This document shows, piece by piece, positions 1 to 64,000 of a stretch of DNA of 64,000 nt. Made by a program: the position numbers and the translations under genes. The notes below the pieces were generated by a model. The model saw nothing but the letters and a program-made list of their open reading frames with translations. It ran no database searches and was not told the DNA's origin. Position 1 is the first letter of the stretch, and each line of letters starts with the position of its first letter. Source of the stretch: Azospirillaceae bacterium (GTDB lineage: Bacteria; Pseudomonadota; Alphaproteobacteria; Azospirillales; Azospirillaceae); contig DASQNC010000071.1 in the NCBI GenBank assembly GCA_035645145.1, positions 62,001 through 126,000 on the forward strand. Direction: 5' to 3'.

Positions 1-485
1 TAGGCGGCGAGGAGCTTGTCGTAATGGCGTTCCAGTCCGACGCTCGTCATTCCAAGGCGCTGCATCACGCGGGTGGAGGCGGTGTTCGCGGGGTCGGCCA
101 CGGCGAAGACGACCGGTGCCCCGACGGTGTCGAAGGCGAAGTCGACGATCGCCGTCGCGGCCTCGGTTGCAAATCCCCGGCCCCAGTCGGCGGGACGTAG
201 CCGCCAGCCGATCTCGTGGGGCTTGGACGCATCCCTGTCCAGATGCTGAAGGCAACCCGCCCCGACGACCTCGTCCGTCGTGCGGTCGAGGAAGGTCCAC
301 CAGGAATAGCCCCACTCCGCCCAGCGCGCCTGCACGCGCGCAATGACGGCGCGGGTTTCCTCCAGCGTCTCCGTCCCTCCGATGTAGCGCATGACGACCG
401 GATCGCTGTTGAGCACGTTCAGGCCGTCCAGGTGTCGCTCGTGGAACGGTTCGAGACGAAGGCGGGGCGTGTGAAGGACAACCAT
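1..485 (-). CDS. GNAT family N-acetyltransferase (RimJ/RimL-like), 3' end beyond the window
   Basis: Translation on the minus strand begins MVVLHTPRLRLEPFHERHL, the usual opening of RimJ/RimL-type acetyltransferases, and continues with GWRLRPADWGRGFATEA, the acetyl-CoA pyrophosphate-binding loop of the GNAT fold, then NTASTRVMQRLGM near the cut end. Such enzymes move acetyl from acetyl-CoA to an amine; the substrate cannot be read here. The C-terminus lies left of base 1. The ATG at 485 starts close to the conserved domain. A GTG at 524 in the same frame overlaps the stop of the upstream thioesterase (GTGA) and would add 13 residues, so it is a credible alternative that implies translational coupling. 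Confidence 0.85.
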   Translation of the reverse strand, partial: MVVLHTPRLRLEPFHERHLDGLNVLNSDPVVMRYIGGTETLEETRAVIARVQARWAEWGYSWWTFLDRTTDEVVGAGCLQHLDRDASKPHEIGWRLRPADWGRGFATEAATAIVDFAFDTVGAPVVFAVADPANTASTRVMQRLGMTSVGLERHYDKLLAA

Positions 486-520
486 GCGCGATGCCTTGTC
501 GATCGGGTCCGGCGGCGCAA

Positions 521-976
521 TCACGAGGCCGGGGATGGCGGGTCGCGGACCGTCAGCGTCGCCAGATGCGCGCGGGCCTTGTCCGGCAGCGGTGTGGATT
601 TGCGGGTGTCCTCGTCCATCAGCACGACCACCGTCTCGGCCGTCGCGACGCAGCGGCCGTCCTGGTAAAGCGCCTGGGCGATGGTGACCGAGCTGCGGCC
701 CACCGCCTTCACGCCGGTTCCGATCTCCACGTCGCCGGGCCAGTTGATTTCGGCCCGGTAATCCAGAGCCAAGCGCGCCAGGACGAACTCGCACCCGGAC
801 GGCGCCAGCCGGTCCGGCCGGTAGAGCACGTGCACACGGCCGGTTTCGCAGAAGGTGGCGAACACGGCGTTGTTCACATGACCCTGCCGGTCGGTATCGG
901 CATAGCGCACGCTATCCCGCGCCCAGGCGGGATAGCGGGACCGGTCGGTGGGGTCTGGATCTGCCGGTTCGGGCAT
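521..976 (-). CDS. acyl-CoA thioesterase, 4HBT hotdog family (YbgC/FadM-like)
   Basis: A 151-residue protein with the 4-hydroxybenzoyl-CoA thioesterase signature near residues 22-45: RYADTDRQGHVNNAVF, where the Asp and the GHVNN turn form the active site of YbgC/FadM-type enzymes. The length is normal for a single hotdog domain. Expected role is hydrolysis of an acyl-CoA thioester in the cytoplasm; chain preference is unknown. It lies 8 bases downstream of the glutathione transferase stop and overlaps the likely GTG start of the acetyltransferase, so the three probably share a transcript. Confidence 0.85.
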   Translation of the reverse strand: MPEPADPDPTDRSRYPAWARDSVRYADTDRQGHVNNAVFATFCETGRVHVLYRPDRLAPSGCEFVLARLALDYRAEINWPGDVEIGTGVKAVGRSSVTIAQALYQDGRCVATAETVVVLMDEDTRKSTPLPDKARAHLATLTVRDPPSPAS

Positions 977-984
977 GCGCCGTC

Positions 985-1692
985 CTAGCCCTTGTTGGAA
1001 AGGCTCGAGGCGGTTTGGTCGAACAGGATCCTTCGGGCCTCGTCGTCGGGGATGGGAGGCTGGGTGTTGATGGTGTCGGCCAGGGCATAGGCCCGTTCCG
1101 TAGCCGGCCGCACCTTGATCGCATGGAACCAGCGCTTCAGGTGCGGGAAGTCATCCAGGTTCTGCCCCTGGCGCTCGTGCGGAACGATCCACGGGTAGCA
1201 GGCCATGTCGGCAATGGAATAGTCGCCGGCCACGAACTCCCGATCCGCCAAACGCGTGTTCAGCACGCCGTACAACCGGTTCGTCTCGTTCCGGTAGCGG
1301 TTGATCGCGTACTCGATCTTTTCCGGCGCGTAGACGGCGAAATGGTGGTTCTGACCGGCCATCGGGCCCAGACCGGCCATCTGCCAGAACAGCCACTGCA
1401 TGACCTCGGTCCGGCCGCGCAGGTCCGCGGGCAGGAACCGGCCGGTCTTTTCCGCGAGGTATTGCAGGATGGCGCCGGACTCGAAGATCGAGACCGGCTC
1501 GCCACCGCCGGCAGGCGCGCGGTCGACGATCGCCGGAATGCGGTTGTTGGGGGCGTGCTTCAGGAATTCGGGTTTGAACTGTTCGCCCTTGCCGATATTG
1601 ACGGGCAGAACCCGGTACGGGAGGCCGACCTCCTCCAGGAACATCGTGATCTTGTGGCCATTCGGGGTCGTCCAGTAGTAGAGGTCGATCAT
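985..1692 (-). CDS. glutathione S-transferase family protein (YfcG/YghU-like)
   Basis: 235 residues. The N-terminal thioredoxin-like domain has LYYWTTPNGHKITMFLEE, where the TPNG loop is typical of Nu-class enzymes such as YfcG and YghU, followed by the cis-proline segment NNRIPAIVD and the glutathione-binding ESGAILQYLAEKTGRF. The all-helical C-terminal domain follows, including EFVAGDYSIADMACYPW. Nu-class members act as glutathione-dependent disulfide-bond reductases; that role is inferred by family. It is first in the minus-strand run acting towards base 1. Confidence 0.9.
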   Translation of the reverse strand: MIDLYYWTTPNGHKITMFLEEVGLPYRVLPVNIGKGEQFKPEFLKHAPNNRIPAIVDRAPAGGGEPVSIFESGAILQYLAEKTGRFLPADLRGRTEVMQWLFWQMAGLGPMAGQNHHFAVYAPEKIEYAINRYRNETNRLYGVLNTRLADREFVAGDYSIADMACYPWIVPHERQGQNLDDFPHLKRWFHAIKVRPATERAYALADTINTQPPIPDDEARRILFDQTASSLSNKG

Positions 1693-1802
1693 AGCCGGGT
1701 CCGGGCCCTATTGATTTTGAATGTTGAGGGGCATAGTCCCGGCGGGGGCCAGGACTGTCAACCAGCTGGGGCACCGGTCCTCCGCCCATCGGCCCGTGAC
1801 CG

Positions 1803-3833
1803 TCAGGACCCGTCCAAAAGCTTTCCCAGCGCCTCGGCCGATGCGACCGGCGGCGAGCAGGTCGTCCCGCGGCAGACGTACGTCGCCGGGCGCCCTTCGA
1901 TCGGCCCTTTCCCGAACGCCGGATGGCCGGGCGGAAGTGCGGCACCCGGCGGAACCATGGTCAGGATGCGGTTCGGCAGGGAGCGGTCGAGCACGACCCG
2001 GCGCATGGCCTTGACCGCGGCCTCGTCCGGTTTGCCGACGATCACCACCTGAACCGCGTGCATCAGAAGTTCGGCATTGTTCAGCAATGTGCCGAGCGGG
2101 AAGAAATTGCGTCCGATCTCGCCCGCGAAGGCGTTCAGGAGCATGTCGGCGCGTTCGCGGAACACATCCTCGCCGGTCATGTGGAACAGTCGGGCCAGCA
2201 CGCCCAGCATGGTTCCATTGCCGGACGGGGTGGCGTTGTCGTGGGCGTGCTTGGTCCGCACGATCAGCCGCTCGGCGTCGTCGGGGGTGAAGAAGTATCC
2301 GCCGCGTTCGGCGTCCCAATAGTGCCGGTCGGCAACGTCCACCCAGGCCCTGGCCTGGTCCCGATAGGCCGGATCCGATGTCGCCTCGAACAGGGCCAGG
2401 GCGGCGCGGCACATGTTCGCGTAGTCGTCGATGGAGGCCGGGTGCTTCAGCCGCCCTTGCCGCCAACTGTGGCGCAGGCGTCCATCCGGCGCGGTCATCT
2501 GCCGGGTGACGAAGGCGAAGGCGCCGGCGGCGGCGTCGATCCAGGCGGGCTCGTCGAACACCTGGCCCGCATTGGCCAGCGCTGCGATGGCGAGCCCGTT
2601 CCAATCGGCCAGGACCTTGTCGTCCCAGCCCGGACGGACGCGCTTGTCCCGTTCGGCCAGAAGGACGGCCCGGCAGCGGGCGAGGACGGCCTCGGTCGCG
2701 GGGTCCTTCAGCGCGGTGTCGTGCCGGCGGTTCAGGATGTTGGTCTCCTCCCAGTTCCCATGGGCGGAGACGTCGTAGGCTTCCGCGAACAACGGCGCGT
2801 CGGCGCCGAGCAGCCGGTCGATCTCGGTCCTGGACCAGACATAGAACCGGCCCTCGACCCCTTCGCTGTCGGCATCCAGCGTGCTGGCGAAGGCGTGCAC
2901 ACCATCCCGCGGCTCGCCCGACATTTCCCGCATCAGCCAGCCCACCGTTTCACGGACCCGCCGCTCGAACAGGGGCTCGTGCGTGCCCTGCCAAGCCAGG
3001 GTCAGGTTGTCGATGAGCTGGGCGTTGTCGTAGAGCATCTTTTCGAAATGCGGGACCAGCCACTCCTCGTCGGTGGAGTAGCGGGCGAAGCCACCGCCCA
3101 GATGGTCGTAGATGCCGCCCTGGCACATCCGGACCAGCGTTCGGACCACTGCGCCCTTGAGCGGCGGTGCCCCGGTCCGCAGCCACCCGCGCCACAACAG
3201 CTCCAGGATGGCGGGTTGGGGGAACTTCGGTGCCTGGCCGATGCCGCCCCAGACCGGATCGACCTCGCGCGCCAAGCGGTCGGCGATTTGGTCCAGCAGG
3301 TCGGTGCCGATGCCCTCGCCCGGCCTGTTCTCGGACAACTGGCCCAGGGCCTCCTTGAGGGCGGTGACGTTGCGCACGACCTTGTCCGGCTCGCGCCGGT
3401 AGGTGTCCGCCACCCCGCGCAGCACGTCCGGGAAGCCCGGCCGTCCCCAGCGGCTTTCCGGCGGGAAGTACGTCCCGCCCCAGAACGGCTCGCCCTCGGG
3501 CGTCAGGAACATGGTCAGCGGCCAGCCGCCATGCTGGCCCAGGAGCGCCAGGGCCGACTGGTAGATCTGGTCCAGGTCCGGCCGTTCCTCGCGGTCGACC
3601 TTGATGTTCACGAACAATGCGTTCATCAGGTCGGCGATCGCCGGGTTTTCGAAGCTCTCATGGGCCATGACATGGCACCAGTGGCAGGCCGCGTAGCCGA
3701 TGGACAGCAGCACCGGTTTGCCTTCGGTGCGGGCACGGGCGAACGCCTCCCCGCCCCAGGGCATCCAGTCCACCGGGTTGTCCCGGTGCTGGAGGAGGTA
3801 GGGGCTGGTTTCCTGCGCAAGCCGGTTGGGCAT
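1803..3833 (-). CDS. DUF255 / thioredoxin-like domain protein (YyaL/spermatogenesis-associated protein 20 family)
   Basis: 676 residues starting [16 protein letters not shown], the highly conserved start of this family, which fixes the ATG at 3833; the open frame continues upstream but without family similarity. Residues about 50-70 hold [16 protein letters not shown] with the CxxC of a thioredoxin fold, followed by [13 protein letters not shown]. The remainder is an alpha/alpha-barrel like that of N-acylglucosamine 2-epimerases, with [12 protein letters not shown] and [15 protein letters not shown]. The biochemical role of the family is unsettled. The gene is divergent from the DUF6489 gene, with 163 bases between them for two promoters. 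Confidence 0.9.
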
Positions 3834-3996
3834 GGGACACCTGGTGGGGAGCCATCGGACGGGTGCCGGGAAAACAGCCGGGGCACGCCAATGGCTCGCC
3901 AACCGCCCCGGCCCACTCCCATATAATCCGCATGCGCCGGTTCGGCCGGCGAACGGGGTCGAGGCAGACCCGACATTGCCGAAGGGGGATGTGCCC

Positions 3997-4245
3997 ATGA
4001 AGATCAGCATCGATGTGGATTGCACGCCCGAGGAGGCACGCGCCTTCCTGGGCCTGCCGGATGTGCGGCCGATGCAGGAGGCGCTGATGAAGCAGCTTCA
4101 GGACCGCATGAGCGCCAACCTGAACGCGATGGACCCCGAAACCCTGTTCAAGACGTGGTTGCCCGCCACCCTGCAGGGGTTCGAGCAGGTGCAGAAGATG
4201 TTCTGGAACCAGATGGCCGCCGCCGCGAAGGACCAGCGTAAGTGA
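3997..4245 (+). CDS. DUF6489-like small protein
   Basis: 82 residues, [20 protein letters not shown] then [16 protein letters not shown] and a C-terminal amphipathic stretch around [10 protein letters not shown]. This matches a short alphaproteobacterial protein family usually listed as DUF6489, of unknown function. The ATG at 3997 is preceded by a purine-rich GAAGGGGGAT ribosome binding site. The stop overlaps the GTG of the next gene (GTGA), so it is translationally coupled to the ferredoxin-like gene. Confidence 0.8.
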
Positions 4246-4610
4246 CCACCGATCCGAAGCCCTATTACACCACGCATGTCTTCTGCTGCACGAACCGGCG
4301 GCCGGACGGGCACCGCCGGGGATCCTGCGCGGCGCGCGGATCGGAGCCGTTGCGCAACTACATGAAGGCGCGCGCGAAGGAGCTGGGCATCCCCGGCGTG
4401 CGCATCAACACCGCCGGTTGCCTGGACCGGTGCGAGCTGGGCCCGGTGATGGTCATCTATCCCGAGGGCATCTGGTACACCTACCGGAGCCAAGCCGACA
4501 TCGACGAAATCCTGGACACCCATCTGCGCAATGGCGGCCGGGTCGAGCGCCTGATGCTGGACGCCGCGCAGACCGAACTGCGGCCCGAACAAAGGACGGC
4601 CGCCGAGTGA
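4242..4610 (+). CDS. (2Fe-2S) ferredoxin domain-containing protein, thioredoxin-like fold
   Basis: 122 residues from a GTG start that overlaps the previous stop. HVFCCTNRRPDGHRRGSC and TAGCLDRCELGPVM give the spaced cysteines of thioredoxin-like [2Fe-2S] ferredoxins (NuoE-type fold; Cys in CC, SC, GC and RC). YPEGIWYTYR is the usual C-terminal part of this standalone family. It probably carries electrons in the cytoplasm; the partner is unknown. The stop overlaps the GTG start of mnmE, so three genes form an end-to-start overlapping unit. Confidence 0.88.
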   Translation: MTTDPKPYYTTHVFCCTNRRPDGHRRGSCAARGSEPLRNYMKARAKELGIPGVRINTAGCLDRCELGPVMVIYPEGIWYTYRSQADIDEILDTHLRNGGRVERLMLDAAQTELRPEQRTAAE

Positions 4611-5974
4611 GCGTGGAGGTTCGGGACACCGGCGCCCTGACCGCCGGCGCTGGAAACACCACCATTTTCGCGTTGGCTTCGGGGGCCGGTGCGGCCGGCG
4701 TGGCGGTGGTCCGGCTCTCCGGTCCGGCAGCGGGCGATGCCCTGGTCGCATTGACCGGTCGCCCCCTGCCCCGCCCGCGCACGGCGGCCCTGCGCCGCCT
4801 GTCCGACCCGGGCACGGGCGAGGTGTTGGACGACGCCCTGGTCCTGTGGTTTCCCGCCCCGGGCAGCTACACCGGGGAGCCGGTGGTCGAGCTGCACGTC
4901 CATGGCGGTCGCGCCGTGATCGCCGGTGTCGTCCGGGCATTGGGTGCCCGGCCCGGCCTGCGGCCGGCCGAACCCGGCGAGTTCACCCGGCGCGCGTTCG
5001 AGAGCGGCAAGCTGGACCTGACGGCGGCGGAGGCCGTGGCCGACCTGGTGGACGCCGAGACATCCGCCCAGCGGCGGCAGGCCCTGCGACAGATGGATGG
5101 GGCGCTGGGGCGGCTCTACGACGGGTGGCGTCTGCGCCTGACGCGCACGCTTGCGCATCTGGAAGCGGACATCGATTTCCCGGACGAGGATCTGCCGGGC
5201 GGCGTGGCCGATGCGGTTCGTCCCGAGGTGGATGCGCTGGCGGCGGAGATTGCCGCGCATCTCGACGACCGGCACCGGGGTGAACGGCTGCGCGAAGGGG
5301 TGTCGGTCGCCATCGTCGGCGCGCCCAACGCGGGGAAGTCCTCGCTGCTGAACGCGCTGGCCGGACGGGACGCCGCGATCGTGTCGGCCCGCGCGGGCAC
5401 CACCCGCGATGTCGTCGAGGTGCACCTGGACGTGGGTGGCTACCCCGTGGTCCTGGCCGACACCGCGGGCCTGCGCGAGACCGAGGACGAGATCGAGGCC
5501 GAGGGCGTGCGGCGGGCCCGGGCTCGCGCCGCCGCGGCCGATCTGAAGCTGGCCGTCTTCGACGCGACCCGGCCACTGGATGCGGCGACGCGGGCCCTGG
5601 TGGATGGGGACACGGTGCCGGTGCTGAACAAGGCCGACCTTGCGACGGGGCTGCCCACGGAGGTCGGGGGGCGCACCGCCATCGCCGTCTCGGCACTGCG
5701 GGGCGACGGGTTGGACCGCTTGCTGGACCGGTTCGCGGCCGAGGTGGGGGCCCGGTATGGTGCTGCGGAGGCCCCTGCCCTCACCCGCGCCCGGCATCGC
5801 TCGGCGTTGGAGGAGGCACTGGCCGCACTGCGCCGGTCGGGCGGTGCCCCGTTGCCGGAGTTGGCGGCCGAGGATGTGCGGCTGGCAGTGCGTGCGCTGG
5901 GCCGTATCACCGGCCGGGTGGATGTGGAGGATCTGCTGGACGTCATCTTCCGCGATTTCTGCATCGGGAAATAG
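4607..5974 (+). CDS. mnmE: tRNA uridine-5-carboxymethylaminomethyl(34) synthesis GTPase MnmE
   Basis: 455 residues from a GTG at 4607 overlapping the upstream TGA. The N-terminal tetrahydrofolate-binding domain has GAAGVAVVRLSGP and EPGEFTRRAFESGKLDLTAAE. The G domain begins near residue 236 with GAPNAGKSSLLN, followed by TTRDV, DTAG and NKAD. The protein ends FCIGK, the conserved C-terminal motif whose Cys is characteristic of MnmE. With MnmG it installs the cmnm5 modification at U34 of several tRNAs. mnmG lies 0.5 kb downstream, separated by a parS palindrome and a DUF4242 gene. Confidence 0.97.
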   Translation: MSVEVRDTGALTAGAGNTTIFALASGAGAAGVAVVRLSGPAAGDALVALTGRPLPRPRTAALRRLSDPGTGEVLDDALVLWFPAPGSYTGEPVVELHVHGGRAVIAGVVRALGARPGLRPAEPGEFTRRAFESGKLDLTAAEAVADLVDAETSAQRRQALRQMDGALGRLYDGWRLRLTRTLAHLEADIDFPDEDLPGGVADAVRPEVDALAAEIAAHLDDRHRGERLREGVSVAIVGAPNAGKSSLLNALAGRDAAIVSARAGTTRDVVEVHLDVGGYPVVLADTAGLRETEDEIEAEGVRRARARAAAADLKLAVFDATRPLDAATRALVDGDTVPVLNKADLATGLPTEVGGRTAIAVSALRGDGLDRLLDRFAAEVGARYGAAEAPALTRARHRSALEEALAALRRSGGAPLPELAAEDVRLAVRALGRITGRVDVEDLLDVIFRDFCIGK

Positions 5975-6003
5975 GCGCGGGAAGCGGGCGGCCCACCCCG
6001 AAC

Positions 6004-6033
6004 GGGTCAGTGTTTCACGTGAAACACTGACCC
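6004..6033. promoter_or_regulatory. parS centromere site within a 30-bp perfect palindrome
   Basis: Bases 6011-6026 read TGTTTCACGTGAAACA, the consensus ParB-binding site. The symmetry extends seven bases further on each side (GGGTCAG left, CTGACCC right), so all 30 bases are self-complementary. The parA and parB genes are 3-5 kb downstream. The palindrome lies 29 bases after the mnmE stop and could also fold in RNA, but no T-tract follows, so a terminator role is weak. Confidence 0.93.
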
Positions 6034-6128
6034 CTCGCACATATGCCGGGTGCCCACCGGACGCTGGCGGCCGGTTGGGCCTACACTTTCCCTGGACGGC
6101 CGCGACCGCCGTTCAAGGGGAGGATGTC

Positions 6129-6401
6129 ATGCGCAGGTTCATCGTCGAACGCGACATGCCGGGCATTGGGCAGGTGGATTCGACCACCATGGGGACGATC
6201 GCCCGGACGTCCTGCGACGCCCAGCGCGAGGTGGGAGCCGACGTCCAGTGGGTCGAGTCCTACATCGCCGACAACAAGACCTATTGCGTCTACATGGCCG
6301 AGAACGCCGAGGTCGTGCGCCGCCACGGGGAAATCGCGGGCTTCCCGATCACCGCGATCCGGGAAGTGCGAGGGATGCTCGACCCCACCATGGCGGCTTG
6401 A
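6129..6401 (+). CDS. DUF4242 domain small protein
   Basis: 90 residues, MRRFIVERDMPGIGQVDS, then SCDAQREVGADVQWVESYI and KTYCVYMAENAEVVRRHGE. This is the pattern of the DUF4242 family (SCO4226-like ferredoxin-fold proteins, some described as nickel-binding). Function is not established. A good AGGGGAGGA ribosome binding site lies just upstream of the ATG. It is inserted between mnmE and mnmG, which are adjacent in most relatives. Confidence 0.82.
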   Translation: MRRFIVERDMPGIGQVDSTTMGTIARTSCDAQREVGADVQWVESYIADNKTYCVYMAENAEVVRRHGEIAGFPITAIREVRGMLDPTMAA

Positions 6402-6458
6402 GCGCGCACCCGCCGCCCGCCACTTGCCGTGGGATCAGCGGACCGGCATATACGGTCC

Positions 6459-8339
6459 ATGCGGACCTTCGATGTCATTGTGGTGGGCGGCGGCCACGCC
6501 GGCTGCGAAGCGGCGGCGGCGGCCGCGCGGATGGGCGCCAGCACGGCGCTGGTGACCCATAAGGCCGAGACCATCGGCGAGATGTCCTGCAACCCGGCCA
6601 TTGGCGGCCTGGGCAAGGGCCATCTCGTCCGCGAGATCGACGCCCTGGACGGGTTGATGGGCCGCGTGATCGATCAGGCCGGAATCCAGTTCCGGATCCT
6701 GAACGCATCGAAGGGACCTGCCGTCCGCGGGCCGCGGGCCCAGGCGGACCGCAAGCTTTACCGGCAGGCCATGCAGGCGGCGCTGGCCGCGCAGCCGGGC
6801 CTGGAGATCGTGGCCGCGGCGGTCGAGGACCTGATCGTCGAGGCGGGCCGCTGCGTCGGTGTCGTCACCGGCACGGGCGAGACGATCCGGGCCGGGGCCG
6901 TCGTTCTGACCACCGGCACCTTCCTGCGCGGCCTGATCCACATCGGCGCGGAGAAGATCCCCGCCGGGCGCGTCGGCGAGGCGCCGGCGATGGGGCTGTC
7001 GGCCACGCTGGCGGCCGCGGGATTCCCGCTGGGACGCTTGAAGACCGGCACGCCGCCGCGGCTCGACGGGCGGACCATCGACTGGGCGTCGTTGGACGTG
7101 CAGCCGGGGGACGACCCGCCCCCGCCCTTCTCCTACCTGACCGACCGGATCACCACGCCGCAGATCGCCTGCCACATCACCGAGACCACGGCGGCGACGC
7201 ACGCGATCATCCACGCGAACCTGCACCGCGCGCCCATGTACTCCGGCCAGATCGAGAGCACGGGGCCGCGCTACTGCCCGTCCATCGAGGACAAGGTGGT
7301 GCGCTTTGCGGACAAGCCGCGGCATCAGCTTTTCCTGGAGCCGGAGGGGCTGGACGACCATCTCGTCTATCCCAACGGCATTTCCACCTCGTTGCCGCGG
7401 GACGTGCAGCTGGAGCTGCTGAAGACGATTCCCGGCCTGGAACGGGCGGTCATGGTCCGGCCCGGCTATGCGATCGAATACGACTATGTCGATCCCCGCG
7501 AGTTGCGGGCGACGCTGGAGACCAAGCGGATGCCCGGCCTGTTCCTGGCCGGACAGATCAACGGCACCACCGGGTACGAGGAGGCCGCCGCCCAGGGGCT
7601 GATGGCCGGCATCAACGCCGCGCTTGCGGCCGGCAGCGGACACGGACCGGGCGACCGCCCGGCCTTCGTTCTGGATCGGGCCGACGCCTATATCGGCGTT
7701 CTGATCGACGACCTGATCACCCGGGGGGCGAACGAGCCCTACCGCATGTTCACCAGCCGGGCCGAGTACCGTTTGAGCCTGCGCGCCGACAATGCCGACC
7801 AGCGCCTGACCGCCAAGGGGGCGGCGGTCGGGGCCGTGGGACCGGTCCGGGCCGCCGCGTTTGCGGCCAAGATGGAGCGCATCGATGCCGCCCGCGCACG
7901 GCTGCACGGCCTGTCCGCCACGCCGAACGAGCTGGAGCGCCGGGGCCTGGCCGTCAACCGCGACGGGGTGCGCCGCACCGCGTTCGACCTGCTGCGCTAT
8001 CCCGGGATGACGTTGGCCCGGGTCGCGGAGCTGTGGCCCGAGTTGCAGGGGCTGCCGGCGGATGTGGGCGAACAGTTGGAGATCGACGCGCTGTACGCCG
8101 GGTACATCGAGCGCCAGGAGGCGGACATCCGGGCCTTCCGCAAGGACGAGGCGCTGGAGCTTCCTCCCGACCTGGACTACGCCGCGGTGGGCAGCCTGTC
8201 CAACGAGGTGCGGCAGAAGCTGAGCGCGGCCCGACCGTTGACGCTCGGCGCCGCCGCCCGGATCCCGGGGGTCACCCCGGCGGCGTTGACCGCCCTGCTC
8301 CGCCATGTGAAGCGGCGGCCGGACTCCCTCAGCGCATAA
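6459..8339 (+). CDS. mnmG: tRNA uridine-5-carboxymethylaminomethyl(34) synthesis enzyme MnmG
   Basis: 626 residues. FAD-binding [16 protein letters not shown] lies at the N-terminus, then [17 protein letters not shown], the MnmG signature, and [16 protein letters not shown] around residue 365. The C-terminal helical domain ends with a run such as [16 protein letters not shown], normal for the family. It is the FAD partner of MnmE in wobble uridine modification. The ATG at 6459 places the dinucleotide-binding fold immediately at the start; an in-frame GTG at 6429 would add 10 residues and is less likely. rsmG starts 15 bases after the stop. Confidence 0.97.
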
Positions 8340-8354
8340 GGGCCGGGATAAACC

Positions 8355-8999
8355 ATGACGGTGCGATCCGGCGGGGCGTTCGGGCCCGACCGCTTTGCGG
8401 ACGAAACCGGTGTTTCACGTGAAACACGGGACCGCTTGGCAATCTATGCGGCACTGCTGGCCAAGTGGAACCCGCGCATCAATCTGGTCGCGGCCTCGAC
8501 GTTGGACGATGTCTGGCGGCGGCACCTGCTCGATTCGGCGCAATTGCATCCCCTTCTTCCGCCGAGGGCCGAAGTGCTGGTCGATTTCGGGAGCGGCGCC
8601 GGCTTTCCCGGTCTGGTGCTGGCGATCCTGGGCGGTCCGCATGTGCACCTGATCGACAGCGACAAGCGGAAATGCGCCTTCCTGCGCGAAGTCGCGCGGG
8701 AGACCGGGGCGCGTGTGACGGTCCACGCCGCCCGGATCGAGGACGTGCCCCCCTTTCCTGCCGATGTGGCCACGGCCCGCGCCTTGGCGTCCTTGGACAT
8801 GCTGGTCGGCTGGGCCGCGCCGTTCGTCGGGCGGGACGGCCAATGCCTGTTCCTGAAGGGGGCGCGGCTGGATGCGGAATTGACCGAGGCCGCGCGGAAT
8901 TGGACAATGCGCGTGGACCGGATCGCCAGCCGCACCGATCCCTCCGGTACCATCGTGCGACTCCAGGACATCGCCAGTGTCGAGCGCGACCCCGCTTAA
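8355..8999 (+). CDS. rsmG: 16S rRNA (guanine(527)-N(7))-methyltransferase RsmG
   Basis: 214 residues with WNPRINLVAAS, RHLLDSAQL and the S-adenosylmethionine loop VDFGSGAGFPGLVLAIL, all diagnostic of RsmG (GidB). It methylates G527 of 16S rRNA. Codons for GVSRETRD near residue 20 are encoded by a perfect parS site, so this stretch of protein is constrained by DNA-level function. The 3' end overlaps the parA start by 23 bases. Confidence 0.96.
   Translation: MTVRSGGAFGPDRFADETGVSRETRDRLAIYAALLAKWNPRINLVAASTLDDVWRRHLLDSAQLHPLLPPRAEVLVDFGSGAGFPGLVLAILGGPHVHLIDSDKRKCAFLREVARETGARVTVHAARIEDVPPFPADVATARALASLDMLVGWAAPFVGRDGQCLFLKGARLDAELTEAARNWTMRVDRIASRTDPSGTIVRLQDIASVERDPA
8411..8426. promoter_or_regulatory. 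parS centromere site inside rsmG
   Basis: TGTTTCACGTGAAACA, a perfect 16-bp match to the ParB-binding consensus, read in the rsmG frame as Val-Ser-Arg-Glu-Thr. It is 566 bases upstream of parA and 2.4 kb from the first parS, giving a clustered centromere beside parAB as in many bacteria. Confidence 0.94.
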
Positions 9000-9804
9000 G
9001 CCGTCCGGCGCTCCGCAGCCGGCGCGCCCCCGCATCATTGCCATCGCCAACCAGAAGGGGGGCGTGGGCAAGACCACGACCGCCATCAACCTGGCGACGG
9101 CCTTGGCCGCCGCGCGCAAGCGCACGCTGCTGATCGACCTCGACCCGCAGGGCAACGCCTCGACGGGCCTCGGCATCGAGCGGCAGAAGCGCAAGGTTGG
9201 CATCTACGACGTGCTGTTCGGCAGCACCAAGGCCGACACGGTGGCGGTGGCGACATCCGTGCCCAACCTGTCCATCATCACCGCGTCGGTGGACCTGTCC
9301 GGGGCCGAGTTGGAACTGGTCGGCGCCGACCGGCGGGAATACCGTCTGCAGGATGCCTTGGCCACCGGCCTGACCGCCGACTATGTGTTGATTGACTGCC
9401 CGCCCGCGCTCGGCCTTCTGACCCTGAATGCCTTGGTGGCCGCCGATTCCGTCCTGGTGCCCCTGCAGTGCGAATTCTACGCGCTGGAAGGCCTGTCGCA
9501 CCTGATCCGCACCATCGAACGGACGAAGCGCACCTTCAACCCGCAGCTCGAGATCGCGGGCGTGGTCCTGACCATGTACGACAAGCGCAACAACCTGTCG
9601 GACATGGTGGCGGCCGACGTCCGCGGCTTCTTCGGGGACAAGGTGTACGAAACCGTCATTCCGCGGAACGTGCGGGTGTCCGAAGCGCCGTCGCACGGCA
9701 AGCCCGTGCTGATCTACGACGCCAAATCGTCCGGCGCGCAGGCTTACATCCAGTTGGCGGTGGAAATGCTCAAACGCGAGAAGCAGCGGAAGGCCGGCGC
9801 ATGA
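8977..9804 (+). CDS. parA: chromosome partitioning ATPase ParA
   Basis: 275 residues beginning at a GTG that overlaps rsmG by 23 bases. The deviant Walker A motif NQKGGVGKTTTAINLA appears near residue 25, followed by LLIDLDPQGNASTGLG and DYVLIDCPPALGLLTLNAL (Walker B region). This is a chromosomal ParA/Soj-type ATPase without the N-terminal DNA-binding domain of plasmid type Ia ParA. It binds DNA non-specifically and moves ParB-parS complexes. The stop overlaps the parB start (ATGA). Confidence 0.97.
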   Translation: MSSATPLKPSGAPQPARPRIIAIANQKGGVGKTTTAINLATALAAARKRTLLIDLDPQGNASTGLGIERQKRKVGIYDVLFGSTKADTVAVATSVPNLSIITASVDLSGAELELVGADRREYRLQDALATGLTADYVLIDCPPALGLLTLNALVAADSVLVPLQCEFYALEGLSHLIRTIERTKRTFNPQLEIAGVVLTMYDKRNNLSDMVAADVRGFFGDKVYETVIPRNVRVSEAPSHGKPVLIYDAKSSGAQAYIQLAVEMLKREKQRKAGA

Positions 9805-10664
9805 GTGCGGAGGATCGCAAGCGGGGGCTTGGACGGGGTCTGTCGGCCCTGTTCGGCGATGACGGGGCCGAGACGGACGGCGAGGCCCCGCGCACCTTGC
9901 CGATCGAATTCCTGCAGCCCGGAAAATACCAGCCCCGGCGCCGGTTCGACGAGGCCGCCGTGGCAAGCCTGGCCGAGTCCGTGCGCGAACGGGGCGTGTT
10001 GCAGCCCCTGCTGGTTCGCAAGCTGGGGCCGGACCGGTACGAGATCATCGCCGGCGAGCGCCGCTGGCGCGCCTCCCAGATGGCCGGCCTGCACGAGGTG
10101 CCGGTCCTCGTCCGCGAACTGGACGACCGTCAGGCGCTGGAAGTCGCGCTGGTGGAGAACGTCCAGCGCGAGGATCTGACGCCGATCGAAGAGGCCGAGG
10201 GCTACAAGCGCCTGATGGACGAGTTCGACCACACCCAGGAGGAGTTGGCGCGAACCGTCGGCAAGAGCCGCAGCCACATCGCCAACATGCTGCGCCTGCT
10301 GGCGCTGCCCGATCCCGTGAAGGCCCTGATCGCCGATGGCGAAATCACCGCCGGCCATGCCCGGGCGCTGCTGACCCTGCCCGACCCGGTCGCGGCGGCC
10401 AAGGAGGTGGTCCGCAGGGGCCTCAATGTCCGCCAGACCGAACTGCTCGCGCGTCAAGGAACGATGGCCGAGGAAACGGGCGGGGCGGGGCGCCGGAACG
10501 GCGGTGCCGCAAAGGATGCCGACACCGAGGCGTTGGAGCGCGAGCTGGCCCTGGCACTCGGGTTGAAGGTGGCCATATCCCATGCCGCGAAGGGCGGCAC
10601 GTTGACCATCCATTACAAGGACCTGGATCAGCTGGATGGCGTCATCGCGCGATTGCGCGGTTAG
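9801..10664 (+). CDS. parB: chromosome partitioning protein ParB
   Basis: 287 residues starting MSAEDRKRGLGRGLSALFGD, the LGRGLSAL box being the ParA-interacting N-terminus of ParB/Spo0J. Then EFLQPGKYQPRRRFDE, the CTPase core with GERRWRASQMAGL, and a helix-turn-helix QEELARTVGKSRSHIANML that contacts parS. The C-terminal dimerisation domain ends at ARLRG. It loads on the two perfect parS sites in this window and spreads along DNA. The ATG at 9801 overlaps the parA stop. Confidence 0.97.
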   Translation: MSAEDRKRGLGRGLSALFGDDGAETDGEAPRTLPIEFLQPGKYQPRRRFDEAAVASLAESVRERGVLQPLLVRKLGPDRYEIIAGERRWRASQMAGLHEVPVLVRELDDRQALEVALVENVQREDLTPIEEAEGYKRLMDEFDHTQEELARTVGKSRSHIANMLRLLALPDPVKALIADGEITAGHARALLTLPDPVAAAKEVVRRGLNVRQTELLARQGTMAEETGGAGRRNGGAAKDADTEALERELALALGLKVAISHAAKGGTLTIHYKDLDQLDGVIARLRG

Positions 10665-11078
10665 CATTGCAGTTGCGCCTTGCGGAGGCAGTCTGGGAAG
10701 ACCATGGCGGCATAGCCGGTCCCCGAGCCCGCGTTTGGTGGTACCTGTCCGGAATGGGTGTGGTGAAGATCCACGCCACCATGAGGCGCGTCACATTCTG
10801 GCAAATCGCTAGAGAGGGATTGGCCTTTGTCCGAGGTCAATAAGATCAACATGGTGCGCGCACCATTTACATGAGCAATACATCCACCCTTTTTACTTAT
10901 GCCGCCAGTATGATTGCGACTGAAGCGGAATAAAGTTTACTGTACTAAAAGGCATTGTGCGCGTATCGAATGCCGCGCTCAATGAGTAATAAAAATGCAT
11001 AAGTCTATCTGCACTATCAGAAATCGCCTTGAACCAAGAATTCTAGGCGGGATTTATTCAGCATGAAAGGTAAAAAAC
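10665..11078. other. intergenic islet of lower GC after parB
   Basis: About 410 bases with no convincing gene. From about 10850 the sequence is visibly richer in A and T than anything in the first 29 kb (AATAAAGTTTACTGTAC, GAGTAATAAAAATGCATAA). It leads into the small Cys-rich gene and presumably carries its promoter. No inverted repeats or transposase traces were seen. The shift in base composition suggests acquired DNA or a poorly conserved spacer. Confidence 0.5.
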
Positions 11079-11288
11079 ATGTCGAGCGATCAATTTATCC
11101 CTTCGCAGCCAGTTGGATATACGGACCAGTCCGATAGCCCGATTGTCACCAAACCTCCCACGTCCGGACAGGAGTCCAATTGTGTTTACAATGGCCGCAC
11201 CTACAGCCATGGCTCGTCCGTTTGCCAAAATGGGCAGCAGATGACATGTCTGCGTGGGTCTTGGTGGCCCAATGGGAAGGCCTGCTGA
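11079..11288 (+). CDS. small Cys-rich protein, DUF1496-like motif
   Basis: 69 residues. The C-terminal half reads NCVYNGRTYSHGSSVCQNGQ, then CLRGSWWPNGKAC, giving four cysteines in a C-x(3)-G-x-x-Y-S-x-G pattern that resembles DUF1496 proteins (as in YnjH), though I cannot confirm membership. No signal peptide is seen; the N-terminal half is Ser/Gln/Pro-rich. AAAGGTAAAAAAC just before the ATG is an acceptable ribosome binding site. Base composition (about 52% GC) differs from all neighbours. Function unknown. Confidence 0.6.
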   Translation: MSSDQFIPSQPVGYTDQSDSPIVTKPPTSGQESNCVYNGRTYSHGSSVCQNGQQMTCLRGSWWPNGKAC

Positions 11289-11466
11289 TTGATGAAGCGA
11301 AATCCTCTCAGGCGTTTCTTGGGCATGGGCAAAAGTGAAGCTTCTAAAATTGTGAAGACTTAGCGGATCCAATTGCCAGTTCGTTGAAAGTTAGGTAGCC
11401 GGCGCCAAAGCCGGGCCATGCGCCGGCAGGGGAAAGGGGGGCAACCAGAGGTTAGATTGGTTGCCC

Positions 11467-11805
11467 TCACCTCATCCGGTCGCGGCAGCCGCCGCGACCG
11501 AACGCGGTGAGGAAGCGGCACGAATCGTCCACCCGGACGACCACGGTGCCGGCGCACGAATTCACCCGTGCCCAGCCGTCGTATCCGGTGACGATGTCGT
11601 CCGCCTTGTCCTCGTGGGTCATTCCGCGGACCACGGCGATGTTGATGTTCGGGACGTCGCCCGGGACGAAGCCGAGACGGGCCAACTGCGCCTCCATCGC
11701 GGGACGGCACAGATCCGGCCGTGTCCAGTAGGAGGCGGCGGAGGGCGTGGCGGCCAAGGCGGTGGCGGTTGCGCACGCCAGCAGGACGGATCGCCAATAC
11801 CGCAT
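11467..11805 (-). CDS. small exported protein of unknown function
   Basis: 112 residues with a clear Sec signal peptide, MRYWRSVLLACATATALAATPSAAS, cleaved probably after SAA or AAS. The mature part has four cysteines (DLCRP, NSCAG, DSCRF, GGCRD), suggesting two disulfide bonds in the periplasm, and a conserved-looking core GFVPGDVPNINIAVV. I do not recognise the family. It lies 83 bases downstream of holA on the same strand and may be cotranscribed. Confidence 0.7.
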   Translation of the reverse strand: MRYWRSVLLACATATALAATPSAASYWTRPDLCRPAMEAQLARLGFVPGDVPNINIAVVRGMTHEDKADDIVTGYDGWARVNSCAGTVVVRVDDSCRFLTAFGRGGCRDRMR

Positions 11806-11888
11806 GACCGAACTCCGGAAGATGTTCCTGTGAAGGATGGATCTGGGGTTTCGCCGGCCGGCATCAATCCCGTCATCCATCGATCCCG

Positions 11889-12926
11889 TCAACGGCGGCC
11901 GCCCGTGCCCCTGGCCATTTGCGCCACCTGGAAGAACGCGCGGGCGCAGATCGTCTCGTCGGGCCAGTTGGTGCGCTTGCAGTCGGCCTCGGCCTCCAGC
12001 AGGCGCTCGCACGCCCGGGCCAGCAGCTCGGGCGTCCAGCGGCGCAGTTGCTTGTCCACCATCGGCCGCAGCTTGAAGAAGATATTGCCCCACAGGGACT
12101 TGCCGATCGCCTCCAGCCCCTCCCCTGCCCGCTGGCGGGCCGACGCCAGCTGCAGGCGTTGCAGGTGCCGCTGCGCCGCGCGAAGCAGCGCCACCGGGCT
12201 TTCCCCACGGCCCAGAAGTTTGCCGAGCGCCCGGTCCGTGGCGGCGTAATCGCCCTCGGCCGCCGCCCAGATCGGATCGTCCAGGTCCAGATCGGCGCTG
12301 TCGCCCACCGACGCACGCACATCGTCGGTTTCCACACGGGTGCGGTCGCCCATGTAAAGCGCCAGCTTGTCCACCTCGGTCCGCGCCATCATCCGGTCGC
12401 CGACCAGATTCGCGGCCAGCAGGTCCAGCGCCTCGTCCGCAATGGACAGGCCGAGGCCACGCAACTGCTCGGCCAGCACCTTCCGGAGGTCGCCCTCCTC
12501 CTGCACGTAGCAGGCGATGGCGACGGCGGTTTCCGCGGCCTCGAACGCCGCGCGCAGTTTCGACCTTCCGTCCAGTTCGCCGGCCTCGACCACCACCAGG
12601 CTGTCGCCCGGCGGCGGGGTCTGCAGGAACCCGGCGAGGACCGGGGCGGTGGCCTCGCCCGCCCCCCGCACCCGGATCAGGCGCCGACCGCCCGTCAGCG
12701 CCATGGCGGCGGCCTCGTCGGCCAACCGCGCGGGATCCTTCTCGATCACGTCGGCGCCCAGGTCCGCGACCCGGAACGGATCGGACAGGTCCTCCAGCAC
12801 GGTCCGGCACACCGCCACGGCGCGTTCGCGGACAAGCCCGGCATCGGGTCCGAACAGCAGGACCGCCCGGATCCCCGGATCCGGCCGCTTGAGGAACGCC
12901 TCGACGCGCTGGGGGGGAAGCTTCAA
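11889..12926 (-). CDS. holA: DNA polymerase III subunit delta
   Basis: 345 residues beginning MKLPPQRVEAFLKRPDPGIRA and continuing VLLFGPDAGLVRERA, the alphaproteobacterial HolA opening. LIRVRGAGEATAP, DSLVVVEAGELDGRSKLRAAFE and LLAANLVGDRMMARTEVDKLALY are the conserved blocks of the AAA-like clamp-loader delta subunit. It opens the beta sliding clamp for loading. It follows lptE by 9 bases in the leuS-lptE-holA operon. Confidence 0.95.
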   Translation of the reverse strand: MKLPPQRVEAFLKRPDPGIRAVLLFGPDAGLVRERAVAVCRTVLEDLSDPFRVADLGADVIEKDPARLADEAAAMALTGGRRLIRVRGAGEATAPVLAGFLQTPPPGDSLVVVEAGELDGRSKLRAAFEAAETAVAIACYVQEEGDLRKVLAEQLRGLGLSIADEALDLLAANLVGDRMMARTEVDKLALYMGDRTRVETDDVRASVGDSADLDLDDPIWAAAEGDYAATDRALGKLLGRGESPVALLRAAQRHLQRLQLASARQRAGEGLEAIGKSLWGNIFFKLRPMVDKQLRRWTPELLARACERLLEAEADCKRTNWPDETICARAFFQVAQMARGTGGRR

Positions 12927-12935
12927 GGCGCCGGC

Positions 12936-13454
12936 TCAGGTCTCGCGGACGAAATAGAGGGCCACGCGCGTGGTGATGTCGTCGGCAAGCGCCACCAGCA
13001 GGTCGCGGGTCACGGTTTCACGCGCGACCAGGATGCCGTACTGGGCTTCCTGGAAGGGGAAGGTCGCCGACGTGCTGAGCGTGCCCGAGGTGACCACGCC
13101 CCCGGTGCCCGCGTCCTGCAACTGGTACCGGGCGACGGCGGTCACCAGACGCCGGAGCGAGGTGTCATCGGCCCGGATGACCGTGCGGGTCTCGCTGATG
13201 GAGAGGGACACGTTCAAGCGGTACGCGGAGTCGCCCGGCCCGTTCCCGGCATAGAACCGGTCGATCAGCTCGTTGCGCAGGATCTGGCCGCTGCGCTCGG
13301 GAATGTTTTCGATCCGGACGCGGGTCAGCTGCTCCTTGGCCGAGGCGGTGACGCCGCGCTCGCCGTAGAGCGGCCGCAGCCCGCAGGCGGATGCGGCCGC
13401 CGCCACCGTGGACAAGGCGGCGGCCGACAACAGCCGGCGTCTAGACCACGACAT
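12936..13454 (-). CDS. lptE: LPS assembly lipoprotein LptE
   Basis: 172 residues with a lipoprotein signal [20 protein letters not shown] and lipobox ASAC, the Cys being the acylation site, followed by GLRPLYG, the canonical LptE opening after the lipidated cysteine. [20 protein letters not shown] and the C-terminal [11 protein letters not shown] match the family. LptE plugs the LptD barrel for LPS insertion into the outer membrane. Its start overlaps the end of leuS by 14 bases, and holA follows, the usual alphaproteobacterial order. Confidence 0.94.
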
Positions 13455-16005
13455 TGACCACCCGGTTCGGCACGACGACGACCTTGCGCACGGTCTTGCC
13501 TTCGATCGCCTTGGCGACGGCCGGATCGGCCAGGGCGGCCTGCTCGGCCGCCTTCTGGTCCAGGTCGCGGGCCAGTTCGATGGTGGCGCGCAGCTTGCCG
13601 TTCACCTGGACCGCCATCTTGACGGTGTCGTCCTGGACCAGGGCCGGATCGGCCTCGGGCCAGGGCGTGTCGCACAGGAGCGTGCGGTGGCCCAACGCGC
13701 CCCACAGCTCCTCCGCCAGATGCGGCATCATCGGGCCGACCAGCCGAACCAGGACCTCGTACCCTTCGCGCAGGACCCAGGCGTCACCCGCGCCCTTGCC
13801 GTCCAGGTCGGACAGGGTGTTGGTCAGCTCGCGCACGCGGGCGACCGCCTTGTTGAAGTGGAACCGGTCCAGATCCGCGGAGACGGCCACGACGGTCTTG
13901 TGCACGGCCTTGCGCACGGCCTCCGCCTTGGCGCCCAGCTCGGCCGGCCGCGGGGTGCCCGGCGGCGGCAGGGCGACGGCCGGCTCCGCCACCATCCGCC
14001 ACAGGCGGTTGATATAGCGCCAGGCGCCGTCGATTCCCGCCTCCGTCCACTCCAGGTCGCGGTCCGGCGGGCTGTCCGACATCATGAACAGGCGGGCCGC
14101 GTCGGCGCCGTAGGTTTCGATGATCTGCTGCGGATCGACGACGTTCTTCTTGGACTTCGACATCTTCACGATCGGGCCGACCGCCACCGGCGTGCCGTCG
14201 TCCGCCCGCACGTGCTTGCCGTCACGGGTCTCCACATCGGTCGGGAAGATCCACTTGCCCGCCTGGTCCTGGTAGGTCGCGTGGGTGACCATGCCCTGGG
14301 TGAACAGGCCCGCGAACGGCTCCTGGAGATCCAGGTACCCGCATTGGGCCATGGCCCGCGTCCAGAAGCGGGCGTACAGCAGGTGCAGGACCGCGTGCTC
14401 GACCCCGCCGATGTACTGGTCCACGGGCAGCCAGTACTTGACCGCCTCCGGGTCCAGCGCCCGCCCCTCTTCCCGCGGGCTGGCGAAGCGCAGGAAGTAC
14501 CAGCTCGACTCGATGAAGGTGTCGAAGGTGTCGGTCTCCCGCTGGGCGGCGCCACCGCACGACGGGCACGTCGTGTGCTTCCAGGTGGGGTGCCGGTCCA
14601 GCGGATTGCCCGGTTTGTCGAAGTCCACGTCGTCGGGCAGCGTGACCGGCAGCTGGTCCTCGGGGACCGGGACGGCGCCGCAGCCCGGGCAGTGGACGAC
14701 CGGGATGGGGCAGCCCCAGTAGCGCTGGCGCGACACGCCCCAGTCGCGCAGGCGGAACATGGTCGTCCCCTGCCCCCGGCCGGCCTCCTCGATTCGGGCG
14801 ATGGCGGCGCGCTTGGCGTCCTCCACCGACAGGCCGTCCAGGAACGCCGAATTGCGCAGCGTGCCGGGGCCCGTGTACGCCTCGGCGCCGACCTGGAAGG
14901 TGGCGGGATCCTGGTCGTCGGGGATCACCACCGGCTTCACCGGCAGCTTGTACTTGTAGGCGAATTCCAGGTCGCGCTGGTCATGGGCCGGGCAGCCGAA
15001 GATGGCGCCCGTGCCGTATTCCATCAGGACGAAGTTGGCGACGTAGACCGGCAGGTGCCAGCCCGGCACGAACGGGTGCTCGGCCGTCACGCCGGTGTCG
15101 AAGCCCAGCTTCTCGGCCGTTTCGATGTCGGCCTCGCTGGTGGAGGTGCGGTTGCACTCGGCGATGAAGGCCGCCAGATCCGGCCGGTCCGCCGCGACAC
15201 GGGCCGCCAGCGGGTGGTTCGGCGACACCGCGACGAAGCTGGCCCCGAACAGCGTGTCCGGCCGGGTCGTGAAGACCTCCAGGTCGTCGTGGCCGCCCGA
15301 CAGCTTGAACAGGAAGCGCAGGCCCTGGCTCTTGCCGATCCAGTTCTCCTGCATCAGCCGGACCTTTTCCGGCCAGCGGTCCAGGCTCGCCAGGGCCGCC
15401 AACAGCTCGTCGGCGAAGGCGGTGATCCGCAGGAACCACTGGCTCAGCTTGCGCTTCTCGACCAGGGCGCCGGTCCGCCAGCCCCTGCCGTCGATCACCT
15501 GCTCGTTGGCCAGCACCGTCTGGTCGACGGGATCCCAGTTGACCCAGCTCTCCTTCCGGTAGGCCAGGCCCGCCTTCAGGAAGTCCAGGAACATCTTCTG
15601 TTCGTGCCGGTAGTATTCGGGCCGGCAGGTCGCGATCTCGCGGCTCCAATCGATGGCCAGGCCCATGGACTGGAGCTGGCCGCGCATCGTCGCGATGTTC
15701 TCGTACGTCCATTTGCCGGGATGGACGCCCTTTTCCAGCGCCGCGTTTTCCGCCGGCAGGCCGAACGCATCCCACCCCATCGGGTGCAGCACGTTGAAGC
15801 CCATGGCCCGCTTGTAGCGCGCCACCATGTCGCCCATGGTGTAGTTGCGCACATGGCCCATGTGGATGCGCCCCGACGGGTAGGGGAACATCTCCAGCAC
15901 ATAGTACTTGGGCCGCGACGGATCGGCGGCGACGCGGAAGCTTTCCCGCTCGGCCCACGTCCGTTGCCACTTCGCCTCGACTTCCCGGAAATTATAGCGT
16001 GCCAT
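13441..16005 (-). CDS. leuS: leucine--tRNA ligase
   Basis: 854 residues starting [19 protein letters not shown]. The class I HIGH motif is HMGH in [15 protein letters not shown] near residue 45, and the KMSKS loop is [12 protein letters not shown] near residue 615. The CP1 editing domain lies between, and the zinc-type cysteines CPGCG and CPSCG are present. The ATG at 16005 matches the family start; the upstream frame has no similarity. First gene of the leuS-lptE-holA operon. Confidence 0.98.
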
Positions 16006-16249
16006 ACCCCAACCCGACCGGCTCAGAGAACAGCCGCCGATATTGGCGGCGCGCTCCATGCCGCGCAAGCGAAGCGGCATGGCCGCCGGCATCACGGCCC
16101 GGGTGCGCCGGGGTGGGTGTTGCCGATCTGCACCATGTCGACGGAACAAGCGCCGGTCCGGTTCACGAGTCCGCCACGGAAGATTGCGCCACTATATAAG
16201 CCGCCCGTCATGCACACGCCGCGGATGCGGTGGGATTGGGAGGCTCGAG

Positions 16250-17515
16250 ATGAACGTGAGATTAGCTTTGGCCGCCGCCCCGGCGGCTCTCGCCCTTGCG
16301 GCCGGCTCCGCGCACGGTGCCGGCTTCTACATCCAGGAACAGAGCGTCACCGGCCTCGGCCGCGCGTTCGCAGGCGAGCAGGCGATCGGCGAGGATGCCA
16401 GCACCGTCTACTTCAACCCGGCCGCCATGACCGAGTTGAAGGGCGCCGAGGTGCAGGGCGGCGTGCATCTGCTGGTCCCCCGCGCCAAGGTCAAGGACCG
16501 CGGGTCGCGGTTGACGGTCCGGGGGACGAACCTCGGTCCCATCGGCGGCAATGACGGCGGCAACCCGTACGAGCCCACCCCGGTCCCGAACTTCCATGCG
16601 GCCCTGCCGCTGGCCGACGGCCGGCTTTGGCTGGGCTTTTCGGCGACGGCGCCGTTCGGTCTCGCCAGCGACTACGGGCAGCGCTGGTTCGGCCGCTACG
16701 ACTCGACCGAAACCGAGCTGAAGACCTACAATTTCCAGCCCAGCATCGCCTACAAGCTGACCGACCGCCTGTCGGTCGGCGGCGGCATCGACATCCAGTA
16801 CGTGGACGTCACGCTGGAGAGCGCGATTCCCCTGACACGCACGGCCGATGCGATCGGGCGGGTGGAAGGCGACGACCTGTCCGCCGGGATCAATCTCGGG
16901 ATCCTGTACAAGCCGTTCGACGGCACGCGCGTGGGCCTGCACTACCGTTCGGGCGTCCACCACACCATCGAGGGTGAGCAGACGGTGACCTCGCCGTTGG
17001 CACCCACACAGCGGCGTGGCGGCCGGGCCGAACTGGACCTGCCGGACATCGTCGCGCTCGGCCTCGCCCAGCAGGTCACGCCGCAACTGACCCTGCTCGG
17101 CTCGGTGACCTGGTTCAACTGGAGCACGTTCGACGAGATCTTCGTCAACACCGGCTCGCCCACCGACCGCGAGGTCCGGCAGAACTACGTCGACACCTGG
17201 GCGTTTTCGGTCGGGGCCCAGTACAAGGTGACCGATGCGGTGACCGTCCGGGCGGGCTTCCAGTACGACCCGACCCCGACGCAGGACAATTTCCGTACGA
17301 CCCGCACGCCGGATGGCGACCGGTATTGGCTGGCCGCCGGCCTGACCTACAGCTTCGGCCGGCTGTCGGTCGATGCCGCCTATGCGCACATCTTCGTCAA
17401 CAGCGAAGACATCAACCTCGTCCGGCCCGGTCCGACCGGTCTGACCGCCGTCTACAACGCGGAAACGGAAAACGCGGTCGATATCTTCTCCATCGCCCTG
17501 CGCTACCGCTTCTGA
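16250..17515 (+). CDS. OmpP1/FadL family outer-membrane transporter
   Basis: 421 residues with a signal peptide MNVRLALAAAPAALALAAGSAHG followed by AGFYIQEQSVTGLGRAFAGE and STVYFNPAAMTELKG, the hatch-domain NPA signature of FadL-type channels. The rest is a 14-strand beta barrel with alternating aromatic strands and a C-terminal Phe (ALRYRF). FadL proteins carry hydrophobic molecules such as long-chain fatty acids across the outer membrane. It is divergent from leuS; a TATATAAG sequence at 16193 may belong to its promoter. Confidence 0.93.
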   Translation: MNVRLALAAAPAALALAAGSAHGAGFYIQEQSVTGLGRAFAGEQAIGEDASTVYFNPAAMTELKGAEVQGGVHLLVPRAKVKDRGSRLTVRGTNLGPIGGNDGGNPYEPTPVPNFHAALPLADGRLWLGFSATAPFGLASDYGQRWFGRYDSTETELKTYNFQPSIAYKLTDRLSVGGGIDIQYVDVTLESAIPLTRTADAIGRVEGDDLSAGINLGILYKPFDGTRVGLHYRSGVHHTIEGEQTVTSPLAPTQRRGGRAELDLPDIVALGLAQQVTPQLTLLGSVTWFNWSTFDEIFVNTGSPTDREVRQNYVDTWAFSVGAQYKVTDAVTVRAGFQYDPTPTQDNFRTTRTPDGDRYWLAAGLTYSFGRLSVDAAYAHIFVNSEDINLVRPGPTGLTAVYNAETENAVDIFSIALRYRF

Positions 17516-17564
17516 CGCGGCGGCATCCCGGCCCGGGCCTTTCGGCACCGGGCCGGACCCGCAA

Positions 17565-17604
17565 CGAAACAGCGCCGCCGGGTTGCCCGGGCGGCGCTGT
17601 TTCG
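17565..17604. terminator. bidirectional stem-loop between convergent genes
   Basis: CGAAACAGCGCCGCC (17565-17579) pairs perfectly with GGCGGCGCTGTTTCG (17590-17604) around a 10-base loop. It sits between the fadL-like gene and the convergent DUF3576 gene. TTTGGT follows on the plus side, a modest T-tract. Likely terminates both. Confidence 0.85.
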
Positions 17605-17640
17605 TTTGGTCCCTGCCGGCCCTTGCGGCGCGGCCGGGGC

Positions 17641-18168
17641 TCAGCCGTTGGAGCCCTGCGCCACGCGGAGTTCCCGCGCACGGGCCAGAATCGCGTTCTC
17701 AAGCTGGGTTGCCGTCTCACGGCCGATGGTGACGTCCCGCCATCCTCCGCTGGGATCGCGGGCCTGCCGGAAGACGGCGGCACGGACGCCGTCCGACCGC
17801 AACTGCCGGCCCAGGATGTAGACATTCACCTTGAAGCGCTCGTTCGGCGTATCGGGCGGCGTGTACCAGTCCGAGATGATGGTGCCGCCGAACGGATCCG
17901 CCGAGACGATCGGCAGGAACGAGGTCGTGTCCAGCGCCGCCCGCCACAGGAAGCTGTTGACGCCGATTCCCGCGCCCTGATCGTCGGTGGCGCGGGCCCG
18001 CCGGCCGCCCCCGAACACCAGGCCGTCGTCCCCAAAGATGCTGCCAATCCGCTGCTGGTCGGTGCGTTCGCGCTCATTCAGCACGCGGCTGTCGTTCATG
18101 CTGCCCGAACAGCCGGCCAGCACCGCCAGGAGTACCGCGGCCAAGCACGGGCGAAGGGTCGTTACCAT
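17641..18168 (-). CDS. DUF3576 domain lipoprotein
   Basis: 175 residues. MVTTLRPCLAAVLLAVLAGCSG is a lipoprotein signal with lipobox LAGC. The mature part has GIGVNSFLWRAALDTTSFLP and SADPFGGTIISDWYTPPDTP, then NVYILGRQLRSDGVRAAVF, matching DUF3576, an alphaproteobacterial envelope family often found near leuS/lptE. Function unknown. The ATG at 18168 was chosen because it starts the signal peptide; the open frame extends upstream without similarity. Confidence 0.88.
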   Translation of the reverse strand: MVTTLRPCLAAVLLAVLAGCSGSMNDSRVLNERERTDQQRIGSIFGDDGLVFGGGRRARATDDQGAGIGVNSFLWRAALDTTSFLPIVSADPFGGTIISDWYTPPDTPNERFKVNVYILGRQLRSDGVRAAVFRQARDPSGGWRDVTIGRETATQLENAILARARELRVAQGSNG

Positions 18169-18424
18169 GGACCTCGAAGTCCTCTCATAAGTCGTCCGGG
18201 CTATAGAGCAGACCATCCGTGGCGGTAGCAAGGCCTTGCTGCCATTGGCCTGCGATGGCCGCAGCCACGGGGGCGAAACGGATGTGTCCCGGCCGCAACA
18301 CTGTTCCCCCAATGCACCCACCGCCGCATTTTGCGGATTGTAGGCCGTACAGGGAGCACGGTACTTACCCGCTGCCACGGCGTTTCGCGCCGCTCGCAAT
18401 TGTCATCCGATTGGGGAGACATCA

Positions 18425-19504
18425 ATGAACCGTTATCTGCTTGCCGGCGCGTCGGCACTCGCCCTCCTGGGCGCCGCCTCCGCCGCGAACGCTCAGTTCA
18501 CCGTTACCTTCACCGGCGACAGCTGGGTCGAAGCCGGCTACACCTCGATCGACGGCAACCCGGCCGGTGAGGACCGCCACTTCGACTTCACCCAGCGCGG
18601 CCGCTTCAACCTGATCGCCACGCAGAAGTCGGACAACGGCCTCGAGTACGGCGTTCGCTTCCGCGTCCGCCTCGGCCCGGCCGGTGGCAACGGCCTCGAC
18701 CACGACAAGAACTTCATCTTCCTGCGTGGCGCGTTCGGTGAAGTGAACTTCGGCACCCAGAGCGGCGTGTTCGAGCAATGGTGGCCGAGCTTCAACTCCG
18801 GCACCGGCCTGGCCGACGGCAACTACTTCGACTACGTCCCCGGCGCGGCTCTGCCGGGTTCCGCCCGGACCGTCTTCCAGGGCGTCTACGCTGGCGAGCA
18901 CGAGGCGAACCGCACCCGCCTGTCGTACTTCAGCCCGCGGATCGCCGGCTTCCAGGCTGGCGTGAGCTACGTTCCGACCACGAACGGCACCACCGGCCGT
19001 GGCCGCTCGTTTGAGTTCAACGGCAACAGCGCCGGCTTCCAGGACGTCTTCCAGCTCGGCGGTAGCTACGACGGCACCTTCGGTGCGGTCCGCGCCCGCG
19101 CCGCTGTGACCTACGCCTTCGGCTCGGCGCAGGACGGCTTCGAAGACCTCAGCGTGTGGCAGGGCTTTGCCCGCGCCGACGTGGGCGGCTTCGGCGTCCT
19201 CGGTATGGTCAACTACGTCGGCGAAAGCGGCCTGGCGAACGGCGTTGAGGGCGATGCCTACACCTGGGTCGTCGGTGGCGAGTACACCTTCGGCGCCTTC
19301 ACGGCCGGTGCCAGCTTCACCCGCCTCGAGGACGAAGCTGCTGCCGTCGAGCACACCAACATCTGGTCGGTGGGTCTGACCTACACCGTGGCGCCGGGCC
19401 TGACCCTGCGTCCGGAATACCACTACATCCAGGCTGAAGACGACTTCGCCGGCAACGACGACACTGCCAACGTCTTCATCGTCCGCACCCAGGTTAACTT
19501 CTAA
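18425..19504 (+). CDS. porin (Gram-negative alphaproteobacterial type)
   Basis: 359 residues with a signal peptide MNRYLLAGASALALLGAASA ending ANA-QF, and a 16-strand-type barrel: RFNLIATQKSDNGLEYGVRF, NFIFLRGAFGEVNFGTQSGV (typical of Rhodobacter/Rhodospirillum porins), and a C-terminal Phe in VRTQVNF. It forms a diffusion pore in the outer membrane. A strong TTGGGGAGA ribosome binding site, codon choice narrower than in neighbours, and its own strong terminator suggest high expression. Confidence 0.93.
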   Translation: MNRYLLAGASALALLGAASAANAQFTVTFTGDSWVEAGYTSIDGNPAGEDRHFDFTQRGRFNLIATQKSDNGLEYGVRFRVRLGPAGGNGLDHDKNFIFLRGAFGEVNFGTQSGVFEQWWPSFNSGTGLADGNYFDYVPGAALPGSARTVFQGVYAGEHEANRTRLSYFSPRIAGFQAGVSYVPTTNGTTGRGRSFEFNGNSAGFQDVFQLGGSYDGTFGAVRARAAVTYAFGSAQDGFEDLSVWQGFARADVGGFGVLGMVNYVGESGLANGVEGDAYTWVVGGEYTFGAFTAGASFTRLEDEAAAVEHTNIWSVGLTYTVAPGLTLRPEYHYIQAEDDFAGNDDTANVFIVRTQVNF

Positions 19505-19530
19505 TCTGGTTGTGTAGGTTGCAGTGACAG

Positions 19531-19566
19531 GCGGTGGCGGCTTCGGCCGCCACCGCTTATTTTTTG
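19531..19566 (+). terminator. intrinsic terminator of the porin gene
   Basis: GCGGTGGCGGC (19531-19541), a TTCG tetraloop, GCCGCCACCGC (19546-19556), then TTATTTTTTG. An 11-bp perfect GC-rich stem with a T-tract. It ends four bases before the start codon of the next gene. Confidence 0.95.
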
Positions 19567-19569
19567 CCT

Positions 19570-20259
19570 ATGCATCAGGATAATCCGCACATTCCGACAG
19601 CACTGGCGACCGTCCGTGGGCGCATCGCGTCCGCGGCCACCGCCGCGGGACGGGACCCGCGCAGCGTGGCCCTGGTCGCCGTCTCCAAAACGCATCCCGC
19701 CGCCGCGGTCGACGCCGCGATCGCCGCGGGCCAGCGCATCTTCGGCGAAAACCGGGTTCAGGAAGCGAAATCCAAGTACCCGGAGCTGAAGGCCCGGCAT
19801 CCCGATCTGGAACTGCACCTGATCGGTCCGTTGCAGAGCAACAAGGTCAAGGACGCGGTCGCGCTGTTCGACGTCATCCAGACCGTCGACCGCCCGAAGC
19901 TCGCACGCGAACTCGCCGCCGAAATGGCCCGGCAGGGGCGCCGGCCGCTTTGCTGGGTGCAGGTCAACACGGGGGCCGAGCCCCAGAAAGCCGGCATTGC
20001 GCCCACGGACGTCGACGCGTTCCTGGCGGCCTGCAAGGCCGATTACGGCCTTCCCGTCACGGGCCTGATGTGCATCCCCCCGGTGGACCAGCCGCCCGAA
20101 CCCCATTTCCGCCTGCTCGCCGAACTGGCCCGCCGGCACCGGCTGCCGGCCATCAGCATGGGGATGAGCGGCGACTTCGAAGCGGCGATCGCCTGCGGCG
20201 CCACCCACGTCCGAATCGGTACGGCGATTTTCGGGAGCCGCCCGGCAAAGCCGATGTGA
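19570..20259 (+). CDS. YggS family pyridoxal phosphate homeostasis protein (PLPBP)
   Basis: 229 residues. [19 protein letters not shown] contains the PLP-binding Lys, followed by [47 protein letters not shown] and the phosphate-binding [22 protein letters not shown]: every conserved block of the family. It keeps free pyridoxal phosphate in balance and has no known catalytic turnover. The ATG at 19570 immediately follows the T-tract of the porin terminator and has no visible ribosome binding site, which is odd. Confidence 0.94.
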
Positions 20260-20304
20260 CGGCGGTCCAAGGGACCGGGTCAAACCCCGTCGAACCGTCG
20301 TGCG

Positions 20305-20802
20305 TCAGCCTTTGATCCGAATGGCGTCGCCGGGGCCGCAATCCGCCAACAGCCGCAACAGGTCGGGCAGGGCAAGGGCCACGCATCCGGCGGTCGGGCC
20401 GTAGTCCGCCGTTGCCACATGCATGAAGACGGCGCTGCCCATCCCGGGGGCCACCGGGTCGTCGTTGTGCCCCATGACCACGACGACGTCGTACAGGTCG
20501 TCCTCGCGCCACATCTCCTCGTGGCTGGCGGGGTAGGGGCGTTTGACCGGGCGGTTGTAGTTCGGATCCGCCGGATCGTCGCACCAGCCGTCGTCGCTGG
20601 CGATCGGGGCGACCGGAAGCCGTGTGGCCGGCGGGGCGAGGCGGTCGGGGCGGTAAAGCACCCGGCGCAGCACGAAGCGCCCCACCGGGGTCGCACCGTC
20701 GCCCTCGCGCTTGTCGTGGGAAATGCCGCTGCGGCCGAGGGCGCACCGGACAGTGCCGCCCGGCCAGTTCAGGCGGCCATCTGGGAAAACGTCGATATCC
20801 AT
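20305..20802 (-). CDS. L,D-transpeptidase family protein (YkuD-like fold)
   Basis: 165 residues without a signal peptide. RSGISHDKREGDGATPVGRF and the C-terminal HVATADYGPTAGCVALALPD give the YkuD-type active site, with His and a Cys in TAGCVAL (usually SxGCxR/L). Proteins of this short form occur widely in alphaproteobacteria; some are exported by unknown routes and the substrate may be a peptidoglycan peptide. The missing signal peptide leaves its location uncertain. It is convergent with yggS. Confidence 0.85.
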   Translation of the reverse strand: MDIDVFPDGRLNWPGGTVRCALGRSGISHDKREGDGATPVGRFVLRRVLYRPDRLAPPATRLPVAPIASDDGWCDDPADPNYNRPVKRPYPASHEEMWREDDLYDVVVVMGHNDDPVAPGMGSAVFMHVATADYGPTAGCVALALPDLLRLLADCGPGDAIRIKG

Positions 20803-20957
20803 GCCGTCATGCTAGGGCAAATGCCGTTCAGGCGGAACCGCTCGGGCGGGGAATTCGCGCTATCCGACAAGCGGATGGAGCGCGACCGCCCGATCCACGG
20901 GCCCGATCCACGCGATCAAGCCATGCTCCAGCCGGGACGGATGCCCGGCGCCATGGG

Positions 20958-21980
20958 TCAGGAGATGCTGCCCGGCGTCTGGCCCAGGCGCGCCTGGTTG
21001 TTGCGGGAGAGGGCCTGATACCGCTCCAGGGCCCGCATCATCTGGTTGGCCACCTGGTCCTTCGGCACGGGCTGCCCGGGCATCGGCGCTTGGCCGGTCG
21101 CATCGGCCGGCTGCTTCGTCTGCGTGGCGGCGCTCCGGGCCGGGGCGGCGGCCGGGGCCATCGCGGGTGCCGATGCCTGGGCCGCGGTACGCGCCGACGC
21201 GGGAGCGTTGCGGCCGCCCGGCGGCACGCTTTGCAGGCGCTGGAAGAAGTTGGTCGGGCCGCGCGCGGCCGCCTGCTCCGGCACGACGCCCTGGCCAGCC
21301 ACGGCTGCGGACGTCGCAGCCCCGGGCGCGGGGATCGTCGTCGGACGGAATTTGCCCGCCGTCAGCCTGGGCTGGTCTTCGGGGGTGCCGGTGGTCGGCG
21401 TCTGGGCCTGCTGGGCGGCACCCGTGGCCGGGGTCTTGTCCGGCGCGTTGGCAGCCAGCATCTGGGCCTGCAAACGCGGGTCGGTCGTCGTGGCGACGGC
21501 GGTGGTGTCGTCCGCAGCCGCGGCGGTGTTGGCCGCGACGTCCGTCGCAGGCGCCGCCACCGGAGTGCCGCCTTCCTGAGTGGCCGCCTGTGCCACGTTC
21601 GCGGCCGTCCCGTCCCCGCCCCGCAGGGCCGCCAGCAACTGCCCGCCGATGCTCCGGCCGTGCTCCTGCTCGGCCGAGGCGTTGAGCGTGGCCGCCAGCA
21701 GGCCGATCGGACCGCCGAACAGGACACCGCCCACGATCTGGGCCGTCGGCTTGATCGTGTCGCCGGTGGCTTCGCGGTAGAGGTTGTTGACGATCGGGAT
21801 GTGCTGGAGCGGGTTGATGACGTCCAGGAAATCCCAGAACGAGAATTCCTGGTCCGACTGGGCCGCCGGCGCATTGATGCGCTCATCGGCGGGCAGCATG
21901 TCGTGCATGGACGCCGACGACGCCCAGGACTGCCGGTCCTGGGCGGAAGCTGCGAAATTCTGGGCGGCGTTGACGGACAT
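20958..21980 (-). CDS. hypothetical Ala/Pro/Thr-rich protein with a conserved N-terminal segment
   Basis: 340 residues. The ATG at 21980 has a strong AGGAGGCC ribosome binding site. Residues about 45-105 look conserved: FSFWDFLDVINPLQHIPIVN, NLYREATGDTIKP and the glycine-rich hydrophobic VGGVLFGGPIGLLAATLNA, possibly membrane-inserting. The C-terminal two thirds is low-complexity Ala, Thr, Pro and Gln, with repeats such as PAATDVAANTAAAADD. No signal peptide. I do not recognise a function; similar N-terminal segments are familiar in Rhodospirillales hypothetical proteins. Confidence 0.75.
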   Translation of the reverse strand: MSVNAAQNFAASAQDRQSWASSASMHDMLPADERINAPAAQSDQEFSFWDFLDVINPLQHIPIVNNLYREATGDTIKPTAQIVGGVLFGGPIGLLAATLNASAEQEHGRSIGGQLLAALRGGDGTAANVAQAATQEGGTPVAAPATDVAANTAAAADDTTAVATTTDPRLQAQMLAANAPDKTPATGAAQQAQTPTTGTPEDQPRLTAGKFRPTTIPAPGAATSAAVAGQGVVPEQAAARGPTNFFQRLQSVPPGGRNAPASARTAAQASAPAMAPAAAPARSAATQTKQPADATGQAPMPGQPVPKDQVANQMMRALERYQALSRNNQARLGQTPGSIS

Positions 21981-22246
21981 GGACGGCCTCCTGCCTACAA
22001 TTCCAAGCAACCGGCGTGCCATGAGTGCAGGGGCTTGAGTCCTGGCGAGTCGGAGGCGGACGGCCGGTTACGGGTACGGACAACCCGGCAGTTTCTGCCG
22101 GAATCCGCAGGCCGATTCATTCCGGGCAGGGGCGTGATATGCCGCCGTATCGGCCCGTGGATGCGAATGGCGGTTCGGCGATCCGGCCGCTGGCGGCGGT
22201 TCCGTCGTGCACCGGCGGGACGAGGGATGGAAAAACGCCGCTCCCC
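21981..22246. other. spacer with no recognised gene
   Basis: The 266 bases between the hypothetical gene start and the aminotransferase fragment contain only a probable promoter region for the former. No conserved frame or repeat was seen. Confidence 0.5.
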
Positions 22247-22730
22247 TCACGCTCCGGCCGGCGAGGGGGAAAACGCATCGCCCAACCGTGCGCGGATCCG
22301 CTCAAGGGCGCTGTACAGCACCGCCCGGTGTTCCGCCGAAGGCGATGCACTCCAGGTCGTCGCCCGCACGCCCCGGGCAAGTGCCGCCGCCACGCTCGGA
22401 TCGGCGGCGACAACGTAGCCGGCCCGCAAGCCCGGAGCCGCGACCTTGGCGAAGGTGTCGATGTGGACGACGCGGGCGGGCGCAAGCCGTGCAAGCGGTG
22501 GCGGTGCGTTCTCCTCCAGGCAGGCGTAGGCGGCATCCTCCATGACCACGAGGCCGCGCCGTTCCGCCACCTCCAGCGCCTTGCGCCGACGCGCCTCGGA
22601 CATGACGGCGCCGAGCGGGTTCTGCACCGTCGGCATGCAAGTAGAGTGCCCGGATCGAGGTGACGGCGCAGGCCGCATCGAGGGCCCGGGGCGGAGCAAG
22701 CGTCGGCACACGCCCGCGTTCGACGTGTCG
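22247..22730 (-). pseudogene. truncated, frameshifted PLP-dependent aminotransferase (class I/II, MocR-like C-terminal part)
   Basis: The readable part has PTVQNPLGAVMSEARRRKAL, VVMEDAAYACLEE and DTFAKVAAPGLRAGYVVA, where Lys is the PLP lysine. This is the C-terminal half of a MocR-type or class I/II aminotransferase. Just upstream, another frame reads PPRALDAACAVTSIRALYL, which joins to MPTVQNPLG if a single base near 22636 is removed. The N-terminal half (and any GntR domain) is absent: similarity stops near 22700-22730, where the TauE fragment begins on the other strand. Confidence 0.82.
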
Positions 22731-23106
22731 GGCGATCCTGGCGGGTGCGGGCTCGGGTTTCACGATGATGGCCGTGCATTCGGGCGGACCGCCGCTCGCC
22801 CTGTACCTCCTGCCCTTGGGCCTGCCGAAAGCGGTTCATGCCGGCACCACCAGCGTGTTCTTCACCGTCGGCAACCTGGTCAAGGCCGGGCCATGGCTCG
22901 TCCTGGCCGAACCCACGCCGGCCATGTGGACGATGATGGGACTGTGTCTCCCGGCCGTGCCGCTCGGGGTGTGGGCGGGGTGGTGCCTCCACGGCCGTCT
23001 CGACCAGCGGCGGCTTTACCGCACGGCCTACGTGCTTCTGGTCGTGACCGCGCTCAAGCTGCTGTGGGACGGCGTGTCCGGCATCTTTGGATGGGATGCG
23101 GGATAG
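22731..23106 (+). pseudogene. C-terminal half of a TauE/SafE family sulfite exporter-like permease
   Basis: Starting with AILAGAGSGFTMMAVHSGGP, then LYLLPLGLPKAVHAGTTSVF and FTVGNLVKAGPWLVL, this matches the second half of TauE/SafE permeases including the internal GGPP motif. About four membrane segments remain. The usual N-terminal half (about 125 residues) is missing, and the in-frame sequence before 22731 has no similarity and overlaps the aminotransferase fragment. Probably non-functional. Confidence 0.8.
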
Positions 23107-23112
23107 GGTCGG

Positions 23113-24273
23113 TCAGAACAGGTGCCCGCTGCGGTCCGCCTTGGTGCGCAGATACTGTTCGTTGTGGCCGTTGGCGGGGAAGACGTGCGGCACCCGCTCG
23201 GCCACCTCCACGCCCCAGTGCGCCAGTTGGCTCAGCTTGTCCGGGTTGTTGGTCAGCAGGCGAACCCGGCCAACGCCGAGTTGCCGCAACATTTCGGCCG
23301 CCGGCAAATAGATCCGTTCGTCCGCACCGAAACCCAGCGCCTCGTTGGCATCGACGGTATCCAACCCGCCGTCCTGCAGGCGGTAGGCGCGGAGCTTGTT
23401 CACCAGCCCGATGCCGCGGCCCTCCTGGGCCATGTAGAGCAGGATCCCGCCGCCCGCCTCCGCGATGGTTTTGATGGCGCCGCGCAGTTGCTCGCCGCAG
23501 TCGCACCGCAGCGATCCCAGCAGGTCGCCGGTGAAGCATTCGGAATGGATGCGGATCAGCACCGGCTTCGACAGGTCCGGCTCGCCGATCACGATGGCGA
23601 AATGCTCCAGCCCGCCATCGGCCGGTCGGAACGCGACCAGGCGGGCTTCCTCGGCCCCGGCCAGGGGCACACGCGCATCGGCCACACGGCGCAGGGCGCG
23701 GGCGGCGGCCGTCCGGTATCCGCGCACATCCGCGGCATCGACGGCGACGATGTCCTGGGCACGCGCCCAGGCCGCCCAGGCGGAGCGCGGCGTCGAGAGC
23801 GGAGCGATCACCGCCGCCGGAAGCAGGCGCGCGATCTTGGCCAACTCGACCGCGGCGGCCTCCGGGCTTTGCGCATCGGCATCGCCGGAGATGCGGATGC
23901 CGGGGGGCGTGGCCTGCGGGCCGGACGGGTCGGCCAACCGGCGGGCGACGTCCAGTGTCAGCGCACCGGCGGGCAGGGCCAACACCGGCACGGTTCCCGC
24001 CGGAAGGCCGAGATCCTGCGCCCTCCGGGGGGTCAGGGCCAGCATCGGCGACGTGCCGGCCAGCACCGGCAGCCGGTCCAGCGCATCGGGGCCGGTCGCC
24101 TCGACCGATACGGCCAGGACCGCCCGCGCCGCACCCATCAGCAGCACCGGCTCGCCGCGGCGGAGTTCGCCCACGGCACGATCGACCGCGCGCACGGCCG
24201 GCATCCCACCGCCGCCGGCCTGCGGTCCGGGGGGCTGGGGGGCGGTCATCGTCGGGTCGGGGGCTGGGGACAT
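23113..24273 (-). CDS. ribA: GTP cyclohydrolase II with a long N-terminal domain
   Basis: 386 residues. The catalytic domain occupies about residues 195-386: IRIHSECFTGDLLGSLRCDC gives the zinc cysteines, MAQEGRGIGLVNKLRAYRLQ the substrate loop and LLTNNPDKLSQL the conserved tail. It opens GTP to diaminohydroxyphosphoribosylamino-pyrimidinone phosphate, the first step of riboflavin synthesis. The N-terminal 190 residues (RAVGELRRGEPVLLMGAARA) have the general layout of a RibB-like domain but lack the acidic DHBP synthase motifs; this long RibA form occurs in alphaproteobacteria. A second Met at residue 9 is an alternative start. Confidence 0.92.
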   Translation of the reverse strand: MSPAPDPTMTAPQPPGPQAGGGGMPAVRAVDRAVGELRRGEPVLLMGAARAVLAVSVEATGPDALDRLPVLAGTSPMLALTPRRAQDLGLPAGTVPVLALPAGALTLDVARRLADPSGPQATPPGIRISGDADAQSPEAAAVELAKIARLLPAAVIAPLSTPRSAWAAWARAQDIVAVDAADVRGYRTAAARALRRVADARVPLAGAEEARLVAFRPADGGLEHFAIVIGEPDLSKPVLIRIHSECFTGDLLGSLRCDCGEQLRGAIKTIAEAGGGILLYMAQEGRGIGLVNKLRAYRLQDGGLDTVDANEALGFGADERIYLPAAEMLRQLGVGRVRLLTNNPDKLSQLAHWGVEVAERVPHVFPANGHNEQYLRTKADRSGHLF

Positions 24274-24410
24274 GGTTTCAAACAGTCGATCCGGCAGTCG
24301 ATCCGGTCGTCCCGCGGGTCTTCCACGGGGACACGGTCAGGTGAGTCCGCACGAATGCCAACGATACCAACATGGCAACGCAAAAACATGCGTCCAGTGC
24401 GCAGGGCTGA

Positions 24411-25193
24411 TCAGAAGGCGGAGGTGCGCAGGCGGGCGTATACGTCGCCCGACGGGCCGTCGCGGTCCTGCTTGGCCAGCCAGGCGTCCAATTCGACCCG
24501 GTGCTGCCATATCGGCCACAGCATGCGCTTGCTCCCGCCGATGGACAGGTTGAACTCGTAGGTGCCAAGCCTCTCCAGCCGGTCGAGGCAGGCGAGGGCA
24601 ATGGCGGGTGCGGCCGGCATCACCCCGAACGACAGGCAGGGCAGGGCTTGGCTCAGGCCCGCCAGCACCTCGGCCTCGAACCCCTCGACGTCGATCTTGG
24701 TGAAGGCCGGCATGCCGTGGACGCGGATCAGGGCGTCGAGCGTGGTCACCGCCACTTCGACCCGCTCGTCCCAATTCACGTCCGCGAACCGGTCGGATGC
24801 GGCGAGCATCTCGGCCCAGGACGGGGACAGGGTCGACAGGGCGGGTGCGCGGGCGCTGACCAGCATGGAGGCCGTTCCCGGCGCCGCACCCACCGCGGCC
24901 TCCACCAACGTCACGCTCCTGTCGCGGCCATGGAGCAGGCGCAGGGCGGTCGCCACGGCCGGCTGCGGTTCCACCGCCACCACCCGGGCCCCGGCGGCGC
25001 GGAACGCCGCGATGCGGTCGCCCAGATGGGCGCCGACGTCGAACGCCAAGTCGCCGGGGTTCAAAAACTCGCGGTAGAACGAACACGACCGGCGATGGTG
25101 CGTCGGCTTCAGCCGGTAGGCGAATGCGGACCGCACCAGTCCGTAGGTGTGGTGGAAGGCGCGCAAGGCGGTTTCCAAACGGGTGTCGATCAA
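24411..25193 (-). CDS. FkbM family methyltransferase
   Basis: 260 residues. LAFDVGAHLGDRIAAFRAAG is the S-adenosylmethionine loop, VVAVEPQPAVATAL the acidic loop, VTTLDALIRVHGMPAFTKID then VEGFEAEVLAGL the FkbM core signature. Members methylate sugars or other small molecules; the substrate here is unknown. It is alone between ribA and the RTX gene, divergent from the latter. A second FkbM gene lies at 49214. Confidence 0.9.
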   Translation of the reverse strand: MIDTRLETALRAFHHTYGLVRSAFAYRLKPTHHRRSCSFYREFLNPGDLAFDVGAHLGDRIAAFRAAGARVVAVEPQPAVATALRLLHGRDRSVTLVEAAVGAAPGTASMLVSARAPALSTLSPSWAEMLAASDRFADVNWDERVEVAVTTLDALIRVHGMPAFTKIDVEGFEAEVLAGLSQALPCLSFGVMPAAPAIALACLDRLERLGTYEFNLSIGGSKRMLWPIWQHRVELDAWLAKQDRDGPSGDVYARLRTSAF

Positions 25194-25394
25194 ATGCGGG
25201 GCTTCTTATACGCGAGCCGGTGGTGAACGCCACGGGCGAGCTTGAAGGATCGGTGGCCGGTCCAGGCGGCCGCCGGTTTCCCCACGGGTTCTGGCGCGAT
25301 GCCACCGGACCGCTGCTGTTGTCATTGGTCCGGGTGGACGGTGGGCGCGCCGCGGGGCGCACCGGGACGCGGCGCGGACGAGGGGGAGGGGGGC

Positions 25395-26468
25395 ATGGCG
25401 ACGATCGAGACGACGGTGACGAGGACCGCGAACGGCCTGGTCATCGAGGGCACGCCTCTGACCGACATACTGGAAGGGCAGGGCGGTGATGATTTCCTTT
25501 ACGGGTTCGAGGGGGCCGACCGGCTGACGGGCAACGGCGGCGACGATACGCTCGACGGCGGTGCGGCACTCGACTGGATGGAAGGCGGGGCAGGGGACGA
25601 CACCTATGTGGTGGACGTCGGTCCGAGCGGCGGGCCGATCCTGTTCGCATCCGCCGGCACACCCGAGCCGTTGGCGTCCACGTCCGCATCCGCCGGGGCG
25701 GTGGATTCGGATGCACCCGTCTCGTCCCCGCCCGTCGCGGGCTCGTCGGGCGGGGCCGCCAGTCCGGCCGCGGCGTCCTACGGCCTCTACGGCGCCCTGC
25801 CCAGCGTGCCCAGCGGCGATGTGATCGTCGAGGCGGACGGCTCGGCCGGCGGCCGGGACACGGTGGAGCAGCGGACCCCGCTTCATGTCATGTGGGACGG
25901 CGTGGAGGACCTGCGCATGGCGCCGGAGGCGTACGACGCGCGTGGCAACGGCCTCGGCAACGCCATGTCCGGCAACGTGAACACCAACTTCCTGTTGGGC
26001 GGCGGCGGCGGCGACGCGATCTTCGGCGACCAGGGCGACGACCACCTGGAGGGTGGGGCCGGGGACGATGTGGTCGTGGGCGGGGGCGGCATCGACTTCG
26101 TGTGGGGCGGACCGGGCGGCGACACCTTCCGCTTCGACCGCGTGGAGGAGACGGTCTATTCGCCCGGCCTGCCGTTCGACCCGTTGCTGCCGGAACGCGA
26201 CGGGGACCGCATCATGGATTTCCGGTCCGCGGACGGGGACCGCATCGACCTGGGCCGGATCGATGCCAATGCCGATGCGGCGGGCGAGCAGGCGTTCGCA
26301 TGGCGGGGGGACGGCGCGTTCACCGGGGCCGGCCAGATCCGGACCGAAGCCGACCCGACCGGGACCCGCACGGTGGTGCAGTTGAACACCGATGCGGACG
26401 GGGACCCCGAGGGGATCATCGTCCTGATCGGCCGGGTGGCACCGACGGCCGGCGACTTCGTGCTGTAG
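25395..26468 (+). CDS. RTX-type calcium-binding protein with serralysin-like C-terminal domain
   Basis: 357 residues. Two blocks of GGxGxDxLx-type nonapeptides: residues about 20-70 (GGDDFLYGFEGADRLTGNGG) and about 195-245 (GGGGGDAIFGDQGDDHLEGG). Between them is a 110-residue Ala/Ser/Pro-rich stretch. The C-terminal 115 residues (RIMDFRSADGDRIDLGRIDA, GEQAF, TGAGQIR, ending TAGDFVL) match the M10 peptidase C-terminal domain, but no protease domain is present. No Sec signal; such proteins leave by type I secretion through a C-terminal signal. The ATG at 25395 has a GAGGGGGG ribosome binding site. Confidence 0.85.
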   Translation: MATIETTVTRTANGLVIEGTPLTDILEGQGGDDFLYGFEGADRLTGNGGDDTLDGGAALDWMEGGAGDDTYVVDVGPSGGPILFASAGTPEPLASTSASAGAVDSDAPVSSPPVAGSSGGAASPAAASYGLYGALPSVPSGDVIVEADGSAGGRDTVEQRTPLHVMWDGVEDLRMAPEAYDARGNGLGNAMSGNVNTNFLLGGGGGDAIFGDQGDDHLEGGAGDDVVVGGGGIDFVWGGPGGDTFRFDRVEETVYSPGLPFDPLLPERDGDRIMDFRSADGDRIDLGRIDANADAAGEQAFAWRGDGAFTGAGQIRTEADPTGTRTVVQLNTDADGDPEGIIVLIGRVAPTAGDFVL

Positions 26469-26473
26469 GAAAC

Positions 26474-26495
26474 GGCGCCCCCGGCCGGGGGCGCC
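26474..26495. terminator. bidirectional hairpin between RTX gene and dctM
   Basis: GGCGCCCCC (26474-26482), loop GGCC, GGGGGCGCC (26487-26495), a 22-bp perfect palindrome five bases after the RTX stop and nine bases before the end of the convergent dctM. No real T-tract. Confidence 0.75.
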
Positions 26496-26504
26496 TTCGG
26501 ACCG

Positions 26505-27800
26505 CTACTTCGCGCTCATCCGGCTCGGAAGGAAAGTGACGATCTCCGGGAACACGGTGATCGCGACCACCGCGGCGGACATCAGCAGGAACAGCGGGAG
26601 TGCCGCCCGTGCGATCCGCAGGATGTCGTGGCCGGTCATCCCCTGCAGGACGAACAGGTTGAACCCGACCGGCGGGGTGATCTGCGCCATTTCGACCACC
26701 AGCACGATGAAGATGCCGAACCAGACCAGGTCGATGCCGGCCGCCTGCACGGTCGGCAGCAGGACCGCCATGGTCAGGACGATCATCGAAATGCCGTCCA
26801 GGAAGCAGCCCAGGACGATGTAGAAGACGCAGAGCACGGCGATCAGCATGTAATCCGGCATGCCCAGCCCGTGGATCCACATGGCGATGGCCCGCGGCAG
26901 ACCGGTGAATCCCATGGCGAGCGTCAAAAAGGCGGCTCCCGCCAGGATCAGGCCGATCATGCAGGACAGCCGCACGGCGCCCATCAGGCTGTCGCGGGCC
27001 ATGGCCATGGTCAGGCTGCGCTGTGCGGCGGCCAGGGCGAGCGCACCCAGCACGCCGAGGGCGGCGCTTTCGGTCGCGGTGGCGAGCCCGCCGTAGATGG
27101 ATCCCAGCACCGCGAGGATCAGCAGCGCGGCGGGGATCAGCTCGCGGCTTTCCCGGATGCGTTCGGCAAGCGTGTAGTGGACCGTTTCGACCGGGATCGA
27201 GGCGGGATCCCGCAACGCCCTGTACACGATGTAGCCGCTGAACAGCCCCGCCAGCATCAGACCCGGCACGACGCCCGCGATGAAAAGCTGCGCGATGGAA
27301 ACGTCGGCGGTGACACCGTAGACGATCATCATGATCGACGGCGGGATCAGAAGGCCCAGCGTGCCGGCGCCGGCCAGCGTGCCGATGATCATGTCCTCGG
27401 AATAGCCCCGCCGGCGCAGCTCGGGGATCGTGATCCGTCCGACGGTCGCGCAGGTCGCGGCCGACGAGCCGGAGATCGCTGCGAAGATCGTGCAGCCCAG
27501 CACATTGACGTGCAGCAGCCGTCCGGGCACGCGGCCCATCCAGGGGGCCAAGCCGCGGAACAGCCCCTCCGACAGCTTGGACCGGAACAGGATCTCGCCC
27601 ATCCAGATGAAGAGCGGGAGCGCCGTCAGCGTCCAGGTGGCGGTCGCGTCCCACAGGCGCCCGCCCATCAGGTTCAGGATGGCGCGGTCGGTGAAGAACG
27701 CCATCGCCACCCAGCCGGTGGCCAGCAGCGCCAGCCCGATCCAAAGGCCAAGCCCCAGCAGTGCGAACAGGATGAGGATGAGAAGGATCGTCAGGATCAT
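26505..27800 (-). CDS. dctM: TRAP transporter large permease DctM
   Basis: 431 residues, about 12 hydrophobic segments. GGRLWDATATWTLTALPLFI, ISGSSAATCATVGRITIPEL, LAGAGTLGLLIPPSIMMIVY and VEMAQITPPVGFNLFVLQGM are diagnostic of TRAP DctM subunits. It forms the sodium-driven transport channel in the inner membrane, together with DctQ. Last gene of the dctPQM operon; starts 10 bases after the dctQ stop. Confidence 0.96.
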   Translation of the reverse strand: MILTILLILILFALLGLGLWIGLALLATGWVAMAFFTDRAILNLMGGRLWDATATWTLTALPLFIWMGEILFRSKLSEGLFRGLAPWMGRVPGRLLHVNVLGCTIFAAISGSSAATCATVGRITIPELRRRGYSEDMIIGTLAGAGTLGLLIPPSIMMIVYGVTADVSIAQLFIAGVVPGLMLAGLFSGYIVYRALRDPASIPVETVHYTLAERIRESRELIPAALLILAVLGSIYGGLATATESAALGVLGALALAAAQRSLTMAMARDSLMGAVRLSCMIGLILAGAAFLTLAMGFTGLPRAIAMWIHGLGMPDYMLIAVLCVFYIVLGCFLDGISMIVLTMAVLLPTVQAAGIDLVWFGIFIVLVVEMAQITPPVGFNLFVLQGMTGHDILRIARAALPLFLLMSAAVVAITVFPEIVTFLPSRMSAK

Positions 27801-27810
27801 GGCCGCGCCC

Positions 27811-28323
27811 TCACTCGATCCGCGCGGGTTCGTGACCCGCCTGTGGCCGGATGCGCTGCCCGCGCAGCTCGTCCACCGTTTCCTCGATCAGCGACACCAG
27901 GAACACCAGGGCGCCAAATGCGACGACGGATTGGGGGATCCACAGCGGTGTGGCGTCGGACATCTGCGACACGTCCCCGAAGCGCCAGGAGTTCCAGGCA
28001 CTGCGGCCCAGCGCCAGGGCCATCATGCCCGACAGCGCCACGCCCAGGACCAGGACGGCGATCTCCGTGGTCCGGGCCGCACGGGGGCCAAGGCGCCCGG
28101 TGAACAGCGTCACCCGAATGTGCTCGCCCGCCTTCAATGTCGGCGCCAGGGCCAGGAACAGCGTCGCGGCGAGCAGATAGCCGGCATACGCGTCGAGGCC
28201 GGGAACGAAGAACCCGAACGCGCCGCCGGCGATGTTCAGGGTGATCATGGCCAGCATGGCGACCAGGCACGCCCCGGCCGCATAACCGCACGCACTGTAG
28301 AGCACGGCGAGCGCACGCCGCAT
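27811..28323 (-). CDS. dctQ: TRAP transporter small permease DctQ
   Basis: 170 residues with four transmembrane segments. MLAMITLNIAGGAFGFFVPG, LDAYAGYLLAATLFLALAP, LKAGEHIRVTLFTGRLGPRA fit the DctQ pattern (G-E-H-I-R-V motif). It supports DctM in the inner membrane. The ATG at 28323 starts just before the first membrane segment. It follows a stem-loop 37 bases upstream that separates it from dctP. Confidence 0.93.
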   Translation of the reverse strand: MRRALAVLYSACGYAAGACLVAMLAMITLNIAGGAFGFFVPGLDAYAGYLLAATLFLALAPTLKAGEHIRVTLFTGRLGPRAARTTEIAVLVLGVALSGMMALALGRSAWNSWRFGDVSQMSDATPLWIPQSVVAFGALVFLVSLIEETVDELRGQRIRPQAGHEPARIE

Positions 28324-28360
28324 TGGGGGACCCCCGGTGGATGGAGCTGGTCTGGATGGC

Positions 28361-28396
28361 GCAAGGGCCCGCCGGAGGTGGCCGGCGGGCCCTTGC
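28361..28396 (-). terminator. stem-loop between dctP and dctQ (attenuator or mRNA stabiliser)
   Basis: GCAAGGGCCCGCCGG (28361-28375) pairs perfectly with CCGGCGGGCCCTTGC (28382-28396) around 6 bases. It starts 4 bases after the dctP stop and has no T-tract on the minus strand. Such elements often protect the upstream binding-protein message and reduce read-through to the permeases. Confidence 0.8.
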
Positions 28397-28399
28397 GGA

Positions 28400-29374
28400 T
28401 CATTCCTGGCGGAAGCGGCCGAGCACCGCGGTGGCTTCCGGACCGGCACGCTTGCCCCAGTCCTCGACAAGCTGGGTGCCGATCCGGGCAAGGTCGCGCT
28501 TCAGTTCGGCACTGGGTTCCAGCACGCGGACACCGTTGGCCGCCAGGGTCTGCGTGGCCGCCTGGGCCGCCGCCTGGCTGGCCGCCCAACCGCGCGTCTC
28601 GGCGGCCCGCGCGGCGGCAAGGACGGCGTCACGGACCGGCGCGTCCAGCGCGGCGAACGCCGCTTCGTTCACGATGACGGCGTTCTTCGGCAGGAACGCC
28701 TGGATGTCGTAGTAGAATTTGACGCTCGTTTCCCACACACGGCTGTCCACCCCCGTGACGGGCGATGTCAGCATGGCGTTGATGCGCCCGGTGGCCAGGG
28801 CTTCGGACAGCTCCGCCGCCTGGATGGTGGACACCGACAGGCCGGCAAGCTCGCCGAACCGCGCCGCCGACGGGCCGTACGACCGGAAGCGCAGGCCCCG
28901 CATATCGGCGACCGATTTCAACTCGCGGTTCGCGTACAGGCCCTGCGGCGGCCACGGCACCGCGTACAGCACGCGGATGCCCTGGCCTTTCAGTTGCGCC
29001 TCGACGAGCGGGCGCGATGCGTCCCAAAGCTGCTTGGCGCGGTCGTAGCCGGTGACGACGAACGGCACCGCGTCCATGCCGAAGACGGGGGCCTCGTTCT
29101 CCAGTCCCGGCAGGAACACCTCGCCGATGCGGATGTCGCCGGACTGGACGTTGCGCTTGATCTGCGGCAGCGGCATCAGCGAGCCGCCGGGGTGGACGAC
29201 GATCTCCAGCTTGCCGCCGGTGTCCGCCTTCACCTGGTCGGCGAAGGCCTGGATGTTCTGGGTGTGGAAGTTGCCGGGCGGATAGCCGGTCGGCATCTGC
29301 CAGGTCTCCGCCGACGCAATGGACACCGCCGCCGCCAGGCAGGCGAGTGAACCCAGTCCCAGACGCATGAACAT
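28400..29374 (-). CDS. dctP: TRAP transporter substrate-binding protein DctP
   Basis: 324 residues. MFMRLGLGSLACLAAAVSIA is the signal peptide, cleaved near SAE. NFHTQNIQAFADQVKADTGG, IGEVFLPGLENEAPVFGMDA and the ligand-binding block MRGLRFRSYGPSAARFGELA, in which the Arg normally contacts a carboxylate, place it in the DctP family. The ligand is probably an organic acid but cannot be told. An ATG two codons in (29368) is an alternative start. First gene of dctPQM. Confidence 0.95.
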   Translation of the reverse strand: MFMRLGLGSLACLAAAVSIASAETWQMPTGYPPGNFHTQNIQAFADQVKADTGGKLEIVVHPGGSLMPLPQIKRNVQSGDIRIGEVFLPGLENEAPVFGMDAVPFVVTGYDRAKQLWDASRPLVEAQLKGQGIRVLYAVPWPPQGLYANRELKSVADMRGLRFRSYGPSAARFGELAGLSVSTIQAAELSEALATGRINAMLTSPVTGVDSRVWETSVKFYYDIQAFLPKNAVIVNEAAFAALDAPVRDAVLAAARAAETRGWAASQAAAQAATQTLAANGVRVLEPSAELKRDLARIGTQLVEDWGKRAGPEATAVLGRFRQE

Positions 29375-29549
29375 CCCTGGTCTCCTTCCCGTGGGCGCGC
29401 TCTCTTGGCGCTTCGTCCCTCAACGCTGACGGAACGCGGGGAATTGTCAACGTTCCCGCGCGGGGGGAGGGATCGGGCATGGGGATGCCGCAGTTCTCCG
29501 GGCGGCGGTGCCTGTCGCCGAGTGGGGCGAATGCCGGTCGTTCTGTCTC

Positions 29550-29784
29550 TTGGCCGGAGTTGGCGAAGAAATTGCGGTACTCGGCCGGGGTGAAGCGCTC
29601 CAGCGCGCGGGCGATGGCGGACCAGAGGTTGCCGACGGTGCGGGCGGCCCGCAGCAGGGTCTTGAGCTTGGCGAAGGCCTGCTCGATGGGGGGAATTCGG
29701 GTGAACAGGGCGGCAGGTACAGCACCGAGGCCCCACCGCCGCAACCACCCGCTCCCACAGGTCCTCGGACAGCCATCGTCCCAT
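29550..29784 (-). mobile_element. IS630-family transposase remnant, internally deleted
   Basis: MGRWLSEDLWERVVAAV at 29784 is the N-terminus of IS630 transposases. The sequence then jumps, with frame changes, to SVLYLPPCSPEF and PPIEQAFAKLKTLLRAA, the region holding the last acidic residue of the DDE triad, and ends TPAEYRNFFANSGQ, the usual IS630 C-terminus. About 250 central residues are missing. No terminal repeats were identified. Confidence 0.8.
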
Positions 29785-29811
29785 GCAGGCTGCCCCAACT
29801 CCAGCCCCACG

Positions 29812-29985
29812 GGTGAATTGCAAAAGCTCTGGCCCTGGATCAAGCATCTGTTCGCTGACGGCGCCTTTGGCTGGGCTCATGGACAGGGCTGCTTTCCTTG
29901 GCCTCATCATCAAGGTCGTACGCCGTCTTGAGAGAACTGGGCGCATCCAAGCTCTGTCCCGCCGCTGGGTGGAGCGGATTATTTT
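29812..29985 (+). mobile_element. IS5-type transposase C-terminal remnant
   Basis: LQKLWPWIKHLFADGA in one frame continues as LAGLMDRAAFLGLIIKVVRR then IQALSRRWVERIIF in the next. Together these match the C-terminal part of IS5-group transposases (FADGAY... RRWVVERTF). One residue of the RRWVVERTF motif is lost and the sequence stops where fhuB ends. Opposite in orientation to the IS630 remnant and abutting it. Confidence 0.75.
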
Positions 29986-32049
29986 TCAAAAGGACTCCGA
30001 GGATTTGCGGGAGTGCACCCGGCTTCGGGTTAGCAGGGCAATGAAGTAGACGCCCCCGAGCACCGAGGCGACCATGCCGGTCGGGAGCTGCGCCGGATAG
30101 ATCATGATCCGCGCCAGCCAGTCCGACAGAAGCAACAAGCCAGCGCCAACGAGAGCCGAAACTGCGAGTTGGGCCCTGGCGCTCCTCGCACCAAGCAGCG
30201 CCGCCATGTGCGGAGCAAGCAATCCGATGAACGCAACGGGCCCGATGACGGAGGTCACAAGCGCCGTCAGCAGAGCCGCGATCATCAGAAGGACGAGGCG
30301 CGCTTGTCCGACCGGCAGTCCCCGTGCGGAGGCTATTGCGTCGCCTACCGAGATCAGCGTCAGCCAGCGATGCAGCAACAGGCCCACTGCACAGACCATG
30401 AGCACGGCGAAGAACAGAAACAGCGCGTCATCCGCGGCGACGGGATACGTCGAGCCGTTCAGCCAGTTCAGGATGGCGAATGCGGCATTACTCCCCGATG
30501 CAAGGAGGAACTGGACGAGGGCATCCATCAGGGCGGCAATCGATATGCCGACGAGGGCCATGATCCCGGGCGAGAAGTCATGCCGTCGTCCAAGGACGAT
30601 CAGCAGGAGCAGGACGACGGTGCTGCCGAGCAACGCTCCGAGGGCGCCGCTTTCGAAGATCGATCCCCCCCAAAACACGACGCCTGCCACGAGAGCGAGC
30701 GTGGCTCCCTGTGACATGCCCATGATATCGGGGCTGGCGAGGGGGTTCCTGAGCAATCGCTGGAGAATGACCCCGGCGACGGCCATGCCCATGCCGGCGG
30801 CAAGGGCAGCCAGCATGCGCGGCCATCGTAGCGCGAGCACGGTCTGGCCGGGCAGTTCCATGATCCATCCTGCCTGGGAAGGCGCAACCATCAACGCAAC
30901 GGCGATAATGAGGGCGATGAGCGCAAGCAGGATGCCCATAGCTGCGCCACCGAGGCGTGTCCGCCCCTCGATCAGCCCGAAGGCCGTATGATCCTTGGCC
31001 GTCAAGGATTTGCGGGTCAACAGGATCAGCGCCGGAGCGCCGATGAGCGCCGCGCTCGCCCCGCTCGGGACAAGATTGGCCGTGAGGCGGCTTGCCAACA
31101 GCGCGATGCTGTCCGTCATCAGCAGCAGTGCTGCACCTGCAAGGAGGCTGGACACCATCTCGTCGAGGCTATTCCGGACGCCAAGTCCACGCGCAACATT
31201 GGGCGCAAGGAGTGCGACGAAGCCGATGATCCCGACAGCGGTCACCGCGCTGGCGGTGATCCAGAGGCACACGGCCAGCAGTGACAGAAGGACTGGCCAA
31301 ACCGGCAGCCCGCGCGCTGCTGCGCCCTCTTCGCCCAGGCGCAGGAGCGTCAAGGGCCGCGGCGCGGCCGCCAGGAGAAGGAGCCCGATCGCGACTCTGG
31401 GTGCAAGCCACATCACCCACGTCCAGTCGGTCTGGGTCAGATCGCCTGTCCTCCAGACAAGAAGGCCCTTCGCAAACTCCCGGTTGAGGAGCACCAGGCC
31501 GCTGGCAATCGACACGAACAGGATGTTGACCGCCATGCCCGCGAGCACGATCGGCAGCCCGCCAATGCCGGACCGTCCCGCGATCAGCATGACCAGCCCC
31601 GTTGCGAGGACCGCCCCCGTCATGCTGAACCATTCGCCATGGCTCGCGGCGAGATCGGGAGCGTAGATCGTTACGATCACCAGGGCGAGCCAAGCCCCCG
31701 ACGAGGTGCCCATGGTCATTGGTGAGACGAGCCTGTTCTGAAGTGCCTGCTGGAGCACGCTGCCGACAAGGCCCAGAGCTGCGCCGATCATGGCCGCGAG
31801 CACGGCGCGCGGCAGCGCCGCGAACAGGAAGCGCGCATCCTCGAACGCCGCCGGCTCGGCTCCCATCAGGAGTTCCAGACGGCGTGACAGGTCAACCCCG
31901 CTGCCGAGCTCGGCATGCAGGAGGAAGGCCAGAACCAGTGCGGCAGCTGTCGCTGCATAGCGGGCAGCAGCGCTGCCGAGTCCCTGCACCCTCCCGGACC
32001 AGGCGCCCGCTCCGGAATGGGGAGCCGCCGACGGAGGGCGGGCCGGCAT
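29986..32049 (-). CDS. fhuB: Fe(3+)-hydroxamate ABC transporter permease FhuB (fused double permease)
   Basis: 687 residues with two FecCD-type halves of about 330 residues: the first has LGLVGSVLQQALQNRLVSPM, the second GMGMAVAGVILQRLLRNPLA, both the conserved permease loops. About 20 membrane segments. This fused arrangement is specific to FhuB. It imports siderophore-iron across the inner membrane with FhuC and FhuD. The ATG at 32049 is 8 bases after the fhuD stop. The C-terminus abuts the IS5-type remnant. GC is clearly lower than in genes outside the island. Confidence 0.9.
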   Translation of the reverse strand: MPARPPSAAPHSGAGAWSGRVQGLGSAAARYAATAAALVLAFLLHAELGSGVDLSRRLELLMGAEPAAFEDARFLFAALPRAVLAAMIGAALGLVGSVLQQALQNRLVSPMTMGTSSGAWLALVIVTIYAPDLAASHGEWFSMTGAVLATGLVMLIAGRSGIGGLPIVLAGMAVNILFVSIASGLVLLNREFAKGLLVWRTGDLTQTDWTWVMWLAPRVAIGLLLLAAAPRPLTLLRLGEEGAAARGLPVWPVLLSLLAVCLWITASAVTAVGIIGFVALLAPNVARGLGVRNSLDEMVSSLLAGAALLLMTDSIALLASRLTANLVPSGASAALIGAPALILLTRKSLTAKDHTAFGLIEGRTRLGGAAMGILLALIALIIAVALMVAPSQAGWIMELPGQTVLALRWPRMLAALAAGMGMAVAGVILQRLLRNPLASPDIMGMSQGATLALVAGVVFWGGSIFESGALGALLGSTVVLLLLIVLGRRHDFSPGIMALVGISIAALMDALVQFLLASGSNAAFAILNWLNGSTYPVAADDALFLFFAVLMVCAVGLLLHRWLTLISVGDAIASARGLPVGQARLVLLMIAALLTALVTSVIGPVAFIGLLAPHMAALLGARSARAQLAVSALVGAGLLLLSDWLARIMIYPAQLPTGMVASVLGGVYFIALLTRSRVHSRKSSESF

Positions 32050-32057
32050 TCCGACGC

Positions 32058-32960
32058 TCAAGGCTTCGCCTTCATGAGCGCATCGGCGAAGGCCTCCGCC
32101 AGGAGCCCGACCGAGAATGGTCCGCCGAATGTCCAAGTCGACGGAATAGAGGTGAACCGTCCGCCCTTGACGAAAGGCATGAACGCCCAAAGCTGGGTCG
32201 AGAACACGTTCTCGGCCTGCGGGAACGGCTCGATATGGATGACGTAACCATCCTTCGCCTGACTGAGCTCCTCGATCTTGCGCAGGGCGAAGCCCCAGGT
32301 GGAGGGGGCCTGGGGAAAGCCGTTCTCAATCCCCAATGCCTCGAGCGCATACTGCGCCATCGAGTTGGCGCCATGGACACGCACGCGCGAGCCGTCGATG
32401 AAACGGGCCGGCGTGACCTTCGGCAGCTTGCCCTGGAAATGGTCGGACAATTTGACCTTGAGGGCGGAGAGCCGTTGATCGAGATCGTCGAGACGCCGCT
32501 GCGCGAGTTCCTCACGGCCGAAGAGCCTGGCGAGAACCTTGTAGATCTCGCGCGAGGCCAGATAGTTGTTGTGATCCTCCTTGAACGCGTCGAAGTGAAG
32601 AACGGGCGCAATGGCCTCAAGCTTTGCAACGAATGCATTCTGCTCGTCGCTGGCGAGAATGAGATCGGGCCTGAGCTCGGCGATTTTCTCGAGATTAGGC
32701 TCCTGTCTGGTTCCGACGTCGTCGACCCCGTCCGGCAGGTGCGGACGCACTACCCAAGTCCTGTAGCCCTTGCTGTCGGCGATTGCCACAGGTGTGATGT
32801 CGAGTTGGAGCACCTGCTCGACAAGCTCCCAACTTAATACGATGACACGCTCCGGGGGCTTGGCGAAGTCCTGCGGTCCACGACTGTCCGAGACGGTAAC
32901 AGCGAAGACGGGGAATGGGAGAGAGAGAAGGAGTGCCAGCACAGAGACGGCGAGTTTCAA
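32058..32960 (-). CDS. fhuD: siderophore-iron ABC transporter substrate-binding protein (FhuD-like)
   Basis: 300 residues with a signal peptide MKLAVSVLALLLSLPFPVFA. The mature part starts VTVSDSRGPQDFAKPPERVI and has SWELVEQVLQLDITPVAIAD, ELRPDLILASDEQN and RFIDGSRVRVHGANSMAQYA, matching FhuD/FepB-type class III binding proteins. It presents the ferric siderophore to FhuB in the periplasm. Placed between fhuC and fhuB as in fhuACDB operons. Specific siderophore not deducible. Confidence 0.88.
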   Translation of the reverse strand: MKLAVSVLALLLSLPFPVFAVTVSDSRGPQDFAKPPERVIVLSWELVEQVLQLDITPVAIADSKGYRTWVVRPHLPDGVDDVGTRQEPNLEKIAELRPDLILASDEQNAFVAKLEAIAPVLHFDAFKEDHNNYLASREIYKVLARLFGREELAQRRLDDLDQRLSALKVKLSDHFQGKLPKVTPARFIDGSRVRVHGANSMAQYALEALGIENGFPQAPSTWGFALRKIEELSQAKDGYVIHIEPFPQAENVFSTQLWAFMPFVKGGRFTSIPSTWTFGGPFSVGLLAEAFADALMKAKP

Positions 32961-32970
32961 AGGGACGATC

Positions 32971-33771
32971 CTATCGATTCACGATCGCAATCTTTTTGGC
33001 GATCAAGGGATGGTCGACGAGATGAATGTCGACGTCGTAGAGACCGGACAGCAGGTCGGATGACAACAGCGCATCGCTCGAACCGTCGAAGGCCACTTCG
33101 CCATGCCTGAGGGCGATGATCCGGTCCGCATATCGGGTCGCGAGATTGACGTCGTGGAGCACGACGACGATGCCCTTGCCCGCATGGCGGTTCAGGGTCG
33201 AGAGCAGCGCCATCAGGTCATACTGATGACCGAGATCAAGTGCGGACGTCGGCTCGTCGAGCAGCAGGAACGGCGACTGCTGGGCCAGCAGCATGGCGAT
33301 CCAGGCGCGCTGACGCTCGCCGCCGGACAGATGATCGACCAGTGTTTCCGCATGCGGCTCGACATGCGTGAGCGCCATCGCCTCATTGACGGCGCGCCTG
33401 TCCTCACTGCGCCAGTGCCCGAGGGTGCCGCGCCAGGCGAAGCGGCCGAGATAGACGAGTTCCCTCACCGTCAGTCCGGCGACATTGGGTAGCCGTTGCG
33501 GCAGGTAGGCGATGGCGCGGGCCAGGTCGCGCTGGGACAGCTCATGCAGAGGCTTGCCGTCGAGGCTGACCGTGCCTTCATCCGGGCTCGCCTGGCGCGC
33601 GAGGATATTCATCAGTGTCGACTTGCCGGAGCCGTTGTGGCCGAGGATCACGGTCAGATCCGAGCGCACGATCACCAGGCGGTCGGCCTTGAGAACCCTG
33701 CGTGAGCCACGCCTGATGCTCAGGCCGGCGACCTCGATCGTGTTCACGGCCGGAATGAATGCGCTAGGCAT
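32971..33771 (-). CDS. fhuC: siderophore-iron ABC transporter ATP-binding protein (FhuC-like)
   Basis: 266 residues: Walker A GHNGSGKST, Q-loop YLPQRLP, signature LSGGERQR and Walker B LLLDEPTSALDLGHQ, followed by the switch His in VVLHDVNLATRYAD. This is the FecE/FhuC-type ATPase that drives FhuB. The ATG at 33771 overlaps the end of the fhuF gene by 8 bases. fhuD begins 10 bases after its stop. Confidence 0.92.
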   Translation of the reverse strand: MPSAFIPAVNTIEVAGLSIRRGSRRVLKADRLVIVRSDLTVILGHNGSGKSTLMNILARQASPDEGTVSLDGKPLHELSQRDLARAIAYLPQRLPNVAGLTVRELVYLGRFAWRGTLGHWRSEDRRAVNEAMALTHVEPHAETLVDHLSGGERQRAWIAMLLAQQSPFLLLDEPTSALDLGHQYDLMALLSTLNRHAGKGIVVVLHDVNLATRYADRIIALRHGEVAFDGSSDALLSSDLLSGLYDVDIHLVDHPLIAKKIAIVNR

Positions 33772-34549
33772 GATGCTCCCAGTATTCCTTCTGTCGGCAC
33801 AGGCGGACCTCCTCGCTCTGCTGCGTCGGGCAGGAGGGGCAAATGGCTCCATTGGCGCAGAGATAGGCCATGCAGCATGCTCTGCGCTCCAGGACCAGTT
33901 GCTCGCGCCCGCAGGAGAGTGTGATTGGCCTGAGCGCGCTCATAGATTCGAGGCCGGCGGCTTCAAGCCAGGCACAGGCGTAATCCTGCAACTCCGCGTT
34001 TCCAAAGCTGGCGTCGAGCCGTCCGAGGCGGAGAAGGAGACCGAGGAGTCTGTCCGCCAGAAGCCGCCTTGCGGTGGTCCGCTTCACAGTCGCGAACTCG
34101 TGCCTGTTGGTCTCCTTGGCGAGGCGGCTCATATCGGCCATCAGGGTTTCCGCAAGCTCCTGGAGCTGACAGCCCGCCTCGCGGATCAGGTGCTTTGTCG
34201 TCCCACGGGCACAGTGCGGCGACGGCAGGCGGAACCCGCCGATGCCTTCCGGTCTAAGGCGCTGGCTCATGCCGCCCACCTTCGGCAGCAACGAAAAACG
34301 GTGGACGGCCAGGAGGGCGATTGCGACCGGCTGCCAGTTGAGATGGTTCCAGCAGCTTGCGGACCAGAAGGCGGCCCCTGCCTCGAGATGGCCGTCTCTG
34401 ATAGTGCCATATAGCTGCCGCAACGCAGCACGGTTGTCCGCGCCAGGTGATACCCAGCCCGTGGAATGGCCTCCCACCTCACCGTGGAGTATTGGCACAA
34501 AGCCTGCCGCGGCCTCGAACAGATCTTCGAGGTTCGCATTGTCCGCCAC
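33764..34549 (-). CDS. fhuF: siderophore-iron reductase FhuF-like
   Basis: 261 residues. The C-terminal RRACCMAYLCANGAICPSCP holds the CC-x10-C-x2-C motif that binds the unusual [2Fe-2S] cluster of FhuF. FWSASCWNHLNWQPVAIALL matches the central region of the family. FhuF reduces ferric iron from imported hydroxamate siderophores in the cytoplasm. It is first after the receptor gene and overlaps fhuC. Confidence 0.85.
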   Translation of the reverse strand: MADNANLEDLFEAAAGFVPILHGEVGGHSTGWVSPGADNRAALRQLYGTIRDGHLEAGAAFWSASCWNHLNWQPVAIALLAVHRFSLLPKVGGMSQRLRPEGIGGFRLPSPHCARGTTKHLIREAGCQLQELAETLMADMSRLAKETNRHEFATVKRTTARRLLADRLLGLLLRLGRLDASFGNAELQDYACAWLEAAGLESMSALRPITLSCGREQLVLERRACCMAYLCANGAICPSCPTQQSEEVRLCRQKEYWEHHA

Positions 34550-34616
34550 GATACGACGCCTGTTCCGCTGGTGAAGGTATTCCCTCCGGTCTTACGATAG
34601 GCCGGAGAGTTTTCCA

Positions 34617-36746
34617 TTACAGTTTGCGGCTCAACCTGAGGCTAATTGTCCGGCGTTCGCCGTAATAGCAATCCCCACGGCCGAGACACGAAGTCAGGTA
34701 GATCTCATCCGCGATGTTCTGGATGTTGAGCTTGGCGGAGTAGTGCTCGGTCTCATACCCGATCTGCGCGTCGAAGAGCGTGTAGGACGGGATGACGTGA
34801 TTGTTCCGGCCATCGAAGCTCTCGCCGACGTAACGCACGCCGGTTCCCACAACGAAACCGCGAAGTGCCGCATGGCGCGGCCGGTAGGTCAACCATGCGG
34901 AGGCCTGGTTTTCCGGCACGCTGGCAAGCGCGAAGCCGGTCGCTTTGTCCTCGGTCTCGAGATGGGTGTAGCTGGCGAGGAGCTCAAAATCATAGATCGC
35001 CGTCTGGATATCGAACTCGACGCCCTGAATGGCCGCTTCGCCGGTCTGAACATAGACTGGCTTCCCTGGGCCGTAATTAGGGTTGTTCACCTGCCGATTC
35101 TTTTGGTTGAGGTTGAACACGGAGGCCGTGAGAAGGGTCGGGATCCCCGGAATCTGGTACTTGACGCCTGCCTCGATCTGTTCGCCTTCGCTCGGAGCGT
35201 AGCGGAAGCCGAAACTGTCCGGCGCGAGCGGATCGAACGAGGTGGTATAGCTGACATAGGGCGCAATACCGGTGTCGAACTTGTAGAGAAGCCCGGCGCT
35301 GCCGGAGAACTTACCGGCCTCTGTGGCGAGTAGAGACGAGTCGCGGGTCGTCTGCGAGTAAGTATCGTGTCGGGCTCCGAGTGAGATGAACAGCTTGTCG
35401 TTGATGGACATGCGATCAATGACATAGAAACCGAGCTGCTCAATGTCCTGCTTCGGATTATTGATGCGCGCAAATGCCGGGATCCGGGCACCGTAAACCG
35501 GCGTAATCAGGTCGATAGGCGGCAGAGCGGCATACCCGACATCGCTATCAAGAGTGGCGTTCTGGTAGTCGAAGCCTGCCACTGCCTGGTGTCTGACGAA
35601 GCCGGTCGCGAAGTCTGCCCCAAGGCGTGCGTCGCTGACGAAGGACCTGGCATTATTGCGGGCGGAATAGAGTGTCCGGCGTCGCGACCGGCCGTCCGCT
35701 TCATAAGGAACGCCGAAGGCGGGCCAGATGTGGTCGTAGGCAGTCGAACTGACGGAATAACGCGCCCGCGCGTCGATGCTGAAGATCTCGTTGATGCGAT
35801 GTTCCAAGATGCTCGTGACGGCTACTCCTTCGGGAATGTATTTGTCGAAGCCTGGCTCTCCGAAGAACTGGTGCGTTCCGATGAAATGGCCGCTCGGCGT
35901 CGGCAGCAGACTTCCCTGAATAGGCACGTAGCGCGATGTTGCCTGGCCGTCGTCCCTCTGGAAATTGCCCAGCACCGTGAGGCGCGTGTCATTCGTGGGC
36001 TGCCAAGCGAACGAGGGCGCGAGGACCAGGCTGTCGTCATCGACATGGTTGACCTGCGTTCCGCTGTCCCGGCCGATGCCGATGACCCGGTACTGCATGG
36101 TGGCCGCCGAATCAATCGGCCCTGTCAGGTCGAATCCGAGCTGCTTGCGGTTGAAGCTGCCGTACTCGACGAAGACCTCGTTGTTGCGCACCGGCTCGGG
36201 CCGCTTGCTGATCAGGTTGACGACGCCGCCTGTCGCGTTCGCGCCATAGAGGACCGAAGCCGGCCCCTTGATGACGTCCACACTTTGGAGTGTGAAGGGA
36301 TTGATGCGGGGATTGTTGTAGAAGCCGAAATTGGAGCGGAGGCCATTGACGAGCTGAAGGGGCGCGATGCCGCGGATGAAGGAGTAATCCCCGCGCGTGT
36401 CCCGGCCATAGGCAGCGCTATAAACGCCGGGAACGTAGAGCAGAGCATCATCGACATCCTGCACGCCCTGGTCCTCGAGACGCTGCTCCGTCACGACGCT
36501 GACCGAACGAGGCGTCTCAACAATGGGCGCTTCCAGTTTGGTGGCGGTATTCGAGGAGGTGGCAATCGCCGCTCCCTTTTCCCCGCCCGACTGCTGAACG
36601 CTCCCGCTTTCGGCTTCGACAACAATAGGGTCGAGTTCAAGGGCCTCTTGAGCATTCGTAGGACAGGCAGCACCGAGCAGAAGGGCCGTCGAAACGCCTG
36701 AGCGCAGGATGAATTTCCGCGCCGCGAAGGTGCTCATTGTACTCAC
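34617..36746 (-). CDS. TonB-dependent siderophore receptor
   Basis: About 709 residues. The signal peptide follows VSTMSTFAARKFILRSG, and the plug domain has ETPRSVSVVTEQRLEDQGVQ, DYSFIRGIAPLQLVNGLRSN and VLYGANATGGVVNLISKRPE, typical of FhuA/FoxA-type receptors. The barrel ends RTISLRLSRKL; the last residue is Leu rather than the usual aromatic residue. The GTG at 36746 is preferred because AGAAGGA lies six bases upstream; the ATG three codons later (36737) is too far from it. First gene of the lower-GC fhu island. Confidence 0.92.
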   Translation of the reverse strand: MSTMSTFAARKFILRSGVSTALLLGAACPTNAQEALELDPIVVEAESGSVQQSGGEKGAAIATSSNTATKLEAPIVETPRSVSVVTEQRLEDQGVQDVDDALLYVPGVYSAAYGRDTRGDYSFIRGIAPLQLVNGLRSNFGFYNNPRINPFTLQSVDVIKGPASVLYGANATGGVVNLISKRPEPVRNNEVFVEYGSFNRKQLGFDLTGPIDSAATMQYRVIGIGRDSGTQVNHVDDDSLVLAPSFAWQPTNDTRLTVLGNFQRDDGQATSRYVPIQGSLLPTPSGHFIGTHQFFGEPGFDKYIPEGVAVTSILEHRINEIFSIDARARYSVSSTAYDHIWPAFGVPYEADGRSRRRTLYSARNNARSFVSDARLGADFATGFVRHQAVAGFDYQNATLDSDVGYAALPPIDLITPVYGARIPAFARINNPKQDIEQLGFYVIDRMSINDKLFISLGARHDTYSQTTRDSSLLATEAGKFSGSAGLLYKFDTGIAPYVSYTTSFDPLAPDSFGFRYAPSEGEQIEAGVKYQIPGIPTLLTASVFNLNQKNRQVNNPNYGPGKPVYVQTGEAAIQGVEFDIQTAIYDFELLASYTHLETEDKATGFALASVPENQASAWLTYRPRHAALRGFVVGTGVRYVGESFDGRNNHVIPSYTLFDAQIGYETEHYSAKLNIQNIADEIYLTSCLGRGDCYYGERRTISLRLSRKL

Positions 36747-37073
36747 TGGTAGTCCTTCTGTTGGTTTCATCGTTGCTTTAGGCGCGGACCTGTCGGTAGA
36801 ACCCTCCGACATTCGGACCATTCTGCCTTTTCGGGTTGTTGTCTCAGGATTTGCCGAACTGATCGGTTGCGCTCGACCTCCTCATCAAAGGTTGAAGTGT
36901 AGGGGCGCCGAAGGTGAGCTGCTGTTGCGGTATGGCCTCCGAGGCCGCGGGAAGGCTGGTTCCGGGAGCGGCGGCCAGAGCCGCCCGATCCAGGGCAGAA
37001 TTCCCTGTGCCCGCGCCAGTCCCGGATGGAAGCCGGGGCCGCTGCCACCGCGCCACCCGTGTTCCCACGCGAC
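36747..37073. other. region without a recognised gene upstream of the receptor
   Basis: It holds the presumed promoter of the fhu receptor, but no copy of the TGCRA-N11-TCGCA operator found at the neighbouring iron genes. From about 36900 the GC content returns to the chromosomal level, marking the edge of the lower-GC island. The left flank of the fecC fossil probably fades into this stretch. Confidence 0.5.
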
Positions 37074-37337
37074 GAGGAGGCCCGGCCCTGCCACGCTCGG
37101 ACTCGCACCGACCACGGGCGCCAGGACGGGGCGCGGCAGAAGCAGTGCACGGATTACGTGTTGGCTTTGCGAGCCGTCGAAACCGGTCGACGCCTGCCAG
37201 ACTGCGACCGGGCCATAGCTGCGCAAGCCCAGGGACGGGCTCCGGGGCTGGGCGACCGTAAGCGCTGCAGCCAAACCAAGGGCCGATCGTCGCCATCCGC
37301 CTTCGGTTCCGCGACGGACGGTCATGGGAGGGGTCAT
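37074..37337 (-). pseudogene. fossil of a FecCD-type permease N-terminus
   Basis: WQASTGFDGSQSQHVIRALL and LPRPVLAPVVGASPSVAGPG align with WHALTAFDGSQDHRVVRELR and LPRAVLASVAGSSLGVAGVL of the intact permease gene at 44604-45617, same strand. About 90 residues remain, with substitutions at key glycine and membrane positions, and nothing recognisable follows. It is divergent from the FecB-like fossil just as the intact genes are. Confidence 0.82.
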
Positions 37338-37350
37338 GCCGGATCCGATC

Positions 37351-37383
37351 TGATACTGCAAATGATTCTCATTCGCAGTATCA
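37351..37383. promoter_or_regulatory. iron-responsive operator copy in the fossil locus
   Basis: TGCAA-ATGATTCTCAT-TCGCA at 37357-37377 matches the 21-bp sequence found at three functional iron promoters here. It is embedded in a longer dyad: TGATACTGC (37351-37359) and GCAGTATCA (37375-37383). It lies between the two divergent fossils, in the same place as the operator at 45636. Confidence 0.75.
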
Positions 37384-37444
37384 CGCGAGGTGGTGAATGT
37401 CCACCGCCACACCCGCGAATTCATGGTGCCCACGCAGGATCCCC

Positions 37445-37903
37445 ATGCGCCTGCTTCGGGCTGCGATCATGTCGCTGCTGCTCCTCGGCGCCCTTGCACA
37501 GGGGGACGGCCCGTACCGTCACCCATGCCATGAACCGGACCCGGGTTCCCGGGCTCCGAAGCGGGCGGTGGTGCTGACCAACGAGGGGACCGAGGCGCCC
37601 CTGGCGCTGGGGGTGGTACCTGCTGGTGCCGTTAAGTCATGGCTCGGCGAGCCGTGGTACGGCCACATCGCCCACGCAATGGCGGGAGTCGAAAGTGGTC
37701 GGCACGGAGCACGCGGTGAACCTGGGGCCGGTGGTGGCCCTGCAACCGGACCTGATCCTCGGCACCGAACAACGCCAAGGTCGCGGCGCTTTCAGTGGCG
37801 CTTGGCGATCGCAAGCGGGAGCGCATCTCCCTTGTGCGCTTCATGCCGGGTGGTGCGCGCATCCACCATAAGGACACGTTCGCCGGCGTCATCCTCGGCC
37901 AGC
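37445..37903 (+). pseudogene. fossil of a FecB-like binding protein
   Basis: MRLLRAAIMSLLLLGALAQG, KRAVVLTNEGTEAPLALGVV and AVKSWLGEPWYGHIAHAMAG follow the intact protein at 45719-46633 closely, then the frame shifts. The next recognisable piece, ALGDRKRERISLVRFMPGGA and KDTFAGVILGQ, appears near 37795 in another frame after a deletion of about 60 residues. The 3' part is missing and is replaced by a dctP fragment. Confidence 0.88.
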
Positions 37904-37920
37904 CGGTTGCCCAGCTGGGC

Positions 37921-38046
37921 GCCTCGGCCGCCCGCGCCGCCGACGGGCCGTACGAACGGAAGCGCAGGCCCCGGCGCGGCGGCCACGGCACCGCGTACAG
38001 CACGCGGATGACCTGACTCTTCAGTTGCGCTTCGACCAGCGGGCGA
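37921..38046 (-). pseudogene. dctP fragment with internal deletion
   Basis: The minus strand reads RPLVEAQLKSQVIRVLYAVP, then WPPRRGLRFRSYGPSAARAA, nearly identical to the intact dctP (RPLVEAQLKGQGIRVLYAVP and MRGLRFRSYGPSAARFGE) but with 15 residues between them deleted. It has the same orientation as dctP at 28400, 9 kb away. No other part of a TRAP operon is present here. Confidence 0.85.
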
Positions 38047-38111
38047 TGGACGCCGCCGTTTCCGGGCGGTGCCGCCGACCGTCGGCTACGTCCCCGCAGC
38101 CCGTCCAGCCG

Positions 38112-40274
38112 CTACCATTTCAGGGCGTAGGAAACCGTGAACGTCGTTCCGGGTGCTCTTACGTGGCTGGTATTGCCCCCGTCCGGCAGGAGTTGGGCAT
38201 GGACGGGATGGTAGTCGGCGTTCAGCAGATTGGCGATCCCGAGATTGAGCGTGCCGGGCCCGACCTCGAAGCTGGAAATCAGGTCCACCACCAGGAAGTC
38301 GTCGATTTCCTGGCCGGCGAAGCCGACGCCGGCATTGTGGGCGCGGTCGCGCACGCCCGAATACAGGAACTGAAGCCGGTTGCGCCAGCCGTCCGCGGGC
38401 GCGTACTCGGCATAGCCCGTGATCTTGATCGGCGGGATCCGGGTCCCATTGAGGGGCACGTAGTTGCCGTCCAGGTCGGCGTCGTTCTCGCCTTCGGTGA
38501 AGGTCAGGGTGCCTCCCAGGGTCCACTGATCGGAAACCGCCGCGTCCAATGCCAGTTCGAGGCCGTATGTCCGTTCCGGCGCACGCACCACGGTCGCGGT
38601 GAAGCCATTGGACGAGGCTCCCAGTTCCGACTCGGTGTAGAAGGCCGTGACGCTGCCTGTGAGAACGCCCCAGGTCGCGCGCGTGCCGACCTCGTAATTG
38701 TCCACCTTGATCGGCAGGAGCGTTGCCGAGTTCAGGGAGAAGCCACGCGGCGCGCCGCGCAACACAAGGCCCACATCCGGAAGCGAGAAGCCCTGCGACC
38801 AGTTGGCGAAGACGTCCACGTCCTTGGTCAGGTAGTAGACGGCACCGAGATTGAGGAGCGTGTCCGAGTAGCTCGCCGAGCCCGCGGCGATGCGGTTGCC
38901 TTGGCCAAGAGTGGTGAAATCGTCGTGCTCGGCCTTGATGAATTCCTGGCGGAGTCCGGCCCGTAGCACCAGATCATTGGTCGCCTGCCATTCGCCCTGG
39001 GCGAACAGGCCGACGGACGTGTGGGTAACCGGCGGCACGAAGGTGCGGTCGCCCAACTTGCGGAAGATCCGGCCGCTCGATGCGGCGAACACGGCGGGAT
39101 CGTAGACCGTGGCGGGCTGGGCCGTCTCTTCCCTGTTGTAGTCGACGCCCCACAGGATCGTCAGGTCGTCCTTGCCGACCAGATTGACGGGCGTCTCCAA
39201 TGCGACACGACCTCCGACGGTCTCGGATTCGAGGTAGGTCTGCGCGGCACTGTTCCAGACGGGAAGCGCCCGGCCGTCGAACGGGTAGAAGCGGGTCCGG
39301 TAGTCGCGGTGGTACGCTTGGGCGTGCAGCCGGCTGCCCAGCACGTTGCCGTGCTCGTAGTCGAGGCTGGCCAGGGTGTTGACGGTTTCGGGCTGGTCGG
39401 CCAGGACGAGGCCCTTGGTGGCGCGGGCCTTGACCCCTCCGCGCGGAAAAGCGACGACCGAGCGGTCCGACAGGTAGTCCGTATCCTGCTGCGTATCCAG
39501 GTGGTTGAATGTCAGGCTGAGCCGCTGCTCGTCCGACAGGCTCACCCCGATCTTGCCCAGCAGATTGAGTTTCCTGGTGTCCGAGAGGTCGCCCTGGCTC
39601 GGGTCGGGGGGGATGCGGTCGCCCTCGGCGTCGAAGAAGCCGCCGGTTTTCTCGGCCGCCGCCCTGAAGGTGTAGTCCACCTTGCCGAGGCCGCCGGTCA
39701 CACCCTGCTGGATCCGCCCGGAAAGGGCGTCCAGTCCGGGGTTCGTGAGCGAAGTGGTGAGACCGGCCTCGGTGTCGAAGACCGGCGCCGGCCCGCCGGC
39801 CTTGCGGGTGATGATGTTGATGACGCCGCCCGAAGCGCCGTTGCCGTAGATGGCCGTTGCGCCGCGCACGACCTCGACCCGTTCGACCGCGGCAGGGTCG
39901 ATGGTGAAAAGATCGCGCGAGACGTTGCGGGTGGTCGTCTGCGGCACGCCGTCGATCAGGACCAGGATGTTGCGGCCGCGAAGGGTCTGGGTCGAATTGG
40001 TGTTGCCGTGGGTGCTCGTCGCAAGCCCCGGAACCTCACGCGCCAGGATTTCGGATAAGCTGCGGGTCACCTTGGATTGGCGGGCGATCTCCTCACGGTC
40101 GATGACGGTGACCGAGCCCGGGATCGATTTGATGTCCTCCACACTGCGGGTCGCGCTTACGACCACGGATGGCAGTTCGTAGGTCGTCCCCTGCGCCGCG
40201 GCGGCGGTGGGGAGCAGGAAGGGCAGCGCGAGCGGGGCGAGCCAGGGGGCGCCCGTGGGGGTCTTTCGGGTCAT
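38112..40274 (-). CDS. TonB-dependent receptor
   Basis: 720 residues with a signal peptide ending TAAAAQ. The TonB box region ELPSVVVSATRSVEDIKSIP precedes a plug with VTRSLSEILAREVPGLATST, TLRGRNILVLIDGVPQTTTR and VRGATAIYGNGASGGVINII. The C-terminus ends in an aromatic residue (SYALKW), normal for barrel assembly. It takes up a ferric siderophore or similar iron complex across the outer membrane. Its start lies 76 bases downstream of an iron-type operator, and tonB-exbD-exbB are immediately upstream on the same strand. Confidence 0.93.
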   Translation of the reverse strand: MTRKTPTGAPWLAPLALPFLLPTAAAAQGTTYELPSVVVSATRSVEDIKSIPGSVTVIDREEIARQSKVTRSLSEILAREVPGLATSTHGNTNSTQTLRGRNILVLIDGVPQTTTRNVSRDLFTIDPAAVERVEVVRGATAIYGNGASGGVINIITRKAGGPAPVFDTEAGLTTSLTNPGLDALSGRIQQGVTGGLGKVDYTFRAAAEKTGGFFDAEGDRIPPDPSQGDLSDTRKLNLLGKIGVSLSDEQRLSLTFNHLDTQQDTDYLSDRSVVAFPRGGVKARATKGLVLADQPETVNTLASLDYEHGNVLGSRLHAQAYHRDYRTRFYPFDGRALPVWNSAAQTYLESETVGGRVALETPVNLVGKDDLTILWGVDYNREETAQPATVYDPAVFAASSGRIFRKLGDRTFVPPVTHTSVGLFAQGEWQATNDLVLRAGLRQEFIKAEHDDFTTLGQGNRIAAGSASYSDTLLNLGAVYYLTKDVDVFANWSQGFSLPDVGLVLRGAPRGFSLNSATLLPIKVDNYEVGTRATWGVLTGSVTAFYTESELGASSNGFTATVVRAPERTYGLELALDAAVSDQWTLGGTLTFTEGENDADLDGNYVPLNGTRIPPIKITGYAEYAPADGWRNRLQFLYSGVRDRAHNAGVGFAGQEIDDFLVVDLISSFEVGPGTLNLGIANLLNADYHPVHAQLLPDGGNTSHVRAPGTTFTVSYALKW

Positions 40275-40349
40275 GTCGGGCCATTCCTAGGAACCGGCCG
40301 CGGTGGCGGCCGGGAAATGGTGGTTCGGGGCGGTCCGGGTCAAAGGTAG

Positions 40350-40370
40350 TGCGAATGATTATCAATCGCA
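40350..40370. promoter_or_regulatory. iron-responsive (Fur-like) operator upstream of the TonB-dependent receptor
   Basis: TGCGA-ATGATTATCAA-TCGCA, a 21-bp near-dyad with an ATGATTATCA core resembling half of a Fur box. It lies between the tonB stop and the receptor start. The same arrangement occurs upstream of exbB and between fecB and fecC. Confidence 0.8.
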
Positions 40371-40414
40371 TGGCTTTGTCAAGCCGACTTCGGCAAGCCG
40401 TCCGCACCTCCGCG

Positions 40415-41287
40415 TCAGCGCAGGGCGTATTCCACCGGCACCACGATCTCGACCAATTCCTGCCCCGAGTCGGGCGGCAGGGCCGGCAAAGGCGAAGCGC
40501 CTGCGACAAGCGCAACCGCCGCCTCGTCGAGGGCCTCGTGACCGGAACTGCGGTCCAGGCGGACCGACCGCACGTTCCCCTGCCGGTCGAAGGTGAACCG
40601 GACATGTGCCACGCCCTGCTGCCGGCGGCGCTCGGCCGCGCGCGGGTATTGCTTGCGCCGCTCCAGGTGCCTGAGCAGCAGCCCCTGCCAATTCGACGAT
40701 GCCGGGCTCGGCGCCGCGGACGGGGTGCCGACGCCCGCCGCCGCGGACGGCGGTGGCGACGCCGATTGCGGCGGGGCGGCCGGAGCCTCGGCCGTGGGGG
40801 CGGGGACGCCGGCCTCGGGCGATGTGTTTGCGCGTGCCGGTGCGGCATGGCGGGGGAGCGCCGGCTTTTCCGGCTGCGGTTCCCGGCGGTGCTGCGGCGG
40901 CTTGGGTTTGGGCGGTGGAACGGCGGCCGGGACCGGCGATACCGGCGGCGCAGGCATCGGAACCGGCTCGGGGATCGGAGTCGGTTCGGGTGGGGTGGGG
41001 TCCGGCTCCGGTGCGGACCCGGTGGTCTCCTGCCGCATCGGCCGGGGCTCGTCGGCCGGTGCGGGATCGGAAGCGGTCGGCGTCCCCACCGCCGGTGCGG
41101 GAGCCGCCCAGGGAAGGGCGAGGTCGATCGCCACCGCGGTTGCGATTGCCGGTTCGACGGGCCTTTGCCAGAGCATCGAAGCGACGCCCCCCGCCATGTG
41201 AACGGCCAACGCCACGAGAAGGCTGGCGCCCCAGCGGAGCCGGCGTCCGCCGAACCAAGGGTCCATGGCGGGGTGCAGCCCGGTCAT
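40415..41287 (-). CDS. tonB: TonB energy transducer
   Basis: 290 residues. One N-terminal membrane segment (WGASLLVALAVHMAGGVASM, with the His of the transmembrane helix) is followed by a long Pro-rich periplasmic span (PPEPTPIPEPVPMPAPPVSP, PPPKPKPPQ). The C-terminal domain has RKQYPRAAERRRQQGVAHVR and DRSSGHEALDEAAVALV, the TonB fold. It transmits proton-motive energy from ExbBD to outer-membrane receptors. Its ATG overlaps the exbD stop (ATGA). Confidence 0.94.
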   Translation of the reverse strand: MTGLHPAMDPWFGGRRLRWGASLLVALAVHMAGGVASMLWQRPVEPAIATAVAIDLALPWAAPAPAVGTPTASDPAPADEPRPMRQETTGSAPEPDPTPPEPTPIPEPVPMPAPPVSPVPAAVPPPKPKPPQHRREPQPEKPALPRHAAPARANTSPEAGVPAPTAEAPAAPPQSASPPPSAAAGVGTPSAAPSPASSNWQGLLLRHLERRKQYPRAAERRRQQGVAHVRFTFDRQGNVRSVRLDRSSGHEALDEAAVALVAGASPLPALPPDSGQELVEIVVPVEYALR

Positions 41288-41709
41288 GGACCCGGCGCCG
41301 TCTCCAGCCCGACCAGGGCCACTTTCAGGTAGCCGGCGGTGCGCAGGGCATCCATGACGCCCATGAGTTCGCCGTAGTTCACCTTGCGGTCGGCACGCAG
41401 GAACACGCGCTGCTGGCGGTCGGCCCCGGTCGCGGCGTCAAGCGCCGTTGCCAGTGCTTCGGGGGCGACCGGGCCGTCGCCCAACACCAGCGAACCGTCG
41501 GCCTGCAAGGTGAGGAACAGCGGTTTGTCCGGTCGGGGCTGCGGGGCGGCGGTGGAGGCCGGCAGCTCGACCGGCACGTCCACGGTCGCGAGCGGGGCCG
41601 CCACCATGAAGATGATCAGCAGCACCAGCATCACGTCGATGAACGGGGTGACGTTGATCTCGTGGTGCTCGACGAGATCGTCGTCGCCGGGATTCAGCCT
41701 GACGCCCAT
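41284..41709 (-). CDS. exbD: biopolymer transport protein ExbD
   Basis: 141 residues. [20 protein letters not shown] is the single membrane helix with the proton-accepting Asp, followed by [10 protein letters not shown] and a periplasmic domain with [20 protein letters not shown]. It works with ExbB as the proton channel energising TonB. It starts 4 bases after the exbB stop and overlaps tonB. Confidence 0.95.
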
Positions 41710-41713
41710 CGCC

Positions 41714-42550
41714 CTACTCCGCGGCGTTCCGGGTCCGCACCTCGGCCCGGTCGAGGTCGCGGGAGACCAGGCCCATGATTTCGGCCGAGGCGTCGGAGAG
41801 GAACCCCTTGTAGCCCGCGATCGTCCGGGCAAAGACGTTGTAGACCACCACCGCGGGGATCGCCGCGACCAGGCCGATGGCGGTGGCGAGCAGCGCCTCG
41901 GCGATGCCGGGCGCGACGACGGCCAGATTGGTGGTCTGTGCCCGGGAAATGCCGATGAAGCTGTTCATGATGCCCCAGACCGTGCCGAACAGCCCCACGA
42001 AGGGGGCGGTCGCCCCGATGGTGGCCAGCACGCCGGTTCCGGCGGCCATGCTCCGGGCGGCCTGTGCCTCGATGCGTTGCAGGCGCCAGGCGATGCGTTC
42101 CTTGATGCCGTCCGGTTTCCGCGTATCCGCCGACAGGTGCAGCTCCTGCGCGGCGGCGCGTGCCAATGCCGATGCCGCATCGCGCCGGGACTCGAGGCGT
42201 CCGGAGGCTTCCGCCAGCGTGCGCGCCGCGGCCAGGACCGCCAGGGCGTCGCGGGCCTGGCGTTTGGCGGCGGACAGCTCGAGGCCCTTGGCGAGCCACA
42301 CGGTCCAGGTGAGCACGGACGCCAACGCCAGCCCGGCCATGACCGCCTTCACCACCCAGTCGGCGGCCAGGAACATGCCCCAAGGCGACAGGTCGTGCGG
42401 CAATGCCGCCGCAAGGGGCGCCATGCCGGGGGGCGCGGCCGGGGTGGCGGACACGGGCTGGGCGGCGGCCATGGACGGCCAAGCCAAGACGATGGCCCAA
42501 GCCAAGGCCATGGCGCGGTGCACGCCGATCCTTCTGCCGATCACGCTCAT
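41714..42550 (-). CDS. exbB: biopolymer transport protein ExbB
   Basis: 278 residues. A signal-like N-terminus ends at SMAAAQ, the long-form ExbB architecture; three membrane segments follow, with [20 protein letters not shown] and [20 protein letters not shown] forming the conserved channel helices. It pairs with ExbD. The ATG at 42550 has GGAGG ten bases upstream; a Fur-like operator lies 137 bases upstream. First gene of exbB-exbD-tonB. Confidence 0.95.
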
Positions 42551-42686
42551 GTCCTGCGGCCTCCATAGGCGCCATCGCAAGGAATTCCGCGCGCACCCGG
42601 GCCCTCCCCGGCACGGTCCGGGGACAAGGGGGCGGTGCACGGGTGCGCGGAACCCGCGCCGGTTGCTACCGCCGAAAGGGCATGTT

Positions 42687-42707
42687 TGCAAGTCATTCTC
42701 ATTCGCA
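42687..42707. promoter_or_regulatory. iron-responsive (Fur-like) operator upstream of exbB
   Basis: TGCAA-GTCATTCTCAT-TCGCA, sharing outer arms with the other three copies and the TTCTCATTCGCA half with the fossil copy. It is in the gap between the end of the FecE-like ATPase gene and exbB. Confidence 0.75.
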
Positions 42708-42734
42708 TCCTGGCGTGCCCGACCGGCCGGACCC

Positions 42735-43553
42735 CTATTCGGCCGCCCGCCGCACGCTGGACGCCGGCTGCGCCTTGCCCATCGCGATGCAGAGCGGGGT
42801 GCCGTGGACCGGATCGACGATCACGCGGCTTTCGACGCCGAAGACGTCGCGCATCAGCGCCTCGTCGATCAGCGTGGCCGGCGGGCCCTCGGCATGGACG
42901 CGGCCGTCCTTCAGCACGATCAGGTGGTCGGCGTAGCGCGCGGCGAGATTGATGTCGTGCAGGACGACGACCAGGGTGCGCCCCTGTTCCCGGTTGAGCC
43001 GCCGCACCAGGTCCAGGCAATCCAGCTGGTGCGCCAGATCGAGATGGTTGATCGGCTCGTCCAGGCAGACGACCGGGGCATCCTGCGCAAGCACCATGGC
43101 GAGCCACACCCGCTGCTTCTGCCCGCCCGACAGCGCGTCCAGACGGCGGTCGAGCAGATCGCCGATTTCGGTCGCCGCCACGGCGGCGGCGACGGCGTGC
43201 GCATCCTCGGGCGACCACTGCCGCAGGAAGGTCTGGTGCGGGAAGCGGCCGAGCTTCACCAGATCGTGCACCGTCAGGTCGTCCGGGGCCGTCGGGGTCT
43301 GGGTGAGCATGGCGACCCGGCGGGCGAGGTCGCGCTCGGACAGCCGGCGGATATCGACACCGTCCAGCAGGATCGTCCCGGCGCTGGGCGGCAGCAGCCG
43401 GCGGATGCCGCGCAGCAGGGTCGACTTGCCGCAACCGTTCGGCCCGGCCAGCACCGTGACCCGGCCCGCCGGCAGCGTCAGGGCGAGATCGCGCAGGACG
43501 ATGCGGGCGCCATGGCCGAGGGTGACGTTGTCCAGGGTCAGCAGGTCAGCCAT
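42735..43553 (-). CDS. iron complex ABC transporter ATP-binding protein (FecE-like)
   Basis: 272 residues: Walker [11 protein letters not shown], signature LSGGQKQR, Walker [16 protein letters not shown] and switch [21 protein letters not shown] in place of the usual TSHLDL is a small variation. It powers the two FecCD-type permeases encoded just upstream; its ATG overlaps the second permease by 8 bases. The C-terminal 30 residues extend past the usual end. Confidence 0.93.
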
Positions 43554-44604
43554 CGCTGCGCATCCGGCGGGTGAGGAGAAGGAGCATGTAGGGGGCGCCG
43601 ACGAGGGCCGTCACGGTGCCGGCGGGGACCTCGATCGGGGCGAAGGCGATCCGGACCGCCAAGTCGGCGCCGATCACCATGACGGCGCCGAGCAGGGCCG
43701 CGGCGGCGAGGTTGGCGCCGGCACCGGGGCCGGCAATGCGGCGTGCCAGATGCGGCGCGATCAGGCCGACGAAGCCGATGCCGCCGACGAAGGCCACCGA
43801 CACCGCCGTGAGCGCCGCCGCCAGGACGACGGCGAGCAGCCGCACCCGCGGCGCCGGCAGTCCGGCCGCCCGTGCGGTGTCGTCGTCGAGGTCCAGCGGA
43901 TCGAGCCGGCGGGCCATGGCGGCGGTGGCGCAGAGCAGCACGACCAGGGGTCCCGCCACCATGCGCACCTCGGCCCAGGTCGCGGTGTTGACGGCGCCGG
44001 CCAGCCAGTGCATGGCCTGGCTCGCCCGGTGGATGGGGCCGACGACCAGCAGAAGGGTGATCCCGGCCTTGGCCAGGGCGGCCAGGGCCATGCCGAACAG
44101 GATCAGCCGGACCGGTGCCGCCTGCCCGCGGGCCAGCAGGAAAACGGCCGCGACCAGCGCCAGACCGCCCAGCAATGCCGCCAGCGGCTGCCAGTGGGCC
44201 CCGACCGTGGGCGCGCCGCCACCGTCGCCGAAAGCCGTCAGGAACAGCACGGCGCCAAGGCCGGCGCCGTCCACCACCCCGAGCACGCCGGGCGAGGCCA
44301 GCGGGTTGCGCGTTGCCCGCTGGAGCAGGACGCCGGCGACCGCCAGGCAGATGCCGGCCTGGGCGGCCTGCAGCGTCCGTGGCAGGCGGAACTGGCCGAT
44401 GATGAGTTGGTCGGTACGGGGACCGTTGCCGAGGAGCGCATCGACGACGCGTGCCAGCGGCATCGTCGTGCTGCCGGTCGCGATGGAGGCGACGAAGACC
44501 GCCGCCAGGAGCACCGCCAGGCCCGCGATGGCCAGCTGCGCCCGTGGGCGCAGCTGCCGGGAGAAGCGGCCGAGTCGGAAGGTGGCGTACATGGCCGCTC
44601 CCAT
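43546..44604 (-). CDS. iron complex ABC transporter permease 2 (FecD-like)
   Basis: 352 residues starting MGAAMYATFRLGRFSRQL. AGICLAVAGVLLQRATRNPL and the following ASPGVLGVVDGAGLGAVL, plus FVGGIGFVGLIAPHLARRI near the end, are the FecCD signature blocks. About ten membrane helices. Its ATG overlaps the stop of permease 1 (ATGA), so the pair are coupled. Confidence 0.93.
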   Translation of the reverse strand: MGAAMYATFRLGRFSRQLRPRAQLAIAGLAVLLAAVFVASIATGSTTMPLARVVDALLGNGPRTDQLIIGQFRLPRTLQAAQAGICLAVAGVLLQRATRNPLASPGVLGVVDGAGLGAVLFLTAFGDGGGAPTVGAHWQPLAALLGGLALVAAVFLLARGQAAPVRLILFGMALAALAKAGITLLLVVGPIHRASQAMHWLAGAVNTATWAEVRMVAGPLVVLLCATAAMARRLDPLDLDDDTARAAGLPAPRVRLLAVVLAAALTAVSVAFVGGIGFVGLIAPHLARRIAGPGAGANLAAAALLGAVMVIGADLAVRIAFAPIEVPAGTVTALVGAPYMLLLLTRRMRSDG

Positions 44605-45617
44605 CAGGCCAGACGCCGGCGCAGCAGCAGCACCAGCACCGGGGCGCCGATCAGGGCGGTTACGGCGCCGACCGGGGCCTCGCCGGGGTGGATGACGAAA
44701 CGGGCCGCGACATCCGCACCGACCCCCAGCAGCGCGCCCGCCACGGCGGCGACGATGATGCGGTCCCGGTGATGCGGTCCCGCCAGCCATCGGGCGGCAT
44801 GCGGCGCCACCAGCCCGATGAAGCCGACCGGTCCGGCGATGGCGACGGCGCCGCCGGTCAGTGCGGCCGTCGCCAGGAAGGCGAGGCTGCGCACGCGGTG
44901 CAGCGGCACCCCCAGGTTGCGGGCGGTATCGTCGTCGGTGGCCAGGGTGTCGAGCGGCCGGGCCACGGCGAGGGCGGCGAGGAGGCCCAGTCCCAGGATC
45001 CAGCCGTTGGCGGCCGCCAACTGCAAGGGCCGCCCCTCGAACGAGCCGGCCAGCCAGAACAGCAGTTGCTCCAGCGACGCCTCGTCGGTCGTCAGAACCA
45101 CCTCCACCAGCGACATCAGCAGCCCGGCGAAGGTCATGCCGGCGAGAACCGTGCGGGCCGGCGACATCGCACCGCCCGACACCGCGACCCCATAGACGGC
45201 GAGCGCCGCCATCAGCGCCCCGCCGGCCGCCGCCGCGGAAAGGGCGGTCAGTCCATCGACGCCGAGCCAGACGTTCGCGACCACCACCGCCAGCGCGGCG
45301 CCGGCGTTGAGGCCGAGGATGTCGGGCGAGGCGATGCGGTTGCGGGTCAGCGTCTGGATCAGCACTCCGGCCACCCCCAGGCTCGACCCCGCCACCGACG
45401 CCAGGACGGCGCGCGGCAGACGCAGTTCGCGCACCACGCGATGGTCCTGCGAGCCGTCGAAGGCGGTCAACGCGTGCCAGACCTCGGCCGGGCCATGGCT
45501 GTGCACCCCCACCGAGAGGCTCAGCAGCAGGGCGACCACGAGCATCGTGCCCAGGCCCAGGGTCGGTCGCAGCCACCTGCCCCCGATCCCATGGCGGGCA
45601 GCCATGTGCAGACTCAT
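44604..45617 (-). CDS. iron complex ABC transporter permease 1 (FecC-like)
   Basis: 337 residues from ATG 45617. GSSLGVAGVLIQTLTRNRIA, SPDILGLNAGAALAVVVANV and PVGFIGLVAPHAARWLAGPH are FecCD signatures. A TTG five codons upstream (45632) and an ATG four codons downstream (45605) are alternative starts. It is divergent from the FecB-like gene, with an iron-type operator between them. A decayed copy of its N-terminus lies at 37074. Confidence 0.92.
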   Translation of the reverse strand: MSLHMAARHGIGGRWLRPTLGLGTMLVVALLLSLSVGVHSHGPAEVWHALTAFDGSQDHRVVRELRLPRAVLASVAGSSLGVAGVLIQTLTRNRIASPDILGLNAGAALAVVVANVWLGVDGLTALSAAAAGGALMAALAVYGVAVSGGAMSPARTVLAGMTFAGLLMSLVEVVLTTDEASLEQLLFWLAGSFEGRPLQLAAANGWILGLGLLAALAVARPLDTLATDDDTARNLGVPLHRVRSLAFLATAALTGGAVAIAGPVGFIGLVAPHAARWLAGPHHRDRIIVAAVAGALLGVGADVAARFVIHPGEAPVGAVTALIGAPVLVLLLRRRLA

Positions 45618-45635
45618 GCCGGTTCCGGTCAAACT

Positions 45636-45656
45636 TGCGAATGGTTATCAATCGCA
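45636..45656. promoter_or_regulatory. iron-responsive (Fur-like) operator in the divergent fecB/fecC promoter
   Basis: TGCGA-ATGGTTATCAA-TCGCA, differing from the copy at 40350 by one base. It lies 19 bases from the FecC-like start and 63 bases from the FecB-like start, well placed to control both. Confidence 0.82.
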
Positions 45657-45718
45657 CTATCACGGCGGGGTTGCAGGTGTCCACCGTCGCCTGCCGGCGA
45701 AGATGCGGAGATCAACGA

Positions 45719-46633
45719 ATGGTCCATTTGCGCCTGCTCCGGACCGCGGCCCTGTCGCTGCTGGTTCTCGGCGCCCTCGTCCAAGGGGGCCTGGCCCGCA
45801 CCGTCACGCACGCCATGGGCCGGACCGAGGTCCCGGACGCCCCGAAGCGGGTGGTCGTGCTGACCAACGAAGGGACGGAAGCGCTTCTGGCACTGAAGGT
45901 GGCTCCGGTCGGCGCCGTCAAATCCTGGCTCGGCAAGCCGTGGTACGACCACATTGCCCCGGCCATGGCCGGCGTCGAGGTGGTCGGCACCGAACATGCC
46001 GTGAATTTGGAGGTGGTGGCCGCCCTGCAACCGGACCTGATCCTGGGCAACAGGCAGCGCCACGAGGAAATCTATCCGCAGCTCGGCGCCATCGCCCCGA
46101 CCGTCATGTCCGGCACCCTGCGTGGGCGCTGGCAGGAGAATTTCACCCTCTACGCCGAGGCCGTTGGCCGGAGCGTCGACGGCGGGCGGGTGCTGGCCGC
46201 CTTCAATGCCAGGGTCGAGGCACTGTCGGCGGCGCTGGGCGACCGCAGGCGGGAACGTATTTCCCTCGTGCGCTTCATGCCGGGCGGCGCACGCATCTAT
46301 TACAAGGACACGTTTGCCGGCGTGATCCTCGATCAGATCGGCTTCGCCCGGCCGCAAAACCAGGACAAGGCGGCGTTCGCGGACCGGGTGACCAAGGAGC
46401 GCATACCGGAAATGGCCGGCGACCGGTTGTTCTACTACGTCTACGAGACCGGCGACGACAAGGCGACGAGCGCCGAGAAGGAATGGACGGCCGAGCCGAT
46501 GTGGCAGGCGCTGGACGCCGTCAAGGCCGGCAAGGTCCATCGCGTGTCCGATGCGATCTGGAACACGGCGGGCGGCGTCGTCGCGGCCGGTCTCATGCTC
46601 GACGACCTTGCCGCCATCTACGGGATCAAGTGA
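45719..46633 (+). CDS. iron-siderophore ABC transporter substrate-binding protein (FecB-like)
   Basis: 304 residues with a signal peptide MVHLRLLRTAALSLLVLGAL ending near GGLA-RT. The mature part has KRVVVLTNEGTEALLALKVA, EVVAALQPDLILGNRQRHEE and RISLVRFMPGGARIYYKDTF, matching the FecB/CbrA group of class III binding proteins. GATGCGGAGA precedes the ATG at 45719. The ligand is a ferric complex of unknown type. A decayed copy lies at 37445. Confidence 0.92.
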   Translation: MVHLRLLRTAALSLLVLGALVQGGLARTVTHAMGRTEVPDAPKRVVVLTNEGTEALLALKVAPVGAVKSWLGKPWYDHIAPAMAGVEVVGTEHAVNLEVVAALQPDLILGNRQRHEEIYPQLGAIAPTVMSGTLRGRWQENFTLYAEAVGRSVDGGRVLAAFNARVEALSAALGDRRRERISLVRFMPGGARIYYKDTFAGVILDQIGFARPQNQDKAAFADRVTKERIPEMAGDRLFYYVYETGDDKATSAEKEWTAEPMWQALDAVKAGKVHRVSDAIWNTAGGVVAAGLMLDDLAAIYGIK

Positions 46634-46637
46634 GACC

Positions 46638-47393
46638 TTGGCGAACACGTCCTTGCTGAACCTCGACGGCGCGGCGGCTGCCTATGCGGTGCGGCTCCGC
46701 CTCGGCCCCGCGCCTGGCGATGCGCCGCCGCTTGACGCCGCCGCGCTGACGACGGCGGACGGCGTGGCCCGCGCGATGGAAGGCCTGATGGCCCGCCATG
46801 CCGGCCGTGACCGGCGGGCGGTCGCTTCGCTGTGGACCAAGCACTATGTGGCGGCTGTGCTCTCCGCCCCCTTGGCCGCCCTGGCCTGGACCGGGGCCGG
46901 GCCCCTTGCGCCCGCCGCTGCCAGCCAGATCGATGTCGGGGCGGACGGCCTGCCGACCGCATTGCGGCTGCCGTCGGTCCGGCTGGCCGAAGGCGAAACG
47001 GCGCTGGCCGCCCTGTTCGGCGACCATCTGGCCCTGGTCTTCGCCGCCGTGGGCGGGGTTGCCGGGCTGTCGTTGCGCGTCATGTGGTCCAACGCCGGCA
47101 ATCTGGCCGCCCACCTGCTCGATTGCCTGGAACAGGCACCGGCGGCGCCGGCGACGGTCGCGCCGCTGCGCCGGGCACTTCTGGAGCCGCAGCATGTGTC
47201 CTGGGCGGGCGGGACGAACCCGTTGCGCACGCCGGTGACCTGGCTCACGCTTGCCGAATCCGGCTTGCCGCCGCGGATACATCGGCGGCGCGTGTGTTGC
47301 CTGCGCCATCGTCTTGGCATGACCGAATGTTACAGTTGCCCGCGCTTGTCCGAGGCCGAGCGCAAATCCGTCCTGCGGCAGCGGGCAAGCTGA
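46638..47393 (+). CDS. second FhuF-like siderophore-iron reductase
   Basis: About 251 residues. The C-terminus reads RRRVCCLRHRLGMTECYSCP, the CC-x10-C-x2-C cluster motif, and RVMWSNAGNLAAHLLDCLEQ matches the family core. It follows the FecB-like stop directly; no ATG lies near, and TTG at 46638 (MANTSLLNLDG) is the best start but is provisional. The overall sequence is quite unlike the FhuF of the fhu island, so this is not a recent duplicate. Likely reduces iron delivered by the FecBCDE-like transporter. Confidence 0.85.
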   Translation: MANTSLLNLDGAAAAYAVRLRLGPAPGDAPPLDAAALTTADGVARAMEGLMARHAGRDRRAVASLWTKHYVAAVLSAPLAALAWTGAGPLAPAAASQIDVGADGLPTALRLPSVRLAEGETALAALFGDHLALVFAAVGGVAGLSLRVMWSNAGNLAAHLLDCLEQAPAAPATVAPLRRALLEPQHVSWAGGTNPLRTPVTWLTLAESGLPPRIHRRRVCCLRHRLGMTECYSCPRLSEAERKSVLRQRAS

Positions 47394-47521
47394 GTTCCTT
47401 TGGCTTCGGGACCATGCCGCACCTGGAATGGCTGGGCCGCGATAGCAAGCCCCGACCGCTGTCCCGGACCGGGCGGCCCAAGCCGCCACCAATGCAACGA
47501 CGCGGGGACCCGCCCCGGCAC

Positions 47522-47908
47522 CTAACCGAGCCTGGCCAGCACGGCTGCGATGTCCCGGTCCGAGTAGGGCTTCGCCAGGAATCCGAGCGGGCCTGTGGCG
47601 GAGGCCCGCGCCACGGTTGCGGGATCGGTGTAGGCGGTGGCGTAGATGCGGGCGGTTCCATGACGGGCGGCGAGGATCGCCGGCGCCGCAACACCGTCGC
47701 CGCCCCGGCCGCGGTTGATGTCCACCAGGGCCACGTCCGGGCCGTGGGCGGCCGCCGCCGCGTCGGCCTCCTGCACGGACGAGGCCGCGGCACAAACCAC
47801 ATGGCCCAGGTCCTGGACGACGTCGCTCAGGAACATGGCGGCGATCGCCTGGTCCTCGACGATCAGGACGCGAAGCGGCGTGCTACGCGGACCGGATCCT
47901 GCATTCAA
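47522..47908 (-). CDS. single-domain response regulator (receiver only)
   Basis: About 128 residues. LRVLIVEDQAIAAMFLSDVV gives the acidic pocket, ALVDINRGRGG the phosphorylated Asp, YATAY the Thr and GFLAKPYSD the Lys of a CheY-like receiver; no output domain follows. Receivers of this type often partner HWE or HisKA_2 kinases, and a dead kinase of that class lies just upstream on the other strand. The start is uncertain: TTG at 47908 is the closest in-frame candidate, as the nearby ATG is out of frame. Confidence 0.8.
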   Translation of the reverse strand: MNAGSGPRSTPLRVLIVEDQAIAAMFLSDVVQDLGHVVCAAASSVQEADAAAAAHGPDVALVDINRGRGGDGVAAPAILAARHGTARIYATAYTDPATVARASATGPLGFLAKPYSDRDIAAVLARLG

Positions 47909-47991
47909 CCCGCCTGGGTGATCGGCGTCGGCCGGCAACGGTTTCCGCTCCCATCGGTTTTGCGTCAGGTCCGCGAAGTTGGGCCGAGTGC

Positions 47992-48255
47992 AATGGAGGC
48001 CCTTCTGCTCGAGAAGGACACGCGGCTCGCCGAACTGCACCACCGGGTGAAGAACAACATGCCGCGCGTGATGGCGCTGCCGGGTATCCGGGCCCGGTCT
48101 GCGGCCCGGTCTGCGGCCCGGTCTGCGGGTCGAGGTGGAGGACGACGGCCTGGGCCGGCCGGCATGTCGCTGGTGGCGAGTCTCGCCCGGCAGGCCGGGG
48201 TCGAGGTCGCGGTTTCCACCGGTCCGCAGGGGGGGGGACCCGGTTCGCCTTGACG
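47992..48255 (+). pseudogene. HWE/HisKA_2-type histidine kinase remnant
   Basis: LLEKDTRLAELHHRVKNNMP is the phosphoacceptor helix, with the HHRVKNN motif of this kinase class. It is followed directly by VEDDGLGRP and MSLVASLARQAGVEVAVSTG, the last parts of the ATPase domain, so the middle is deleted. At the junction a 12-base unit (GCGGCCCGGTCT) is repeated three times, and a run of nine G near 48231 breaks the frame before TRFALT. The sensor domain is absent. Confidence 0.78.
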
Positions 48256-48380
48256 GGGGATGAGGCCGGGGCCGCACCGGCCGCCCGAAAAGGTATACGG
48301 TCCGCGCTGCGTCGTGGCCCCTGTGGCGGGCAGGGGTTATGCTGCCGGGATCGCGGCAGCCGAAGTGGGGAGGACGTGCG

Positions 48381-49217
48381 ATGACGGTGCGCGCCGTCAC
48401 GTATTTCAACGGAACCTGGCACGAAGGCAATCCGGCCATCATGGGCCCGATGACCCATGCCTTTTGGCTTGCCTCCATTGTCTTCGACGGTGCGCGGGCA
48501 TTCGAAGGCGTGACCCCCGACCTCGACATGCATTGCGAACGCGTGGTGCGTTCGGCCCATGCCCTGGGCCTCAACCCCATGCTGACGCCGGGCGAGATCC
48601 GGGAGCTGTGCGAGGATGGGGTGGCCCGGTTCCCCCGCGGCGCCGAGCTTTACATCCGACCCATGTTCTTCGCGGAAGGCGGATGGGTCGATCCCGATCC
48701 GCAGACGACGCAGTTCACGCTCGCGGTCTACGAGGCGCCCCTGCCCAGGGGGGGCTTTGCCGCCTGCCTGTCCAGCCTGCGGCGCCCGCTGCCGGGCACG
48801 GCCCCGACCGAGGCCAAGGCCTCGTGCCTGTACCCCAATGCCGGTCTTGCCTTGAAGGAGGCCAAGGGGAAGGGCTGCGACAACGCGGTCATGCTCGACC
48901 CGCTGGGCAACGTGGCGGAATTCGCCACCGCCAACCTGTTCATCGCCAAGGACGGCGCCGTCCACACGCCGGTGTGCAACGGCACCTTCCTGAACGGCAT
49001 CACCCGGCAGCGGGTCATCCGGTTGCTGCGCAACGCGGGTGTCACCGTGCATGAACGGACGCTGAGTTGGCGCGAGGTGCTGGAGGCGGACGAGGTCTTT
49101 TCGTCCGGCAACTACTCCAAAGTCTCGCCGGTCACCCGCCTGGAGGGGCGCGAGCTCCAGCCCGGCCCCTATTTCCAGCGGGCGCACGAACTCTATTGGG
49201 ACTTCGCCCACAGGTGA
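48381..49217 (+). CDS. branched-chain amino acid aminotransferase family (class IV)
   Basis: 278 residues. YFNGTWHEGNPAIMGPMTHA, SIVFDGARAFEGV, EAKASCLYPNAGLALKEAKG (PLP Lys in EAKAS) and GNVAEFATANLFIAKDG (PLP phosphate region) identify a fold type IV aminotransferase close to BCAT. It would move the amino group between glutamate and branched 2-oxo acids, though D-amino-acid or aminodeoxychorismate activity cannot be ruled out. GTGGGGAGG precedes the ATG at 48381. Its stop overlaps the GTG of the next gene. Confidence 0.88.
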   Translation: MTVRAVTYFNGTWHEGNPAIMGPMTHAFWLASIVFDGARAFEGVTPDLDMHCERVVRSAHALGLNPMLTPGEIRELCEDGVARFPRGAELYIRPMFFAEGGWVDPDPQTTQFTLAVYEAPLPRGGFAACLSSLRRPLPGTAPTEAKASCLYPNAGLALKEAKGKGCDNAVMLDPLGNVAEFATANLFIAKDGAVHTPVCNGTFLNGITRQRVIRLLRNAGVTVHERTLSWREVLEADEVFSSGNYSKVSPVTRLEGRELQPGPYFQRAHELYWDFAHR

Positions 49218-49912
49218 GCGCGCCGGATCCCGCCGCCGGGGCCGGCCCCAGCCGGGACACCCGCCATCTCGCCCGCGTGGTCGAGCATGGCCGCATTGAT
49301 GTGGTGCTGGACGTCGGTGCCAACCTGGGCCAGTACGCCCAACGTCTGCGCCAGGGCGGGTATGCCGGCCGGATCGTTTCGTTCGAGCCCCTGTCCGTCG
49401 TCCATGCCCGGCTGCGGGAACTGGCCCGGCCCGATCCGCGGTGGGACATCCCGCCCCCTGTGGCCTTCGGCGACCGGCAGGGGGAAGTGACCCTGCTGGT
49501 CTCGCCGGAATCGGACATGTCGTCGGCCCTGCCGCTGTCCGTGGAAGCGGCCGAACTGCTGGACAGTGCCGTCCCGACGGGGACCGAAACGGTACGGCTC
49601 GCGCGGCTGGATCGCGAATTCGACCGCCATGTCCGGCCCGGCGAACGGGTGCTTTTGAAGATCGACACCCAGGGCACGGAACTGAGCGTGCTGGACGGGG
49701 CGGCGGGCGTGCTCGACCGTGTCGCGGTGCTGCAGATCGAATTGGCGCTGGTCCCGGCCTATGCCGGGGAACCCGACTGGCGGGCGGCGCTGGCGCGGGT
49801 CGAATCGCTGGGATTCGAGTTGGTGCTGTTCCTGCCCGGCTATTTCAACCGGCGCCGGGCCCGCCTGTTCTCGATGGACGGGGTGTTCGTGCGGCGCGAC
49901 GCCGCCGTCTGA
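49214..49912 (+). CDS. FkbM family methyltransferase
   Basis: 232 residues from a GTG that overlaps the aminotransferase stop. VVLDVGANLGQYAQRLRQGG is the cofactor loop, IVSFEPLSVVHARL the acidic loop, VLLKIDTQGTELSVLDGA the FkbM core, and IELALVPAYAGE the tail. This is a more typical FkbM than the one at 24411. The gene order does not reveal the substrate. Confidence 0.9.
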   Translation: MSAPDPAAGAGPSRDTRHLARVVEHGRIDVVLDVGANLGQYAQRLRQGGYAGRIVSFEPLSVVHARLRELARPDPRWDIPPPVAFGDRQGEVTLLVSPESDMSSALPLSVEAAELLDSAVPTGTETVRLARLDREFDRHVRPGERVLLKIDTQGTELSVLDGAAGVLDRVAVLQIELALVPAYAGEPDWRAALARVESLGFELVLFLPGYFNRRRARLFSMDGVFVRRDAAV

Positions 49913-49933
49913 CCGGGTTTGGAGGCGGCTGGG

Positions 49934-50011
49934 TAATCCGGCCGGGGATTTCAGGTTGGCCGGATCAATCCGGCCAAGGATTTCAGACCGGCCGGATCAA
50001 TCCGGCCGGCA
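49934..50011. repeat. tandem copies of a 32-base unit carrying a short palindrome
   Basis: GGCCGGATCAATCCGGCC occurs at 49958-49975 and again within 49988-50009, each preceded by GGATTTCAG plus a few bases; a third, partial copy (AATCCGGCC then GGGGATTTCAG) starts at 49934. The palindromes can form hairpins just after the FkbM stop and may end its transcript. Confidence 0.82.
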
Positions 50012-50054
50012 AGCCGTTACCACCGGGACTGCACGCATTGCGAGGAGCAGACCC

Positions 50055-50237
50055 ATGCCGCAGCCGCAACCCATTCCCCCATCGCGGCCGCCGCTGCCCA
50101 ACCAGGACCTGCCGAACCCGGGCGTCGACCAGCCGGCCCCGATCCCCGGTCCCGACCTTCCCAATCCCGGTGCCCCGGACCCGCTTGGCCCGGGTCCCCT
50201 CGGTCCGGGCCCGGGCCGCATTCCCGGAGGAATCTGA
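50055..50237 (+). CDS. small Pro-rich protein
   Basis: 60 residues, of which more than a third are proline: MPQPQPIPPSRPPLPNQ, two DLPNPG repeats, and LGPGPLGPGPGRIPGGI. GAGGAGCAGA lies just before the ATG, a good ribosome binding site. No signal peptide, no known domain. The next small gene starts three bases after its stop. Translation is plausible from the start signal alone; function unknown. Confidence 0.6.
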   Translation: MPQPQPIPPSRPPLPNQDLPNPGVDQPAPIPGPDLPNPGAPDPLGPGPLGPGPGRIPGGI

Positions 50238-50240
50238 GCC

Positions 50241-50369
50241 ATGGCCGAGGACCTGAGCAAGACCGAGGCCCGGCAGGGCCGCACCACCGGGCACGTCCGG
50301 TGGGTCCTGTTGATCGGCACCGCCCTGGCCTTCGTCGCCATGGCGGTCGTGTTCGGAGTGGTGAGCTGA
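50241..50369 (+). CDS. small single-pass membrane protein
   Basis: 42 residues: a charged N-terminus MAEDLSKTEARQGRTTGHVR, then one hydrophobic helix WVLLIGTALAFVAMAVVFGV. The ribosome binding site CGGAGGAA overlaps the end of the preceding Pro-rich gene. Predicted with the N-terminus inside by the positive charges before the helix. Function unknown; small proteins of this shape are common beside transport genes in Rhodospirillales. Confidence 0.6.
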   Translation: MAEDLSKTEARQGRTTGHVRWVLLIGTALAFVAMAVVFGVVS

Positions 50370-50414
50370 CGTTCCGGCCCCTCACCCGCGTCCCGCGGGC
50401 GAGGGGGTTCAAGC

Positions 50415-51245
50415 TTATTCCCCCGTTTGCAGCAACGCGCCTTCGTTCCGGGCGATTGCGAAGTGGCGCAGGAAGAATGCGACGGCGGCCGCCATATAGA
50501 CGGCGTTGAGCCCGCATGCCGCGGCCAGGTGGTCCCAACGCACGGCGCCGTCGAACACCACCGCGCGCATGCCTTCGAACACGTGGGCCGACGGCAGCAT
50601 CAGCGCCACCCATTGCAGCCAGCCCGGCAGGATCGACAGCGGATAATAGACGGCGCTGACCGGGGCGAGCATGAACACGGCCATCCAGGCCAGGCTTTCC
50701 GCCCCCATGCCATGGCGCAGGATCAGCCCGGTCAGGATGATCCCGATCGACCAGCCCATGACGATCAGGTTCACGAAGAACAGGGCCAGCGGCAGACCCA
50801 GCGAGAACACCGAGAACCCGTAGAGCGGGATGGCCAGCAACGCGGCCGGAACCACCCCGACCAGCGTGCGCATCAGGCTGGTCAGCATCAGCGCCACCAC
50901 CCATTCCTGGGGCCGCAGCGGGCTGACGAACAGGTTGCCCAGGTTCCGGCTCCACATCTCCTCCAGGAAGCCGATCGAAACGCCGAGCTGTCCGCGGAAC
51001 AGAACGTCCCACAGCAGGACCGCGGCGATCAGCACGCCGGCCCCTTGCGCCACCCAACCGGACGTGGTGGCCATGAACTGGTTGATGAACCCCCACAGGA
51101 TCATCTGCATGGCCGGCCAGTACATCAGCTCGAACACGCGCGGCCATGAGCTGCGCAGCAGGTACCAGTGGCGCAGGACGATGGCGCCGATGCGCCGCGC
51201 GGCGGAACCGGCAACGGCGGCGTGGTCGGTCGATGCGGGGATCAC
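50415..51245 (-). CDS. ABC-2 type transporter permease
   Basis: 276 residues, six membrane segments. LRSSWPRVFELMYWPAMQMI, MWSRNLGNLFVSPLRPQEWV and YYPLSILPGWLQWVALMLPS, then AHVFEGMRAVVFDG, match the ABC-2 permease family used in export. The substrate is unknown. The start is taken at GTG 51245, 13 bases after the ATPase stop; no ATG precedes the first membrane segment in a suitable place. Confidence 0.9.
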   Translation of the reverse strand: MIPASTDHAAVAGSAARRIGAIVLRHWYLLRSSWPRVFELMYWPAMQMILWGFINQFMATTSGWVAQGAGVLIAAVLLWDVLFRGQLGVSIGFLEEMWSRNLGNLFVSPLRPQEWVVALMLTSLMRTLVGVVPAALLAIPLYGFSVFSLGLPLALFFVNLIVMGWSIGIILTGLILRHGMGAESLAWMAVFMLAPVSAVYYPLSILPGWLQWVALMLPSAHVFEGMRAVVFDGAVRWDHLAAACGLNAVYMAAAVAFFLRHFAIARNEGALLQTGE

Positions 51246-51258
51246 GCGGCAGGGCTCC

Positions 51259-52008
51259 TCAATCCGCGGCCGTGGCCGTGCGCCGGTTGCGGGCGATGTC
51301 CAGGAACACCTCTTCCAGATCCCGGCGGCCATAGCGGCCGATCAGGTCGGCAGGGCTGCCGCTGTCCACGATCCGGCCCTGCCGCATCATCAGGACATGC
51401 CGGCACAACCGTTCCACCTCCGGCATGTTGTGGGACGCCAGCAGGATGGTGGCGCCCGTGCGATCCCGGTAGCGCTCCAGGTAGGTGCGGATCCAATCGG
51501 CGGTGTCCGGGTCCAGCGATGCCGTGGGTTCGTCCAGCAGCAGCGCCCGCGGCTCGTTCAGCAGGGCCTTCGCAAGGGCCACGCGCGTCTTCTGCCCGGC
51601 GGACAGCCGGCCCGCCGGCCGGTCGAGGAACCCCGTCAGCTCCAGCTCCGCCGTCAGCCGCGCGATGCGGTCCTTCAGCCCGTCCAGCCCGTAGAGATGG
51701 CCATAGACCATCAGGTTCTCGCGCACGGTCAGGCGGTGCGGCAGATCCACGTAGGGGCTGGAGAAGTTCATCAACGGCAACGCCCGGTGCCGTTCGCGCG
51801 CCATGTCCCGGCCCAGCACCACCACCCGCCCCGCGGTCGGGGTCAAAAGGCCGAGCAGCATGGAAATGGTCGTGGTCTTCCCCGCCCCGTTGCCGCCCAG
51901 AAGGGCGGTGATGCCCCCTTGCGGAACCTCGAACGAGATCCCGTCCACGGCGGTGACATCGCCGAAACGCTTCGTCAGGTTTTCGACTTTGATGGCGGGT
52001 TCGGGCAT
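51259..52008 (-). CDS. ABC transporter ATP-binding protein (ABC-2 exporter partner)
   Basis: 249 residues: Walker A GGNGAGKTT, Q-loop FSSPYVDLP, signature LSAGQKTRVALAKALLNEPR and Walker B LLLDEPTASLDPDTADWIRT. Signature LSAGQ (instead of LSGGQ) occurs in this exporter subgroup. It is cotranscribed with the permease and divergent from regB, with 117 bases between. Confidence 0.93.
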   Translation of the reverse strand: MPEPAIKVENLTKRFGDVTAVDGISFEVPQGGITALLGGNGAGKTTTISMLLGLLTPTAGRVVVLGRDMARERHRALPLMNFSSPYVDLPHRLTVRENLMVYGHLYGLDGLKDRIARLTAELELTGFLDRPAGRLSAGQKTRVALAKALLNEPRALLLDEPTASLDPDTADWIRTYLERYRDRTGATILLASHNMPEVERLCRHVLMMRQGRIVDSGSPADLIGRYGRRDLEEVFLDIARNRRTATAAD

Positions 52009-52125
52009 GAGCGGACAATATGGGCGTCGGGGGCCCACGCGCCAGGGCCGAACATCCGCGCTCCCGGGCCGGAGCCCCACGCGGTCCGCGGTCCGCCGTC
52101 CTTTCCGCTCGCCTGCACGGTCCTC

Positions 52126-53427
52126 ATGCCCACCACGCTCGTCGCCACGGATGAAGCCAACGGCCGCGTCGGCCTTCGCACGATCATCCTGATCCGCTGG
52201 GTCGCCATCGCCGGTCAGCTTTCGACCGTTCTGATGGTGGAATTCGGCCTGGGCATCGACCTGCCGCTCTGGCCCGCGCTGGCCACCATTGCCGCCTCCG
52301 CCGTGCTCAACCTGGCGGCGCTGCTCCAGCGGCGGACGCGCCCGCGGCTGTCGGACCGGGATGCGGCGCTGTACCTGGCCTTCGACACGCTGCAGTTGGC
52401 GCTGCTGCTGTTTCTGACCGGCGGGCTGCAAAATCCGTTTTCGATCATGCTGTTGGCCCCGCTCACCGTTGCCGCCACCAGCCTGTCCAGGGGGAGTGTC
52501 GCGGTGCTGACCGGGCTGGCGCTGGTGTGCGTCGCCGCCCTGGCGGTGTTCCACCAGCCGCTGCACTGGCCGGGCGGGCAGGTGGTGCTGCCGCCGCTCT
52601 TCGCGCTCGGCCAGTGGCTGGCCTTGTCCATGTCGGCCACGTTCATCGCCGCCTATGTCTGGAGCGTGGCCCACGAGGCGCGCCGCATCTCGGGTGCCTT
52701 GTCGATGACGCAGATGGCGCTGGCCCGCGAGCAGCGCCTGTCGGCCCTGGGCGCGCTCGCCGCGGCGGCCGCACACGAATTGGGCACGCCGCTCGGCACG
52801 ATCGCACTGGTGGCCAAGGAGATCGCCCGCGAGATCCCCGACGACGATCCGTTGGCCGAGGACGTGCAACTGCTGCAAAGCCAAGTGGCGCGGTGCCGGG
52901 ATATCCTGGCCGAACTCGCCCGCCGGCCCGAGGCGGACGGCGGCGAACCGTTCGAGCGCCTGTCCGTCCGGGCCCTGATCGAGGCCGCCGCCGCACCCCA
53001 CCGCCATCCCGGCAAGACCCTGGTCGTCGAGGCGGCCGGCGCGGACGACCTGACCGAACCGGTGCTGGCGCGCAGCCCGGAAATCCTGCACGGGTTGGGC
53101 AACCTGCTCCAGAACGCCTTGGAGTTCGCCGCATCCCGCGTCGTTGCCGAGGCGCGCTGGGACCGCAGCCAACTGACCATCGCCATCCGCGACGACGGCC
53201 CCGGCTTTCCACCGGGGCTTCTGAGCCGCATCGGGGAACCCTACCTGTCCCAGCGGGGGGTGAAGGGCACGCACATGGGCCTTGGCATCTTCATCGCCCA
53301 GACCCTGCTGGAACGCACCGGGGCCGAAGTCGAATTCGGCAACCGTACCGAAGGGGGGGCTGAGGTTGTTATCCGCTGGTGGGGTCCCATAATTACCACA
53401 TGGACCAGAACACAGGCCGAACCATGA
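52126..53427 (+). CDS. regB: redox-sensing sensor histidine kinase RegB/PrrB/ActS
   Basis: 433 residues. Six membrane segments, with GGLQNPFS in the loop before segment five, the ubiquinone-binding GGxxNPF motif of RegB. The H-box is AAAAAHELGTPLGTI. A Cys lies exactly 40 residues after the phosphorylated His (SQVARC), the same spacing as His225/Cys265 of R. capsulatus RegB, where that Cys is redox-active. HGLGNLLQNALEFA and DDGPGFP are the N and G boxes. It senses quinone redox state and phosphorylates RegA. Confidence 0.95.
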   Translation: MPTTLVATDEANGRVGLRTIILIRWVAIAGQLSTVLMVEFGLGIDLPLWPALATIAASAVLNLAALLQRRTRPRLSDRDAALYLAFDTLQLALLLFLTGGLQNPFSIMLLAPLTVAATSLSRGSVAVLTGLALVCVAALAVFHQPLHWPGGQVVLPPLFALGQWLALSMSATFIAAYVWSVAHEARRISGALSMTQMALAREQRLSALGALAAAAAHELGTPLGTIALVAKEIAREIPDDDPLAEDVQLLQSQVARCRDILAELARRPEADGGEPFERLSVRALIEAAAAPHRHPGKTLVVEAAGADDLTEPVLARSPEILHGLGNLLQNALEFAASRVVAEARWDRSQLTIAIRDDGPGFPPGLLSRIGEPYLSQRGVKGTHMGLGIFIAQTLLERTGAEVEFGNRTEGGAEVVIRWWGPIITTWTRTQAEP

Positions 53428-54005
53428 CCAGCCCCACGGCTGATACCGGTGTCACGAAGCTGACCTTCACCGGCGACGCAGCCCGCAGCCTGTTGATCGT
53501 CGACGACGACGCGCCTTTCCGCACCCGCTTGGCGCGGGCCATGGAGAAGCGCGGTTTCGATGTGGTTGCCGTGGATTCGGTGGCGCTGGCGACCGAGGTC
53601 GCGCAGGAGTCCGCCCCCGCGTTCGCCGTGGTCGATCTCCGCCTGGGGGATGGCAACGGGCTGGAAGTGGTGAAGGCCCTGCGCGATGCCCGGCCGGACG
53701 CGCGCATCGTCATGCTGACCGGATACGGCAACATCGCCACCGCGGTGGCGGCGGTGAAGCACGGCGCCGTCGACTACCTGCCCAAACCGGCGGATGCCGA
53801 CGCGGTGGAAGCGGCCCTTCTTGCGGATGGGCGTACGCTTCCACAGCCGCCCGAGAACCCCATGTCCGCGGACCGGGTCCGGTGGGAGCATATCCAGCGC
53901 GTGTTCGAACAGTGCGACCGGAACGTCTCCGAAACCGCCCGGCGCCTGAAGATGCACCGGCGGACGCTGCAACGGATCCTGAACAAGCACGCACCCCGCG
54001 GCTGA
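53424..54005 (+). CDS. regA: redox response regulator RegA/PrrA/ActR
   Basis: 193 residues from ATG 53424, which overlaps the regB stop; an in-frame ATG at 53400 is possible. The receiver has SLLIVDDDAPFRTRL, VVDLRLGDGNGLEV, LTGYGNIATAV and LPKPAD. The C-terminal Fis-type helix-turn-helix RNVSETARRLKMHRRTLQRI then LNKHAPR is almost invariant in RegA. It controls respiration, nitrogen and carbon functions in response to redox in relatives. Confidence 0.95.
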   Translation: MTSPTADTGVTKLTFTGDAARSLLIVDDDAPFRTRLARAMEKRGFDVVAVDSVALATEVAQESAPAFAVVDLRLGDGNGLEVVKALRDARPDARIVMLTGYGNIATAVAAVKHGAVDYLPKPADADAVEAALLADGRTLPQPPENPMSADRVRWEHIQRVFEQCDRNVSETARRLKMHRRTLQRILNKHAPRG

Positions 54006-54362
54006 GTGCGGCGGGTCGGCGCGGGGTATTCCGGCGGACTCCGGGATCCGATGCCCCTGCGGCCTGGGTGTAAGATCATCCAATGAAATAGACGCCGGAA
54101 GCCTTCCTTTTGCTTTCGGTATGGGGGGCGAATTCGCCCCCACCAAGCATTTACCCCTTTCTTGTTGATGGGGGTTGCTCTCCTGTCGGCGGAACAATCC
54201 CTGCCGGATCACATTTATGATCGCCGTGAGCGCTGCGGACCGCCGGCTCTATTGATTGGTAAGCCGAAGTATTATTTGGCTCGAAGGACCGTGCGAAGCA
54301 TTTTCCGAGCATCAGTCGCTCCATCCGAAATCAGACGTCCCCTCGCCGTCTAAGGAGCAGCC
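54006..54362. promoter_or_regulatory. upstream region of the exopolysaccharide genes with an 18-bp palindrome
   Basis: 357 bases with no gene and lower GC than its surroundings. GGGGGCGAA/TTCGCCCCC at 54124-54141 is a perfect 18-bp palindrome, a candidate operator. AAGGAG lies just before the glycosylphosphotransferase ATG. No T-tract follows the palindrome, so it is not an obvious regA terminator. Confidence 0.6.
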
Positions 54363-55805
54363 ATGGTTTCGCACGTCGGTTATGCGGCCGAACGAGAACG
54401 CACTGTCCGGGCAGGCCGCCTGACCTCACCCGCACCGGTTCTGGCGCTGGGCGACGTGGCCGCGTGCCTTCTGGCCTTTCTGGTATCGAGCGTACTGGTC
54501 TTCGCTGCCATCGCATGGGTCGAGGCGGGGCGCCTGCCCGCGCGCCTGGACACGCTGATCCTCGAACGGTTCAAGCCCTTTGTGGTCTTCATCCCGTTCC
54601 TGGTCTTCTGGTTCGGCACCCAGGGCCATTACAAGCGCGGGCTGCCTTTCTGGACCGAGGCGAGGCAGATCGCCGGTGCCGTGCTGATGCTGGCGCTGAT
54701 CGACGGCTTCAGCCAGTACGTCTCCCAGGAGCTCTATTCCCGTCCGTGGTTGGTTTTGAATTGGGTGCTGGCGGGCCTCTTCCTGTTCGGCGGCCGGATT
54801 GCTTTGAAAGCGGTCATGCTGCGCATCGGCGTGTGGCAGATGCCCACCGTGGTGGTGGGGACGGCGCGTACGATCGCGGAGGCGGTCGCCGCCCTGGGGT
54901 CGGAACGGCTGCTGGGCTATCAGGTGGTCCAGCGGGTGGACATCGAAGGGCCCAACGGCGTGGTGCCGACGGTGGACGAGTTGACGCCCTTCCACGCCCC
55001 CCATTTCGTGGTGATCGCGGCGGACGCCGCGAACCTGCCGCGGGTCGAGCCGCTGATCGGCGAACTGCACCGCCGTGGCAAGCCGTTCGCCATCGTGCCG
55101 CCGCTGTCCGGCATCTCGGTGCTGAACATGAAGGCGCAGGGGTTTTTCAGCCACGACGCGGTGCTGCTGACCGCCCCCAACAACCTTGCCAGCACCCATG
55201 CGCGGATGATCAAGCGCACGTTCGACCTGGTGGTGGCCGGTCTGCTCGTGGTGCTGCTGTCGCCGGTGTTCCTGTTGCTGGCCTATCTGATCCGGCGTGA
55301 CGGCGGGCCGGCGTTCTACAGCCAAAAGCGCATCGGCCGCGGCGGACGGCTCATCAACTGCCTGAAGTTCCGCAGCATGGTGCCGAACGCCGAGGCCGCG
55401 TTGCAGGAGCTGCTGGACCGGGATCCGGCCGCGCGGGCCGAGTGGGACGCCACGCTGAAGCTCAAGAACGATCCGCGTATCACGCCCGTCGGCCATTTCC
55501 TGCGCCGCACCAGCCTGGACGAGCTGCCGCAGCTGTTCAACGTGCTGCGCGGCGAGATGAGCCTCGTCGGCCCGCGGCCCATGCTGCTGGAGGAGCCGCC
55601 CAAGTTCGGGGCCGACATCGTCTACTACTACGAGGTCGATCCCGGCATCACCGGCCTGTGGCAGGTCAGCGGGCGCAACGACGTGGACTATAAGCGCCGC
55701 GTGCAGTTGAACAGCTGGTACGTGCGCAACTGGTCGCTCTGGTACGACATCACGATCCTGCTGAAGACCGTTCGCGTGGTGCTGACCCGGGACGGGGCGT
55801 ATTGA
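54363..55805 (+). CDS. exopolysaccharide polyprenyl glycosylphosphotransferase (WcaJ/ExoY-type)
   Basis: 480 residues. Four N-terminal membrane helices and a CoA-binding-like domain (VVVGTARTIAEAVAALG) precede a fifth helix and the catalytic part: KRTFDLVVAGLLVVLLSPVF, FYSQKRIGRGGRLINCLKFR, RRTSLDELPQLFNVLRGEMS and LVGPRPMLLEE, ending with YYEVDPGITGLWQVSGRNDV. It moves a sugar-phosphate onto undecaprenyl phosphate, the first step of EPS repeat assembly. AAGGAGCAGCC gives an excellent ribosome binding site. First gene of the EPS locus. Confidence 0.94.
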   Translation: MVSHVGYAAERERTVRAGRLTSPAPVLALGDVAACLLAFLVSSVLVFAAIAWVEAGRLPARLDTLILERFKPFVVFIPFLVFWFGTQGHYKRGLPFWTEARQIAGAVLMLALIDGFSQYVSQELYSRPWLVLNWVLAGLFLFGGRIALKAVMLRIGVWQMPTVVVGTARTIAEAVAALGSERLLGYQVVQRVDIEGPNGVVPTVDELTPFHAPHFVVIAADAANLPRVEPLIGELHRRGKPFAIVPPLSGISVLNMKAQGFFSHDAVLLTAPNNLASTHARMIKRTFDLVVAGLLVVLLSPVFLLLAYLIRRDGGPAFYSQKRIGRGGRLINCLKFRSMVPNAEAALQELLDRDPAARAEWDATLKLKNDPRITPVGHFLRRTSLDELPQLFNVLRGEMSLVGPRPMLLEEPPKFGADIVYYYEVDPGITGLWQVSGRNDVDYKRRVQLNSWYVRNWSLWYDITILLKTVRVVLTRDGAY

Positions 55806-55806
55806 G

Positions 55807-57093
55807 ATGGGCCTGCCGTCCGCCCTGCGCGCCGATGCCGCCGCCGGCCGCCTCGTCGGCCGCGCGCCGCGGCCGGGCGATGCCGATATCACCGACCCGG
55901 GCTTCCCGCTGTTCCTGGTCACGGTGCTGACGTTCTTCCCGTACTTGTGGCCCATGGAATACACGGGCCTGAACAAGTACTGGACCTTCGTCCCGCACCT
56001 GATGTTCTCGATCGGGCTGGGGCTGTTCCATTTCCTGTTCTGGGCTTTCTACCGGATGCTGTTCCCGGCAGTGCCGGTGCGTTTGCCTGCTGCCGATACC
56101 CGGTTCGAGCACCTGTTCTTCCACATCTGCCGCATCGCGGTTTTCATCGCCATTGCGGCGGATGCCTATCTGGTCGCCCTGGCGAGCACACGCCTCGGCG
56201 ACAGCATGTGGGCGCGCAAGGCGATTGTGGCCGAAGGCGGGGGCGTCTTCATCTTCACCCAGCTGCACGTCTGGTTCCTGGGGCCGTTCCTTGCCCTTGG
56301 CCTGCTCCAGGGGCGCAAGGTCGTGCTGCCGGTCGTGATCCTCGGCGTGCTCGCATTCCTGCGCGCGGTTCTGGTCTCCGAGCGTCTGGCCCTGATCGAG
56401 TTCGCGATCCCCGTCGTGGTCGTGCTGGCCATGATGGGCATCGTTCGGGTCGGCTGGGGACGGCTGGTCTTCCTGGTGCTTTTCGTCCCGATCTTCTTCC
56501 TGTGCACCGAGATTTTCCGCAGCTTCTACGTCAAGTTCGTCGACGTGAGCGGCGACTGGACCGGCCTGTCGTTCGAGTTCGTCCTGGCTTGGAACCTGGA
56601 ACGGTTCTTCAGCTACTACGCGGACGTCACGAACAAACTCTACTTCATGCTGTCCGAGCAGTACTTCTACATCGGTGACTTCTGGGCCAGCGGGCTCACC
56701 CGGATCCTCGCCCGCTTCGGCATCGGCGAGATCCCGGAGTTCCTGCCCATTTTCCACGCGTTCGAACGTTTCGGCGTGCGCAACGTCGAACTGACGAACC
56801 CGGGCGGCCTGCAAAGCTTCCTGGCCGACTTCGGATGGTGGGGGATCGGGGCCTACGGGCTTTTGATCGTCCTGCTGCTGACGGCGCACAGGCAGATGCG
56901 CCTTGGGCGGGCCTTCGCCTACGGCGCCTACCCGGTGCTGTTCGTGACGTTCAGCGACCTGGTGCGCCTGGTCTATGTTTACGAGTCGCGGTCGGTGTTC
57001 CCGATGATCCTGTTCCTGTTGTCCTACGTCGCCGCCCGGTTGTTCAGCCTGTCGCACGACACACCCCGCGTGCGGTTCAGGGCGACGGCCTGA
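55807..57093 (+). CDS. polysaccharide polymerase-like multi-pass membrane protein
   Basis: 428 residues with about 10-12 hydrophobic segments (FPLFLVTVLTFFPYLWPMEY, RLVFLVLFVPIFFLCTEIFR, GAYGLLIVLLLTAHRQM) and a large loop around FYVKFVDVSGDWTGLSFEFV then FFSYYADVTNKLYFML. The layout and place beside a glycosylphosphotransferase suggest an EPS polymerase of the Wzy type, but no diagnostic motif was recognised. Starts one base after the preceding stop. Confidence 0.75.
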   Translation: MGLPSALRADAAAGRLVGRAPRPGDADITDPGFPLFLVTVLTFFPYLWPMEYTGLNKYWTFVPHLMFSIGLGLFHFLFWAFYRMLFPAVPVRLPAADTRFEHLFFHICRIAVFIAIAADAYLVALASTRLGDSMWARKAIVAEGGGVFIFTQLHVWFLGPFLALGLLQGRKVVLPVVILGVLAFLRAVLVSERLALIEFAIPVVVVLAMMGIVRVGWGRLVFLVLFVPIFFLCTEIFRSFYVKFVDVSGDWTGLSFEFVLAWNLERFFSYYADVTNKLYFMLSEQYFYIGDFWASGLTRILARFGIGEIPEFLPIFHAFERFGVRNVELTNPGGLQSFLADFGWWGIGAYGLLIVLLLTAHRQMRLGRAFAYGAYPVLFVTFSDLVRLVYVYESRSVFPMILFLLSYVAARLFSLSHDTPRVRFRATA

Positions 57094-57205
57094 GGCGGCC
57101 ACGACTTGACAATGGAACCGCGGAGTTAACGCGGCCGCACCGGGGCTTGTCCCGGGGGGCCGGTGCTAAAGTCCCCGATCCCGCTGCCCGACAGAATGTA
57201 ACCGC

Positions 57206-58225
57206 ATGCCCTTGCTGCGCACGATCGTCCGTTCGACGCTGGAAGACTACACCGCGCCGCTGCAGGAGGCGTTGGACGCGGTGCATGCCGCCGGCGGGGG
57301 CGAGGTGGCCCTGACTCCGGGCGCGTTTCCTTACAGCGGGAACCTCCGGCTACGCGACCGCACGACTCTGCGCGGCGCCCCGGGCAGCACGCTGGTGGCC
57401 CGCAATCCGGCCGCCAGTTCGATCCTGGTGTCGGGAGAGGATGTGGCCGTCCGCGACTTGACGCTGACGGGATCCGCGCAGCAGCGCACCGGATCGGACA
57501 ACGCGATGGGGATCCGTGCGGCCGGCTGCACGCGGCTGACGATCGAGAATGTGGCGGTCCGCGGCACCGCGGCTGCCGGGATCCTGCTGCGCGCCTGCTC
57601 GGATTTCCGGATCAACGGCTGTACGGTCGCGGCCACGCTGGCCGACGGCATCCACGTCACCGAACGGTCGCATCACGGCACCATCACGGGCAACCGCCTG
57701 CTCGGCACCGGGGACGACGGGATCGCCTGCGTCGGCTACGAAAAGGACGGCGGGGTGGTCTCGCACGTGACCATCGCCGGGAACGTGGTCAACGGCGGGC
57801 GGGCCCGTGGGATCGCATGCCTGGGGGGGCACCACGTCACCATCTCCGGCAACGTGATCTCGGACACCGCCGCCGCGGGCGTCTACGTCGTCCAGGAACC
57901 CAGTTACAACACCTACGCGTCGCGCAGCGTCGCCGTATCCGGCAACGTCATGACCAACGTGTCGCAACGGGTCGGGCACGGCGGCATTTTCATTCGCGGC
58001 GGTCCCGGCACCCGGCGGACCCGCGACGGGCAGACCCTGACCAACGCGGTTGAACTGGTGACGCTGACGGGCAACATCCTGGACGGCAGCCGGAACGACG
58101 GCCTGTTCGTCGGCGAAAACACCCGCTGGGTCGTCGGTCGCGGGAATCTGGTATCGAACATCGTGCGCCGTCCGGTCGCCGTGTCCAACGAAGGCAACGA
58201 TGTCGAGGCGGTGGTGGTGCAATGA
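57206..58225 (+). CDS. right-handed parallel beta-helix protein in the EPS locus
   Basis: 339 residues with no signal peptide or membrane segment. Successive short repeats (LTIENVAVRGTAAAGILLRA, FRINGCTVAATLADGIHVTE, GTITGNRLLGTGDDGIACVG, VTISGNVISDTAAAGVYVVQ) form a pectate-lyase-like beta helix. TGDDGI and the GGVV..VTI..NVV..GRARGI pattern are shared with the two long proteins at 60076 and 62654. It may act as a lyase or epimerase on EPS intermediates in the cytoplasm, or be exported by an unknown route. A 112-base gap precedes it. Confidence 0.85.
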   Translation: MPLLRTIVRSTLEDYTAPLQEALDAVHAAGGGEVALTPGAFPYSGNLRLRDRTTLRGAPGSTLVARNPAASSILVSGEDVAVRDLTLTGSAQQRTGSDNAMGIRAAGCTRLTIENVAVRGTAAAGILLRACSDFRINGCTVAATLADGIHVTERSHHGTITGNRLLGTGDDGIACVGYEKDGGVVSHVTIAGNVVNGGRARGIACLGGHHVTISGNVISDTAAAGVYVVQEPSYNTYASRSVAVSGNVMTNVSQRVGHGGIFIRGGPGTRRTRDGQTLTNAVELVTLTGNILDGSRNDGLFVGENTRWVVGRGNLVSNIVRRPVAVSNEGNDVEAVVVQ

Positions 58226-59124
58226 CCCACGTCTGCGCCGTCATCCTGACCTGGAACCGGAAGGACCTGCTGGCCCGGTGCCTGGCGGCCATCGCCGCGC
58301 AGTCGCGACCGCCGGACAGGGTGGTGGTGGTGGACAACGCGTCCACCGACGGCACCGCGGAGATGCTGGCCGCACAGGGTTGGGCGGCGCGCCTGCCCCT
58401 GGTCCACCAGGTGTTGCCCGGCAACCTCGGCGCATCGGGCGGCTTCAGCGCCTGTTTCAAGGTGGCGGCCGAGTGCGGCGCGGACTACGCCTGGATCATG
58501 GACGACGACGTGATCCCCGATCCGGGCGCGCTCGCCGGTCTGTTGCACGCTGCCGCCACGCTGGACGAACCTTTCTCCTACCTTGCAAGCCGGGTCCTGG
58601 GGCCGGACGGCGCGTCCATGAATGTGCCGGAGCCCGACACCCGCGGCAGCGACGACCGCTATCCCGATTGGGACCGCCGGCTGGACGACGGTCTGGTCAA
58701 GATCCGCCGTTCCACCTTCGTTTCGATTCTTGTTCCACGTGAAACGTTGGCCCACATCTCCCCGCCCTCGGCGGATTTCGTCATGTGGGGCGAGGATGCG
58801 GACTGGACGCTGCGGGCCACGTCCTGGCGGCCGGCCTGGATCGTCGGTGGCAGCCGGGTCGTCCATGCACGGGCCAGCTACGGCCCGCCCGACAGCCCGA
58901 ACGAGGCCGATCCGGCCCGGGTGGGGCGTCTGTTCTACCTGTACCGGAACGAAGTCTACATCGCGAGCCGCCACTACGGCATCGGCGCGGTCGTGCGCGT
59001 GGTGGCCGGCAATCTCCGGCGCGCGGTGTTGGAACTGACGCAACGTCCGGTCCGCTGGAACCGCATCGGTGTCGTGCTGCGCGGCCTGGCGGCCGGGATG
59101 CGGTTCAAACCCCGGGACCTGTAG
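58222..59124 (+). CDS. glycosyltransferase family 2
   Basis: 300 residues. VCAVILTWNRKDLLARCLAA, VVVDNASTDGTAEMLA, PGNLGASGGFSACFKVA and WIMDDDVIPDPGAL are the GT2 nucleotide-sugar-binding blocks, the last with the DDD metal motif; the GASGGF and DDD spacing is like rhamnosyl- or galactofuranosyl-transferases. FVMWGEDADWTLRA follows. The ATG overlaps the beta-helix stop (ATGA). It likely adds a sugar during EPS repeat synthesis. Confidence 0.92.
   Translation: MTHVCAVILTWNRKDLLARCLAAIAAQSRPPDRVVVVDNASTDGTAEMLAAQGWAARLPLVHQVLPGNLGASGGFSACFKVAAECGADYAWIMDDDVIPDPGALAGLLHAAATLDEPFSYLASRVLGPDGASMNVPEPDTRGSDDRYPDWDRRLDDGLVKIRRSTFVSILVPRETLAHISPPSADFVMWGEDADWTLRATSWRPAWIVGGSRVVHARASYGPPDSPNEADPARVGRLFYLYRNEVYIASRHYGIGAVVRVVAGNLRRAVLELTQRPVRWNRIGVVLRGLAAGMRFKPRDL
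58731..58746. promoter_or_regulatory. degenerate parS-like sequence inside the glycosyltransferase
   Basis: TGTTCCACGTGAAACG: 14 of 16 bases match TGTTTCACGTGAAACA, and the C at position 5 is allowed in the broader consensus TGTTNCACGTGAAACA, leaving only the last base different. It encodes Val-Pro-Arg-Glu-Thr. About 50 kb from the parAB sites. Binding by ParB is uncertain. Confidence 0.45.
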
Positions 59125-59131
59125 GGCCCCG

Positions 59132-59260
59132 GCGCGGCTTCGTCGCCGCCTCACCTGTTTGTTTGTCCGCGCGGCTTCGTCGCCGCCCCGCCTGTTTGTT
59201 TGTCCGCGCGGCTTAGTCGCCGCCCCGCCTGTTTGTTTGTCCGCGCGGCTTAGTCGCCGC
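59132..59260. repeat. 37-base tandem repeats between two convergent genes
   Basis: Three complete units (59132, 59169, 59206) and an 18-base partial unit (59243-59260), each GCGCGGCTT(C/A)GTCGCCGCC followed by CCTGTTTGTTTGTCC with a few changes. The first two copies read GCTTCGTC and the last two GCTTAGTC. The partial copy covers the phoU stop codon (59250-59252), so the array seems to have grown out of the phoU 3' end. Confidence 0.9.
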
Positions 59261-59930
59261 GCGGGCGCGGTTCGGTCAGGCGGCGTCCGGTGACGCTGAA
59301 GTGCAGCACTTCGACGATGTTGGTCGCCAAATCGCCGATCCGTTCCAGGTTCTTCGCGATGAAGGCCAGTTGGGTGCACGACGGAACGGAGTCCGGATTG
59401 GCGCGCATGCAGGTGGTCGTTTCCTGGCTGGCCGCCAAGTACAGCTCGTCCAGCTCACGGTCGCCGCGCCACACGGTTTCGGCCCGCTCCAGGTCCATCT
59501 TGGCGACGGCGTCCAGGCACGTGTTGAGCTGCGCCTGCACGCGGCGGCCGAGCTCGAGCACCGACCGGGTGGGAGGGGCCGGCGGCTCGCGGAGCAGTTC
59601 GATCGTGCGTTTGGCGACGTTCTTGGCATAGTCGCCGACCCGCTCCAGCCACGCCGCCATTTTCAGCGACGACAGGACCTGGCGCAGGTCGACCGCCAGC
59701 GGCTGCCGCAGGGCGAACAGGCGCAGGACAAGCCCTTCGATCTCCATCTCCAGCGCGTCCACCAGCATGTCCTGGCGGACGACGGTGGCCGCAAGCTCCG
59801 GATCGCGGGTCTCGAGCGCCCGGATGGCATCGGCAAGCTGGGCTTCGCAGCGCCCGCCCATTTCGAACAGCAGGTTCTGCAGCCGTCTCAACTCATCGTC
59901 GTAGGCGCGGACGATGTGGGCATCCTTCAT
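59250..59930 (-). CDS. phoU: phosphate signalling complex protein PhoU
   Basis: 226 residues, two three-helix bundles. MAAWLERVGDYAKNVAKRTI and FIAKNLERIGDLATNIVEVL hold the twin E(K/R)xGDxxxN metal-binding motifs of PhoU. It normally links Pst phosphate transport to PhoR/PhoB. No pst or pho gene is in this window, so it is an orphan here. Its stop overlaps the tandem repeat array. Confidence 0.95.
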   Translation of the reverse strand: MKDAHIVRAYDDELRRLQNLLFEMGGRCEAQLADAIRALETRDPELAATVVRQDMLVDALEMEIEGLVLRLFALRQPLAVDLRQVLSSLKMAAWLERVGDYAKNVAKRTIELLREPPAPPTRSVLELGRRVQAQLNTCLDAVAKMDLERAETVWRGDRELDELYLAASQETTTCMRANPDSVPSCTQLAFIAKNLERIGDLATNIVEVLHFSVTGRRLTEPRPRGD

Positions 59931-60020
59931 GGTGGCGCGTCCTTCGATGACCCGTACCTGTTTACGGCGCGCAGCATAGCCTGTCGGCCCCGCCGCGTGT
60001 CATGAAACATGAATGAATAT

Positions 60021-60052
60021 GGGGCGGGCCCTGCGTCCGCAGGACCCGCCCC
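60021..60052 (-). terminator. hairpin downstream of the first beta-helix/CBM60 gene
   Basis: GGGGCGGGCCCTG (60021-60033) pairs with CAGGACCCGCCCC (60040-60052) with one G-T pair and a six-base loop. On the minus strand it lies just after the gene at 60076, and is followed by an A/T-rich stretch (CATATTCATTCATG). Confidence 0.8.
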
Positions 60053-60075
60053 ATGCGGTCGATGACGGTCCGGGC

Positions 60076-62337
60076 TTAGCCGTCCAGTGCCATCGTCTGC
60101 ATTTGCCCGTCGAAGGGCTGGTCCAGCACATCCATGGTGATGGTGCCGTTCCGGACCATCGGGGTCATGGCCGACAGCTCGTTCTCGCCGTTCACGATCA
60201 CCGAGTGGACGTACAGGTTCCGGTCCTTGCCGATGCCGCCGTAGGCGTCGTTCAGGAACTGGATCTGCAGGTTCTTGGTGCTGTCCGGCAGGTCGGACTT
60301 GAAGGTGAAATCCTGCCAACCGGCTCCGTACTTGGCGGCGACCGTCTGGATCGCCCCGACCTGTTTGCCGTCGGCGAGCAGGCGGAATTGCGGGGCGCCG
60401 TTCCACGCCGTGCCGGATGCACGGACCACGATGGTGTCCAGCGCCGGCTCCGCATTGGGCAGGTCGACCACCAGCGAGCCGTTCGTCTTCATGACGTCCG
60501 GCGTGCTCTTCAGGACCTTGCCGTTCAGCGAAACCTCGCCGACGTGCAGGTTGCGGTCCTTGTCGGCGGAACCGCCGTACAGGTCGTTCAGGAACTGCAC
60601 CGCCATCCTGTCGGCGTTGTCCGCCAGATCCGTCTTGAAGATGTAGGTGTGCCAGCCCTGCTCGTTCTGCACCGCCACCGTCTGGTCCGGCGCGATGGCC
60701 TTGCCGTCCACCAGCAGGCGGAAGGCCGGGTCGCCTTGGTAGCTGTCGGCGGCCACCTTGACGCTGATGGCATCCGGCCCGGTGCCGACGATCGTCGTCC
60801 CGGGCGGAACCGGGGCGGGCTGGTTCGGCAGGTCGACCAGGAAGTCCCCGTTCTTGCTGACCAGGGTGGCCCCGGTCTTCACGGTGCTGCCGTTGACCTG
60901 GATGTCACCGACGACCAGGTTGCGGTCGCCCTGGCCGGCCACGTAGTTGTCGTTCAGGAAGCGGACCGACAGCTTGTCCGGATCGACCGCGAAGTCGGTC
61001 TTGAAGATGAAGGTCTGCCAACCGTCCTTCTGCTGCACCGTCACGGTCTGGGTGGTGCCCAGCTTCACCCCGTCCACGTACAGCTCGAACTGCGGATCAC
61101 CCTGGAAGCTCTGGGCGGCCATCTTCAGGCTGATGGCGTCCGGGCCGGTGCCGATCACGATGTCGCCCACGGGCGGCGGGTTGTTCGGGGGCGGCGGCTC
61201 GGTCGGCGGCGGGGTGCCTGGGCCGGTGTAGGGCGGAATCGTCTGCTGGCTGTTGTTCTGCACCGTGACCGTCGATGCCGACGTGTTGTGGTAGGTCACG
61301 ATCGGCCCGTTCAGGCCTTCGTAGATGTTGTCCCTCACCACCACGCCCTTCGGACCGTACATCAAGTGCACGCCCGAGCTGCCGGCGCCGTCGAACGCAT
61401 TGTCTTCCACAAGCACGTTCGAGGTGTTGCCGCCGGTCACCAGGACCGCGGACTTGCGCGAGGCGTCGACGTGGTTGTCGCGGATCACCACGCCGTTGAT
61501 GGGGTAGGTGCCCGAGTTGTAGACCATGATCGAGCCATGGCCCGAGTTCGTGCCGCCGGCATCCGTCAGGTGGTTGCCCTGGACCAGGATGTTCTTGGCG
61601 CCGAAGGTCGAGTACGCGCTTTCGCTGGCGACGTAGACGCCGGCCCGGTCGGCCGGGCTCTTGATGTCGTTGTTCAGGATCTGGACGTTCTCGCCGCCCA
61701 CCACGGTGATGCCGCGGGCCCACTTGTTGTCCATCACGACGTTGTCGCGGATGACGATGTCCTTCACCACGCCGCCGTGCTTCTGGTAGCTGACGACCGA
61801 GATCCCGTCGTCGCCCGACCGCACCACCCTGTTCTTCTCGACCAGGATGTTGCCGGACTCGTTCACCATGTGGATCGAGTCCGCATTGGTGTTCGTCACG
61901 GAGTTGCCGCGCACCGTGCCGTGGTGCGCATTGTCCATGATGATGCCGGCCGAACCCGACCCTTCGATCTTGATGTTTTCGATCGTGAAGTTGGTGGTGC
62001 CGCTCAGGATCAGCTTGGCGCTGTTGTAGGTCTGCATCCGCGAGCTGGCCACGCAGGCCAGCTTCAGATTGCTGATCTCCACCCCGTTGCCGTTCAGGTA
62101 CAGGGCCGAATTGGACGGGACCGAGGCTTTCAGGACCGAGCTGTCGCCCTCACCGAAGATGTCGATCGAGGTGGCCCTCAGCACACCCGAGTGCATGAAG
62201 GTGCCGGCCGGGATCTTCACGTCCAGACCATGCGCCCTGGCGTAGTCGAACGCACGCTGGATCGCCGCGGTGTTGTCCGTATAGCCGTCGCCCTTGGCGC
62301 CGAAATCGGTGATCGAGACGTAGGTGGCCGTTGCCAT
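60076..62337 (-). CDS. beta-helix protein with three C-terminal CBM60-like modules
   Basis: 753 residues. Residues 1-365: a parallel beta-helix starting ATATYVSITDFGAKGDGYTD, the opening of pectate-lyase-3/AlgE-type proteins, with coils such as ILVEKNRVVRSGDDGISVVS. Residues 368-392: Pro-rich linker. Then three modules at about 393-505, 513-628 and 634-740, each with a GWxxFxFK segment and FLNDxY...DRNLxV..xxVNG, resembling xylan-binding CBM60 domains. No Sec signal; ends QMQTMALDG, so type I export is possible. Start ATG 62337 has ACGAGG upstream. Probably binds and cuts or epimerises a polysaccharide. Confidence 0.88.
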   Translation of the reverse strand: MATATYVSITDFGAKGDGYTDNTAAIQRAFDYARAHGLDVKIPAGTFMHSGVLRATSIDIFGEGDSSVLKASVPSNSALYLNGNGVEISNLKLACVASSRMQTYNSAKLILSGTTNFTIENIKIEGSGSAGIIMDNAHHGTVRGNSVTNTNADSIHMVNESGNILVEKNRVVRSGDDGISVVSYQKHGGVVKDIVIRDNVVMDNKWARGITVVGGENVQILNNDIKSPADRAGVYVASESAYSTFGAKNILVQGNHLTDAGGTNSGHGSIMVYNSGTYPINGVVIRDNHVDASRKSAVLVTGGNTSNVLVEDNAFDGAGSSGVHLMYGPKGVVVRDNIYEGLNGPIVTYHNTSASTVTVQNNSQQTIPPYTGPGTPPPTEPPPPNNPPPVGDIVIGTGPDAISLKMAAQSFQGDPQFELYVDGVKLGTTQTVTVQQKDGWQTFIFKTDFAVDPDKLSVRFLNDNYVAGQGDRNLVVGDIQVNGSTVKTGATLVSKNGDFLVDLPNQPAPVPPGTTIVGTGPDAISVKVAADSYQGDPAFRLLVDGKAIAPDQTVAVQNEQGWHTYIFKTDLADNADRMAVQFLNDLYGGSADKDRNLHVGEVSLNGKVLKSTPDVMKTNGSLVVDLPNAEPALDTIVVRASGTAWNGAPQFRLLADGKQVGAIQTVAAKYGAGWQDFTFKSDLPDSTKNLQIQFLNDAYGGIGKDRNLYVHSVIVNGENELSAMTPMVRNGTITMDVLDQPFDGQMQTMALDG

Positions 62338-62653
62338 GTTCAAACCTCGTACAAGTGTTCGGCCGTGCGGCTTCCCGCATCGGCAACATTCTGGCAGTCG
62401 GATCGCTAAAGGACTGAGAGGGACTGCCGTTGAACACAACTTCGACGGTGCAAATTAACGGAATCTGAATGGCGAAACTTGTCACAGACTATCGTATAAC
62501 GAGTGGGTGCTTGTTTTCTGAGTTTCGAATGCGGAATCTACGTCGGGTTGCGCGGTACACTTTGTCATTTCCTGGGCGCGGCTCCCGTCGTGTGCACAAA
62601 AAAACGGGGCGCCAAAAGGCGCCCCGCTTCCGAACCGGTTCCGTGCGATTGGA
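62338..62653. other. promoter region and terminator between the two beta-helix genes
   Basis: 316 bases with no gene. The left part, lower in GC around 62440-62560, must carry the minus-strand promoter of the 60076 gene; a GTTATACGATAG stretch on the minus strand near 62500 could contribute. The right part holds the terminator of the 62654 gene. Confidence 0.5.
62598..62626 (-). terminator. intrinsic terminator of the second beta-helix/CBM60 gene
   Basis: CGGGGCGCC (62605-62613), four A, GGCGCCCCG (62618-62626); on the minus strand the stem is followed by TTTTTTT. A classical rho-independent terminator 28 bases after the stop of the gene at 62654. Confidence 0.95.
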
Positions 62654-64000
62654 TCAGGCGGCCTGACCGCCTTCGATATGGTGGACTTCCTGGAACGCAT
62701 CCGGCGGCGCGCTGTCGGGCACGAAGACGGGAGCCGGCGCCGCGGGGGCGGAAGGGACGGAGTCGTGGATGGCCGGGGTGGCCGCCACCTGCGAGGCGTG
62801 GACCTGCTCGTTGCTGACGGGCGGTTGTGCCGGTGCCGGTGCCGGGACGGGGGCTGGCCCGTGGTTCGGGGCGCCGGACAGGTCCATGTCCACCGACCCG
62901 TTGCTGTGCAGCTTCCGCCCGTCGTCCCACAGCACCTTGCCGTTCACCGACACCTCGCCGACCGAGAGGTTGCGGTCCTTGCCCTTGGCGCCGCCGTACA
63001 GGTCGTTCGTGAACGCGACGCTCAGGGCGTGGGCGTCGGCCGCGATGTCCGTCTTGATCAGGAACGTCTGCCATCCGGCGCCCTCGTCGACCGCGACCGG
63101 CATGGGAGCGGTGACCGCGTGGCCGTCGACGGCCACCTGGAACTCCGGCCGTCCATTCCAGGCATTGCCCGACACCTTGAGCATGATGGTGTCCGGCCCG
63201 TCGCCGACCACCACCGGCGGGATCTGGCCCGCCGGATCGCGGGGCGGGTCCGTGGGGGCCGGGGTCGGCCGCGTGCCGTCGGGGATCTGGGCGGCGTGGT
63301 TGCCGGCCAGATGGATCGTGGCCGACCCCGTCTTGTGGTACGCGATGAACCCGCTCTTCAGATCCTGGTAGGCGTTGTCGGCCACGACCAGATCCTTGGC
63401 CGGGCCGATGACCTGCACGCCGGACGTCTTGGCGCCGTTCAGATCATTCTCGACGATCTTGATGTTCCGGTTGTTGTTGCCCCAGACCAGCACGGAGGAC
63501 TGGCGTGAATCCTCGACGTGGTTGTCGCGGACCACGATGTCCTGGTTCGGGTACTTGCCGGAATGATAGATGGTGATCCCGCCATGGCCGGATTTGTGCC
63601 CGCCGGCATCCACCAGGTGGTTGCCCTGGACCAGGATGTTCTTGGTCCCGAAGGTCGAGTACGCGCTTTCGCTGGCGATGTAGATGCCGCCGCGATCGGC
63701 CGGGCTCTTGACCTCGTTGTTCAGGATCTGGACGTTCTCGCCCCCGATCACGGTGATGCCGCGGGCCCACTTGTTGTCCATCACGACGTTGTCGCGGATG
63801 ACGATGTCCTTCACCACGCCGCCGTGCTTCTGGTAGCTGACGACCGAGATCCCGTCGTCGCCCGACCGCTCCACCCTGTTCTTCTCGACCAGGATGTGGC
63901 TGGACTCGTTCACCATGTGGATCGAGTCCGCATTGGTGTTCTTGACCAGGTTGTTGCGGATGACGCCGTTGTGGACGTTGTCCATGATGATCCCGGCCGA
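62654..64000 (-). CDS. second beta-helix protein with one CBM60-like module, 5' end beyond the window
   Basis: At least 448 residues are visible; the N-terminus lies right of base 64000. The beta-helix part is close to the 60076 protein (NADSIHMVNES, GDDGISVVSYQKHGGVVKDI, GTKNILVQGNHLVDAGG). After a PTPAPTDPPRDP linker comes a single module (NAWNGRPEFQVAVDGHAVTA, GWQTFLIKTDI, FTNDLYGG, DRNLSVGEVSVNG). The last 60 residues are Ala/Pro-rich and unlike the sister protein, ending HHIEGGQAA. Likely the same role with different binding. Confidence 0.87.
   Translation of the reverse strand, partial: SAGIIMDNVHNGVIRNNLVKNTNADSIHMVNESSHILVEKNRVERSGDDGISVVSYQKHGGVVKDIVIRDNVVMDNKWARGITVIGGENVQILNNEVKSPADRGGIYIASESAYSTFGTKNILVQGNHLVDAGGHKSGHGGITIYHSGKYPNQDIVVRDNHVEDSRQSSVLVWGNNNRNIKIVENDLNGAKTSGVQVIGPAKDLVVADNAYQDLKSGFIAYHKTGSATIHLAGNHAAQIPDGTRPTPAPTDPPRDPAGQIPPVVVGDGPDTIMLKVSGNAWNGRPEFQVAVDGHAVTAPMPVAVDEGAGWQTFLIKTDIAADAHALSVAFTNDLYGGAKGKDRNLSVGEVSVNGKVLWDDGRKLHSNGSVDMDLSGAPNHGPAPVPAPAPAQPPVSNEQVHASQVAATPAIHDSVPSAPAAPAPVFVPDSAPPDAFQEVHHIEGGQAA

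Follow-up and report, generated by a model that had tools for sequence, protein, structure and literature searches.

A Consensus parS Site Behind mnmE Lies in an Extended Palindrome Whose Complementary Arms Recur Across Azospirillaceae

In the 64,000-nucleotide stretch of Azospirillaceae DNA analyzed here (the window), a consensus parS site behind mnmE is nested in a 30-bp perfect palindrome, and complementary arms around mnmE-proximal parS sites are far commoner in Azospirillaceae than chance allows. The core of these sites is nearly invariant and the arms are unalike from species to species. The best reading would be an ordinary parS whose arms grew by template switching during replication, with weak or no selection on the resulting hairpin, and we give it about an even chance of being right.

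Results

The palindrome (6004–6033) begins 29 nt past the mnmE stop codon and reads GGGTCAG-TGTTTCACGTGAAACA-CTGACCC, with 15-nt arms that are 100% complementary and no spacer. Its parS core (6011–6026, no strand assigned) is the exact consensus, with 0 mismatches over 16 bp, and the left outer arm GGGTCAG (6004–6010, + strand) forms a perfect inverted repeat with the right outer arm CTGACCC (6027–6033, + strand). This is the sole palindrome with 15-nt arms in the window, the next perfect ones having 11 and 9, and seven extra matches would arise by chance at about 1.2e-4 per site at a GC content of 0.66 (2.4e-4 for both parS sites). The hairpin has a GC-rich 13-bp stem with a 4-nt loop and follows a gene, as the stem of a terminator would. 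Its folding as RNA (z −4.1) was well under that of dinucleotide shuffles, and as DNA it reached z −6.5 and −5.8 on the two strands against shuffles. No Rfam family scored above its gathering score; the only sub-threshold match was DUF1874 (20.6 vs. 42 bits, 6026–6122, minus strand). The initial annotation had described a parS nested in a longer, unusual palindrome, and this was borne out, since runs of at least 7 matching bases were found in only 4 of 50 non-redundant family sites.

The site lies among genes of the + strand. Upstream is mnmE, encoding the tRNA modification GTPase (4607–5974; Pfam TrmE_N, MMR_HSR1 and MnmE_helical; stop TAG at 5972–5974), and downstream are mnmG (6459–8339, start ATG; Pfam GIDA, 2.6e-175, scanned from codon 2 at 6462), rsmG (8355–8999; Pfam GidB, 7.3e-42), parA (8977–9804; Pfam AAA_31 and CbiA) and parB (9801–10664; Pfam ParB_N, HTH_ParB and ParB_C, scanned from 9804). 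The palindrome had been placed between mnmE and mnmG; the site is real, but a SCO4226-like ORF of 90 codons (6129–6401, +; Pfam PF14026, 8e-21) separates it from mnmG. Among the loci listed in the locus comparisons, this ORF was flagged in the window only. A promoter-like TTGCCG...TATACG (6424–6454, +), recognized by consensus match only, lies just 5′ of mnmG.

A second perfect parS (8411–8426, no strand assigned) falls in the 5′ codons of rsmG (VSRET) and served as an unextended control: it is lengthened by one pair only (palindrome 8410–8427), and its folding as DNA (z −1.5) was not far below shuffles, as that of 6004–6033 is. A third, weaker site resembling parS was seen at 58731–58746; its sequence, TGTTCCACGTGAAACG, differs from TGTTTCACGTGAAACA at two positions, and the congener G001 carries a sequence resembling it in a similar context. 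Within 2 mismatches, parS occurs at three places in the whole 3.9-Mb assembly, all on one contig and inside 53 kb. The core at 6011–6026 thus matches the consensus, is linked to parA and parB and belongs to a small cluster of copies; from its consensus sequence and the parAB linkage it is probably an ordinary chromosomal parS and a putative ParB loading site.

Related loci were drawn from 82 genomes of one family, together with 80 named loci found with MnmE. We take this family to be Azospirillaceae because the best 15 of the 80 named loci belong to Azospirillum, Skermanella, Nitrospirillum or Oleisolibacter. In most family loci parS lies directly 3′ of mnmE; it is absent from the gap in 9 of the 77 rows of the mnmE tree. 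The Niveispirillum-type loci L194–L201 have a mnmE-mnmG gap without parS, and their parS lies upstream of mnmE. In the nine family loci lacking a near-consensus parS (at most 1 mismatch) in the gap, no consistent stem was found there. When the entire mnmE-mnmG gap was folded, the groups were not sharply distinguished (mean z −1.7, −1.4 and −1.0).

Ungapped matching of the arms gave a mild excess at 61 mnmE-mnmG sites from the window and named genomes (2.41 of 7 positions vs. 2.00, a level reached in 10 of 2000 permutations) and an equal one at 70 rsmG sites (2.50 vs. 2.04; 0 of 2000). We therefore turned to a gap-tolerant folding test with swapped flanks and treated the family separately. In this test 18 nt on the left, the core and 18 nt on the right were folded with the core stem enforced, and each left flank was joined to right flanks from other sites as a null. 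Sites with exactly duplicated flanks, and then those with flanks at least 75% identical, were removed, which reduced 72 family sites to 50. These 50 mnmE-mnmG sites folded at a mean of −20.10 kcal/mol, compared with −16.51 (sd 0.51) after swapping, with 0 of 5000 permutations as low, and 13 of them ranked in the top 5% against their own swaps.

This wider set took in two loci with a poor mnmE match (in-frame stops) and parS near other genes, L177 and L178, and also four sites whose distance from the stop exceeded 80 nt or whose gap was wide. A strict set was thus restricted to sites at most 80 nt from the mnmE stop in gaps of at most 700, with doubtful loci out; 8 of the 72 were dropped and 43 non-redundant sites remained. 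Their fold energy was −20.48 against −17.04 (sd 0.55) for swaps. At least 7 of 12 positions were paired in 14 of the 43 (2.31 expected under flank swaps), runs of at least 5 occurred in 7 (0.43 expected) and runs of at least 7 in 3. When the window was left out (42 sites) the corresponding counts were 13, 6 (0.41 expected) and 2.

By contrast, the 25 family rsmG sites showed no site-specific pairing (−18.65 vs. −18.24 for swaps, p 0.24). They too were better folded than their own shuffled flanks (z −5.6 on the + strand), which counts against specificity; conserved rsmG codons pair weakly, so only the swap null separates the rsmG sites. Outside the family, no pairing signal was seen at 38 mnmE-mnmG sites (−11.67 vs. 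−11.59, p 0.41), while 46 rsmG sites did show site-specific pairing above swaps (−14.94 vs. −13.37, 0 of 5000), perhaps caused by GC heterogeneity. Within the family the outer arms thus co-vary, and the initial annotation, which random outer arms in close relatives would have refuted, is not overturned as a whole. In part it is contradicted: the mnmE-mnmG gap gives no signal outside the family, 42 of the 68 family loci with parS at this place have no strong stem, and the sole congener, L150 (G001), also has a parS between the two genes but only an imperfect, GC-rich stem around it. The congener's gap has diverged too far from that of the window to reveal a multi-base change made in a single step.

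It is the symmetry, not the sequence, that recurs. Perfect 7-bp arms were found in the window (GGGTCAG), L132 (CACCCCA) and L187 (CCCCCTA), and perfect 11-bp arms in L177 (CCCTGCTATGG); in L149 the arm is GGGATGGGCGG, with a wobble adjoining the core. In L177 (site 3717 after reversal) a perfect 38-bp palindrome surrounds parS, with a DUF255/thioredoxin-like gene on one side and a zinc-binding dehydrogenase gene on the other, and L178 carries an arm pair related to that of L177 with one base pair swapped.

With redundant loci included, stems were present in 0 of 17 loci where parS lies at most 7 nt from the mnmE stop, in 3 of 6 at 8–13 nt and in 22 of 52 at 14 nt or more; stems are confined to sites with a free left flank, and are absent where the flanks are coding or overlap the stop. 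Outside the family, none of the 22 mnmE-mnmG parS sites with a spacing of at least 14 had a stem. A class-wide draw of Alphaproteobacteria contained the anchored pattern in 32 of 385 genomes and gave 30 loci, 28 of them outside the family, of which 2 had a stem score of at least 5. Mean flank GC was 0.49 and 0.52 in the outside-family sets and 0.69 in the family. At a GC of at least 0.55, stems were present in 22 of 69 family sites vs. 1 of 26 outsiders (Fisher p 0.003), and at 0.65 or more in 19 of 56 vs. 0 of 7 (p 0.09), only 7 outside sites being that GC-rich. Lineage and base composition are thus incompletely separated as determinants of the stem.

On a tree built from 77 MnmE C-terminal parts, a strong stem was called at an energy of −23 or lower with at least 9 flank pairs, a cut-off chosen by eye, and was present in 26 of the 68 family loci with parS. 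The stem state required 16 changes, against a mean of 22.1 for shuffled labels, and at least 5 were forced by well-supported branches; the trait is clustered on the tree, yet was gained or lost repeatedly. Among Nitrospirillum-type near neighbours, L187 has a perfect 30-bp palindrome and L191 none. Every member of a five-locus clade (L129, L130, L149, L152 and L153) has a stem. Across the 13 distinct sequences of the A. brasilense group a bulged stem was conserved with 152 of 182 cells paired, compared with 35–64% in slid controls; L136 was left out of this count, its centre being shifted. The changes in this stem comprised 17 one-sided standard changes and compensatory double changes in 0 cells, and one-base bulges push the outer arms off the parS dyad.

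Locus L136 (Azospirillum, about 1549–1564 in mnmE orientation) showed the parS-centred segment inverted relative to close relatives, with the outer flanks kept: the 4–6 nt on each side of parS match L146 when inverted (8 of 8, 9 of 10 and 11 of 12). This was the one clear case of spacer inversion, and it lies outside the lineage of the window.

Additionally, the surroundings of the hairpin were analyzed for signs of a transcript end. No T-tract follows the stem at 6004–6033, the next 8 bases holding 1 T on the + strand and 2 on the − strand; a search for terminator-like sites reported none at this position, and T content 3′ of parS was not raised across the family. Elsewhere in the window, strong T-tract hairpins at 19531–19556 (+) and 62605–62626 (−) are likely intrinsic terminators. 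Upstream of mnmG, in 59 family loci, promoter-like motifs of the form TTGACT/TTGGCG-17-TAAAGT/TATGGT had a mean best score of 7.9 of 12 against 6.1 for shuffled sequence, and these 17-spaced motifs of the relatives were stronger than the TTGCCG...TATACG of the window. With such a promoter-like pair just 5′ of mnmG, the hairpin lies after the end of one gene and before what is likely the next promoter. In L185–L191, among others, TTGACT-17-TAAAGT has a −10 that ends about 10–15 nt ahead of the codon aligned with codon 2 of mnmG, and the position of the motif suggests a near-leaderless mnmG transcript in such family loci.

A stem selected as RNA is expected to tolerate G-T over A-C mismatches on the transcribed strand. 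In a strand-symmetric alignment 16 of the 50 sites scored at least 5 (2.86 expected) and contained 14 G-T and 3 A-C mismatches, compared with 56:43 in swapped flanks (swap ratio 0.566, p 0.025). When each combination of position and letters was counted a single time the ratio was 10:3, and four of the 16 high-scoring sites are related. The all-position mismatch count gave no G-T excess (G-T minus A-C 9 vs. 12.8 expected), and the fold-based energy difference between strands had p 0.097. The bias is a hint, a mild pointer to an RNA hairpin.

Discussion

The favoured reading would start from a parS lying beside parAB in the gap behind mnmE, where constraint is loose. This palindrome may seed template switching during replication, in which one flank is copied onto the other, and such events would add complementary arms, perfect imperfect ones or flip the central segment. 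Repeated in Azospirillaceae, they would leave a parS-centred hairpin with a distinct arm sequence per lineage, which would later decay; selection for the hairpin would be weak at most, perhaps as the 3′ end of the mnmE mRNA. That template switching caused the arms is our inference, with which several observations agree: symmetry recurs without shared sequence (swap tests, unrelated arms), turnover on the mnmE tree is fast (L187 vs. L191), the inversion in L136 is a hallmark of the process, stems are limited to free flanks and no U-tract follows the stem. Against it, outside-family sites in similar gaps rarely have stems, where a general mutational process should also act, an argument softened by the AT-richer flanks there. 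The excess of G-T over A-C would be expected of an RNA hairpin, not of a strand-neutral process; one clade has stems throughout, and only one clear inversion was found. Candidate causes of the strong signal in this family are its GC content, differences in replication or repair, and a weak selective advantage of ending an mRNA there.

Selection for an RNA hairpin, with the parS stem-loop forming the 3′ end of the mnmE mRNA just before the mnmG promoter, is a tentative alternative. The hairpin might block an exonuclease, end transcription with the help of Rho or act as a non-canonical terminator, one sequence being both centromere and transcript end. It lies close behind the mnmE stop and ahead of a promoter-like motif in many relatives, bulged and G-U stems such as those of the A. 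brasilense group are tolerated, and the mismatch bias points the same way. Telling against it are the lack of a U-tract 3′ of the stem where two other hairpins of the window have one, the loci without a strong stem, the missing compensatory changes in the A. brasilense group, the strand difference and all-position count given above, and the presence of four related loci among the wobble sites. A canonical intrinsic terminator was rejected on the U-tract; a role as an RNA 3′-end hairpin may still apply. The initial suggestion of a transcript end for mnmE thus stands as possible by position and mild wobble bias, but not in its U-tract. More doubtful is a dual element in Azospirillaceae that would combine a ParB loading site with an mnmE mRNA 3′ hairpin, its arms renewed by parS-seeded template switching, and insulate mnmG-rsmG-parAB.

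A function at the DNA level, either through an effect of the longer palindrome on ParB loading or through its extrusion as a cruciform, appears unlikely. Four lineages have a perfect dyad with parS at its centre, and each DNA strand folds strongly in single-stranded form, both of which would fit such a role. In the A. brasilense group, however, bulges displace the outer arms from the dyad axis, and such arms are missing at most parS sites and were unseen at the rsmG parS. The cruciform itself, raised initially, is thermodynamically possible according to the modelled DNA folding. Chance is very unlikely as the origin of the arms: a 7-base match has a small probability per site and very many genomes exist, but the runs of at least 5 in the strict set exceed expectation with or without the window. 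Chance is disfavoured for the family, and for the window site taken alone it is a possible source. Least credible of all is a second sequence-specific protein on the outer arms, also raised initially and an idea that symmetry alone would favour; arm sequences unrelated between species around a nearly invariant core argue against such a factor, and it was rejected.

If the favoured reading is true, a bacterial centromere site seeds hairpin growth, an invariant palindrome gaining new arms repeatedly. These loci would then offer a natural series for how inverted repeats arise and a means of testing whether a segregation site can end a transcript. If the explanation is ordinary, the case warns against reading a longer recognition sequence into additional symmetry that flanks a palindromic binding site. 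The literature on parS with hairpin, palindrome, cruciform or terminator, covered mostly as titles and abstracts, described no such extension; parS itself is ordinary, and the recurring arm extension appears new as far as titles and abstracts show.

Three known systems can be compared. Passages of PMC8604942 and PMC8794818 describe arm homogenization and spacer inversion as products of template switching at inverted repeats, and PMC8794818 proposes that the process can create RNA hairpins. The arms studied here resemble these products around an inverted repeat, spacer inversion in the single case of L136, but the centre of the window palindrome is a conserved centromere site, and the process is deduced here and not observed. 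Neisserial DNA uptake sequences, in the part of PMC2397512 concerned with them, offer a precedent in which a recognition sequence also serves as a stem at gene ends, as a rho-independent terminator; in the window, the site itself is palindromic, the arms are unrelated to the site and the U-tract is absent. Finally, with the chromosomal ParABS systems, whose parS consensus is given as TGTTNCACGTGAAACA in the relevant portion of PMC7022226, the window shares the exact 16-bp core, the adjacency to parAB and a second copy in rsmG, and it adds seven complementary bases on each side to form a 30-bp perfect palindrome.

Follow-up and report, generated by a model that had tools for sequence, protein, structure and literature searches.

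Between two iron-uptake systems of an Azospirillaceae bacterium lies about 1 kb of DNA that yields no protein, which raises the question of what this DNA once was and how it came to stand there. The sequence analyzed (the window) is a stretch of 64,000 nucleotides, and the 1 kb in question is placed between a fhu island (29986-36821) and an intact fec locus (38112-46633). A sequence-only reading had described it as a decayed copy of the start of a FecC-like permease gene, an iron operator and a broken FecB-like gene, joined to a piece of dctP. In the present study, the following features were assigned to it:

37087..37340, minus strand: fecC', a FecCD-type permease gene reduced to its N-terminal ~84-88 codons, 70% identical to intact fecC in DNA and 51% in amino acids
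37351..37383, no strand: putative iron operator (Fur-box-like), with 15-nt arms, 14/15 pairs and a 3-nt centre
37430..37769, plus strand: fecB', N-terminal part, aligning to 45710-46054
37770..37902, plus strand: fecB', middle part, beyond a 149-nt deletion and 3'-truncated, with 82% DNA identity to 46204-46335
37932..38045, minus strand: dctP', two dctP pieces joined over an internal 44-nt deletion

The relic was compared with the window by blastn, and four matches were obtained, all of them plus/plus. Positions 37087-37777 matched 45367-46062 (73.4% over ~700 bp, E 7e-112), and 37770-37897 matched 46204-46331 (82% over 128 bp, E 5e-31). Two further segments matched dctP, namely 37932-37973 with 28859-28900 (97.6%, E 4e-14) and 37976-38045 with 28945-29014 (91.4%, E 7e-23). 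The observed scores were 396, 128, 100 and 72 bits, and 30 block-shuffled relics topped out at 35.6 bits. The results bore out the sequence-only reading on the decayed fecC/operator/fecB copy (37087-37902), which matched the intact region at the DNA level beyond the shuffled controls, on the joined dctP piece (37932-38045), and on the shared orientation of the pieces with their intact copies. The start it gave (37074) lay ~13 nt too early. When the whole genome (3.89 Mb) was searched with the relic, no match was observed beyond the same five places, and the relic was carried by 0/59 of the relatives searched. Among plasmids, its only DNA relatives were FecB of Rhizobium and Mameliella. No support was found for permease similarity left of 37087, for fecB' homology beyond 37902 or for dctP' homology into its own flanks; ~30 nt at 37903-37931 and 65 nt at 38046-38111 matched neither fecB nor dctP.

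The reading frames of fecB' and fecC' were found to be destroyed by indels, a deletion and truncations. The fecC' piece carried no frameshift and was truncated where the fhuA upstream region begins. In fecB', four indels (-1, -2, -1 and +1, three of the four inside the aligned coding part) were observed together with the 149-nt deletion, and the gene stopped at about codon 210, with its C-terminal third missing. After frame correction, the amino-acid identity of fecB' and fecB was 79% over 154 codons from both fecB' parts. Together with the DNA-level homology to the functional fecC/fecB locus, non-coding sequence included, these results mark the stretch as a pseudogene relic, most likely what is left of a second fec unit (permease/operator/binding protein).

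FecCD permeases and binding proteins form abundant paralogous families, and the null of the sequence-only reading was that unrelated homologues resembled each other at the protein-family level only. The alignment that it had proposed was run, and the similarity proved to be at the DNA level and to continue through the intergenic, non-coding operator; in addition, the relic's next-best relative reached at most 62% amino-acid identity on the same columns, compared with the 79% above. These results refuted the null. In a tree with 80+ relatives, based on the columns that the relic retains, the relic was sister to the intact copy (FastTree support 1.0 for FecB and 0.998 for FecB+FecC), and Caenispirillum was the next branch outside this pair in the combined FecB+FecC tree (support 0.88). 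The N-terminal FecC region was poorly conserved in functional relatives too, at 40-45% identity. By this placement, the relic either is a second copy of the intact fec locus or derives from a close relative outside the sampling.

The intact genes and neighbors of the relic in the window, with two further operators, are as follows:

28400..29374, minus strand: intact dctP (TRAP solute-binding protein; Pfam PF03480, NCBIfam TRAP_S1), the source of dctP'
29553-29755 and 29825-29930, no strand: remnants of IS630- and IS5-family transposases between dctP and fhuB, by blastn to annotated plasmid IS630/IS5 transposases
29986..36821, minus strand: fhu island (fhuB, fhuD, fhuC, fhuF-like, fhuA), with lower G+C, about 59-67%
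38112..45632, minus strand: intact fec locus with TonB-dependent receptor, TonB, ExbD, ExbB, FecE, FecD and FecC (ExbB, ExbD and FecD identified by reading the sequence)
40351-40369: iron operator upstream of the TonB-dependent receptor
42688-42706: iron operator upstream of exbB
45635..46633, plus strand: intact fecB (PF01497), divergent from fecC across an operator at 45637

The fhu genes showed the patchy distribution, G+C drop and mobile-element traces of a genomic island. FhuB was absent from 81 other family genomes at E <= 1e-100, and the nearest FhuB found was 42-50% identical, with Vibrio/Photobacterium records among these matches. The IS630/IS5 fragments mark the left (dctP-side) edge of the island; Pfam returned no match for them, and their assignment is by DNA matches to annotated transposases. 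No insertion-sequence remnants were found on the relic side of the island. A second FhuF-like protein in the island (33767-34549) gave only short C-terminal motif scores, below the cut-off, and a FhuF-like ferric reductase gene (PF06276, 46653-47390) lies directly 3' of intact fecB. Taken as a whole, 29986-46633 holds two adjoining siderophore uptake systems that were found in this form in no other family genome searched, and their side-by-side placement suggests an insertion hotspot. In the congener G001, no fec, receptor or FhuB match was observed at the thresholds used, and the contig with its dctP breaks off ~0.5 kb upstream of that gene, within a racemase-like gene (by eye). To judge by eye, this gene, adjoining dctP at 5767-6069 of L138, looks like a member of the aspartate/glutamate racemase family, and the corresponding position in the window is occupied by insertion-sequence debris.

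The iron operator that the sequence-only reading had seen in the relic belongs to a set of six. A genome-wide search with the pattern TGCRAATGATTMTCAWTCGCA, allowing <=3 mismatches, returned six sites, and the reversed-pattern control returned 0. The sites lie in the relic, at the receptor, at exbB, between fecC and fecB, and at two places elsewhere, all of them beside iron-uptake genes; the two outside the window are directly upstream of fbpA-like iron-binding-protein and fbpC-like iron ABC ATPase genes (by eye). The relic's perfect match to the pattern means little, since the pattern was drawn from window sites, whereas the palindrome count is independent of it: the relic retained 14/15 pairs, the most complete of the four palindromes in the window, and the others retained 8-11. 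A palindrome that is conserved genome-wide in front of iron-uptake genes has the character of a Fur-type operator, and the relic's copy is a real, Fur-box-like element and a putative regulator site. No similar box was found anywhere in the fhu island.

The ages of the two parts of the relic were then compared. For fecB' and fecB, the NG86 estimates were dS 0.69, dN 0.13 and omega 0.19 (CI 0.11-0.30), and pairwise codon maximum likelihood gave an omega of 0.07, with omega = 0.5 rejected (p = 5e-13). Had the relic been decaying ever since the two copies arose, while its twin stayed under constraint and both evolved equally fast, an omega near 0.5 would be expected. Because the pairwise omega of 0.19 is significantly below 0.5, both copies were under constraint for much of the time; and with a dS of ~0.69 at this omega, fec' was probably functional during much of its separate life. 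Changes polarised by codon position with the Caenispirillum outgroup, where outgroups are saturated, numbered 10/15/17 on the relic branch, a nearly even spread, and 4/4/20 on the intact branch, a skewed one, as relaxation of the relic and constraint on the intact copy would produce. Taken together, these data suggest that the relic first functioned and then decayed. Constraint on both copies throughout, as read from the pairwise codon-position bias, was softened, since the intact branch holds much of the third-position excess. A branch codon model with five taxa was set aside; its stem was saturated, its nested models were poorly optimised and the free model scored below a restricted one.

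The low synonymous divergence of a recent local duplicate was found for the dctP fragment only. Differences amounted to 98/462 in fecB' vs 7/112 in dctP' (Fisher p = 1e-4), and at third codon positions to 58/154 vs 5/37 (p = 0.006). The dctP' piece was also nearer to its own genome's dctP than to that of G001 (82% over 51 nt). Since only 7/112 sites differ, the dctP scrap is younger than the fec split, although gene conversion could blur this. Orthologues of flanking genes in G001 showed 69-76% DNA identity, similar to that of fec' and fec; the fec split therefore goes back about as far as the divergence from this congener.

We consider it probable (about 0.7) that a second fec unit, in tandem with the survivor, was later reduced and that the dctP piece was joined to it afterwards. 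A second unit would have stood beside the surviving one in the same orientation; the two would have separated long ago, either when a tandem duplication occurred in this lineage or when a close relative's copy was imported, and both would have worked for a good part of their separate time. The left unit would then have been reduced to ~0.8 kb, such that the upstream region of the fhu island now adjoins fecC' at codon ~88 and the 3' part of fecB' is gone. The arrival of the fhu island, to which the sequence-only reading tentatively linked the rearrangement, may have caused the loss of the left unit. Later, duplication or templated repair may have attached a short piece of dctP to the broken fecB' end, with 44 nt lost, and the relic operator may remain a binding site for the iron regulator. 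Two steps are preferred to one event because the ages of fec' and dctP' are unequal, and a single duplication of both parts is disfavoured. The duplication and rearrangement proposed by the sequence-only reading therefore stood as far as the decayed copies are concerned, but not as a single event for all pieces, the fec part being old and the dctP part recent. Against the two-step history, FecC' taken alone (NG86 omega 0.50, CI 0.31-0.81) is compatible with decay from birth, but this is the N-terminal region that functional relatives, too, conserve poorly.

The joint of fecB' and dctP' speaks for a single event. One tandem duplication from mid-dctP (28859) to mid-fecB (46335), with the left fec copy lost or replaced by fhu and the right dctP copy trimmed, would produce exactly this joint in order and orientation, and both intact genes are in the window on the correct sides. 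Only the ages oppose it: the differences reported above are unequal, and dctP', being non-functional, would be expected to change no more slowly than fecB'. The orientation alone has roughly even odds by chance. We regard this single duplication as improbable. The origin of the second unit is a separate matter, and import is one branch of the two-step history that we list apart. The absence of fec from all other family genomes searched makes at least one import of the locus probable, and the divergence of fec' and fec is similar to that between congeners, a comparison that rests on one congener. The fec locus of a related species may have been imported beside the resident one, or have displaced it, with subsequent loss. 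Against this, neither copy has a known relative closer than the other copy, and the plasmid and genome collections yielded no donor. We regard import as possible, at less than even odds. The relic is ordinary genome debris with a composite history, except that its operator looks intact.

The main interest of the relic is possible reuse of its operator by the fhu island. A siderophore operon, imported and inserted into the permease gene, could have captured the relic operator and promoter, with transcription running through fecC' into fhuA under iron regulation. The fecC' piece and fhuA share a reading direction, the operator lies ~0.6 kb upstream of fhuA with no terminator-like site between them, the island has no similar box, and the relic palindrome is the most complete in the window; the chance that 14/15 pairs would survive 20% drift is ~0.015. 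However, recent loss of fec' function would leave the palindrome intact anyway (probability 0.2-0.5 at 6-10% drift), and it explains the state of the operator equally well. A 0.6-kb leader is also long, a scan for sigma-70-like promoters there gave none, and fhuA may be driven from 36750-37087 by a separate promoter of another type. Such capture is rather unlikely on balance. Searches of the literature on iron regulons of this group, and on imported iron loci that capture promoters, gave no specific result. Should the operator be in use, the site would offer a clear natural example of an imported operon that came under the iron control of its host by inserting into a regulated resident gene. 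More generally, the site is a small, readable record of the turnover of iron-uptake loci at one chromosomal position: within 17 kb it combines the relic of a third unit with insertion-sequence debris and with two siderophore systems that few members of the family have.

The divergent fecC/fecB core is widespread in Alphaproteobacteria, and its layout is conserved in relatives. Compared with the intact fec locus, the relic shows the same fecC/operator/fecB order, orientation and operator type together with DNA-level homology, but it keeps only ~0.8 kb, carries frameshifts and truncations, and has a more complete operator than the intact copy. Caenispirillum salinarum AK4 (L049) has the same receptor-FecEDC/FecB order, a divergent fecC/fecB pair and a similar box, GCGATTGAAAATGATTCGC; it has one intact copy within the stretch examined, and its FecB is 67% identical to the window's intact FecB. 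The ATPase-permease-permease/fecB modules of Rhizobium and Chelativorans likewise have a divergent four-gene core, with FecB 62-69% identical, whereas no adjoining receptor like that of the window and no similar box between fecC and fecB were found in them. Ordinary pseudogene relics at rearrangement junctions likewise show frameshifts, deletions and truncation beside a patchily distributed island; the present relic differs from them in its two joined fragments of mixed age and in an operator that may have survived.
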